NCBI GenBank assembly: GCA_025355385.1
Contig: JANXZS010000066.1
Span: 1 to 37,488 of the forward strand
DNA length: 37,488 bases
Source: Acidobacteriaceae bacterium
GTDB taxonomy: Bacteria; Acidobacteriota; Terriglobia; Terriglobales; Acidobacteriaceae
Direction of reading: 5' to 3'
Numbering within the stretch: the first letter of the stretch is position 1; each line of letters begins with the position of its first letter. This document shows, one piece after another, positions 1-37,488 of this stretch. The notes below the pieces were generated by a model. The model saw only the letters and a program-made list of their open reading frames with translations. It made no database searches and was not told the DNA's origin. The position numbers and the translations under genes are program-made.

Positions 1-347
1 AGCACCATGTTGCCGAAGAACGGGATGAGGTGGCCATCTGTACGCGCATGTTGTCCGCGCGCATAGGTCGGGCTCCGTTCTCCCTGCGTGATGATGTCGA
101 ATTCGCGCAGGTACAACTTGCCCGCTTCGCGGAACAGTTTCCCGCTTTTCAGCTCACCGTCGCGAAGTTTGCCGCGTAGCTGCAAGTACCAGTCTTCTGC
201 GACTTCCTTTGCCTTCGAGAGACTGTCTTCTTTCGTGGTTGTGCGTCGATTCTTTCCCGCTAGATAGCTGGCGCACTGCCAGCTCGAACTGTTCGGACGC
301 CTGTAGACATGAACTTTGCCGCCGAGGATGGTGTGGTGTTCGGACAT
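1..347 (-). CDS. Tyrosine recombinase (phage-type integrase), N-terminal part, cut by window edge
   Basis: An open frame starts at the ATG at 345-347 and runs off the left edge without a stop, giving 115 residues beginning MSEHHTILGG. The segment reads like the N-terminal DNA-binding region of tyrosine recombinases: a short beta-rich start with a tryptophan (SSSWQCASY), a basic stretch, a helix ending in AEDWYLQLRGKL and then HLIPFFGN, the pattern at the end of the SAM-like core-binding domain. The catalytic R-H-R-Y half lies outside the window. The gene starts 135 bp from a truncated tRNA-Leu on the same strand, which is the usual context of an island integrase. The family call rests on pattern recognition of the N-terminal part only. 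It is clear as an open frame and moderately sure as an integrase. Confidence 0.72.
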   Translation of the reverse strand, partial: MSEHHTILGGKVHVYRRPNSSSWQCASYLAGKNRRTTTKEDSLSKAKEVAEDWYLQLRGKLRDGELKSGKLFREAGKLYLREFDIITQGERSPTYARGQHARTDGHLIPFFGNMV

Positions 348-453
348 GCGTGGCCCACCTTCTGCCCCTCCCAAAACTGCGAAAATGTGGAAGGGATGTG
401 TAAGGATAGCGCTTGGCCGGAATATCGGTCAAGTATATTTATTTTCAATCATT

Positions 454-484
454 TAGACGATGCCTAGACTGTGACATAGACGAT
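454..484. repeat. Three helically phased TAGAC repeats at the tRNA break
   Basis: TAGACGAT occurs at 454-461 and again at 477-484, with TAGACTGT at 465-472 between them. The starts are 11 and 12 bp apart, about one helical turn each. The last copy overlaps the point where the tRNA-Leu homology ends. Phased short repeats beside an integrase gene and a tRNA fragment fit integrase or excisionase binding sites. The function is inferred. Confidence 0.5.
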
Positions 485-522
485 TTTAAGTCCGCTGCGT
501 CTGCCAATTTCGCCATCCGGGC
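482..522 (-). tRNA. Truncated tRNA-Leu(UAA), 5' half only; likely attachment site
   Basis: Read on the minus strand from 522, the sequence has the acceptor 5' strand GCCCGGA, TG, a D arm (GCG...CGC with the GG of the D loop), A26, the anticodon-stem strand GCGGA and the loop CTTAAAA with anticodon TAA. Only the first two bases of the expected 3' stem (TCCGC) are present; then the sequence changes to unrelated DNA. No variable arm, T arm or 3' acceptor strand follows in the next 130 bp, so it cannot make a tRNA. The break just past the anticodon loop is a known crossover point of tyrosine integrases. Reading: an element/chromosome junction or a decayed remnant. Confidence 0.75.
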
Positions 523-807
523 TACGGGAGCGGGCCGGGAAGCCGACCCGTCTATACATGGTAAACGAGATCTGAGTACGGATTGTCTTAATTGGACCGA
601 ACCTTCCCGACCGATTTCGATTCTATCGTGCCTATTGTTAGGGGCGGAGTGGGGCCTTTTGGACCATCAAGCCGCACATTCTTTGCTTCGGATACACCTT
701 AAATTGATTTCTATCCGGCCCTCAAATTAAGCCGGTCTTCGGCGCTATATGGCTCCGGCCAAAGCTATAATTGTCCCGGAGCAACCTCCCCAATTCGGAT
801 GCACGCA

Positions 808-839
808 GAGGGTGGGAGGGTCATCCGTCTCCCACCCTC
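808..839 (-). terminator. Perfect 11-bp hairpin downstream of the zinc-ribbon gene
   Basis: GAGGGTGGGAG (808-818) is exactly complementary to CTCCCACCCTC (829-839), with a 10-nt loop. It lies six bases past the stop codon of the minus-strand gene ending at 845. No run of T follows on the minus strand, so it may be a weak terminator or an mRNA 3'-end stabiliser rather than a classic rho-independent site. Confidence 0.55.
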
Positions 840-844
840 AATAG

Positions 845-1108
845 CTAATTCGGATTACGGTATTCGATGTTTTCATCTCGCAGGTAATACTCCGCCGAGC
901 AATTGTCGGCCCCACAAATCATCGATTCCAGTCCCCCGAATTGATACCTGGTGATTAGACCGAGGGCACCGCAACTTGGGCATGCGAGCACGGCGACGTA
1001 TGGATTTTTTGCTTCGCCCATGCCACTAGCGTTTTCCAGCACAAATAGAGTACCCGGAGCCATCTGCTCCGGGATCCACTCTTCAAGCAATTGAAATTCG
1101 GTCAACAT
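845..1108 (-). CDS. Small four-cysteine zinc-ribbon protein of unknown function
   Basis: The gene encodes 87 residues. Two cysteine pairs, C43-P-S-C46 and C65-x4-C70, are spaced like the two knuckles of a zinc ribbon. The first 40 residues contain no recognisable motif, and the acidic C-terminal end (YYLRDENIEYRNPN) carries no signal peptide or membrane segment. The start is supported by AGGAG nine bases before the ATG. It lies 90 bp downstream of the MerR-type gene on the same strand and ends at a strong hairpin, so the two may be cotranscribed. I do not recognise a characterised homologue. A metal-binding, nucleic-acid-binding or protein-docking role is possible but not shown. Confidence 0.75.
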   Translation of the reverse strand: MLTEFQLLEEWIPEQMAPGTLFVLENASGMGEAKNPYVAVLACPSCGALGLITRYQFGGLESMICGADNCSAEYYLRDENIEYRNPN

Positions 1109-1198
1109 GCCATTCTCCTGGGATGTATTTGTGCTGTTGATCGCTCTTGCGACTGGTCGCCTATCTGATCGATTTGCATGGCCGAGAAACAGCCATAC

Positions 1199-1723
1199 TC
1201 AACCTTGGCGCTCGCTTTCCTCCTTCTTCTTCGTGCGTCCCCTCGCGGACGCAGGTGGTTTTTTTTGGACAGACGCAATTCTGACGCGCCTTGCAGATAG
1301 ACTCTTCTGCTCCGGAATAGCAACCTTCACGAATCGAACTGCCTCTGAAAGGCAGACAGAAAAGACCGGTTGGATTGTATTGCGTATGAGGTTGACAATC
1401 TGCTTCGTATCCGTCTCGAGGTATATATTTTTTCCGTCCAGCAGCAGGTGATATTCACTGTTACCAGACGCTAGCTTTGACAATCGCATACCGGTTTCGC
1501 GGCGTAGAAATTTCAGCACGCGCCTTACGGCGGCAAGAGAGAAGCGTCTTCTCCGTAACTCTTCGATCACGTGGATTTCTGTCAGATCTTCCGCGGTGTA
1601 GCGCCTGCGGCGACCATCGCGCTGGGGCACGATGATGCGCTTCTCATCCCACCACTGCAGTTGCCTGGCGGTGGTGCCGGTCAATTGAAGAACATCGCGC
1701 GTGCTGAAGCCGTCTCTTAACAT
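1199..1723 (-). CDS. MerR-family transcriptional regulator
   Basis: The protein has 174 residues. Residues about 6-75 carry a MerR-type winged helix-turn-helix: FSTRDVLQLTG, then TARQLQWWDEKRIIVP (the conserved 'Y/W-x-E/D-x-x-G/R-L/I-I-P' turn), RRRRYTAEDL and a helix with RRRRFSLAAVRRVLKFL. The rest is not a known effector domain. It has no cysteines arranged for metal sensing, and the last 30 residues are very rich in lysine and arginine. A MerR-like role (binding between promoter elements as a dimer) is family knowledge; the signal is unknown. The AT-rich upstream region contains an 8-bp inverted repeat that could be its own operator. The downstream zinc-ribbon gene may be its target or partner. 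Confidence 0.82.
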   Translation of the reverse strand: MLRDGFSTRDVLQLTGTTARQLQWWDEKRIIVPQRDGRRRRYTAEDLTEIHVIEELRRRRFSLAAVRRVLKFLRRETGMRLSKLASGNSEYHLLLDGKNIYLETDTKQIVNLIRNTIQPVFSVCLSEAVRFVKVAIPEQKSLSARRVRIASVQKKPPASARGRTKKKEESERQG

Positions 1724-1783
1724 CCCAGGCTGCTTCCCTTGCGGACCTTCGAATGAACTACATTACTTTCCGGGGAACTATAA

Positions 1784-1816
1784 AATATTTGTCTAACATT
1801 TTAATACTCAAATATT
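1784..1816. promoter_or_regulatory. AT-rich inverted repeat upstream of the MerR-type gene
   Basis: AATATTTG (1784-1791) and CAAATATT (1809-1816) form a perfect 8-bp inverted repeat with a 17-nt spacer in an AT-rich patch, 60-95 bp upstream of the regulator's start. Position and symmetry fit an operator or promoter region. No clear -35/-10 pair stands out. Confidence 0.35.
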
Positions 1817-1900
1817 GATCACAGTTTCTATGGACTTTCAATGCGTGTCAACGCGAAATCGTCCAGATGTCACTGAGAAATGTCTACTGAATACCCCCGG

Positions 1901-4453
1901 TCAAGGCTGCGCTGAGGCGCTTCCGGCCGCCGCTTGATCGATCTCGCGGTACAGGCGCTCATTGCGCACAATGGCCTGCACATATTCGCGGGTCTCGGTG
2001 AACGGAATCGATTCGACGAACTCTTCCATGCCACGATAATTCCCTGCTGCCTGCCAGTCTGTCACCCGCTCATCCCCCGCGTTATAAGCGGCAAAGGCGT
2101 ATTCCTCACGGCCGCCAAACTTGTCCAGAGTCTGTTTCAGATAGCGTGTGCCTAACCGGATATTGGTTGCAGGATCTAGCAATTGCGTGGTGTCGAAATG
2201 GCGTATGCCTTCCGCCTTTGCCATCTGTTTACCCACCGAGGGCAGCATCTGCATCAAGCCATACGCATTTGCCTTCGATATCGCGCCTGGATTGAATTCC
2301 GATTCCTGTCGAATCAAAGATGCAACCATATAGGGATCAAGACCATCCTTTGCCGCTTCCGCTTTGATCTGCGCCCAGTAGGGCTGCGGAAACAGGATGC
2401 GCCAGTATGCCAGAGGAATCGAGCTGATGGGTGCCGAGGTGTAGAACGGGATCGCCCGCTTCATCACGCGCATCGCCCGGTAGTTTTCGCCATACGATGC
2501 ATAAATACTCGCCTCCGCCAGTGCGCTCCAACCGTCACTTCCATCACTGGCCTGGAGTTCGGCCGGTACATATTCGTTCAATCCTGCGTTGGCTAAAAGA
2601 CGCGCTTTCACTAAATGAGGATCGTCATCTGGAACATCCTCGTCGAGGGTTGGAACGGTGGTCGGTTTTAATGAGGACAGCAGCGACAACGTTGCAGGAA
2701 CGATACCGTGCAGGCCTATCAGGCGCTCCGCTGCGATCTGCGCGTAGTAGTAGTGCAGGTAAGTATCACTAAGAGTTTTGTAGCACGCGGCGGCGAGCTC
2801 AGGCTTGTGCTCCTGCTCTTCATAAAGACGTCCGCGCCAATATAATGCCGCAGGAATCTCTTTGCCGCCCGCGTACACGGCGATCTGTTCGTCAAACAGG
2901 CGCGCTGCTTCGGCGTACTCCCCCAAGCGATAATTGAGCCACCCCGCTCTCCAGTGGCTGCTCGGCGCGTAGCTATGCCGGGGAAAGCGCTTAACCAGTT
3001 CCCCGTAGTACTGGATTGCGCGAGCATAGTCCTTACGCAGCAGATACATGTTGCCGCTAGAATAAAGCGCTTCCGCGAGCCACGAACTCTGCCCGAAGCG
3101 CTGCTCCATCTGCTCTACCACCTGGCGCTGCGTGTCAGCATCGTCCTTGCTGCGAGCCAGTTCCATCTGCATGTACATGCGGCGTGCGCCAGCCTCATCG
3201 TTGGTGTCAGGTAGTCGGTCCAGATCGTCACGGCTCAGTCGCTTCAGCTTCAAGTCACAGCTCGCGGCGGCCAGGCGCAAGGCGTCCTTCAAACTTTCAT
3301 CCGCCGCTGGGTCCATCGCCAGTGCGCGATAGTCTTCCGCGGCATCGCTGTATCGCCCGGCGGCGTACAGAGCATCTGCACGCGCGCGCCTTTCTCCCAC
3401 TGAGAGCGAGGCGATCGCACCGATGGTGGCAAGCTGACTCTTAGCCTGTTGCGCCTCGCTACTCAACGGGAAGGCAAGGTATAGGTGCCGATAGATCTTG
3501 GCGGATTCCTCAGCGTGCCCTCCCATCTGGTTCGCCTTAGCAAGTGCCAGCTGGAAGTCAGCATGGTTGGCAATTGCCTGCGCCTCATGCGGAGCGAGCA
3601 CGCCCAGTGCAGACTGGGGATCGCCTTGCTGCAACCCGAGGTTGGCCTCCAGTACCGGAATATCATTCACGAAAATGCTATCGGGATAGCGCTCCGCAAA
3701 ACCTTTGAGGAGTGCCTCCGCGTCGGAAAGCTTCCCTGCCTGGAGATTGGCCTGTGCAGCAAGATGATCCGCGTAGTCAGCCAGTGACCGGCCCTGCTTC
3801 TTTGAGTCCCGAAGATTGCTCACCGCTTCGGAATATCGCTTGTCTAAAAGATAGGCGTGGCCCAGCGCCAGATACGCTGCCGAGGCGCCCTCGCCGGAGT
3901 GAGCGTGTGCCCAGGCAGTGACCCCCGCATACCCCGCCGGGGTGTGCATCTGCGTCAACTGTTGCGCCATCGGGCGGAGTTGCGAAGAGGCGACAAATGC
4001 CCGTTGAAGCTTGATGCTTCGCGCTTTGCTGCGTGCAGAGAGCACGTGCCTTCTCTTATGTGAGGTCCGCGATGAACGGTTGCTGCGTTTTGCAACGGTC
4101 TTCTTACCCACGGACGTAGTGATCGACTTCTTTTTCGATGAGGTCTTATTCCTCGATCTGGGGGCAGGAGATGCTGCGGTCGTGATTCGCTTGGGTTGGA
4201 TGGAGGCCGCTTGCGCCCATCCAGATTCGGTCTCTCCCTGGCCCAGCACTCCTGCCATAACCAGGACAGCACAAAAACTCCTCGACCCGCGGAAGTCAAC
4301 GCGGACCGCTCGAAACCATGCAGAAAGACCCACAACAGCATTTGTCAACAGAAATACTCCTAATAAGAATCTATGCTGAAACAGCGGCGAGCGTAGCGAA
4401 AAGCCCTGGATGCGAATCCAGAGCGTCAATGAATAGCGCCGCGACCTCAGCAT
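1901..4453 (-). CDS. Soluble lytic murein transglycosylase with helical repeats (Slt-like)
   Basis: Lytic transglycosylases cleave the MurNAc-GlcNAc bond of peptidoglycan, leaving 1,6-anhydro ends. Here the C-terminal ~160 residues form the Slt/goose-lysozyme-like domain, with IRQESEFNPGAIS (catalytic Glu near residue 717), NAYGLMQMLPSVG and FAAYNAGDERVTDW. The middle (about residues 150-650) is a long series of TPR-like helical pairs (for example ARAIQYYGELVKRFP), like the ring-shaped U domain of Slt70. The N-terminal 150 residues have two hydrophobic stretches and then a very basic Ser/Lys/Arg-rich region, so export with a basic linker at the wall is likely. I prefer the ATG at 4451-4453 over the TTG two codons earlier. 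At 850 residues it is longer than E. coli Slt70 because of the basic region. It is divergent from the sigma-factor gene. Confidence 0.9.
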   Translation of the reverse strand: MLRSRRYSLTLWIRIQGFSLRSPLFQHRFLLGVFLLTNAVVGLSAWFRAVRVDFRGSRSFCAVLVMAGVLGQGETESGWAQAASIQPKRITTAASPAPRSRNKTSSKKKSITTSVGKKTVAKRSNRSSRTSHKRRHVLSARSKARSIKLQRAFVASSQLRPMAQQLTQMHTPAGYAGVTAWAHAHSGEGASAAYLALGHAYLLDKRYSEAVSNLRDSKKQGRSLADYADHLAAQANLQAGKLSDAEALLKGFAERYPDSIFVNDIPVLEANLGLQQGDPQSALGVLAPHEAQAIANHADFQLALAKANQMGGHAEESAKIYRHLYLAFPLSSEAQQAKSQLATIGAIASLSVGERRARADALYAAGRYSDAAEDYRALAMDPAADESLKDALRLAAASCDLKLKRLSRDDLDRLPDTNDEAGARRMYMQMELARSKDDADTQRQVVEQMEQRFGQSSWLAEALYSSGNMYLLRKDYARAIQYYGELVKRFPRHSYAPSSHWRAGWLNYRLGEYAEAARLFDEQIAVYAGGKEIPAALYWRGRLYEEQEHKPELAAACYKTLSDTYLHYYYAQIAAERLIGLHGIVPATLSLLSSLKPTTVPTLDEDVPDDDPHLVKARLLANAGLNEYVPAELQASDGSDGWSALAEASIYASYGENYRAMRVMKRAIPFYTSAPISSIPLAYWRILFPQPYWAQIKAEAAKDGLDPYMVASLIRQESEFNPGAISKANAYGLMQMLPSVGKQMAKAEGIRHFDTTQLLDPATNIRLGTRYLKQTLDKFGGREEYAFAAYNAGDERVTDWQAAGNYRGMEEFVESIPFTETREYVQAIVRNERLYREIDQAAAGSASAQP

Positions 4454-4685
4454 AATCAATGCCTATGATTCGACGGACTACGTAGCTGGAAGGAAGCGTA
4501 AACGAGAGCGCGGTAGACGATGGCCCGCGACAAAAGAGAGAGGTGTTTCCTTCGGCTGGAAGCTATTTTTGCAGCACACCGTCAAACACGTTTACTATGA
4601 GTGCAGTATCAGAAGCGGCGTGGTCACTCGCCGCCTGGCATCCGCGTATTCCGGAGGAAAGGTCGAATTTCTGAAGCCATCTGTC

Positions 4686-5315
4686 ATGACAAACATCCAA
4701 CCAACAGGTACAGAAGAGATTCACCCCGATGTCGCGCTGGTTGCGCGGGCAAAAGAGGGCGACGTTGCGGCCTTCGAAATACTCGTGCGGCAATATGATC
4801 GCCAAGTTTTTCGGATCGCCCAGCATATCACTCAGAATCGTGAGGATGCGGAAGACGTAGTACAGGACGCATTCCTGAAGGCGTACGAAAAGCTGAACCA
4901 GTTCCAGGGAAATTCGAAGTTTTACACCTGGCTCGTTCGCATCGCCGTAAATGAATCACTGATGCGGTTGCGCAAGCGCCGGACTGGACGGATGGTTTCG
5001 ATCGATGAAGATGTGGAAACCGAAGAGGGATCCATGCCGCGCGATTTAGCCGACTGGAGCCCCGACCCCGAGATGATGTACGGACAATCGGAGCTGGCGG
5101 AGATTCTACGTAAGACGATTCAGGGATTGCCTCCGGGCTTTCGCACCGTCTTCGCCCTGAGGGATGTAGAAGGACTCTCGACTGAGGAAACAGCCGAGGC
5201 TCTTGGCCTGAGTGTGCCGGCAGTAAAGTCGCGTTTGCTCCGTGCGCGGCTGCAGTTGCGGGAGCGGCTCAGTCGCTACTTCCGCAAGAAGAATATCGAT
5301 GGTGGTGAAAAGTGA
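4686..5315 (+). CDS. ECF-type RNA polymerase sigma factor (RpoE-like)
   Basis: The 209-residue product has region 2 (about residues 25-92: LVRQYDRQVFRIAQHI, DAEDVVQDAFLKAYEKL, FYTWLVRIAVNESLMRLRKRR), a short linker rich in acidic residues, and region 4 near the C-terminus (LPPGFRTVFALRDVEGLS, TAEALGLSVPAVKSRL). It directs RNA polymerase to alternative promoters, and it is probably held inactive by the small zinc-containing protein encoded next, with which it overlaps by four bases. The frame is open further upstream to an ATG at 4569, but the extra 39 residues look unlike this family, so I use the internal ATG. No close ribosome site supports either start; GGAGGA lies about 30 bases upstream. 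Its regulon cannot be read from this window. Confidence 0.9.
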   Translation: MTNIQPTGTEEIHPDVALVARAKEGDVAAFEILVRQYDRQVFRIAQHITQNREDAEDVVQDAFLKAYEKLNQFQGNSKFYTWLVRIAVNESLMRLRKRRTGRMVSIDEDVETEEGSMPRDLADWSPDPEMMYGQSELAEILRKTIQGLPPGFRTVFALRDVEGLSTEETAEALGLSVPAVKSRLLRARLQLRERLSRYFRKKNIDGGEK

Positions 5316-5551
5316 CCTGCACAGAGTTTCTGGCCCAGCTAGACGATTTGCTTGATGAGAAGATTCCGGGGACGATGCGTGATGACTTATCGCAGCATCT
5401 TCGTGATTGCGGACACTGCGTCATCACTTACAACACCACCCGTAAGACGATCGAGATCTTTCGTAGCCACGAGATCTACGAGCTGCCGGATGCTTTGCGC
5501 GAGCGTCTCCACGCCGCCATCCTGGCAAAATGCAGGAAGGGCTGCTCTTAG
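5312..5551 (+). CDS. Zinc-containing anti-sigma factor (ZAS/zf-HC2 type)
   Basis: The 79-residue protein starts with GTG inside the sigma-factor stop codon (GTGA overlap), indicating translational coupling. It carries the zf-HC2 pattern C3...H29-x3-C33-x2-C36. Proteins of this kind bind their cognate ECF sigma factor and may release it on oxidation or zinc loss. There is no transmembrane segment, so it would act as a soluble cytoplasmic anti-sigma factor. The C-terminal half is a charged helix (LRERLHAAILAKCRKGC) with two further cysteines near the end. The family assignment is firm; the signal is unknown. Confidence 0.85.
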   Translation: MTCTEFLAQLDDLLDEKIPGTMRDDLSQHLRDCGHCVITYNTTRKTIEIFRSHEIYELPDALRERLHAAILAKCRKGCS

Positions 5552-5701
5552 TCAATTCCTCGTTTTGCCTTGGCATAGGCCTTTGCTTAGCAATATTCCC
5601 TGTTGCAGTTGCCCACGCACGGCCTTTGGGTACAGTCCAACCCATACCTTCCCAACGGTAGCCGACCCCGCCCATTTATCCTGCTCATCAATCCCACTGC
5701 A

Positions 5702-8700
5702 TTACGGCTGCGTAACCTTCACGTAGTCGATCACGAATTGTCCTGGTAACAGAGAGTCATTCGGGTTTCCGCCAGCCCCGCCCGTCTGGGTTTGCATAAT
5801 TAGAAACATGGGCGTCGATGGTATGGTCATTGAACCACTGGTGAAGCCACACCCCGTGTCTTGCCCGTCCACCGCCACTCCTACTGTTGTGGGTGTCCAC
5901 TTCAAACTAAATACATGGAAGTTGGAATCTACAGTAAGGCCGCAAGTTGGGAAATTCCCGGGATTTGAAAGAGCCAGCTGACACCAGTTATTCAAGTCAC
6001 ACTCGACCATATCGATTTCCGCGTAGCTGGATGAACTCAAAGTTGGGCACGTCGAATATCCTGTGTCTGCCGTGAACGGATTCGTAACCTGGCAATTGGA
6101 ACCAAGCAACCAGAGGGCAGGCCATAGACCCGTGCCCTTGGCTGGAAACTTAGCCCGGATTTCGACAGTTCCATAGGTGAAATTGAAATTCTTCCACTGT
6201 ACATCTCCAGTTGTGTAGGGCCAGGAGGACGGAGCATTCCGCACCCTGCCGTCGATATTGAAGTCGCCGCAGTTCGCACTCTGAGCAGTCGTCGTAATGG
6301 TCAGAAAGCCGTTTGCGACACGTGCTTGCTGCGGAGTATTACATTCGGTTTCGTTCTGGGAATACTCTCCATGCCGGGAAATAACCGTCCACGCCGAACT
6401 AAGCGAAGTTCCCGTAAAGTCATCATAGAAAATAATATTAGCCGTGGTAGTAGCAGTGAAATCCACTCCGCTTACGCTAGAAGTACCGATCGTCACGGTT
6501 TTACTAGTCGGACTGAAGGTAGCATTTTGGTTGGCGGGAGTCACAGTATAGGAACCCGCAGGCACGCCACTGAAAATGTAGGTGCCGACGGAGTTAACAG
6601 TTGTCGACGCGGAAATCGGACCACTGAGCTTGATCGTGGAACCTGAACTGGCACTTGCCGGACTTATCGCTCCCGACAGCGAATAGCTCGCCGCTAGCTG
6701 CGTAGCGACGAAGTTGACACCAGTACTGTTCGCCCCGCTAATGGTAACTGCAGCAGACACAGGTGCAAAGCTGAATCCCGACTTGGCAGGTGTCACCGCA
6801 TAATTGCCGTCCACAAGGTTTGCAAGTGTGTAGTTACCAGACGCATCCGCCTGAGTGGTGCCACTCTGGGCCCCGCTCAGGTTCACGGTCGCTCCACTTC
6901 CGCTTGCGCTCGGGCTGATATTCCCCGCAACGCTCCACTTGCCTGCTGCCAACGCTGGAAGGATTTCAACCACGCTCAAATTGTAACGATCCCCGGTCGG
7001 AGCCGTGTCATTTATGGCGACGGTTGTACCCGCGCTCACGGTGGCAGCATTCCGCATCTGTACCCAGTAGGTATCTCCAGGCACGGTCAGATACTCGTGT
7101 GTCAGACTCTGCCCAGCTGCCGGCGTGCGGGCTATCGCATTATCGAAATCATTGCCGACACCAAAAACCCAGGAATTATCCCGCGTAGTGGTAACGCTTG
7201 CCGTTGGTGCGCCAGAGGAAGCATTGCCAGTGCCGACCGCACCTATGGCCCCGGACCCATCGGTCGTCGTCAGATCCACGCCCATATAACTGATCACAGT
7301 AATAGACGACATCAAACTTTGAGATAACGAGGCGGTGACCGTCACATTGTTCAGCCGTGTCGATGCAAAGGTCCGCCATATCTCGGATGTACCGGCTTGC
7401 ACATTTGTGCGCTGTACCAGGGTCCAACCCAGTCCCCCACCTGAGATGCTATCCACTGTTGTGTTTGGGCTCGAAGTAGAGTCCGCTGTCACAAAAGCCA
7501 GGAGAAGTTCGTTCGAAGCATTTGTCGAGAACGACGGGGTTGACACCGTGGCCTGTGCCAACGCACTGTTCCCCGATGCTGTCGCGTCGATTGCAATCTT
7601 CCCGGTAGCCGCCTGCTGCCTGGTAAAGTTCTCTCCGACAACATTCGCTCGGTTCACGGGTACAGCCAACGAAGCCGGAGTGAAAGTGTATCCGCTTTGA
7701 CTCGGCGTCAGCGAATATGTGCCATTGACCAATTCAGAGAAGAAGTAGTTACCTGCAGCATCGGTTATAGAAGCTCCACTCGATGTACCGCTCAATGCAA
7801 CCGACACTCCAGATGCAGCCGGACTTATCGTTCCAGAGATGCTCCAGGCTCTAGGCGGACTAGTTGTGAAATTGCCGGTTGAGTTCGCACCACTTATCAC
7901 TATGTCTTTACTAAATGGAAAGAATGCATAACCAGTATGCCTCGGCGTAATTCTGTAACGGTTTCTTTGCAAACCACCAAAGGTATAAAAGCCTGAGGCA
8001 TTGGCAGTCGTGCTTGCAGTGGCTGCTCCGCTCAGACTAACGGTCGCTCCAGCGCCCCCTCTTCCAGCAATAGTGCCGCTGATTGTGTAACCCGCAGCCG
8101 CCACGCTGAAGTTGGTGGTAGCATTTGCACCCTTCACTGTTACGTTCTGAGTAAGTGGTGTGAAAACATGGCCACTTTTCGAAGGAGAGACCATGTAGGT
8201 TCCATCCGACAAGTCGGGGAAAGCGAAGTGTCCTAAAACGTCTGCTCTCGCCGTGGAACTTTTGATGCCTTTCTGCGCGAGCGTGAGGAAGGTACCGGCA
8301 CCCAAAGAAGCAGGCGTGACCCTCCCGGAGATCCGGTAGGTCTGCGCGGACCGAATTTCCACCAGACTCATGTTGTAACGATCTTCGCTGGGAGCGGTGT
8401 CATGGATCACAACGGTTGTGCCGCGGCTTGGCGTGGGAGCATGCTCCATCTGCACCCAATAAGTGTCCCCTACAGGCGCGAGGTACTGATTCACCAGTCT
8501 CTGGTCTGGTGCCGGCGTCCGACCGATGGCATGGTCGAAATCATTGCCTACACCAAAAACCCATGAGTCCTTCCGTGTCGTAACCAGTCTCGCCGACGGT
8601 GTGCCGGACAACGCATTGCCGGACCCGACAGCGCCAATGGCTCCGGTCCGATCTACCCCTTCATAACTCATCACCGTGACAGCAGCGAAAACATCTTGCG

Positions 8701-9145
8701 ACAGGTTCGCCCGAACGACCAGGTTGTTCAGCCGGCTAGAGGCGAGGGCGCCCCAGATTTCCGCCGATCCATGTTGCACATTGGTGCGCTTGACCAGGTG
8801 CCAGGTGAGACCACCTCCGGTGACACTGGTGACGATCGTGTTGGCGCCTGAGCGCCAATCGGTGGCGACGTACGCGAGAAGCAATTGACCGCCAGATCTC
8901 GTCGAGAAAGCAGGCGTACTGATCGTATTACTCGCCGACGTCGCATTCTTCGATACATGCGCGTCAATTGTTATTGAACCCCAGGCGCTCGAGCAGGCCA
9001 CCAATAGCGCCAAACTGATGAGTCTATGTCGGAGTCGCCAACCATCGGCAATCGCGATAACAAATTTAAGTCTTCGCGTCTGACCTGCGCGAAATTGTGA
9101 ATTGCCTATGTGGCTATTACAATTGCATTCCCGCTGACGGAACAT
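5702..9145 (-). CDS. Secreted GH16 glucanase with repeats and a duplicated unknown module
   Basis: The product has 1147 residues. An ATG at 9143-9145 is preceded by AAGGAG with six bases between, which decides the start. A signal-like segment is at about 37-56 (LISLALLVACSSAWG). Residues ~58-268 and ~515-730 are two copies of a ~210-residue module (shared SWVFGVGNDFD, GDTYWVQM and DRYN) that I cannot name. Three ~80-residue carboxypeptidase-like repeats lie between the copies and two more after the second. Residues ~905-1147 form a GH16 domain with EIDMVE (E1043, D1045, E1048), the retaining catalytic triad of laminarinase-type enzymes, which cut beta-1,3/1,4-glucans. Its place at the end of the EPS gene row suggests trimming or release of the polymer, or degradation of foreign glucan. 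The substrate is not determinable here. Confidence 0.88.
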   Translation of the reverse strand: MFRQRECNCNSHIGNSQFRAGQTRRLKFVIAIADGWRLRHRLISLALLVACSSAWGSITIDAHVSKNATSASNTISTPAFSTRSGGQLLLAYVATDWRSGANTIVTSVTGGGLTWHLVKRTNVQHGSAEIWGALASSRLNNLVVRANLSQDVFAAVTVMSYEGVDRTGAIGAVGSGNALSGTPSARLVTTRKDSWVFGVGNDFDHAIGRTPAPDQRLVNQYLAPVGDTYWVQMEHAPTPSRGTTVVIHDTAPSEDRYNMSLVEIRSAQTYRISGRVTPASLGAGTFLTLAQKGIKSSTARADVLGHFAFPDLSDGTYMVSPSKSGHVFTPLTQNVTVKGANATTNFSVAAAGYTISGTIAGRGGAGATVSLSGAATASTTANASGFYTFGGLQRNRYRITPRHTGYAFFPFSKDIVISGANSTGNFTTSPPRAWSISGTISPAASGVSVALSGTSSGASITDAAGNYFFSELVNGTYSLTPSQSGYTFTPASLAVPVNRANVVGENFTRQQAATGKIAIDATASGNSALAQATVSTPSFSTNASNELLLAFVTADSTSSPNTTVDSISGGGLGWTLVQRTNVQAGTSEIWRTFASTRLNNVTVTASLSQSLMSSITVISYMGVDLTTTDGSGAIGAVGTGNASSGAPTASVTTTRDNSWVFGVGNDFDNAIARTPAAGQSLTHEYLTVPGDTYWVQMRNAATVSAGTTVAINDTAPTGDRYNLSVVEILPALAAGKWSVAGNISPSASGSGATVNLSGAQSGTTQADASGNYTLANLVDGNYAVTPAKSGFSFAPVSAAVTISGANSTGVNFVATQLAASYSLSGAISPASASSGSTIKLSGPISASTTVNSVGTYIFSGVPAGSYTVTPANQNATFSPTSKTVTIGTSSVSGVDFTATTTANIIFYDDFTGTSLSSAWTVISRHGEYSQNETECNTPQQARVANGFLTITTTAQSANCGDFNIDGRVRNAPSSWPYTTGDVQWKNFNFTYGTVEIRAKFPAKGTGLWPALWLLGSNCQVTNPFTADTGYSTCPTLSSSSYAEIDMVECDLNNWCQLALSNPGNFPTCGLTVDSNFHVFSLKWTPTTVGVAVDGQDTGCGFTSGSMTIPSTPMFLIMQTQTGGAGGNPNDSLLPGQFVIDYVKVTQP

Positions 9146-9151
9146 GGACAA

Positions 9152-9157
9152 CTCCTT
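9152..9157 (-). promoter_or_regulatory. Ribosome binding site that sets the GH16 start
   Basis: AAGGAG on the minus strand, six bases before the ATG at 9145. It favours this internal start over the in-frame codon 37 residues upstream, which would place non-secretory sequence before the signal peptide. Confidence 0.7.
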
Positions 9158-9302
9158 GGGGTTGGAGATTCGATGTATACAAATCTCTGATACCTCCACT
9201 TCGTAGCTGCTTATTCCGTGATTACGGCGCGAGACAAATTGCTCAAGATCGTTCAAGCTCGGTATGCCAACGACAACTCCGATCTAGTGTAGTGGTCCAA
9301 TC

Positions 9303-9323
9303 GGGAGTAGCTTAGCTACTCCC
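9303..9323. terminator. 9-bp hairpin with 3-nt loop between oxidase and GH16 genes
   Basis: GGGAGTAGC (9303-9311), loop TTA, GCTACTCCC (9315-9323). It lies 180 bp past the oxidase stop codon and could end or attenuate transcription there. No T run follows on the minus strand; on the plus strand a T-rich stretch follows but no gene precedes it. Confidence 0.45.
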
Positions 9324-9502
9324 TTATAGTCTTTCGCTTTATATTACGGCGAGTACATTTTTGAAGATTAGTCATGTAGTGCATGAGTTTGATGTGCACT
9401 TCTTTGCACACTCGAGCGCCAGCACTATCGCGCCATTTGTGGGCAAATGCTTTTATCCGATAGCGATTCGATCGAATGTAGTGGTGAAAGTACTGGTGGA
9501 AC

Positions 9503-10738
9503 TTAAGGTAGAACTTGGTAGAGTCCAACCATCCCGCCCATGAAGTGGTCATTGACATGGCAATGAAAAAGCCACGTACCTTCACTGTCGGGAACCATAT
9601 CGGCAGTGGCCATGGCCATTGGGCCGAGGAATATCGAATCCATTCTCATCTTGTTCCAGACAGCTGTATTCCCGTGCCAGTGCGCCATGTGCACGTCCTC
9701 TTCATTGCTGTTGGAAAGCAAATACCATCGGACATGTTCGCCTTTTCTCATCGTTAGTAGAGGTAGGTTTGCCTCGATATATCCATTGATGGAGTATAAG
9801 AGATTTCGTTCACGCAGCAACGGGTTTATCTCTTTCATCCGCACCGCCCGCGCCTGCTTTCCAGCATTACCCTCGAAGAACCAGCTGTCGGTTTCGTCGA
9901 ATATCGCAAAATCCGTGACGAACTCCCGATCGATATTTCGAGGCGATCCATCCGGCCTGGCAAGACCACGACCGGTAACTATGATGGGACCCACTAGACC
10001 AGTGTTCACGTCCGTGGATTCTACGAAGTGGGAATGGTACATCCATAACACCGAGCTTTCATCCATCCCCGCTGGGCCGCTTCGCTCCGGCACCGTCCAG
10101 AGGTAGGTGTAGGAACCGCCCGGTCGAACCATGTCATCTGCTTTCACCGTGCCGATGGTTCCATCGTTATACAGAGCACCTTCCGCATCCTTCTTGTACT
10201 CCAGCCCGTGAGGGTGCATCGTCACGCTTAAATGGGTGTTGTTACGAAAGAAGACGCGGACCGAATCCCCTACCTCACAACGAATTAATGGGCCAAGAAT
10301 TCCGAGGTGCTCCCACTGCTGTGGACGTACCTTCAGTGTCTTAAAGGTCGCGTCGGTATATTCCTGATAGATAGCTTTGTGATAGATGCGGTGACGAATC
10401 CCCAAACCAGTTTCATCTTCCGCTGTTTCAACATGAGGCAACCCGGCCAGATTCCTTCCGCGCGGCGTATAGTCCCAGTCAATCTCGTCCGCCGCAATGA
10501 AGTACGTCCTGACTAAACCTGCCTTGCTTTCTTCCAGTGCGGGCATCTTGCCTTTGCTGGGATGCACCGGCATTGCCTCATCCTCACGATACTCGGGCGC
10601 CATGGGCATCGCATTGCGTCTGGACATGGGCATGGAGTCCTGAGCAATGCCCGGCATCATTACCGCGCTCAAGAGACAAATAGATATAGCCGCGGTATAG
10701 CGCCGACGCTCTAACAATTTGCTTGCCGGGTTGCACAT
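9503..10738 (-). CDS. Secreted multicopper oxidase
   Basis: Multicopper oxidases couple one-electron oxidation of a substrate to reduction of O2 to water. All four copper-ligand motifs are present: HPHG (H175, H177), YHSH near 237, HMAHWHG near 350 and HCHVNDHFMGGM near the C-terminus, the last giving the Cys-His bridge and the axial Met of the type-1 site. With 411 residues and two cupredoxin-like domains it is shorter than three-domain laccases. AADEIDWDYTPRG near the N-terminus resembles ceruloplasmin/hephaestin-type domains. I chose the ATG at 10736-10738 because it is followed by a signal peptide (ICLLSAVMMPGIAQ); a GTG 84 bases upstream would overlap the glycosyltransferase. After the signal comes a Met-rich stretch (MPM repeated) that may bind copper. 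The substrate is unknown; its presence in an EPS gene row is unusual. Confidence 0.87.
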   Translation of the reverse strand: MCNPASKLLERRRYTAAISICLLSAVMMPGIAQDSMPMSRRNAMPMAPEYREDEAMPVHPSKGKMPALEESKAGLVRTYFIAADEIDWDYTPRGRNLAGLPHVETAEDETGLGIRHRIYHKAIYQEYTDATFKTLKVRPQQWEHLGILGPLIRCEVGDSVRVFFRNNTHLSVTMHPHGLEYKKDAEGALYNDGTIGTVKADDMVRPGGSYTYLWTVPERSGPAGMDESSVLWMYHSHFVESTDVNTGLVGPIIVTGRGLARPDGSPRNIDREFVTDFAIFDETDSWFFEGNAGKQARAVRMKEINPLLRERNLLYSINGYIEANLPLLTMRKGEHVRWYLLSNSNEEDVHMAHWHGNTAVWNKMRMDSIFLGPMAMATADMVPDSEGTWLFHCHVNDHFMGGMVGLYQVLP

Positions 10739-10790
10739 TCTAGATGTTGCGCTGGGCAGCGTTCTTGTGTCTGCTTCTGTGATATGTCCA

Positions 10791-11726
10791 TTAGTTGCCT
10801 GAGGAGCTAGGTCTTTGACCACTCAGTCGATGCAGTTGATACGTCATCGCATGGAGCAGGCGCGAAATGCTGAAGTCATATCTCATACTTTCGAAGGCAC
10901 AACGCATGGCTCTCGGGTAGTCACGCACGTCGTAGAAACAGTCGCGGGCAAGTCCCCACTCCATTTGTGAATAAATTACTGATGCTTCCCTATCACCTGT
11001 GTCCGCCAGACGCTTATGGTGCTTCCGCAACAACATCTCTGTGAAAGCCAGCACTTGGGCGCGCTTTCCTGTTGTAATGCTGCCCTCTCGCCATGTGTAG
11101 AGGTAGAGCGGCTGAGGAATATAGGTGTAGGGCAACCTTTTCTCGAACATTCGAATATTCAAGTCCCAATCCTCTCTATATTTCATCCGTTCGTCGTACA
11201 TGCCAGACGCTAGAAAGCTTTCGCGTCGAAAGAACATTCCGCGCCGTATGAAATCCTCCCGCAAAATGCCATAGTACGGATCGCCGCTCGGTATTGCGGT
11301 ACGCTGAGTCTGCTCTCCGGATTGCTTAATCTTCAGGATGTCGATAAGGCACCAGGCGGACCCCGTCTTAGACATCCCTTCTGTCATCAGCTCCAGCGCA
11401 TCCTGTCTCAGCTGATCGTCAGCATCGAGAAATGCCAGGTACTCAGAATGAGACGTGGTGACCCCCGCATTCCGAGCGCCTGGAAGCCCGCGATTCTCTT
11501 GATATACATACGTAACTTTTGGATTGGCGAGATAGCGTTCCAAAACCTGCCTGGTGTTGTCGCCAGAACCATCATCGACCACTACGATCTGGTAGTCCTC
11601 CATCGACTGAGCTAAAACGGAGTCAATTGCGCCACATATAACTTCAGCGCAATTAAACGTCGGAATGATAACCGTAACTTTAGGCATTTGCGAAGACCGA
11701 TCATGACGGAAGACAGACAGCTTCAT
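10791..11726 (-). CDS. Family 2 glycosyltransferase
   Basis: The 311-residue protein has the GT-A fold signature of family 2: VTVIIPTFNCAEVI, YQIVVVDDGSGDNT, NRGLPGARNAGV and the metal-binding FLDADD, followed by REDWDLNIRM in the acceptor region. These inverting enzymes transfer a sugar from a nucleotide donor to a growing lipid-linked glycan on the cytoplasmic face. There is no membrane segment. The start could also be the ATG at 11687, which begins right at the conserved domain; neither has a clear ribosome site. The gene sits 46 bp after the other glycosyltransferase, and its end lies 52 bp before the oxidase start. The donor sugar cannot be predicted from the sequence. Confidence 0.88.
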   Translation of the reverse strand: MKLSVFRHDRSSQMPKVTVIIPTFNCAEVICGAIDSVLAQSMEDYQIVVVDDGSGDNTRQVLERYLANPKVTYVYQENRGLPGARNAGVTTSHSEYLAFLDADDQLRQDALELMTEGMSKTGSAWCLIDILKIKQSGEQTQRTAIPSGDPYYGILREDFIRRGMFFRRESFLASGMYDERMKYREDWDLNIRMFEKRLPYTYIPQPLYLYTWREGSITTGKRAQVLAFTEMLLRKHHKRLADTGDREASVIYSQMEWGLARDCFYDVRDYPRAMRCAFESMRYDFSISRLLHAMTYQLHRLSGQRPSSSGN

Positions 11727-11772
11727 ATCCTAGGAAAATGCCTTTTCGTTCGCCACCGGATAATAGGATGTA

Positions 11773-12906
11773 TCACTCGGCTGCCTTACGTGACACCATC
11801 CGGCGAAGTGCCCCAAGGCTCTGCCTGGCACGTATTCCTAAGTTGCCACTACGTAGAAGAAGATAGTGCGCCAGGGCTTTAGGCATCCACTGGCCCTTGT
11901 TGAGAGCTTGCAGATAGCTTTCCTGCGCTTTGGAATATTCGCGCTGCCAGTAATAGTGGTCACCCATTACCGCGTAGGCCCGGGCCTCTATCCATCGGTA
12001 CTCTCGGTTATCCGAAGCGTGCTTCCTTAAGGAGGACTCGAATGTCTCTACCGACATATCACAGTTTCCCGTGGTATAACGTTGTGTCGCCATTGTCCGC
12101 CCATACTCTCGAGCGATGGCGCGTCTACAGTGCTTCACGACCGATTCATAACCAAGTTTCTTCGCTTCCTTCTTAATGATCCATGGCAGTTCAATATCCT
12201 CCCCAGAGCACGAATCAATGTGGTCATTCATCAAATGATTCGTCATGCTCAGAGGATGGCGCCGGTAACAAACCATCGGTTCAGCAAAGTAAGCAACATC
12301 ATACCTCAGAGCAAAGACACACCAGAGATACCAGTCTCCGCCCCACGGCATGTTCAAGGGGAACATACTTACCTTCTCATAGCATTCTTTTCGAGCCATC
12401 GCGGAAGGAGCCACAACCGTATTCGCGTAAATCAGGCGTCGCAGGAACCTGCGTCCATCCATCACCTCATCGTTTGGACTCTGGACCGAATAGTTCAGCA
12501 GTTCCTTCACCTCTCCGTCTTCCAATCGCATCGCCGAACAGAAAACATATCCGATTTCTGGGTTGGCATCCAGCAACTTGACGTATCGGCGCAATACGTC
12601 GGGACTGCGCAAGCAGTCATCGGCCGAAATGAGCCATATATACTTTCCTTTGGCCAACTCAATTCCCTTGTTGTAGTTCCGAAGGTGACCGAGATTGGGC
12701 TCATTACGAATATGCTCAACGCGTGGATCGGTGAATGATCGTGCAACTCTCGGCGTCTCATCCGGGGAGCAGTCGTCCATAATAAGAATCTCGTAATCTT
12801 GATAGGTCTGCGCCAGAATGGAACTGACACAATCCGGCAGCAGGTGGGCAAGTTTATAGCAAGGAACAACAAAGGTAACTTGTGGCGGCATCACTCGGTC
12901 GTCCAT
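11773..12906 (-). CDS. Family 2 glycosyltransferase with C-terminal helical extension
   Basis: The protein has 377 residues. Residues 8-110 form a family-2 GT-A domain: VTFVVPCYKLAHLL, YEILIMDDCSPDET, NLGHLRNYNKGIELA and WLISADDC, the DxD-like metal site. MPWGGDWYLWCVFAL follows in the acceptor-binding half. The last ~100 residues include a TPR-like helix pair (YYWQREYSKAQESYLQAL) and may bind a partner. GAGAG precedes the ATG. It lies 31 bp downstream of the Wzt-like gene, so it is very probably in the same transcript. It is likely to add one of the sugars of the repeat unit. With only two glycosyltransferases besides the initiating enzyme, the repeat may be short, or other transferases lie elsewhere. 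Confidence 0.88.
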   Translation of the reverse strand: MDDRVMPPQVTFVVPCYKLAHLLPDCVSSILAQTYQDYEILIMDDCSPDETPRVARSFTDPRVEHIRNEPNLGHLRNYNKGIELAKGKYIWLISADDCLRSPDVLRRYVKLLDANPEIGYVFCSAMRLEDGEVKELLNYSVQSPNDEVMDGRRFLRRLIYANTVVAPSAMARKECYEKVSMFPLNMPWGGDWYLWCVFALRYDVAYFAEPMVCYRRHPLSMTNHLMNDHIDSCSGEDIELPWIIKKEAKKLGYESVVKHCRRAIAREYGRTMATQRYTTGNCDMSVETFESSLRKHASDNREYRWIEARAYAVMGDHYYWQREYSKAQESYLQALNKGQWMPKALAHYLLLRSGNLGIRARQSLGALRRMVSRKAAE

Positions 12907-12937
12907 CTCTCACATTTATCTACTTGGTCAGTCCGTG

Positions 12938-14137
12938 TTATACGGTGTTCACTGATAGTTCCGCGGATGGATTCAGAAATACGAATCCTTGGGATTTATG
13001 CTCATCTGTCATCACAAACTTCCTTAGGTTCGGGTTGTAATAAAGCCACTGGTCTTTATGTTCCAGCTCGGGCGTGACGGTAAAGCCAAGCGCGAAAACG
13101 CTCCCCTGTAGGTTCAAATCCAGGCAGAATTCCACCTCGGCAGTTTCTCCTTGTTCTAGATTGAGTCTTTTCTTTAGCAGCCTGCTGGTGGCCGTGACAA
13201 ACACACATTGGCCCTCCAGCGTATGGATCATCAGGCCTGGATGGGCATCGCGAAGAGGATGCAAGGCCTTGAGCGTCACTTCGAACGTTGCCCTTTCTCC
13301 TGGTTGAAACACATCTCTGGCAACTCCATCACTTCCTTTCAGTCTCACGTCCAAGAGTTCAATATGGTCGCTGGCTGTTTTGTCATCATAGAACGAATGG
13401 TAAGCTTGAACAGCCTGCGATACGCCCCCGTAATAGATCGTTTCCCCCTTTTGCAAAAGAAGCGCGTTTTTGCAGAGTGTGCTTATGGCGGTCATATTGT
13501 GAGACACGAATACCAAGCTGGTCCCTTTCCGTACAAATTCCTTCATCTTCTCAAAGCATCGCTGCTGGAAGTGATAATCCCCTACACTCAGCACTTCATC
13601 CACAATCAGAACGTCGGGGTCGACGTGAGCGGCAACCGAAAAACCGAGTCGAGCATACATCCCGGAAGAATATCGTTTGACGGGGGTATCCAAAAACTCC
13701 TTCAGTTCAGAGAATTCCACGATCTCGTCGAACTTCGACTTGATCTCGGCTTTGTTCATTCCGAGTATGGTCCCATTGAGATAAATGTTCTCGCGCCCGG
13801 TCAGGTCAGGGTGAAAACCTGCGCCCAGTTCAATAAGAGCACCCAGTCGTCCACGCACCCTGAGGCTGCCTTTGTCAGGTTGTAGAATTCCGCTTAACAA
13901 CTTGAGAGTCGTACTCTTACCCGACCCGTTTGGCCCGATGATTCCGAGAGAATCGCCCCGGCCAACTTTGAACGAAACATCCTGCACCGCCCAAAACTCT
14001 TTCTTTTGGAGCTTTGTGCGCTGGTCGGCGGAGAAAAGCCAATTTGTCATGGAAGGAATGAGATCGCGCAGCGAGTCAAACTTTTCGCCTCGCGAAAACT
14101 TTTTCCAGACACCTTCAAATTCGATTCCTGTAGTCAT
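12938..14137 (-). CDS. wzt: Polysaccharide ABC transporter ATPase with C-terminal glycan-binding domain (Wzt-like)
   Basis: The protein has 399 residues. Residues 1-240 are an ABC ATPase with Walker A GPNGSGKST (68-76), the ABC signature YSSGMYARLGF and Walker B VLIVDEVLSVGD; the KRYSSGM form is typical of the TagH/Wzt/RfbB export class. Residues ~255-399 form a beta-rich Wzt_C-type domain (GERATFEVTLKAL, VFALGFTVTPE), which in O-antigen exporters recognises the finished chain. The neighbouring permease ends four bases upstream of its start. This implies that a complete glycan is moved by an ATP-driven transporter rather than by Wzx/Wzy. Whether the C-terminal domain reads a terminal cap or the repeat itself is unknown. 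Confidence 0.93.
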   Translation of the reverse strand: MTTGIEFEGVWKKFSRGEKFDSLRDLIPSMTNWLFSADQRTKLQKKEFWAVQDVSFKVGRGDSLGIIGPNGSGKSTTLKLLSGILQPDKGSLRVRGRLGALIELGAGFHPDLTGRENIYLNGTILGMNKAEIKSKFDEIVEFSELKEFLDTPVKRYSSGMYARLGFSVAAHVDPDVLIVDEVLSVGDYHFQQRCFEKMKEFVRKGTSLVFVSHNMTAISTLCKNALLLQKGETIYYGGVSQAVQAYHSFYDDKTASDHIELLDVRLKGSDGVARDVFQPGERATFEVTLKALHPLRDAHPGLMIHTLEGQCVFVTATSRLLKKRLNLEQGETAEVEFCLDLNLQGSVFALGFTVTPELEHKDQWLYYNPNLRKFVMTDEHKSQGFVFLNPSAELSVNTV

Positions 14138-14141
14138 GAGG

Positions 14142-14978
14142 CTAGATACTCTCCGCGAACAAGCGTTCGGCTTTGCGAAAGATCAACCACGAGATTACGA
14201 GACCGCCAAAGGCCCAAGCGGCTGAATATCCAACCCATGGAAGGCTAGGAGCTCTATGGCCGACGATTATTGTGCTGAGTGAATCCAGCAGCGGACCTAC
14301 CGGATTTAGAAGCAGTAAAATGCCATATTTACCCATCCGGCTTGCCGAGTAGAACACCGGAACCATAAAGATTCCGTAGGTCAGGAATACCTCGACCAGA
14401 TACTTCACGTCCCGAAAGAAGAGGTTCGCACAAGCCAAGAGAAGCGACAATGCGGTTGTCAAGACAATGATCAGGAACAGCAACACCGGTACCCACAGGC
14501 AATAGACACTGATACCAACTCGGGTGACGCACAGTATGATGGTAAGGACACCGGTCGCGATTGCGAAGTCGAACAAGCTTGCCAATACCGAGGCGATCGG
14601 AAGTATCTCCCTGGGGAAGTAGATTTTGGTTACAAGTTCCTTATTCGCTGTAAGACTATTCGTCGCAAAGCGAATTGCGGATACGACGAATGCCCATGGA
14701 ACGGACTTGACCGCGATTGCCAATACATCCGACTTGTTAATCGCCTTGCCCGACATAACGGAAAACGCAACCATGACGATCAGACCCGACCCAACCACCA
14801 GGACAGGCATCAATACGGCCCATAGAAAGCCCATGATCGACTGCTTGTAACGAATCGTGATGTCGCGCCAGGTCAACATCATCAGCAGGTCCCTGCACTG
14901 CCAGAAATCTCGAGAGACCGAACGTCCCTCTGCTTGCATAGACCCCTTGATTGATTCAACCAATACTGCACTGCTCAT
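14142..14978 (-). CDS. wzm: Polysaccharide ABC transporter permease (Wzm-like, ABC-2 type)
   Basis: The 278-residue protein has six predicted membrane segments and the hallmarks of ABC-2 export permeases: an amphipathic N-terminal helix (LLMMLTWRDITIRYKQS), KIYFPREILPIASVLA after the second span, and FFRDVKYLVEVFL then LNPVGPLLDSLS before the last spans. It would form the inner-membrane channel with the ATPase encoded four bases downstream. GAGGG stands five bases before the ATG. It lies 24 bp after the tyrosine-kinase gene. Pairing a Wzm/Wzt transporter with an OPX, Wzz and tyrosine-kinase set in one gene row departs from the textbook split between Wzy-dependent and ABC-dependent export. Confidence 0.92.
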   Translation of the reverse strand: MSSAVLVESIKGSMQAEGRSVSRDFWQCRDLLMMLTWRDITIRYKQSIMGFLWAVLMPVLVVGSGLIVMVAFSVMSGKAINKSDVLAIAVKSVPWAFVVSAIRFATNSLTANKELVTKIYFPREILPIASVLASLFDFAIATGVLTIILCVTRVGISVYCLWVPVLLFLIIVLTTALSLLLACANLFFRDVKYLVEVFLTYGIFMVPVFYSASRMGKYGILLLLNPVGPLLDSLSTIIVGHRAPSLPWVGYSAAWAFGGLVISWLIFRKAERLFAESI

Positions 14979-15002
14979 TTGACCCTCGATATGTTCCGCC
15001 AG

Positions 15003-15767
15003 TTACTTCTTACGGTCACCGTAGTATCCGTAGTAGGAGCTGCCGTTAATTGGAGAATCATTCAGTACAACTCCCCACAGCTTTGACCCAAGTATCTCGA
15101 GCGGCGGTGCCACCATCGCCCTGTCCGTCTTGCCTGAACGCACAACCATAAGCGCGCCATCTACGTGAGGAAGCACTTCCGCAACATCAGCCATGGGGAT
15201 GGCAGGTGGAAGGTCTAAAATGACCCACTGAAACATCGCCCGGAGATCGTTAATCAACGGAGACATATGACTGGATGCCAGCAGCTGCGCCGGAGAATTC
15301 AGACGCTCCCTGATACCCAGAACATACAATGGGCGGTCTCCTAACTGCCGCATAGATTGCATGATCGTACGCTTGCCAGTAAGCACGTCTTCCACGCAGT
15401 TATCTTCAAAGGAGCAGCCGAGCGCAGCCGATACTCCCGGGGACCTGAAATCAAAATCGACCAGACAGGTTTCGTGCCCGCCTTCCGCCAAGCACCATGA
15501 AAGATTTATAGATGTAAGAGTCTTTCCCTCTCCTGGACTTGGGCTTGTTATCAACAATATGCCGCCCCGCGGATGTTGAGCACAGAGCCGGCGACGCATC
15601 ATTTTATATTGCTCCACCGCAAGGCTTGCCGGCTCGGTAAGAAAGACCAGGCGCGACTCTTTTCCAGCCTGCAGCGTGATTACTCGCGGACCCGACTTAG
15701 AGTACAAAGGAGTATCCCCAGCGAGCAAAAGAGCATCCGTAATGTGCGGCTCTGAACTTGAGTTCAT
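15003..15767 (-). CDS. CpsD/CapB-type bacterial tyrosine kinase
   Basis: The 254-residue cytoplasmic kinase has Walker A SPSPGEGKT, Walker A' CLVDFDFRSP and Walker B VILDLPPA, plus a short tyrosine cluster at the extreme C-terminus (SYYGYYGDRKK, four Tyr). BY-kinases autophosphorylate this tail and cycle between octamer and monomer to control chain synthesis and export. The kinase is a separate protein, as in Gram-positive CpsD, but its activator would be the Wzz-like protein encoded immediately before. The two genes overlap by four bases (ATGA). The tail is shorter than in Wzc, and the first ~40 residues lack a known domain. The assignment is firm. Confidence 0.92.
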   Translation of the reverse strand: MNSSSEPHITDALLLAGDTPLYSKSGPRVITLQAGKESRLVFLTEPASLAVEQYKMMRRRLCAQHPRGGILLITSPSPGEGKTLTSINLSWCLAEGGHETCLVDFDFRSPGVSAALGCSFEDNCVEDVLTGKRTIMQSMRQLGDRPLYVLGIRERLNSPAQLLASSHMSPLINDLRAMFQWVILDLPPAIPMADVAEVLPHVDGALMVVRSGKTDRAMVAPPLEILGSKLWGVVLNDSPINGSSYYGYYGDRKK

Positions 15768-17296
15768 AGAATGGGCCTAACCTTCAGCAAAAATACAATT
15801 AGTGCCATACAGGCTATCACCGACACCAGAACGGTTTGGATTGCCTTGATCCGCCCGCGCTGCAAATCCGCCCTACTTATGACTGGCGGAATCGTTCCCA
15901 AGATCGGAATCTTTAAAGGAAGCATTTCCCTCAACTCAGCTTCGGATTTTACCGAAGTGTTGATCGTATCGAGCCCGATCGTAACTCCGACTGAGAGCAG
16001 GAAAGCGAACAATACTGCTGCGGCCATCGCCGGAAGCCGCTTTGGTTTATAGGGTTTTTCCGGTGTCTTCGCTAAATCCAGGATCGTAAATCGCTCCGCC
16101 TGCTGCTTCCGTTCTAAGTCTTCTGACATTCCCGCCGAGAAAGTCTTGTCCAGAAGCGACTGATAGTTCTGCCTGGATGTTTCGTAATTTCGCGTCAGTT
16201 CCGCGAGCTGCGTTTCTAAGACCGGAACTGTCTCGACCTTGCTCTGGTACGACCCGATCTGTTGCTGCAGAGCAGCCTGTTGCTGTTTGCGGCTCTGCAG
16301 CTCTTTCGTGATCAGAGAGAGATGCACCCGGGTGTTCGCGTCATAGGAATCGGTAGAGCCCGCCACCGGTTCAGGGAGTACTGCCAGGCGGGAGTCGACG
16401 CTTTTTAATTGTTCCTTTACAGTCACCACGTCAGGATACGTTTCTGTGAACTGCCTTTTTAGATTCCAGAGTTCGCTCTCGAGGCGGGTCTTTTCCTGGA
16501 GCAATCGTCCTCGGTCGCTAAGTGAACCAGTGTCCCGCACTTCCGGAAATTTAAGCTCAGTCAACATTATTCGTTCAGAATCGAGTCGACTGATTGCGTC
16601 GATATTTGCCTGAACCTGAGACTGCAAACGATCCAGCGCTTGCAGGTTTCCAGTAAGCTGGTCGGGCGTGGCGCCCGAATGCCGCTGACGGAACGCTTGA
16701 AGTTGACCTTCCTGCTCTTCCAGACTCTTCTTCGCTTGTGCTAACTCGCTGGATAGAAACTGTGTGGTGCCGAGTGCCTGCTGTTGGCGCAGCTTTAGAT
16801 TCCAGTCGATAAAGCTCGCCGCAAGCTGGTTCGCAATCGGTGCAACCAGAGTCCGATCGTTATCTTCATAAGTAATGCTGAAGCTGCTCAACCCCTGTTC
16901 GGATCCCGTTTTCAGTTCGATATTAATTTTGGCGCGCATATAGTCCAGAACTTCCTCGCGTGACTTCTTCTTGCGTAGGGAAGCATAAAGATTGGTCTGG
17001 TTGATTATTTCCTGCAGCCTGGACGCACTTAGCACTTCTTGCGTCAAAGTGTTCAGGCGGGCATTCGGATCGGAGGTTATGGTAGACGCGACGTAGCGTT
17101 CAGGGATCCGCTGCGGATCTACCAGGATCGTGGTAGTTGCCCGGTAGACGTTGGGTAATAGCGAAACGGCCACGATTCCAAGAACAGCCATCAGGAGACC
17201 CGACACCCATACGGTAACCCAGTGCCTTCTCAATACCTCAAGGCTCCGTTTGACAAACGCCAGCGAGTTGTCCAAGCCCATCTGCTTTTGGTTCAT
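15764..17296 (-). CDS. Wzz/GNVR-type polysaccharide co-polymerase
   Basis: The 510-residue inner-membrane protein has one transmembrane helix near residues 22-46 (WVTVWVSGLLMAVLGIVAV) and another near the C-terminus (VLVSVIACMALIVFLL). The long periplasmic part between them has coiled-coil heptads (LAQAKKSLEEQEGQLQAF) and a GNVR-like stretch ending TRNYETSRQNYQSLLDK. A Pro-rich segment precedes the second helix region (KTPEKPYKPKRLP). Such proteins set chain length and link the inner-membrane machinery to the outer-membrane exporter. A further span near residues 420-440 (MAAAVLFAFLLSVGVTIGL) also looks hydrophobic, as in GumC/EpsF-like proteins. It starts 26 bp after the beta-barrel gene and overlaps the kinase gene. 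Confidence 0.9.
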   Translation of the reverse strand: MNQKQMGLDNSLAFVKRSLEVLRRHWVTVWVSGLLMAVLGIVAVSLLPNVYRATTTILVDPQRIPERYVASTITSDPNARLNTLTQEVLSASRLQEIINQTNLYASLRKKKSREEVLDYMRAKINIELKTGSEQGLSSFSITYEDNDRTLVAPIANQLAASFIDWNLKLRQQQALGTTQFLSSELAQAKKSLEEQEGQLQAFRQRHSGATPDQLTGNLQALDRLQSQVQANIDAISRLDSERIMLTELKFPEVRDTGSLSDRGRLLQEKTRLESELWNLKRQFTETYPDVVTVKEQLKSVDSRLAVLPEPVAGSTDSYDANTRVHLSLITKELQSRKQQQAALQQQIGSYQSKVETVPVLETQLAELTRNYETSRQNYQSLLDKTFSAGMSEDLERKQQAERFTILDLAKTPEKPYKPKRLPAMAAAVLFAFLLSVGVTIGLDTINTSVKSEAELREMLPLKIPILGTIPPVISRADLQRGRIKAIQTVLVSVIACMALIVFLLKVRPIL

Positions 17297-17322
17297 TTAT
17301 CTCCGACGTGACGCCATCCGTG

Positions 17323-18645
17323 TTATTTGAAAAGGTGGCCTGTATTTGGCGTCCAGATTAGTAAGAACATTGCGACGTCCCGGGAAAAGCTGCCGCCGCC
17401 AGTGTTTCCAGAGTATCGGCGGTAGGTAAGTGTCGAAAAACATTGATGCCCCAACTGACGGTTGAACGATCCCTCGAAGTACACCCCGTTATAGGATCCC
17501 GCTGTTGCCAAGGCAGCACTGTGAGAATATCCAAGGTCCAGGCCCAATGCGCCCGCGGACCCCACTTGGCGCTGGTAGCCGGCAGAAACATTGTCCTGCC
17601 AAAGTCCAGGGCCGAGATAGTTAGTGCCGAATTGGCGACTCGCGAGGGCGTAAACTTGCGATTTAGCTGACAATCTGGTGCTGAAAGCAGTATTGAATGC
17701 AAATCCCATTTGATTGCCGCAGGCAGCCGAATTCACCTGCGGGCCTCCACCGATTTGGAGAGATGTTCTCTCACGTACCATCCACTTCGCTTCAATTCCC
17801 CCACCAAGACTCGTGCAGTTGACAGATCCGTAGTCATAGTAAATGTCTCCGTATGCACCTAGTCCAAGTGTCGGAGACAGCCGTCGATCATAGCTCAACC
17901 GAGTGGAAGCTACACTGTTGTTCCCACCCAGGCCGCTGAAATGGGTGTACGAGTTCCCCACTTGCAAAGCAACTAGGTCTCGAGCAGACTTGGCATATTG
18001 GACCTCCATCCCACCCTCGATAGCTGTAACCTTCCCAGCGTCTCTCCGATAAGCGGCGGCATTAGGGCCGATCCCTGGAATCTCTCCGACCACAACACCT
18101 TGTGGAGGCACCAGCAGCCGCAACGAATCCTGGCCGTAGCTTGCATCCGCATCAAACTTCAATTGCCAGCGCTCGGTCAAAATTCCAGCCATTTGAGCGG
18201 AGGCCCGATTCAGGGTTTGGCTTGAGGATACGTTCGATCCGTAATTGCTAACAAATGTCGGGGCGTATTGGAGCAGAAACTGCCTTTTGCCGGTACTGCC
18301 CTGGATCCCCAGAAAGGGGCTAAGTGCGAGTAAGCCGGAAGGGTAACCTTTTTTCTCGTTTCGCTGATTACTGTCCCAGCCGGTGGTGAATGATCCCCCC
18401 AACAACATGCGCGACTTCCTCGTCCGGTCCAAAGCGATCAACCCACTCCCGTCCAGTGCCGGAGCGTATTGCGCCTGTACTCCCACACCCTCACCACTCT
18501 GCGCTTGTATCGGATCGGCAACGCTAGGGAGAGGAAGTTCCTCGGCGCTGCTTGGATCGCCGCTCGGATTCTGCGCCGGGAGATGCCCCGAAATCAGAAT
18601 TGAGAAACTCACCACGATCAGTCGAAAGTGATACTTGATTTTCAT
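17323..18645 (-). CDS. Outer-membrane beta-barrel, probable partner of the short OPX protein
   Basis: The product has 440 residues with a signal peptide (LIVVSFSILISGHLPAQ). From residue ~70 onward alternating polar/hydrophobic strands with aromatic ends predominate (for example FLLQYAPTFVSNYG, WQLKFDADASYGQD, SLQIGGGPQVNS), closing with VAMFLLIWTPNTGHLFK. I do not recognise a named family with certainty; outer-membrane barrels of this size occur beside OPX genes in myxobacterial EPS loci. The OPX stop codon TAG is followed directly by GTG and, nine bases later, by the ATG used here, so translation is probably coupled. It would complete the outer-membrane exit route for the polymer. Confidence 0.78.
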   Translation of the reverse strand: MKIKYHFRLIVVSFSILISGHLPAQNPSGDPSSAEELPLPSVADPIQAQSGEGVGVQAQYAPALDGSGLIALDRTRKSRMLLGGSFTTGWDSNQRNEKKGYPSGLLALSPFLGIQGSTGKRQFLLQYAPTFVSNYGSNVSSSQTLNRASAQMAGILTERWQLKFDADASYGQDSLRLLVPPQGVVVGEIPGIGPNAAAYRRDAGKVTAIEGGMEVQYAKSARDLVALQVGNSYTHFSGLGGNNSVASTRLSYDRRLSPTLGLGAYGDIYYDYGSVNCTSLGGGIEAKWMVRERTSLQIGGGPQVNSAACGNQMGFAFNTAFSTRLSAKSQVYALASRQFGTNYLGPGLWQDNVSAGYQRQVGSAGALGLDLGYSHSAALATAGSYNGVYFEGSFNRQLGHQCFSTLTYRRYSGNTGGGSFSRDVAMFLLIWTPNTGHLFK

Positions 18646-18654
18646 GACTCTCAC

Positions 18655-19314
18655 CTAAGGGACGACGACAGTATCGCCGGGCTGTAAGGTATAGTTCTGC
18701 TCACTATCCCCACGTATCACCTTGGAGTAGTTGAAGAGTAGTTTCTGAGTGTGACCATTGGTGGCGCGCAGTACATAGATGTTCTTGCGATTCGCAAATG
18801 TGCTCAACCCTCCCGCCTGGGCAATCATCTGAAGCACATTGACCGGAGCAACTAGCGGGTATCCGCCGGGCTTCGCAACCTGTCCCATCACATACACCTG
18901 GCGGCTGCGAATATCCACCACACTGACTGTCACCTCAGGGTTCACCATATAAGAGTTCAGTTTGGACCTGAGGGCCAGGGCCACCTGATTAGCCGTCATG
19001 CCCACCACGTGAACATCTCCTAGCAAGGGCAGCGAGACGAACCCGTCCGGTCCAACCGTCACCGTTTGTGAGAGATCATTATTCTTCCAAACATTTACAC
19101 GAATGACATCGGAGACACCCAGGGTGTATCGCGACCCTCCGCTCAGGAATTTCAGATCGGTATCCGCCTGCACAAAGGTGCTGGCATGGGTAGCGTTTGC
19201 CAACCGCGCCGAAGTCGATGCAGTGCCCGCGACTTCCTGGGCACGATTGCTGCTAGCCAGCATGCCGAATAGGATCAGAATGGAGAGTAAGCGAATTGGA
19301 CGATAACAAACCAT
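18655..19314 (-). CDS. Short Wza-like polysaccharide export protein (OPX) lacking the C-terminal helix
   Basis: The protein has 219 residues. After a signal peptide (LLSILILFGMLASSNRAQ) come a polysaccharide-export domain (YTLGVSDVIRVNVWKN to EVTVSVVDI) and one SLBB domain (VYVMGQVAKPGGYPL to NIYVLRATNG). It ends at LQPGDTVVVP, right after the SLBB fold. Wza has a further C-terminal amphipathic helix that forms the outer-membrane pore; that part is absent here. There is no lipobox cysteine. It would therefore form a periplasmic ring needing another protein to cross the outer membrane, and the next gene encodes a beta-barrel. I use the ATG at 19312-19314; a TTG 51 bases upstream lacks support. 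A sigma-54-like element lies just upstream. Confidence 0.88.
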   Translation of the reverse strand: MVCYRPIRLLSILILFGMLASSNRAQEVAGTASTSARLANATHASTFVQADTDLKFLSGGSRYTLGVSDVIRVNVWKNNDLSQTVTVGPDGFVSLPLLGDVHVVGMTANQVALALRSKLNSYMVNPEVTVSVVDIRSRQVYVMGQVAKPGGYPLVAPVNVLQMIAQAGGLSTFANRKNIYVLRATNGHTQKLLFNYSKVIRGDSEQNYTLQPGDTVVVP

Positions 19315-19333
19315 TGTGTGCAGTCGACGATCC

Positions 19334-19394
19334 TCGTACAGTGAGATAGGCACATCGAGTGCCAAACTTCGTACAGCGTGATTGGCACAGCGAG
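19334..19394. repeat. Imperfect 26-bp direct repeat upstream of the OPX gene
   Basis: The 26-bp units at 19334-19359 and 19369-19394 share 22 positions, both beginning TCGTACAG and ending CGAG around a GGCACA core. Their starts are 35 bp apart. The repeat sits 20-80 bp upstream of the OPX start codon and overlaps the sigma-54-like element, so it may be a binding site. Confidence 0.5.
19350..19364 (-). promoter_or_regulatory. Candidate sigma-54 promoter of the OPX gene
   Basis: On the minus strand TGGCAC, five bases, then GTGC places GG and GC exactly ten bases apart, as required for sigma-54 -24/-12 elements (consensus TGGCAC-N5-TTGC). The implied transcription start is about 24 bases before the OPX ATG. 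GGCAC-N5-GTGCC is also a small palindrome, so an operator is an alternative. Confidence 0.5.
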
Positions 19395-19549
19395 AAGCGC
19401 TTATAGAGCGTTTTAAACGGCGGCTCTCAAAATAAACCTACGATGGAGATCTCAGACCTTCTAAGAAGAATTGCAATCCGTTGCAGAGTTTGCAAATCTT
19501 TGCGCGCTAGGGCTCCCATAGTAAGTTCAAGACCCTGACACCTTAAAAG

Positions 19550-20944
19550 CTACCTCGCTCCTCGTCCAAAAAATACCACTTTGGCGGTTTCAAAGAGAAT
19601 CGCCAAATCTAGTACGCCAGACAGATATTTTATGTAGAAAAGGTCTAATTCAACCTTTCGCCACGCGTCCTCTGTGGTGGCTCCATACCCGTATTTGATC
19701 TGTGCCCACCCAGTGATTCCTGGGCGTACGGTATGCCGATACCCAAAATAGGGAATCTCTTCTTCGAGCATGTCGCAGAAGTATGGCTGCTCTGGTCGGG
19801 GGCCCACCACGCTCATGTCTCCGCGAAGAACATTAATGAACTGCGGCAACTCATCCAGTCGAACGGTTCGGATGAACTTGCCCACGCGTGTAATGCGCGG
19901 GTCCCGATCTCCCGTCCAGGAAGGTTTTTCATTCGGCGGGGCAGCCCGCATGGAACGAAACTTCAAAATCTTGAACACTCCACCATTCAATCCAACTCGC
20001 TCTTGCCTATAAAGGATGGGAAAGCCGTCCTCGAGGATAATGACAAGGGCTACCAGCACCATCAGCGGAGAGCTGAGTGCGAGCCCCAGCACGGCGATCA
20101 ACAAATCGCTGGCTCGCTTGGCAAATCGCAGAATCCAAGGCTTCCGGAATCCATTCGAAAAAATGAACCAACTGGGTGACAGATTTTCCAGGACGATCCT
20201 GCCCGTGAGACGCTCATACAGCGTGTACGGATCCTCGATTTGAATCCCCTTGAATTTCAATCGCATGAGCGCGCGAGTGGGCATTCCGCCACGCCGCTCT
20301 TTGAGCGAGACCACGATTCGGTCAATGCGGAGCTCTGTAGCAATCCGCTCTATATCCGCCACCGACCCAAGAATCGGCGCCGACAGATCGCCGCATTCCT
20401 GATTTTCTCTCTCGGATAGGGCGCCAATTACCTTGTAGTTGAATTCAGGCCGGCGCTGAATCTCACCGATGAGCTTGAGCCCCACTGTTCCAGAACCGGC
20501 GATCAGTACCCTTTCCATCCCATGAGTTCGTGACCCGAGCGACCTCAGGGATACCCGCCAGGTTACCATCATGATGATGATGAAGGGCGCCGCCATGATC
20601 GCGACTCCCTCGCCCGGACTCAGACTGGAATTGATCAGGTATGCCACGCCGAGGACCAGGAGGGCTACTCCCAGACCGCGCAATAACTTCACGCTGGTCT
20701 GGGCCACAGAGCGTATCAGTTGCAGATCATATAGATCGTGATAATAAAACGAGACCACACAAATCAAAACCACCACCAGCAACCGTGAGATGGTTGCTGG
20801 ATCCTTGATACAGCTCCATGCCAAACTCGTATCCGGGAGTCGTACCACTGTCGCGAAAAGTAACGCGAGGTAGATAAGTACACCCTCGCCGCCAACCAGC
20901 AGCAGGGTACTGCGAGGAATAGTCTGGCCACCTATCCTAGCCAT
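19550..20944 (-). CDS. Undecaprenyl-phosphate sugar-1-phosphate transferase (exosortase-associated EPS type)
   Basis: This enzyme starts EPS synthesis by moving a sugar-1-phosphate from a nucleotide sugar to undecaprenyl phosphate. The 464-residue protein has four N-terminal membrane helices, a Rossmann-like domain (VLIAGSGTVGLKLIGEI), a fifth membrane helix (VLGLALSSPLMVLVALVI) and the catalytic bacterial sugar-transferase domain: YRQERVGLNG, FKILKFRSM, RVGKFIRTVRLDELPQ, MSVVGPRPEQP and RPGITGWAQ. The arrangement and motifs match the sugar transferases found in PEP-CTERM/exosortase EPS loci. An AGGAGA ribosome site nine bases before the ATG at 20942-20944 decides the start against an upstream in-frame ATG at 21007. 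It follows the deacetylase gene after a 445-bp gap, so it may have its own promoter. Donor sugar: glucose or galactose are usual; not determinable here. Confidence 0.9.
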   Translation of the reverse strand: MARIGGQTIPRSTLLLVGGEGVLIYLALLFATVVRLPDTSLAWSCIKDPATISRLLVVVLICVVSFYYHDLYDLQLIRSVAQTSVKLLRGLGVALLVLGVAYLINSSLSPGEGVAIMAAPFIIIMMVTWRVSLRSLGSRTHGMERVLIAGSGTVGLKLIGEIQRRPEFNYKVIGALSERENQECGDLSAPILGSVADIERIATELRIDRIVVSLKERRGGMPTRALMRLKFKGIQIEDPYTLYERLTGRIVLENLSPSWFIFSNGFRKPWILRFAKRASDLLIAVLGLALSSPLMVLVALVIILEDGFPILYRQERVGLNGGVFKILKFRSMRAAPPNEKPSWTGDRDPRITRVGKFIRTVRLDELPQFINVLRGDMSVVGPRPEQPYFCDMLEEEIPYFGYRHTVRPGITGWAQIKYGYGATTEDAWRKVELDLFYIKYLSGVLDLAILFETAKVVFFGRGAR

Positions 20945-21389
20945 CGCGATCGATCTCTCCTGAATAAAAAATAAGAACGAAAATCCCCGGCCCCCAAGAC
21001 ATGGCATCTAAATCATTGGGTTTGCTGCTTCACACCACGCCCTGCTTCACCCAGATACCTTGACAGCACACGAATGGCCACTATTCTCCCGAAGGGTGGC
21101 GTGCGGCAGCAATAAACAACTTCTCCACTCCTGTCAAAGCACAAGATTCTTGTCACGTAAGAATTCCTGCGCCCTTGGGCCACCGGGGTCTGGGAATCTC
21201 CCTGGACTAGCCTGCGCACGATAATCGCTGAAGCAGTGGGACACGGACCCTCTTGTTGGGGACTTTGAAACAATCGCCGGCTGGGCACTAGGACTGGAGC
21301 AGAGCGTTTCCTGGTCTTGAGCAGTAATTCGAAATCGGGAGGAAGAATGAAAATGTGGCGGCTTACTGCCGACCACGCGCTATTGATCT
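20945..21389. other. Spacer between deacetylase and sugar-transferase genes
   Basis: This 445-bp spacer holds a candidate sigma-54 element at 21066-21080 and the AGGAGA ribosome site near 20954-20959. A minus-strand open frame across it (21013-21549) overlaps the deacetylase C-terminus out of frame and shows no family features, so it is not called as a gene. Confidence 0.45.
21066..21080 (-). promoter_or_regulatory. Candidate sigma-54 promoter of the sugar-transferase gene
   Basis: Minus-strand TGGCCATTCGTGTGC has GG and GC ten bases apart and shares the GTGC form of the -12 element with the OPX and deacetylase candidates. The implied start is ~110 bases before the ATG. On its own it is weak; its value is in the shared pattern. 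Confidence 0.35.
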
Positions 21390-22562
21390 CTAAGTCACGA
21401 CTTCGGCTCGAGCCCCTGCATTGCGGGCTCGGAATGGGAGAGGTACCCTGTCGGGCGTGAATGCTTCGGAGTAGACCGTGGCCATGGGAGCGAAGCGAAA
21501 CGTTTTCAAAAGATCGGCAAGCTTGATCCCCATCCCTGCCGTTCCCCACGTCTGACGAATGTTCGACAACCAGGGCAGGGCGAGATCCGGTTGACCTTGG
21601 TCAATTTCCCAGGGGTGCATGTATACCGTCCCAGGCTGACGTTCTTTCTCGTTCAAATGCCTGAGGCCCGCCACGCTGTAGCGGTATGGGAGAAGCCTCA
21701 AATACGCGCCGCCACCCACCGGAAGGTTCACTCCCAGCACGCGCCAGGTTGCCACCGGAATCTCCAGCAGGCGATTCTTGGCTACGTAATACGGATGCCG
21801 CGGGGCACTAGAATTCCCGTAAAAAGAGTGGCGAACGGGATTGACGCTCGAGTCATATTGAAAATCAAGTTCTGTCAAAACATCAAATGCCCACTCGATT
21901 CCGGGTGTGATCGAAAAGCATGGGGCCCGATAGCCTACAACCCGCGCTCCCGTTGCATCTTCAATGAGTTGTTTGGCCTTCAGCGTATCTTCGTAAAACG
22001 TCTTGCGGTCAAGCCTGAACACGGCACGGTGGAGATAGCTATGGCACCCAATTTCGTGTCCCCGCCTTGCCACTTCGCGCACCAGCGCTGGATATTTCTC
22101 AGCCACCCACCCCAGCACAAATACGGTCGCCCGCGTGTTGTGCTGATCGAGCAGATCAAGCAGGCGGGGAACACTTGAGTGAATCCGCGACGGCATGAGG
22201 TCCCATGATTGCAGACTGACTACCTGCGAGGCTACCTCGGTATGAAAATAGTCTTCCAGGTCAACACTGAACGCATTCGTGATCGTCGCAGTAGGATTTC
22301 TTGCTACGGCCGGAAGCGCGGGTCGCAATGGAAAGACGACGAGAGCCTTGACCGCCGGGGACTGCTCGGAACTTTTCTTTTCGTCCTTGCTCTTCATGAC
22401 AGCACTGATAAGCCAGCTAAACATGAGGCAAGTCGTTGCAGAGGACAAAAGACCTAAGCTTTCTGAGATTCCCGGAGTAAACAGGAGTCGCGCGTAGATT
22501 GCTGTCGCCACGCCACACGTGGCAGCCGCTACGCAGACCTCTTTACGACGACTAAGGCTCAT
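21390..22562 (-). CDS. XrtA-type polysaccharide deacetylase
   Basis: The protein has 390 residues. After one or two N-terminal membrane segments (to ~60) comes a NodB-type deacetylase domain: FSVDLEDYFH (metal Asp), HEIGCHSYLHR (metal His pair near 173-177), GYRAPCFSI and YDSSVNP. The C-terminal part (PVGGGAYLRLLPYRY, YMHPWEIDQGQPDL) matches the DUF3473-like extension of deacetylases in exosortase/PEP-CTERM EPS loci. It would remove N-acetyl groups from the polymer or its precursor in the periplasm. It is the first gene of the minus-strand row, and a candidate sigma-54 element lies 40 bp upstream. No exosortase gene is visible, although this subfamily is usually named for that association. 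Confidence 0.9.
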   Translation of the reverse strand: MSLSRRKEVCVAAATCGVATAIYARLLFTPGISESLGLLSSATTCLMFSWLISAVMKSKDEKKSSEQSPAVKALVVFPLRPALPAVARNPTATITNAFSVDLEDYFHTEVASQVVSLQSWDLMPSRIHSSVPRLLDLLDQHNTRATVFVLGWVAEKYPALVREVARRGHEIGCHSYLHRAVFRLDRKTFYEDTLKAKQLIEDATGARVVGYRAPCFSITPGIEWAFDVLTELDFQYDSSVNPVRHSFYGNSSAPRHPYYVAKNRLLEIPVATWRVLGVNLPVGGGAYLRLLPYRYSVAGLRHLNEKERQPGTVYMHPWEIDQGQPDLALPWLSNIRQTWGTAGMGIKLADLLKTFRFAPMATVYSEAFTPDRVPLPFRARNAGARAEVVT

Positions 22563-23332
22563 ACCCCTCCACCACCCCTGCTGCCATCCGCCCCCAAATA
22601 ATGCACGTGGGATTCCAAACAGGGGTGCATCATAAGGCTCTGTTTAAGAGGTTTTCGGAGAGAATTAGCATCTATTGCCGGAAGTACGGTGTGCAATAAG
22701 TTGCAGGGAATCACACAAGAACAGTACCTTGCACTGCCCATCTCACTCAGACAAAGTCCGGCAAATGTCCATTCTATTGTCGGGGACCGGACATGCCAGC
22801 GCAGTTGCCGTAGGCACTCCCCCTAGGAATCGAACTGAGGACAAATCGCCGATGCATCGCGAAATTCTCTCGCTCAGGCTGGACCGCCCTCGATTTCGAA
22901 AGAACAACGAAAACGTCGCACATCTGCAACTGAATGCGTAGGGTATCAGCGGTGAATTGAGTCACAAAACATAACAATCAAACAGTTGTAGTTACGGCCC
23001 TTTACGTGCTGCTCCTGAAGAATTAGGGGCTCTACTTATTCGTATCGCTGAGTTCCCGCACGGAAACTGCCACGCCATTGGGAATGTTTAGTTGAGGCCA
23101 TACGTTTCTCGCGGCCGCCGCAATCGTTTGGGCCAAATGTGGATGTGGCCGAGAACGTCTCGTCCGCAGCGGAAGGCAAGCTAAGCTTCATTACACTGTC
23201 AACGGTTCCCATGAAACGCCATTATGGGCTTCCGCACTCTTAAGTTTTAAGAGGATTAAGACCGGTACTTAATAGCGAATAGGACGCGAGCTCAGGGAAG
23301 TCTAGAGCGGCGCACCAAGGAAGTGAAGAGTC
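22563..23332. other. 770-bp divergent control region between the EPS row and the giant protein gene
   Basis: Besides the sigma-54-like element for the deacetylase, the region holds an inverted pair ATTGC...GCAAT at 22674-22698 and two nearby TTGCA words (22701 and 22729), about 70-125 bp upstream of that element, where an activator could bind. The other half, towards 23333, shows no convincing promoter. No gene is supported here. Confidence 0.4.
22603..22617 (-). promoter_or_regulatory. Candidate sigma-54 promoter of the deacetylase gene
   Basis: Minus-strand TGGAATCCCACGTGC (followed by A) has GG and GC exactly ten bases apart and GTGCA at the -12 position. The implied transcription start is about 30 bases before the ATG at 22562, a natural 5' leader length. 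Confidence 0.45.
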
Positions 23333-26300
23333 ATGTGCACCTCATTACACGTGAAGTCAATGCGCGTCGGCCTGTCGCTTGCAGGGCTAATTCTGCTCGC
23401 GATAGCAGCTTTTGCCGGGCGGTCCTACGCCCAATGCAGTAACCCTTCGAATGCCATTGTCGCCGAAAACTGCCTGCCCGGAAATCCTGACAGCGAGTGG
23501 GATGTCAGCACTTCGGATGCCGGCGACCCTACCCTTCAGGGCTTTGCCACTGACATCAGCGTAAACCAGGGCTCCACGGTCAATTTCAAAATCAAGACCG
23601 ATGCCCGCGCCTATGTGATCAACATCTATCGCATGGGGTATTACGGTGGCATGGGCGCTCGCAAAGTTGCGTCGATATCGCCTTCCGTTTCGCTGCCCCA
23701 GACTCAGCCCGCCTGTTTAGTTGTTGCAGCCACTGGCCTGATCGACTGCGGAAACTGGGCTGTGTCGGCCTCATGGCAGGTTCCTGCCAATGCAACCTCG
23801 GGGATTTACTTTGCCCATCTCATCAGGAGCGATACCAGTGGAGACAGCCACATCCTCTTCATCATAAGAAATGACTCCAGCCACTCGGCAGTGCTGTATC
23901 AAACGGCGGATGAATCGTGGCAAGCCTATAACTACTACGGTAACGGTAGCCTCTATGGTCCGGCGTCCCCTTCGTTCGACGTAAACGGCAGATCGTATAA
24001 GGTCAGCTACAACCGCCCCTTCTCAACTCGAAGCTTTGGTACAGAGAAGGATACCTGGGTCTTCGGACCGGAGTATCCAATGGTCCAGTGGCTTGAGGCG
24101 AACGGCTACGACGTGACCTACTTCACCGGCGTGGACGCCGCACGCAATGGTGCGTTGATCCAGAACCACAAGATATACATGGATTCGGGTCACGACGAGT
24201 ATTGGTCAGGTCCACAGCGCGCCAATGTCCAGGCGGCTCGCGACGCCGGTGTCAACCTCGCCTTCTTCAGCGGCAACGAAATATTTTGGAAGACGCGTTG
24301 GGAAAACAGCATCGATGGCAGCAACACACCCAACCGAACACTTGCCTGCTACAAAGAAACCTTTGCGTTCGCAAAGATCGACCCGACCCCAACCTGGACT
24401 GGTACATGGCGAGATCCAAGTTTCAGTCCGCCCTCGGATGGCGGCAAGCCAGAAAACAGTTTGACCGGAACCTTGTATATGGTCAACGGACCCGGAGCTG
24501 ATAATGATGGGACGTTTCCAATAAAAGTACCATCCGACGACGGCAAGATGAGATTCTGGCGCAATACAGCGGCGGCTTCTCTTGCGTCCAACGCTACGTA
24601 CACACTTCCCATTAGCACCCTTGCGTACGAGTGGGACCTCGATATCGACAACGGGGTCCGGCCCGCGGGTGCATTCCGGATGTCCACAACTACACACAAC
24701 CTCACCACCGATTTGTTGCTTGATTCCGGCGTGACGTACGGAGCCGGGACAGCCACTCACCATCTCATGATGTACCGCGCACCGAGCGGCGCGCTGGTCT
24801 TCGGTGCTGGAACGGTGAATTGGTCCTGGGGGCTTAACAGCAATCACGACAACCCGTTTGCCTCGGTCAATCAGGCACCTGATCCGAACATGCAGCAGGC
24901 CACCGTAAATCTATTTGCAGATATGGGTGCCCAACCAGCCTCATTGCAATCGGGCCTGATACCCGCGAGCGCATCCTCAGACACCACACCCCCGACCTCC
25001 GTCGTCACTGCTCCGGCATCCGGCTCAAGCGTCACTGCCGGGAGCTCCGTGACCGTGACGGGCACTGCCGGCGATGTAGGCGGAGTGGTAGCTGGAGTCG
25101 AGGTCTCGGCGGATAGCGGTGCGACATGGCACCCAGCTACGGGGCGATCCCCGTGGAGTTATGCCTGGACACCCAATTCAGTTGGGACAAGCACTATCCT
25201 AAGCCGGGCCGTGGACGACAGCGGGAACCTCGAAACGCCCCATAACGGAGTCTCAATCAGTGTGCTCCCGCGAAACTGTCCATGCAGTATTTGGAACTCT
25301 TCAAACGTTCCCACGACGATTGACAGTGGCGATGGCAGCTCAATCGAGGTTGGCGCTAAGTTTCGCACCGACACAAATGGCTCAATCCTCGGCGTTAGAT
25401 TCTACAAAGCCACGGCAAATACCGGAACCCACGTGGGGCATATCTGGACCAGCGGAGGAGCGCTGCTTGGAACTGCCACCTTTAGCAGTGAGAGCGCTTC
25501 AGGTTGGCAACAAGTGTCATTTCCCGCCCCGGTGTCAGTCAGTGCAAACACTACATACGTGGTTTCGTACTTCGCCCCGGCCGGACGCTACTCGGCTGAC
25601 ACAAGTTACTTTGCAAGTTCAGGGTTTGATAATCCTCCCCTGCATGCCTTGGCAAACGGAGTCGATGGTCAGAATGGAGTCTACCTTTACAGTTCTGCAG
25701 GCGGGTTTCCCAACTTTAGCTACGGATCGACTAATTACTGGGTAGATGTGGTCTATACCGCCTCCACGACCTTTGGTATCAGTGGGACCATTACTGGCAT
25801 CGGTGGCGCTGGCGCAACCGTAAACCTTGCCGGAACATCTGCAGCTAGCACCACTGCCGATTCATCCGGTATCTACAGTTTTTCCGGCTTGCTTAACGGG
25901 TCATATACTGTTGCTCCCAGCAACACCGGCGTCTCCTTCACGCCCACCAGCCGGGCGGTTACAATTAATGGAACTGCAGTCACCAGTGTCAACTTCACCG
26001 CAGCCGCGACCCAGGCCCTAAGTATTTCCGGAACAATAAGCAGTGGTGCTGGCGCGACCGTAAACCTTGGCGGAGCAGCCACGTTGACCACTACAGCGGA
26101 TGCATCGGGGAACTATGTATTCAATGGTCTTCTAAATGGGTCATATACCGTCACACCAGTTGCATCGGGTTACACCTTTAGCCCAGGTACACAGACTGTA
26201 ATTCTTTCCGGAACAAACGCAACCGGTGTAAATTTTCAAGGACAGGTTTGTGCATGCAGCTCAATATGGCAACCCTCAGCTACTCCTTCTCTAATCGACA

Positions 26301-28690
26301 GCGGAGACACCACGCCGGTTGAACTCGGCGTGAAGTTCAGGGCGGACTCACAAGGCTACATCACTGCCTTGAGGTTCTATAAGGCAACTGCAAATACGGG
26401 CACCCATGTTGGACACTTGTGGACCACTTCCGGAACTCTTCTTGGAAGCGCCACCTTCTCCGGCGAATCAGGACAGGGGTGGCAGCAAGTGACCTTCCCA
26501 AGTCCAATTCTCATTTCCGCCAACACCACATACGTGGCGTCGTATTTCGCGCCAGTCGCACACTATTCAGCAAACACAAATTTCTTTGCCACCATCGGAG
26601 TAGATAACCCACCCCTGCACGCATTGGCAACTGGCGTGGACGGGCCAAACGGACTATACATTTACACGTCTAACGGGGCTTTTCCCAACAATAGCTATGC
26701 GTCTACCAACTATTGGATAGACGTGGTCTATACCACATCTCAAACCCACAGCCTCAGCGGTACGATTACCGGAAGTGGCGGGGCAGGTGCCTCGCTGGCG
26801 CTAAGTGGTCCCACCACGGCCTCCACTACAGCAGATGGTGCCGGCAACTACATCTTTGGTGGTCTTCAGGACGGATCCTACACGGTAACAACCGTGACCG
26901 CTGGCAACGCCGGGACTATCTTCATGCCAGGTAGCCAGGGCGTAACGATCAATGGATCTAACGTTACGGGCGTCAACTTTGCGGTGCCACCAAACTGCCC
27001 GTGCAGCACCATCTGGCAGCCTTCGGTGCAACCTGCGCTCATCGACGCTAGCGACGTCAAGCCGGTCGAGCTGGGATTGAAGTTTCGCGCCGATTCAGAC
27101 GGGTACATCGTCGGGCTTCGTTATTACAAGTCGCCGAACAATACGGGGGCCCACGTTGGCAATCTTTGGTCCAGTACGGGCAAACTGCTGGCAACAGCGG
27201 CCGCCACGAGTGAAAGCGTCTCCGGGTGGCAGCAGATTGCTTTCTCGCGCCCTGTACCTGTTACCGCCAACACTACATACATCACGTCATATTTTGTTCC
27301 GGTGGGGCATTACTCCGCGAACTCGGGCTATTTCGCTACTGCGGGCGTTGATAGCCCTCCCTTGCACGCTCTGGCCAATGGGGTGGACGGCCAGAATGGA
27401 GTCTTTGCATATTCGTCGACTAGCACTTTTCCGACTAGCAGCTATAACTCCACTAACTATTGGGTCGACGTCATTTATGGCACGGCAACGTCTTACAGCA
27501 TCGCCGGAACAATCAGTGGAAACGGCGGTGCCGGTGCTACTGTAACCCTTAGTGGAGCGGCCGCTGCGACGACGACGGCCGATGCAACCGGTAAATATAG
27601 CTTCAATGGCCTCGCCAATGGAACTTACACGATCACGCCAGGTAATACCGGCTACACATTTAGCCCACTCAGCCGAAGCGTGACGATCAACGGAGCCCAT
27701 GCGCTCGGGATAGACTTCAGTATCCCGACGACCACCTATAGCATCTCCGGAATGGTCACCGGCGCGACAGGAGCATCGGTCAATCTCACTGGCACGGCCA
27801 CGGCCACAACTACTGTCGACGCCTCAGGGAACTATAGCTATACCGGCCTGGCGAGTGGGTCCTACACGGTGTCTCCTAGCGCTGCCGGCTACCTCCTTAG
27901 CCCTACAAATCAAATCGTAACGATCACCGCAGCTAACATCGCCGGCGTAAACTTCACCGCTACCGCACAGACTTATACGATCTCTGGAACCATCAGCGGG
28001 ACTGGTGGACCGGGGGCAACCATCACATTAACCGGAGCCGCCACTACGACAGCGACCGCGGATGCTTCCGGTATCTACAGCTTCTCCGGACTGATAAACG
28101 GATCTTATACGGTCACTCCCACCAAGTCGGGCTACTCCTTCACTCCTGCCAGCCAAACAGTGACAGTAAGCAATGCCAGTATCGCAGCAAACTTCACCTC
28201 GACAGCATTCACCTACCTCCTCTCCGGAACCATCAGCGGCCCTGGCGGACCGGGAGCCACGGTGAAATTGACCGGGGCGGCAGCAGCGACAGTGACCGCG
28301 AACGCTTCAGGGGTTTACTCCTTCCCCGCCGTCACCAACGGATCCTACACGGTCAAACCCACTAAGACGGGTTACATCTTCACTCCAACTAGCCGCTCAG
28401 TGACAGTAAGCGGAGCGAATGTCACCGCAAACTTCTCCTCGGTCCTGAAGACCTACTCCATCTCCGGAACCATCAGCGGCCCCGGCGGACCGGGAGCAAG
28501 CGTCGCATTGACGGGAGCCGCGACGACTACAATCACCGCAAATTCGTCTGGAGTTTTCAACTTTAGTGGACTCGCAAATGGCTCTTACACGGTTACGCCC
28601 AGCAAGACGGGTAACACCTTCACTCCAACTAGCCAGGCAGTAACAGTCAACCTCAGCAATGTGACAGGAGTAAATTTCGGGTCACTCTAA
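23333..28690 (+). CDS. Giant secreted protein: dimethylformamidase-like domain, Ig-like domain, three DUF4082 modules, eight repeats
   Basis: The product has 1785 residues with a signal peptide (LSLAGLILLAIAAFAGRSYAQ). Residues ~60-545 resemble the large-subunit C-terminal domain of N,N-dimethylformamidase (YRMGYYGGMGARKV, DESWQAYNYYG, MDSGHDEYWSG, FFSGNEIFWKTRWE). An Ig-like domain is at ~551-643. DUF4082-type modules start near 649, 973 and 1222 (each with FYKA/YYKS, GWQQ and NPPLHALA or SPPLHALA). Between and after them are eight ~80-residue repeats (SGTI...G-x-GATV, DASG-x-Y, NGSYTV-P). It ends without a PEP-CTERM or other sorting signal. The frame is divergent from the EPS row and its repeats resemble those of the GH16 protein. 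An extracellular role in glycan binding or modification is inferred; no catalytic residues can be named. Confidence 0.85.
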   Translation: MCTSLHVKSMRVGLSLAGLILLAIAAFAGRSYAQCSNPSNAIVAENCLPGNPDSEWDVSTSDAGDPTLQGFATDISVNQGSTVNFKIKTDARAYVINIYRMGYYGGMGARKVASISPSVSLPQTQPACLVVAATGLIDCGNWAVSASWQVPANATSGIYFAHLIRSDTSGDSHILFIIRNDSSHSAVLYQTADESWQAYNYYGNGSLYGPASPSFDVNGRSYKVSYNRPFSTRSFGTEKDTWVFGPEYPMVQWLEANGYDVTYFTGVDAARNGALIQNHKIYMDSGHDEYWSGPQRANVQAARDAGVNLAFFSGNEIFWKTRWENSIDGSNTPNRTLACYKETFAFAKIDPTPTWTGTWRDPSFSPPSDGGKPENSLTGTLYMVNGPGADNDGTFPIKVPSDDGKMRFWRNTAAASLASNATYTLPISTLAYEWDLDIDNGVRPAGAFRMSTTTHNLTTDLLLDSGVTYGAGTATHHLMMYRAPSGALVFGAGTVNWSWGLNSNHDNPFASVNQAPDPNMQQATVNLFADMGAQPASLQSGLIPASASSDTTPPTSVVTAPASGSSVTAGSSVTVTGTAGDVGGVVAGVEVSADSGATWHPATGRSPWSYAWTPNSVGTSTILSRAVDDSGNLETPHNGVSISVLPRNCPCSIWNSSNVPTTIDSGDGSSIEVGAKFRTDTNGSILGVRFYKATANTGTHVGHIWTSGGALLGTATFSSESASGWQQVSFPAPVSVSANTTYVVSYFAPAGRYSADTSYFASSGFDNPPLHALANGVDGQNGVYLYSSAGGFPNFSYGSTNYWVDVVYTASTTFGISGTITGIGGAGATVNLAGTSAASTTADSSGIYSFSGLLNGSYTVAPSNTGVSFTPTSRAVTINGTAVTSVNFTAAATQALSISGTISSGAGATVNLGGAATLTTTADASGNYVFNGLLNGSYTVTPVASGYTFSPGTQTVILSGTNATGVNFQGQVCACSSIWQPSATPSLIDSGDTTPVELGVKFRADSQGYITALRFYKATANTGTHVGHLWTTSGTLLGSATFSGESGQGWQQVTFPSPILISANTTYVASYFAPVAHYSANTNFFATIGVDNPPLHALATGVDGPNGLYIYTSNGAFPNNSYASTNYWIDVVYTTSQTHSLSGTITGSGGAGASLALSGPTTASTTADGAGNYIFGGLQDGSYTVTTVTAGNAGTIFMPGSQGVTINGSNVTGVNFAVPPNCPCSTIWQPSVQPALIDASDVKPVELGLKFRADSDGYIVGLRYYKSPNNTGAHVGNLWSSTGKLLATAAATSESVSGWQQIAFSRPVPVTANTTYITSYFVPVGHYSANSGYFATAGVDSPPLHALANGVDGQNGVFAYSSTSTFPTSSYNSTNYWVDVIYGTATSYSIAGTISGNGGAGATVTLSGAAAATTTADATGKYSFNGLANGTYTITPGNTGYTFSPLSRSVTINGAHALGIDFSIPTTTYSISGMVTGATGASVNLTGTATATTTVDASGNYSYTGLASGSYTVSPSAAGYLLSPTNQIVTITAANIAGVNFTATAQTYTISGTISGTGGPGATITLTGAATTTATADASGIYSFSGLINGSYTVTPTKSGYSFTPASQTVTVSNASIAANFTSTAFTYLLSGTISGPGGPGATVKLTGAAAATVTANASGVYSFPAVTNGSYTVKPTKTGYIFTPTSRSVTVSGANVTANFSSVLKTYSISGTISGPGGPGASVALTGAATTTITANSSGVFNFSGLANGSYTVTPSKTGNTFTPTSQAVTVNLSNVTGVNFGSL
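27974..28687 (+). repeat. Tandem 240-bp coding repeats at the end of the giant gene
   Basis: The last three repeat units start at Tyr codons 27974, 28214 and 28454, exactly 240 bp (80 codons) apart, and share long near-identical DNA such as TCTCCGGAACCATCAGCGG (seen at 28221 and 28461). The units before them (from 27494 and 27737) have periods of 81 and 79 codons and more sequence drift. This indicates recent duplication at the 3' end. Confidence 0.8.
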
Positions 28691-29068
28691 GCACAACGCC
28701 CGGGCTGGAAGCGGCGCACGCTCGCCGCTCGCGAAAACTCGTTGCTGGTTTTCTTGATGGATGTCTTGGCCATCACTCTGCATCCAGACTGTTACAGTAC
28801 CCCAGCTTGTTACCTGATTTCGATTCTTACCTCGCTATCGATCCAAGTGCAACTTTGAAGCTGGTTCCAGGTAACAACAACCCTGACCGTGATATTACGG
28901 ACCCTGACTACCGCTCCTTAGACCTTCAGGTTCTTCTGGCGTCTCCACACCAGGTACTCGCTACTTCTTTCCCAAGCACCGACCGCTGGTCGATGAGCAG
29001 ACCTTCCCCAACAACCCCTGAGAAGTAGTAGTCTTCGAAGTTGAATCCAGATTGCATTTGGAGAGTGG
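28691..29068. other. Spacer between giant protein and carboxylesterase genes
   Basis: This 378-bp spacer contains a 10-bp inverted repeat (28807-28877). Short open frames on both strands here lack family features and ribosome sites. No clear terminator or promoter is visible. Confidence 0.4.
28807..28877. repeat. 10-bp perfect inverted repeat
   Basis: TTGTTACCTG (28807-28816) and CAGGTAACAA (28868-28877) are exact complements, separated by 51 bp. It may be a looped binding site, a weak 3' structure after the giant gene or a chance match. Confidence 0.4.
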
Positions 29069-30646
29069 ATGACAGTGCGCGATATAGTGCCTTGTTTTGC
29101 AGTAATGGTAATTCTGTTCGGAACGATGACATTTGCGTCCAATGTGACCACGGTTGAGTCCGGCAAGGTCCGGGGTGTTTCGCAGGACGGAGTCGTATCT
29201 TTCAAGGGAATTCCCTACGCTGCCCCGCCCATCGGCAACCTGCGTTGGCGCGCACCCCGGCCTGCGGCCCACTGGAAGGGTGTACGTTCGGCCACGCAGT
29301 ATGGCCACGATTGCATGCAACTCCCATTTCCCAGCGACGCTGCGCCCCTTGCGGCGACGCCTGGGGAAGACTGCCTGGTGCTGAACGTGTGGGTGCCGCC
29401 GGGGCAAGGTAAAGCAAAACTTCCGGTCATGGTTTGGATCTATGGCGGCGGCTATGTGAACGGCGGCAGTTCGCCCGCCGTGTACGACGGATCGCAGTTT
29501 GCCCGGCAGGGTGTGGTATTTGTCAGCTTCAACTATCGGCTGGGGCGCTTCGGTTTTTTTGCCCACCCAGCGCTCATCGCCGAAGCAGGCTCCGGCCCGG
29601 CGGGCAACTATGCCTTCATGGATCAAATCGCCGCTCTTAAGTGGGTCAAGGAGAACATCAGCGCGTTCGGGGGCGATCCCGGCAAGGTAACACTTTTTGG
29701 TGAGTCGGCAGGCGGCGGCTCGGTATTGACGATGATGACCTCGCCGCTCTCAGAGGGATTGTTTGAACGCGCCATCATTCAGTCAGGCGGAGGACGCGAT
29801 GGACTGGGCGGAATGCCGCTGATGAGCGCTCAATCATCCAATGGCAGGCCCTCCGCGGAATCCACGGCGCTGGCATTCGCACAAAGTAAGGGCATAAAGG
29901 AAATGGATAATGCGGCGCTCGATGCTTTGCGCAAATTGCCTGCGGATCAAATCGTGGATGGCCTGAATATGGCCAGCATGTTTCAGGCAGCCGGAACCTA
30001 TTCAGGGCCCATGATCGATGGCAAGCTGATAGTGGAAACGCCGCAGGATGCGTTTCTCGCGGGACACGAGATCAAAATTCCCGTGATGATCGGGGCTAAC
30101 AGCCGCGACATCGGCTTCTCGGCTGCGCGGAATGTGTCCGACTTGATGGCTCCTTTTGGCGTGAGTAAAGAGCGCGCGATGGCCGCTTACAATCCGGGAA
30201 ATTCGGGGGACGTCGGGGCACTCAGCACAGTAGTGGCCGCGGATCAGATGATGGTCGAGCCAGCTCGTTTCGTGGCCAAGGCGGTTGCCGCGTCAGGCCA
30301 ACCGGCATTTGAGTACCGCTTCTCCTACGTCGCAGTTTCAATGCGCAAGGAGTGGAACGGCGCTCCCCACGCCACCGAGATCCCTTTCGTCTTCGACACT
30401 TTGAAAGCACGGTATTCAAACAGTCTCGACCCCGCCGATTCTGCCATGGCTAAGACGGCAAATGCCTATTGGGCCGCATTTGCCAAGAACGCCGATCCCA
30501 ATAGCGATGGCATTCCCAAATGGCCGCCGTATAACTCCGCGACTGACATGTTAATGGACTTTACCAATTCGGCGCCCGTAGCCAGAGCTGATCCATGGAA
30601 GACGAGATTGGATCTGACCGAAGGTTTAGCAAACAAGCATCCCTAG
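29069..30646 (+). CDS. Secreted type-B carboxylesterase
   Basis: The 525-residue alpha/beta-hydrolase of the carboxylesterase/PnbA family has an N-terminal signal peptide (VMVILFGTMTFAS). It shows GIPYAAPPIGNLRW, EDCLVLNVWVP, the oxyanion-hole motif YGGGYVNGG, the nucleophile elbow GESAGG (Ser213) and the catalytic His region NGAPHATEIPFVF (His434). Such enzymes split carboxylic esters. Lying beside the EPS genes and being exported, it could remove acyl groups from polysaccharide or act on unrelated esters. GGAGAG stands shortly before the ATG. Length is normal for the family. It converges with the dehydrogenase gene; the 157-bp gap between them has no strong terminator. Confidence 0.92.
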   Translation: MTVRDIVPCFAVMVILFGTMTFASNVTTVESGKVRGVSQDGVVSFKGIPYAAPPIGNLRWRAPRPAAHWKGVRSATQYGHDCMQLPFPSDAAPLAATPGEDCLVLNVWVPPGQGKAKLPVMVWIYGGGYVNGGSSPAVYDGSQFARQGVVFVSFNYRLGRFGFFAHPALIAEAGSGPAGNYAFMDQIAALKWVKENISAFGGDPGKVTLFGESAGGGSVLTMMTSPLSEGLFERAIIQSGGGRDGLGGMPLMSAQSSNGRPSAESTALAFAQSKGIKEMDNAALDALRKLPADQIVDGLNMASMFQAAGTYSGPMIDGKLIVETPQDAFLAGHEIKIPVMIGANSRDIGFSAARNVSDLMAPFGVSKERAMAAYNPGNSGDVGALSTVVAADQMMVEPARFVAKAVAASGQPAFEYRFSYVAVSMRKEWNGAPHATEIPFVFDTLKARYSNSLDPADSAMAKTANAYWAAFAKNADPNSDGIPKWPPYNSATDMLMDFTNSAPVARADPWKTRLDLTEGLANKHP

Positions 30647-30803
30647 TTCCTGGTCGGAGATACTCCCGATACCGGGGAATTGCAAACTAACTCCCCGAGT
30701 AGGTCGCAGGCAGTCGCGAGCTTTGGAGGCACGCACGCCGCGAAACCTCCGCAAATGCAAAGTCGAAGCAGTGGCGGAATTCTCCTCGCTCGACCCACGC
30801 CTG

Positions 30804-32192
30804 TCAGCAGCGAACTATCTTTGGCGAGTTGATGCCCTTCGTGGCATTGCGGGTATCCACTACGATCTGCGACGTCTCCACGATCTCCTGGTAATCGTAG
30901 TCGGAGTGATCCGTCACAATCAGCACGCAGTCATACTGCCCAAGATTTTCCAGTGACGTGCAGGTCATGTTGAGGTTGTAGTGGCGTCCCTTGCCTACTT
31001 TCGGAAAGTAGGGGTCGTTGTACAGCACTTCGGCGCCCTCCTGGCGAAGGAGCTCGATAATCGTAAGCGAAGGAGATTCGCGCAGGTCGTCGATGTCCTT
31101 TTTGTACGCCATGCCCAGCATCAGTATCCGCGAGCCATTCAGCGCTTTCTTATTCTGGTTGAGCGCCCTGCCAACGGATTGCACAACGTGCGCCGGCATC
31201 GATTCATTCACTTCCCCAGCCAACTCGATAAAGCGCGTACTGAAGTCATACTCCTTCGCCTTCCAACTGAGATAGAAGGGGTCAATAGGAATGCAGTGCC
31301 CGCCCAGTCCGGGCCCCGGATAAAAAGGATGAAATCCGAAGGGCTTGGTCGCAGCCGCGTCGATGACCTCCCATATATCCACTCCCATGCGTAGCGACAG
31401 CAGCTTGAGTTCATTCACCAGCGCGATATTCACGCAGCGATAGATGTTCTCAAGCAACTTGGTCATCTCAGCCACACGGGTTGACGATACCGGGACGGCA
31501 CGCGTAAAAATGCCTTCATACATCGCCGCCGCCAGCTTGGTAGCCACCTCTTCATGACCGCCGACTACCTTGGGGATGTCGCGGCGGGCTACAGTGTCGT
31601 TCCCCGGGTCTTCCCGCTCTGGAGAAAAGGCCACATAGAAGACACCATGCTCAGCCGGCAAACCCTTGCTCTGAACCTTCAGCCCCAGCACGTTTCTGGA
31701 TTCGAGAATCGGGATCAGCAGGTCCTCCGTAGTGCCCGGATAGGTCGTGCTCTCGAGGACAACCAACTGACCTTCCTGTATCCAGGGCGCCGCCGACTTT
31801 GCCGTGTTTTCAATGAAGCTTAGGTCCGGTTCGCGGTGGTCCGTCAGCGGCGTGGGAACGCACATGATTATGGCGTCCTGATCGGAGAGGCGGGAGAAGT
31901 CGTTAGTGGCCCGGAAGCCATGTTCCCGGGCACCCTGAATATCAGTGTTCGGAATGCGGAAGATATAGGACCGGCCATCTTCAAGATCGATCACCTTTTT
32001 TGTGTCGATGTCGAAGCCCGTAACCCTGAAGCCCGCCTCGGACAACAACAACGAAAGCGGCAACCCGACGTAGCCCAGGCCGATAACTCCAATCTTAGCG
32101 GTGCGGCTTTCGAAGCGATCCAGGCGTTCCTGGGCGATTTGAGGCAGGAGAAAACTACTCGTAGTGAACATCGGTGTTTGATCAAACTCCAT
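30804..32192 (-). CDS. UDP-N-acetylglucosamine 6-dehydrogenase (WbpA-like)
   Basis: The 462-residue nucleotide-sugar dehydrogenase has an NAD-binding Rossmann motif IGVIGLGYVGLPL (about 34-46), the substrate-site stretch LVVLESTTYPGTT, the family signature FSPEREDPGN, and the catalytic cysteine C300 in GLGGHCIPIDPFYL. A C-terminal UDP-binding domain (LMLGMAYKKDIDDLRESP) follows. These motifs resemble WbpA-type enzymes, which oxidise UDP-GlcNAc twice to UDP-GlcNAcA, more than UDP-glucose dehydrogenases. It would supply an acidic sugar to the polysaccharide. The first ~30 residues are extra relative to relatives. Upstream lies a cluster of five TATGCAA/TTGCATA words, probably regulatory, between this gene and the sigma-54 activator gene on the same strand. 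Confidence 0.88.
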   Translation of the reverse strand: MEFDQTPMFTTSSFLLPQIAQERLDRFESRTAKIGVIGLGYVGLPLSLLLSEAGFRVTGFDIDTKKVIDLEDGRSYIFRIPNTDIQGAREHGFRATNDFSRLSDQDAIIMCVPTPLTDHREPDLSFIENTAKSAAPWIQEGQLVVLESTTYPGTTEDLLIPILESRNVLGLKVQSKGLPAEHGVFYVAFSPEREDPGNDTVARRDIPKVVGGHEEVATKLAAAMYEGIFTRAVPVSSTRVAEMTKLLENIYRCVNIALVNELKLLSLRMGVDIWEVIDAAATKPFGFHPFYPGPGLGGHCIPIDPFYLSWKAKEYDFSTRFIELAGEVNESMPAHVVQSVGRALNQNKKALNGSRILMLGMAYKKDIDDLRESPSLTIIELLRQEGAEVLYNDPYFPKVGKGRHYNLNMTCTSLENLGQYDCVLIVTDHSDYDYQEIVETSQIVVDTRNATKGINSPKIVRC

Positions 32193-32230
32193 TTGCCAAA
32201 TCCCATTTGTGGGCGGCCGGTTAAAGTACG

Positions 32231-32362
32231 TTGCATATTCAAACCGGAATAGTTGGGAGAGAATCGCCCGAGCAAATGCCCTTAAAGTTTTTTTGGCCCG
32301 TATCGGCTATGCAAAACGTTGCATAACTTTTCCATTCCCTATGCAATTCTGGATTTATGCAA
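32231..32362. promoter_or_regulatory. Five TATGCAA/TTGCATA sites upstream of the dehydrogenase gene
   Basis: Copies lie at 32231-32237, 32308-32314, 32319-32325, 32340-32346 and 32356-32362. The second and third form the palindrome TATGCAA-AACG-TTGCATA. By chance this 7-mer would be expected about 0.02 times in 130 bp. Four copies lie 115-170 bp upstream of the dehydrogenase ATG, the usual place of enhancer sites for sigma-54 activators, one of which is encoded directly upstream. Confidence 0.6.
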
Positions 32363-32382
32363 AAGTCAACCGCAGCATCTCT

Positions 32383-33423
32383 TCATCCCAGCATCTCATC
32401 CGGTCCCGGATAGGGGACCTTCGGTATCGGAGCTTTAGTACTGCGTACAGGCGGCAAACCAGCTTCCTTGATCTTGTACAGCAGCGAGCGATAGCTGATG
32501 TCCAGCGAGCGAGCGGTTTTTCGGCGGTTCCACTTATGAGCCTGCAGCACACCGAGAATAATCTTCTTCTCCAGGTGCTGCACAGCGCGTTTCGTCTGTA
32601 CCCTCAAGGGAGTATCCAGGTCGACGGCATCAGCCCCCAACGGACGCACTTCTGAGGGATCGCGAAGCACCGAAATAATCTGACTCTCATCCCCGAGCAC
32701 GACGTAGCGCTTAGCCAGATTCTCCAACTCGCGTATGTTCCCAGGCCAGTGGTACGACTCGAGCATGCTCAAGAATGAGGCACTGAGAGGCACAGGGCGT
32801 CCGCCGAAGCGCTCGCTGTAAACGCGGATGAAGTGGTTCATGAGGATGGGTACATCGCAGGTGCGCTCTCGTAGCGAGGGCATCTCGATTCTCAGCACAT
32901 TGATCCGGTAGAACAGATCTGTGCGAAAACCACCTTTCGCCACTTCAGCCTCGAGATCCCTGTTGGTTGCGCAGATCAGCCGCACGTCAACCGAACGTTC
33001 ATCCACTGAACCCAGTCGAACCACCTTGAAATCCTGCACGGCATGCAAAAGTTTTGACTGCAGCGTTAAATCCAGTTCCCCTATTTCGTCCAGAAAGAGC
33101 GTGCCCTGATCGGCTTGCTCAAATTTTCCCGCCTTCGCCTCTTTCGCCCCGGTAAACGCACCGACGTCATGACCGAAGAGTTCACTTTCAAAGAGCTGAT
33201 TGGGGATCGCCGGACAATTCACTTTCAGGAAGTTGTGCGCATGGCGGGCGCTCAAGGCGTGCAACAACCTGGCAGCCAGCTCTTTGCCTGTACCGCTCTC
33301 GCCAGTGATGAGAACTGGCACCTCGGTCAGTGCGGCCTTTTGGATTTGCTCGCTGACTCGATGGATCACCGGCGAGTCTCCTAAAAGAGCTTCAGCCGGT
33401 CGATACCCTTGACTCTCCCGCAT
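32383..33423 (-). CDS. Sigma-54-dependent transcriptional activator without receiver domain
   Basis: The 346-residue protein starts almost directly with the AAA+ domain: Walker A GESGTGKE (41-48), GAFTGA loop (88-93), Walker B GTLFLDEIGEL, arginine-finger region FRTDLFYRINVL, and WPGNIRELENL. A Fis-type helix-turn-helix follows (NRRKTARSLDISYRSLLYKI) and then a proline-rich tail. The GAFTGA loop is intact, so it should contact sigma-54. It has no N-terminal sensor, so its activity is probably set by amount or by partners. I use the ATG at 33421-33423, preceded by GAGGG with seven bases between; the frame extends to a TTG at 33501. Its neighbours are nucleotide-sugar genes, so EPS control is likely. 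Confidence 0.9.
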   Translation of the reverse strand: MRESQGYRPAEALLGDSPVIHRVSEQIQKAALTEVPVLITGESGTGKELAARLLHALSARHAHNFLKVNCPAIPNQLFESELFGHDVGAFTGAKEAKAGKFEQADQGTLFLDEIGELDLTLQSKLLHAVQDFKVVRLGSVDERSVDVRLICATNRDLEAEVAKGGFRTDLFYRINVLRIEMPSLRERTCDVPILMNHFIRVYSERFGGRPVPLSASFLSMLESYHWPGNIRELENLAKRYVVLGDESQIISVLRDPSEVRPLGADAVDLDTPLRVQTKRAVQHLEKKIILGVLQAHKWNRRKTARSLDISYRSLLYKIKEAGLPPVRSTKAPIPKVPYPGPDEMLG

Positions 33424-33819
33424 GCACACGCCCTCAACGTTATAGGCGGATGCACGTAAAGGACCAAAGCGGGGAGTAGTGCAGTCCCCCACACAATCCA
33501 AAGCTCGATTGCGAGATGGGACCTACCCAAATCCATTTTCGAGATTTATATTTTGGATGCCATGAGCCATCCTGAGCCTGATCTTTTACCAAATCGTACC
33601 GAGCGTGATAAGTTGAAAGGGCCTTTGTAACCCAAGATTCGCCCCGGGAGCAGCACACTAAGAATCATCAGGCTGTGCGTGGCACTGCTGCGTACCAATG
33701 GATCAGACTGCGCCCGGGCCTGGCCTCTTTGATGGGCCCCGCGCGAGGCTATAAACCGGAATTTTTTCGCTACACATTTCTTCACCGCGCAATGCCAGAG
33801 GCTCATGGATGGAGGGTAA
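33424..33819. other. Divergent spacer between activator and epimerase genes
   Basis: The spacer is 396 bp. The activator's ribosome site (GAGGG) is at its left end and that of the epimerase (GGAGGG) at its right end. No convincing promoter is visible. A GG-N10-GC match near 33700 has a poor context and is not called. Confidence 0.4.
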
Positions 33820-34791
33820 ATGGCTCGCTATTTGATCACAGGAATTGCCGGATTTATCGGTTCTTCGTTGGCCCGTGCTCTAGTCCAGCAAGGGCATGAA
33901 GTCCGAGGGATCGACAATCTCTCAACAGGTAATCTTGATAACCTGGCCGACATCCGGCACGCAATTTCCTTTCAGGAAATGGATGTGCAGGATAGCGTCG
34001 GCCTGCGGACAGCGTGTGAAGGAGTGGATTATGTGTCGCATCAAGCGGCCATGGCTTCCGTGCCGCGGTCGGTCAAAGATCCCCTACTAACACATAATTC
34101 CAATGTCAATGGCACCCTCAATCTCCTGCTGGCCGCGCGTGACGCACACGTCCGCCGCGTGGTGTATGCGGCATCCTCCTCGGCATACGGAGATCAACCC
34201 ACCCAGCCCAAACATGAACTCATGTTGCCGATGCCGCTGTCTCCCTACGCAGTACAGAAACTGACTGGTGAGTTTTACATGCAGGCATTCTGGCGGGTCT
34301 ATGGATTGGAAACAGTATGCCTGCGCTACTTCAACATATTCGGTCCACGCCAGGCCGCCGATTCACCCTACTCCGGCGTGATCGCCCAGTTTACGTACAA
34401 AATGATGGCAGGCGAGTCTCCCACAATCTTCGGCACGGGAGAACAGAGCCGCGACTTCACTTACGTCGACAATGCGGTGAACGCCAACCTGCTGGCCTGC
34501 GCGGCCCCCCGCGAGATCGCCACCGGGCGTGTTTTCAATATCGGGACTGGCAAGAGTCACACCCTCAAGGAGGTCTATTCGGTTATCGCGCAGATACTCG
34601 GTTTCCCCGGGAAAGCAACCAGCGGCCCTCCCCGAGAGGGCGACGTCGAGCACTCCCTGGCAGATATTGAGCGCGCGAGCATTGAACTGGGCTATCACCC
34701 CGCTGCGGACTTTCACGAGGGCCTGCGACAAACCGTGGCCTGGTATGTGGACGGGAGTAAAGCTGCAAATTTACAGGTTCAGAAAAACTGA
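33820..34791 (+). CDS. Nucleotide-sugar 4-epimerase (WbpP-like, extended SDR family)
   Basis: The 323-residue extended short-chain dehydrogenase has the NAD motif GIAGFIG (residues 8-14), DNLSTG after strand two, AASSSAYGD with the catalytic Ser region, and Y143-x3-K147 in SPYAVQKLTGEFY. CLRYFNIFGPRQ and RDFTYVDNAV follow. The SPYAVQKLTGEFY form is closer to WbpP/TviC-type UDP-GlcNAc(A) C4-epimerases than to GalE. Together with the WbpA-like dehydrogenase it could make UDP-GalNAcA from UDP-GlcNAc; this is inferred. The start has GGAGGG four bases upstream of the ATG. It is transcribed away from the activator gene. Confidence 0.87.
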   Translation: MARYLITGIAGFIGSSLARALVQQGHEVRGIDNLSTGNLDNLADIRHAISFQEMDVQDSVGLRTACEGVDYVSHQAAMASVPRSVKDPLLTHNSNVNGTLNLLLAARDAHVRRVVYAASSSAYGDQPTQPKHELMLPMPLSPYAVQKLTGEFYMQAFWRVYGLETVCLRYFNIFGPRQAADSPYSGVIAQFTYKMMAGESPTIFGTGEQSRDFTYVDNAVNANLLACAAPREIATGRVFNIGTGKSHTLKEVYSVIAQILGFPGKATSGPPREGDVEHSLADIERASIELGYHPAADFHEGLRQTVAWYVDGSKAANLQVQKN

Positions 34792-35084
34792 ACGAAAGTC
34801 TTCCGTTATTGGCGAGAACCTCAAGGCTTCAAGCTGACCCTCACGAGCGCCGATGCCCTATCGGCTTATCACTGCTGTTACAACTAATCCCCCTTTGTCA
34901 ATCTTTGATCTTGCCTTCAAAACTTCCTGAACAGCCCATTTCACTAAGGTACGTAAAGGTTACCAATGTATAGGTAAGTAACTACCGACACCGTGATCAT
35001 TTTTCCCACTACCCTAAAAATAATGCGGTTCAAAACTTCCTTTATTATTCTTTAAATTCAATTAGTTATCCAAGTAGCCTTCGG

Positions 35085-35091
35085 TATGCAA
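35085..35091 (+). promoter_or_regulatory. TATGCAA word upstream of the second activator
   Basis: The extended form TATGCAAAAG is identical to the copy at 32356. It lies 32 bp upstream of the -35 box of the promoter at 35123. It may be a binding site of the same regulator; alone it could be chance. Confidence 0.35.
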
Positions 35092-35122
35092 AAGAGCAGA
35101 CAAAGACCTGCAATTTTTTCGT

Positions 35123-35151
35123 TTGACACTTTGGAGGGATGGCGCTACATT
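35123..35151 (+). promoter_or_regulatory. Sigma-70-type promoter of the second activator
   Basis: TTGACA (35123-35128), a 17-bp spacer and TACATT (35146-35151, four of six matches to TATAAT). The implied start near 35158 gives a leader of about 307 nt before the ATG. Confidence 0.5.
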
Positions 35152-35464
35152 CGCGTTGCTTCAGCAGATCTCGGTGGGTCCTAGAGCTCGAACTGAACCA
35201 AGACAGGTAACACTTCCAGATCGTTACGACGGAAGGCAAACGAAACGAATCGGGCTCTGTGAGCACTATTTTTTGCTATTGCCGACAGGCTCTAGCGTGT
35301 GGGACTTGCTGCAACGATTCTCCCGGCTTCCTGCAAAAGTATCGATGTCGCAGTAAGCCATCCGTGGGGTTAGAGAGTGAGTGCCAGATTGGCGACAATC
35401 AGCACCCTACAGTTTCCCATCCCATCCTCGCCCACTCTTGTCTCTATTCTTTCGAGGTGCATCA

Positions 35465-36880
35465 ATGACGCATGCAGTGCAAATTCTAGCCATCAGCGAC
35501 GACACTAAAGTCTGCGAACTGATCCACTCTTCTCTGGAGTCAGAGGGCTATCAAGCGATGTGTGTTCCCTCACCGCAGGAGGCTTTGCAGCTTTTGCATA
35601 AAGGGGTTGTGACCGATTGTCTTCTATTCGACGCTGCAAAAAACAAGCCACGAGATGGCCTTTTCTCCCCCGCGCTTCTTGAGACGGTCAGCAGTGATAA
35701 GCTCTGCATCCTGTCGGAGATGGGAGATACGTCCTGGAGGAACCACGCTGCGAAATGGAGCATTAATACTGTGCTGACCAAGCCCTTGCTGCGCCACGAT
35801 CTCGAAAAATTGACTTCCCGCCCGAAGAGCGTCTTTGCCCCGGCGGTTCCCGTCGCCGCAACCAGTCCGAAGGTTCCCGATTTCCATTTGGAAGAGCTGG
35901 ACAACAATCGTTTTTTTCTGGCGGCAACGCCGACGATGATGCAGATCTACAAGGACATCCGAATCCTGGCTCCCGTCGATATTCCTGTCCTCATCCTGGG
36001 CGAGAGCGGCGTTGGCAAAGAAATCGTGGCCATGCTGCTGCACAAATACCACGCGCGTTCTGAAAAGAAATTTCTCAACGTCAACTGCGCGGCCCTGCCC
36101 ACCGAGCTCCTGGAGAGCGAGCTTTTCGGCTATGAAGCTGGCGCTTTTACTGGCGCGATCAAGGCCAAGCCGGGTAAATTCGAACTGGCGAACAAGGGAA
36201 CACTGCTGCTGGACGAAATTGGCGAGATGAGCCCCCAGATGCAGGCCAAACTGCTCCACGTCCTGCAGGATGGCTCCTTCGCACGCCTGGGAGCACGGAC
36301 GACAACACAAGTGGATGTCCGCGTTCTGGCAGCAACCAATATCAATATTCAGGATGCAATTGCAGAGAAGCGCTTCCGCGAAGACCTCTATTACCGTTTG
36401 AATGCCTTCACTATTACGATTCCTCCGCTCCGGGAACGCCGTCAGGAGATTCCCCTCCTCATGGATCAGCTGATTCAAAGGGGAGCCGCCGAGCTCGGAC
36501 GACGGCCATTCGCTTTCTCCGGACAAATTATGGAGGCAGCGATGGAATACCACTGGCCGGGAAACCTTCGCGAGCTGCGCAACTTTGTCACTCGCACGCT
36601 CATCCTGCAAGATCAGGAATCCGCATACAAAGACCTCAGGGCCAAGACACGAACTGTTTCCACCGCTTCCCCGGTAGTCTCAATGGACCCAGTGGTCGAG
36701 ACCAGGACGATGGCCGGAATGAAAGGTGTAGTAAACGGCGTCAAGAATCAGACCGAAATTCGCATGATTCAGGACGCCCTATCAGCATCGGGCTGGAATC
36801 GCAGAAGGGCCGCTACAAACCTGAACATAAGCTACCGTGCGCTGCTGTATAAAATTCAGCAGCACGGGCTGACCGCATAG
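35465..36880 (+). CDS. NtrC-type sigma-54 response regulator (PrsR-like)
   Basis: The protein has 471 residues. The receiver domain (1-115) keeps the acidic pair D12-D13, the phosphoacceptor position D56 in CLLFDAAKN, S84 in the switch position and K106 in VLTKPLL. The AAA+ domain follows with Walker A GESGVGKE, an intact GAFTGA loop, LLLDEIGEM, FREDLYYRLNAF and WPGNLRELRNF. The C-terminal Fis-type helix-turn-helix (NRRRAATNLNISYRALLYKI) is nearly the same as in the receiver-less activator, so the two may share DNA sites. This architecture is that of the response regulator of exosortase-type EPS loci. A GAGGTG ribosome site decides the start at 35465. No histidine kinase gene is in the window. 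Confidence 0.9.
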   Translation: MTHAVQILAISDDTKVCELIHSSLESEGYQAMCVPSPQEALQLLHKGVVTDCLLFDAAKNKPRDGLFSPALLETVSSDKLCILSEMGDTSWRNHAAKWSINTVLTKPLLRHDLEKLTSRPKSVFAPAVPVAATSPKVPDFHLEELDNNRFFLAATPTMMQIYKDIRILAPVDIPVLILGESGVGKEIVAMLLHKYHARSEKKFLNVNCAALPTELLESELFGYEAGAFTGAIKAKPGKFELANKGTLLLDEIGEMSPQMQAKLLHVLQDGSFARLGARTTTQVDVRVLAATNINIQDAIAEKRFREDLYYRLNAFTITIPPLRERRQEIPLLMDQLIQRGAAELGRRPFAFSGQIMEAAMEYHWPGNLRELRNFVTRTLILQDQESAYKDLRAKTRTVSTASPVVSMDPVVETRTMAGMKGVVNGVKNQTEIRMIQDALSASGWNRRRAATNLNISYRALLYKIQQHGLTA

Positions 36881-36919
36881 GCACTTCATCTCTTTCTTTC
36901 TTAACTGTCAGTGAACTAT

Positions 36920-36942
36920 TGGGGGCGCGATCGTCGCCCCCA
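36920..36942 (+). terminator. GC-rich hairpin after the response-regulator gene
   Basis: TGGGGGCG (36920-36927), loop CGATCGT, CGCCCCCA (36935-36942), followed by TCTTCTTGT. It is placed 40 bp after the stop codon and just downstream of the convergent minus-strand gene end, so it can serve both. It is a good rho-independent-type terminator on the plus strand. Confidence 0.65.
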
Positions 36943-37012
36943 TCTTCTTGTGGTCAGAGTGGCGTTACTCGGGCTAAGTCTTCCGCCGCCTGAACTCCAG
37001 GGGCTCAGGTTA

Positions 37013-37488
37013 CTACGGCATCATCACCGTAGCCTCGTTCGATGGATCACTTTCCACACCGCTCAAATCGACACTTTTCACCATGTAGCTGTACGAAGTT
37101 CCGCTTTCGACGGTGCTGTCCACATAAGCCGTCTGTGGATCCGGCGTCAGATTCAACAACTGGAAAGAGTAACCGGAGGACGATCGATATATGTTGTAGC
37201 CTGCCAACTGGTCGAGCGGTCCCTTTGGCACGTTCCAATTCAGGTCGACCTCATGCGGTGTTGTACTGCTCGTGCCCGTCCCACTCAATGCCATCGCCGT
37301 CGTGCCGCCGCTCGAGGAATCGCTGCTGATGGCAAGTTGGCCCGACGCTGCTCCGGCAGTGGTCGGCTTGAATTGGATTTGCAGCGTCACCGCCTGCGTC
37401 GGACTCAAGGTCACCGGGAAGCTCGCGCCCGACACCGTGAAGCCCGCCCCTGCCAGCGTGGCCGCGTTGATGGTCACAGGTGCCGTTC
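37013..37488 (-). CDS. C-terminal end of a secreted anchor-D/fibronectin-type protein, cut by window edge
   Basis: The open frame enters from the right edge and ends at 37013, giving 158 residues. The first part (SGASFPVTLSPTQAVTLQIQ, then AISSDSSSGGTTAMALSGTG) matches choice-of-anchor D/ASH-like beta domains. It is followed by a fibronectin type III-like domain (VDLNWNVPKG, LAGYNIYRSSSGYSF, YSYMVKSVDLSGVESDPSN). Such tails are common in large extracellular proteins of acidobacteria. The rest of the protein, and so its function, lies outside the window. There is no sorting signal at the C-terminus. Confidence 0.8.
   Translation of the reverse strand, partial: TAPVTINAATLAGAGFTVSGASFPVTLSPTQAVTLQIQFKPTTAGAASGQLAISSDSSSGGTTAMALSGTGTSSTTPHEVDLNWNVPKGPLDQLAGYNIYRSSSGYSFQLLNLTPDPQTAYVDSTVESGTSYSYMVKSVDLSGVESDPSNEATVMMP

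What the first reader, a model, noticed from the sequence alone, without database searches (positions are those of the whole stretch)
32231..32362. Five-copy TATGCAA/TTGCATA cluster with a palindrome: candidate activator enhancer
Five copies of one 7-mer in 132 bp are far above chance, and two form an 18-bp palindrome with a 4-bp centre. The cluster lies between a sigma-54 activator and the dehydrogenase gene, at enhancer distance. The word recurs upstream of the second activator (35085), whose DNA-reading helix is nearly the same.
Basis: partly seen in the sequence, partly recalled or inferred. Interest (0 to 1): 0.6.

Follow-up and report, generated by a model that had tools for sequence, protein, structure and literature searches.

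The report
Sigma-54 enhancer box for slime genes
A repeated DNA word next to slime-polymer genes of a soil Acidobacteriaceae bacterium turns out to be one copy of a mirror-image switch site that recurs across the family, often in front of sigma-54 promoters, although the promoter it should switch on at this particular spot could not be found.

Summary
Observation right: TATGCAA occurs five times in 32231-32362, between a sigma-54 activator gene (act1) and a nucleotide-sugar dehydrogenase gene; two copies form TATGCAAAACGTTGCATA. The unit that matters is the palindrome. Its core TGCAA-N4-TTGCA occurs 9 times in the 4.63-Mb genome, 3 of them in this window in gaps beside EPS genes; 19472 and 22692 lie 115 and 82 bp from sigma-54 promoter matches. 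TRTGCAA-N4-TTGCAYA is in 83 of 300 family genomes (reversed control 3), but in 12 of 309 others of the phylum (control 7). Of 70 fetched copies, 38 have a sigma-54 match within 250 bp against 22 of 269 control points; only the canonical GG-N10-GC spacing is enriched. Copies are over-represented in EPS loci and near act1, and conserved between act1 and the export gene in four of its seven nearest relatives. So the box is very probably the enhancer of an act1/act2-type activator. Known kind; I found no description of this box.

The parts
32308..32325 (.). 18-bp palindrome TATGCAA-AACG-TTGCATA, core of the cluster; operator of the TGCAA-N4-TTGCA class
32231..32237 (-). half-site TATGCAA
32340..32346 (+). 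half-site TATGCAA
32356..32362 (+). half-site TATGCAA
32383..33501 (-). act1: NtrC-family sigma-54 activator without a receiver domain match (AAA+ with GAFTGA, Fis-type HTH)
30804..32192 (-). nucleotide-sugar dehydrogenase (TIGR03026) downstream of the cluster
35381..36880 (+). act2: NtrC-family activator with a receiver-like N-terminus (likely start ATG 35465, read); HTH nearly the same as act1
35085..35091 (+). lone half-site upstream of act2, no palindromic partner
19472..19485 (.). exact palindrome TGCAATCCGTTGCA upstream of the export gene
19491..19504 (.). second palindrome (1 mismatch), 19 bp from the first; the copy that aligns with the orthologous loci
19349..19364 (-). sigma-54 promoter match TGGCACTCGATGTGCC, 115 bp from palindrome 19472
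18655..19365 (-). polysaccharide export protein (Poly_export, SLBB), likely start ATG 19314
   Evidence: start read
22692..22705 (.). exact palindrome TGCAATAAGTTGCA upstream of the deacetylase gene
22602..22617 (-). sigma-54 promoter match TGGAATCCCACGTGCA, 82 bp from palindrome 22692
21390..22562 (-). XrtA-system polysaccharide deacetylase (TIGR03006)
9395..9408 (.). weaker palindrome (1 mismatch) in the gap upstream of 5702-9256; no sigma-54 match (best 5.6 bits)

Best explanation
The cluster is an operator (upstream activating sequence) of an NtrC-family sigma-54 activator of the act1/act2 type that runs an exopolysaccharide/cell-surface regulon in Acidobacteriaceae. An activator dimer reads the palindrome TRTGCAA-N4-TTGCAYA; the extra half-sites would help further dimers assemble; the AAA+ ring is then looped to sigma-54 RNA polymerase at a -24/-12 promoter, mostly 60-180 bp away. 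At the export gene and the deacetylase gene of this window box and promoter are both visible. At the dehydrogenase the box is the most complete in the genome but its promoter was not found, so control of that gene is inferred. Shown by computation: the box, its recurrence in the family, its coupling to sigma-54 promoters and to EPS loci. Inferred: that act1 and/or act2 is the protein that binds, and that the dehydrogenase is a target.
For: Core TGCAA-N4-TTGCA: 9 in the genome, 3 in this 0.8% of it, in gaps by EPS genes (P 4e-5, or 0.002 leaving out the site that led here). TRTGCAA-N4-TTGCAYA in 83 of 300 family genomes vs 3 of 300 for the reversed pattern. Sigma-54 match of at least 10 bits within 250 bp: 38 of 70 boxes vs 22 of 269 control points, at least 12 bits 25 vs 5; spacings N7-N9 and N11-N13 are at control level. 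Extra TGCAA half-sites within 160 bp: 1.03 per box vs 0.53 per control point. In 18 XrtA-deacetylase loci, chosen without regard to the box, 7 exact cores in 322 kb vs 0.42 expected. In four of the seven nearest act1 relatives the box lies between divergent act1 and the export gene, and aligned with the window GCAA-N4-TTGC is invariant. Genomes with an act1 relative carry the box more often: 65 of 156 vs 18 of 144. Boxes within 30 kb of act1: 7 of 66 vs 0.9 expected. Exact cores also lie upstream of act1 relatives themselves (L022/L051, L038, L039).
Against: No sigma-54 match around the dehydrogenase box (best 2.6 bits in the gap; 1.7 and -0.8 outward from the box); three GG-N9-GC strings exist there but N9 is not enriched at boxes. 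32 of 70 boxes have no sigma-54 match of 10 bits. Of the seven nearest act1 relatives three (G188, G327, G225) have no box between act1 and the export gene; one of them has only a 1-mismatch core about 500 bp before act1. 18 of 83 box-bearing genomes lack an act1 relative at the cut used, and 91 of 156 with one lack the strict box. 8 of 14 genomes with fetched XrtA-deacetylase loci have no exact core there. No palindrome within 2 mismatches upstream of act1 or act2 in the window. The co-occurrence test is not corrected for phylogeny. RpoN in this genome was not searched for.
Confidence: 0.66

Rival explanations
1. The box is the same activator's site, but at the dehydrogenase it does not drive a sigma-54 promoter: it is a relic of a rearranged promoter, or it works by blocking or modulating another promoter type, or it only holds activator.
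For: No sigma-54 match on either strand within 250 bp; relatives with a dehydrogenase gene lack the box upstream of it (0 of 5); in the four aligned orthologous loci act1 borders the export gene, not the dehydrogenase, so the neighbourhood here is arranged differently.
Against: Five intact copies and a palindrome with perfect 7-bp arms are not what decay leaves; 32 of 70 boxes elsewhere also lack a match to my simple matrix, so absence may be the matrix's fault; no sigma-70 promoter match was found either.
Confidence: 0.25
2. The palindrome is the operator of an unrelated regulator (for example a repressor) that happens to sit near surface genes.
For: No binding data; not every box has a sigma-54 promoter match; 18 box-bearing genomes lack an act1 relative at the cut used.
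Against: Enrichment of sigma-54 promoters with exactly the N10 spacing, the association with act1.
Confidence: 0.06
3. Chance clustering of a 7-mer.
For: 2 instances of some 7-mer with five copies in 132 bp in 60 simulated windows; a second, coding, example exists in the window.
Against:: the palindrome recurs, conserved, near promoters.
Confidence: 0.03

Closest known systems
PEP-CTERM box of Proteobacteria (motif 1 + sigma-54 motif 2, predicted PrsR site; Haft et al. 2006, PMC1569441, passages read)
   Same: A predicted activator site upstream of a -24/-12 promoter, in front of EPS-associated genes, matched by phylogenetic profile to an NtrC-type activator.
   Different: Motif 1 there was found through TTTACA, its spacer averages 62.8 nt, and only Proteobacteria share it; here TGCAA-N4-TTGCA, 30 of 38 distances between 60 and 180 bp, one acidobacterial family. 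act1 and act2 score far below the PrsR cut-off; no PEP-CTERM protein was found in this genome. The paper says that further regulators and DNA motifs remain to be discovered.
NtrC enhancer site TGCACCAnnnTGGTGCA (PMC8743547, one passage read)
   Same: Dyad with TGCA at the outer end of each arm and a short centre; site of an NtrC-family activator.
   Different: Arms TGCAA/TTGCA with N4 instead of TGCACCA/TGGTGCA with N3; act1 is below the cut-off of the NtrC models and has no receiver match.
LuxO site TTGCAWWWTGCAA of Vibrionaceae (PMC10162802, passages read)
   Same: The same five-letter half-site, used by an NtrC-family activator; the paper raises overlapping sites of two activators.
   Different: Arms point the other way (TTGCA-N3-TGCAA there, TGCAA-N4-TTGCA here).
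Solved activators ZraR (1ojl) and NifA (9qq6)
   Same: Best-scoring solved relatives of act1, over AAA+ and HTH.
   Different: Different operators (recalled, from no call); the similarity is that of the superfamily.

Membership tests
sigma-54 upstream activating sequence (enhancer box) | conserved dyad operator in intergenic DNA | tested here: met
   83 of 300 family genomes vs 3 control; 50 of 70 outside predicted ORFs; invariant in five aligned gaps, absent from the act1 side in 3 of 7 nearest relatives
sigma-54 upstream activating sequence (enhancer box) | -24/-12 promoter with GG-N10-GC within looping distance, class as a whole | tested here: met
   38 of 70 vs 22 of 269; six other spacings not enriched
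sigma-54 upstream activating sequence (enhancer box) | -24/-12 promoter for the dehydrogenase box itself | tested here: not met
   best 2.6 bits in the gap, 1.7 outward from the box
sigma-54 upstream activating sequence (enhancer box) | bound by an enhancer-binding protein | not testable with these tools
   needs gel shift or footprint
act1/act2 as sigma-54 enhancer-binding proteins | Sigma54_activat AAA+ domain, GAFTGA loop, Fis-type HTH | tested here: met
act1/act2 as sigma-54 enhancer-binding proteins | RpoN encoded in the same genome | not tested
   no search made
PrsR / PEP-CTERM box regulon | PrsR model TIGR02915 over its cut-off | tested here: not met
   285.6 and 288.3 bits, cut-off 502.6
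PrsR / PEP-CTERM box regulon | PEP-CTERM proteins in the genome | tested here: not met
   TIGR02595: 0 matches at E<=1; a 24-position model, so weak members could be missed
XrtA-type EPS locus | TIGR03006 deacetylase and TIGR03013 glycosyltransferase over cut-off | tested here: met
   303.5 vs 276.2 and 403.7 vs 393.35 bits
NtrC site | TGCACC arms | tested here: not met
   arms are TGCAA/TTGCA
LuxO site | TTGCA-N3-TGCAA order | tested here: not met
   order reversed, N4

The most novel reading that the evidence does not exclude
TRTGCAA-N4-TTGCAYA is the acidobacterial counterpart of the PEP-CTERM box: the common enhancer of a family-wide sigma-54 surface regulon (EPS export and assembly, exosortase, PEP-CTERM proteins, other surface proteins), read by two paired activators with one and the same DNA-reading helix, one without and one with a receiver domain, which compete or mix on the same boxes; in the window's genome the dehydrogenase cluster is its highest-affinity node.
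Probability: 0.3. Interest if true: 0.62.

Novelty: new member of a known kind. Interest (0 to 1): 0.47.

Why it matters
Acidobacteria are abundant in soil and make exopolysaccharides (general knowledge; also the listing), yet in the listings I saw no paper that describes a sigma-54 activator site in them. The box gives a sequence handle to predict which genes form this surface regulon across a family, and offers, outside the Proteobacteria, one of the further motifs that the PEP-CTERM paper expected. It is a gel shift away from being tested.

Tried and rejected
Rejected: the 7-mer as the unit (it is the palindrome that recurs); 35085 as a second target (half-site only); the three GG-N9-GC strings near the cluster as sigma-54 promoters (N9 not enriched at boxes); a sigma-70 promoter or terminator in the gap (none found); PrsR membership; PEP-CTERM genes as targets in this genome (none found).

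Led nowhere: 29 act1 loci of relatives (L018-L046) hold at most one TATGCAA each, no cluster; dehydrogenase upstream regions of five relatives hold no box within 2 mismatches, so conservation of this very cluster could not be tested at an orthologous place; paper searches on acidobacterial sigma-54 regulation listed nothing on topic. The shared recognition helix is weaker evidence than it looks: ISYR(A/S)LLYK is in 20 of 20 act1 relatives, and ISYKALLYK in 13 of the 14 act2 relatives read in full (18 tried), so it marks the pair as a lineage, not this locus. In this genome, of 17 other PF00158 matches the HTH could be read for six: five differ, L197 partly resembles it.

Limits: the sigma-54 matrix is a recalled consensus with weights I set by hand; control points lie 800-1100 bp away in the same loci and are mostly not promoter gaps; gene calls around boxes are simple ORFs; 70 of 119 boxes were fetched, in listing order, not by content; family tallies used 79 of 88 flanking ORFs (9 short or overlapping ones dropped), 66 of 84 typed boxes could be used; the enrichment used 15 of the 18 XrtA loci because three genomes (G005, G016, G112, none with a box there) had not been counted whole; one search adds them at the same density. 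The reversed control differs in dinucleotides, so the spacing control is the cleaner one. In one search the up/down labels are right for plus-strand loci only; only L022/L051 (reoriented) and L038, L039 were used.

Full report
What is there. The window is contig C74 of a 4.63-Mb draft genome in 321 contigs. Three genomes of its family have contigs of the same length as named records (G097 as Acidobacteriaceae bacterium ZG23-2, G303 as an Acidobacteriales bin, G247 as Silvibacterium sp.), so I infer Acidobacteriaceae. The window carries an XrtA-type exopolysaccharide locus (deacetylase TIGR03006 and glycosyltransferase TIGR03013 over their cut-offs; export protein, GNVR/Wzz-like protein, glycosyltransferase) and two NtrC-family activators, act1 (32383-33501, minus, no receiver match) and act2 (35381-36880, plus, receiver match below the Pfam cut-off), 42% identical over 319 aligned positions, both with GAFTGA. 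The reported cluster lies in the 190-bp gap between act1 and a nucleotide-sugar dehydrogenase gene, both on the minus strand.

Is it more than chance. All five copies and the palindrome are at the stated places. For a word named beforehand the cluster would be extremely unlikely, but for any 7-mer there were 2 instances in 60 simulated windows. TATGCAA-N0-30-TTGCATA occurs nowhere else in the genome.

From word to box. A gapped search of the genome showed that the N4 palindrome recurs within this very window. The core TGCAA-N4-TTGCA occurs exactly 9 times in the genome; three are here, at 19472, 22692 and 32310, each in a gap beside EPS genes. That is P 4e-5, or 0.002 if the site that led me here is left out. 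A second palindrome with one mismatch begins 19 bp from 19472. A sigma-54 -24/-12 match lies 115 bp from 19472 in front of the export gene and 82 bp from 22692 in front of the deacetylase gene. With one mismatch the core is common (158 in the genome, reversed control 82), so weak copies such as 9395 mean little by themselves.

The family. In 300 genomes of the family TRTGCAA-N4-TTGCAYA is present in 83 (119 places), its reversed control in 3. In 347 genomes of the phylum, 12 of the 309 outside the family have it, control 7, so outside the family it is near chance. I fetched 70 of the 119 family copies. 50 of 70 lie outside predicted ORFs. With a hand-set matrix, 38 of 70 have a sigma-54 match of at least 10 bits within 250 bp, against 22 of 269 control points in the same loci; at 12 bits 25 against 5. 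Repeating this with the two promoter blocks moved closer or apart by one to three bases removes the signal: 4-8 of 70 against 20-28 of 269. Only the true sigma-54 spacing is enriched, which composition cannot explain. This is the strongest single result. 30 of the 38 distances are 60-180 bp (range 33-200).

What it sits next to. In 15 XrtA-deacetylase loci of 11 relatives, chosen without regard to the box, there are 7 exact cores in 262 kb where 0.34 are expected from the rest of those genomes; 5 of these 11 genomes had none. Three more loci (G005, G016, G112) had none either; with them 7 in 322 kb against 0.42. Among 79 ORFs flanking the 70 boxes the family with most members is the PEP-CTERM motif (6, Pfam); glycosyltransferase 2, condensation domains, XrtA-system ATPase and a copper-radical oxidase have three each, exosortase two. 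Roughly 60 of the 79 match none of these, and no background tally was made. One flanking ORF (L122) reads like a type IV pilin (by eye).

Which protein. Seven act1 relatives are 68-74% identical. In four (G303, G097, G179, G247) the box lies between divergent act1 and the export gene, one of the four with a mismatch; aligned with the window's export-gene gap, GCAA-N4-TTGC is invariant in all five (the aligned window copy is 19491). In the other three (G188, G327, G225) there is no box within one mismatch between act1 and the export gene; G188 has one 1-mismatch core about 500 bp before act1, and G327 has one upstream of its deacetylase gene with a 16-bit sigma-54 match. Exact cores also precede act1 relatives in L022/L051, L038 and L039. 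Of 300 genomes, 65 of 156 with an act1 relative (E at most 1e-88) carry the strict box and 18 of 144 without (odds ratio 5, P 1.6e-8 without correction for phylogeny). Of 66 usable boxes 7 lie within 30 kb of act1, 0.9 expected. act1 and act2 share the helix ISYR(A/S)LLYKI; of six other activators of this genome whose HTH I could read, five differ and L197 partly resembles it. So act1 or act2, or both, is the likely reader; I could not tell them apart.

What does not fit. The dehydrogenase box, the only one in the genome with both 7-bp arms perfect, has no sigma-54 match: best 2.6 bits in the gap, 1.7 and -0.8 within 250 bp outward. There is no sigma-70 match, and no counterpart upstream of five other dehydrogenase relatives. 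The three GG-N9-GC strings there are tempting, one of them 54 bp from the start codon like the promoters of the other two genes (50 and 55 bp), but N9 is not enriched at boxes. The 35085 copy is a half-site. act1 and act2 have no palindrome within two mismatches upstream in this window. The 9395 palindrome has no sigma-54 match.

Compared with what is known. It works like the site-plus-promoter unit that Haft et al. predicted for PrsR in Proteobacteria (passages) but is not a member: other motif, other activator, no PEP-CTERM protein found in this genome. A floc-former paper reports an RpoN-dependent PEP-CTERM gene with the predicted enhancer upstream (passages). For D. vulgaris, DVUA0057 has mapped PEP-CTERM targets, and a figure legend there says no site motifs were validated for the regulators shown (passages). 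The half-site is that of LuxO, in opposite order (passages), and the outer TGCA is that of NtrC (passage). A search for the literal string TGCAANNNNTTGCA found no paper in the held library, which is a weak test because a motif may be written otherwise.

Verdict.

Noticed in passing
window 2985-3096: AAGCGCT also occurs five times within 132 bp, but inside a TPR/lytic transglycosylase coding region; ordinary coding repetition or chance.
   Followed up: partly
G000 C284:14788 and 14857 (L009, L010): Two identical copies of TGCAATTGATTGCA 69 bp apart, on another contig, beside a short ORF; possible further target.
   Followed up: no
window 19472-19504: Two palindromes 19 bp apart (about two helical turns) in front of the export gene, fitting two activator dimers on one face.
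   Followed up: partly
window 23333-28690: 1785-residue surface-type protein with DUF4082, a dimethylformamidase-like domain and many carboxypeptidase-regulatory-like repeats; its relative in L189 has a box (1 mismatch) and a 12-bit sigma-54 match upstream.
   Followed up: partly
L130, L134 (relatives): A box lies between what reads as a nucleotide-sugar dehydrogenase gene and an exosortase gene in two relatives (by eye; PF09721 in two of 79 ORFs).
   Followed up: partly
whole genome G000: XrtA-type EPS genes are present but no PEP-CTERM protein was detected; whether an exosortase exists was not tested.
   Followed up: no
L047-L066: act1 and act2 relatives form a divergent pair 0.6-2.4 kb apart in 18 of 20 loci.
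   Followed up: partly
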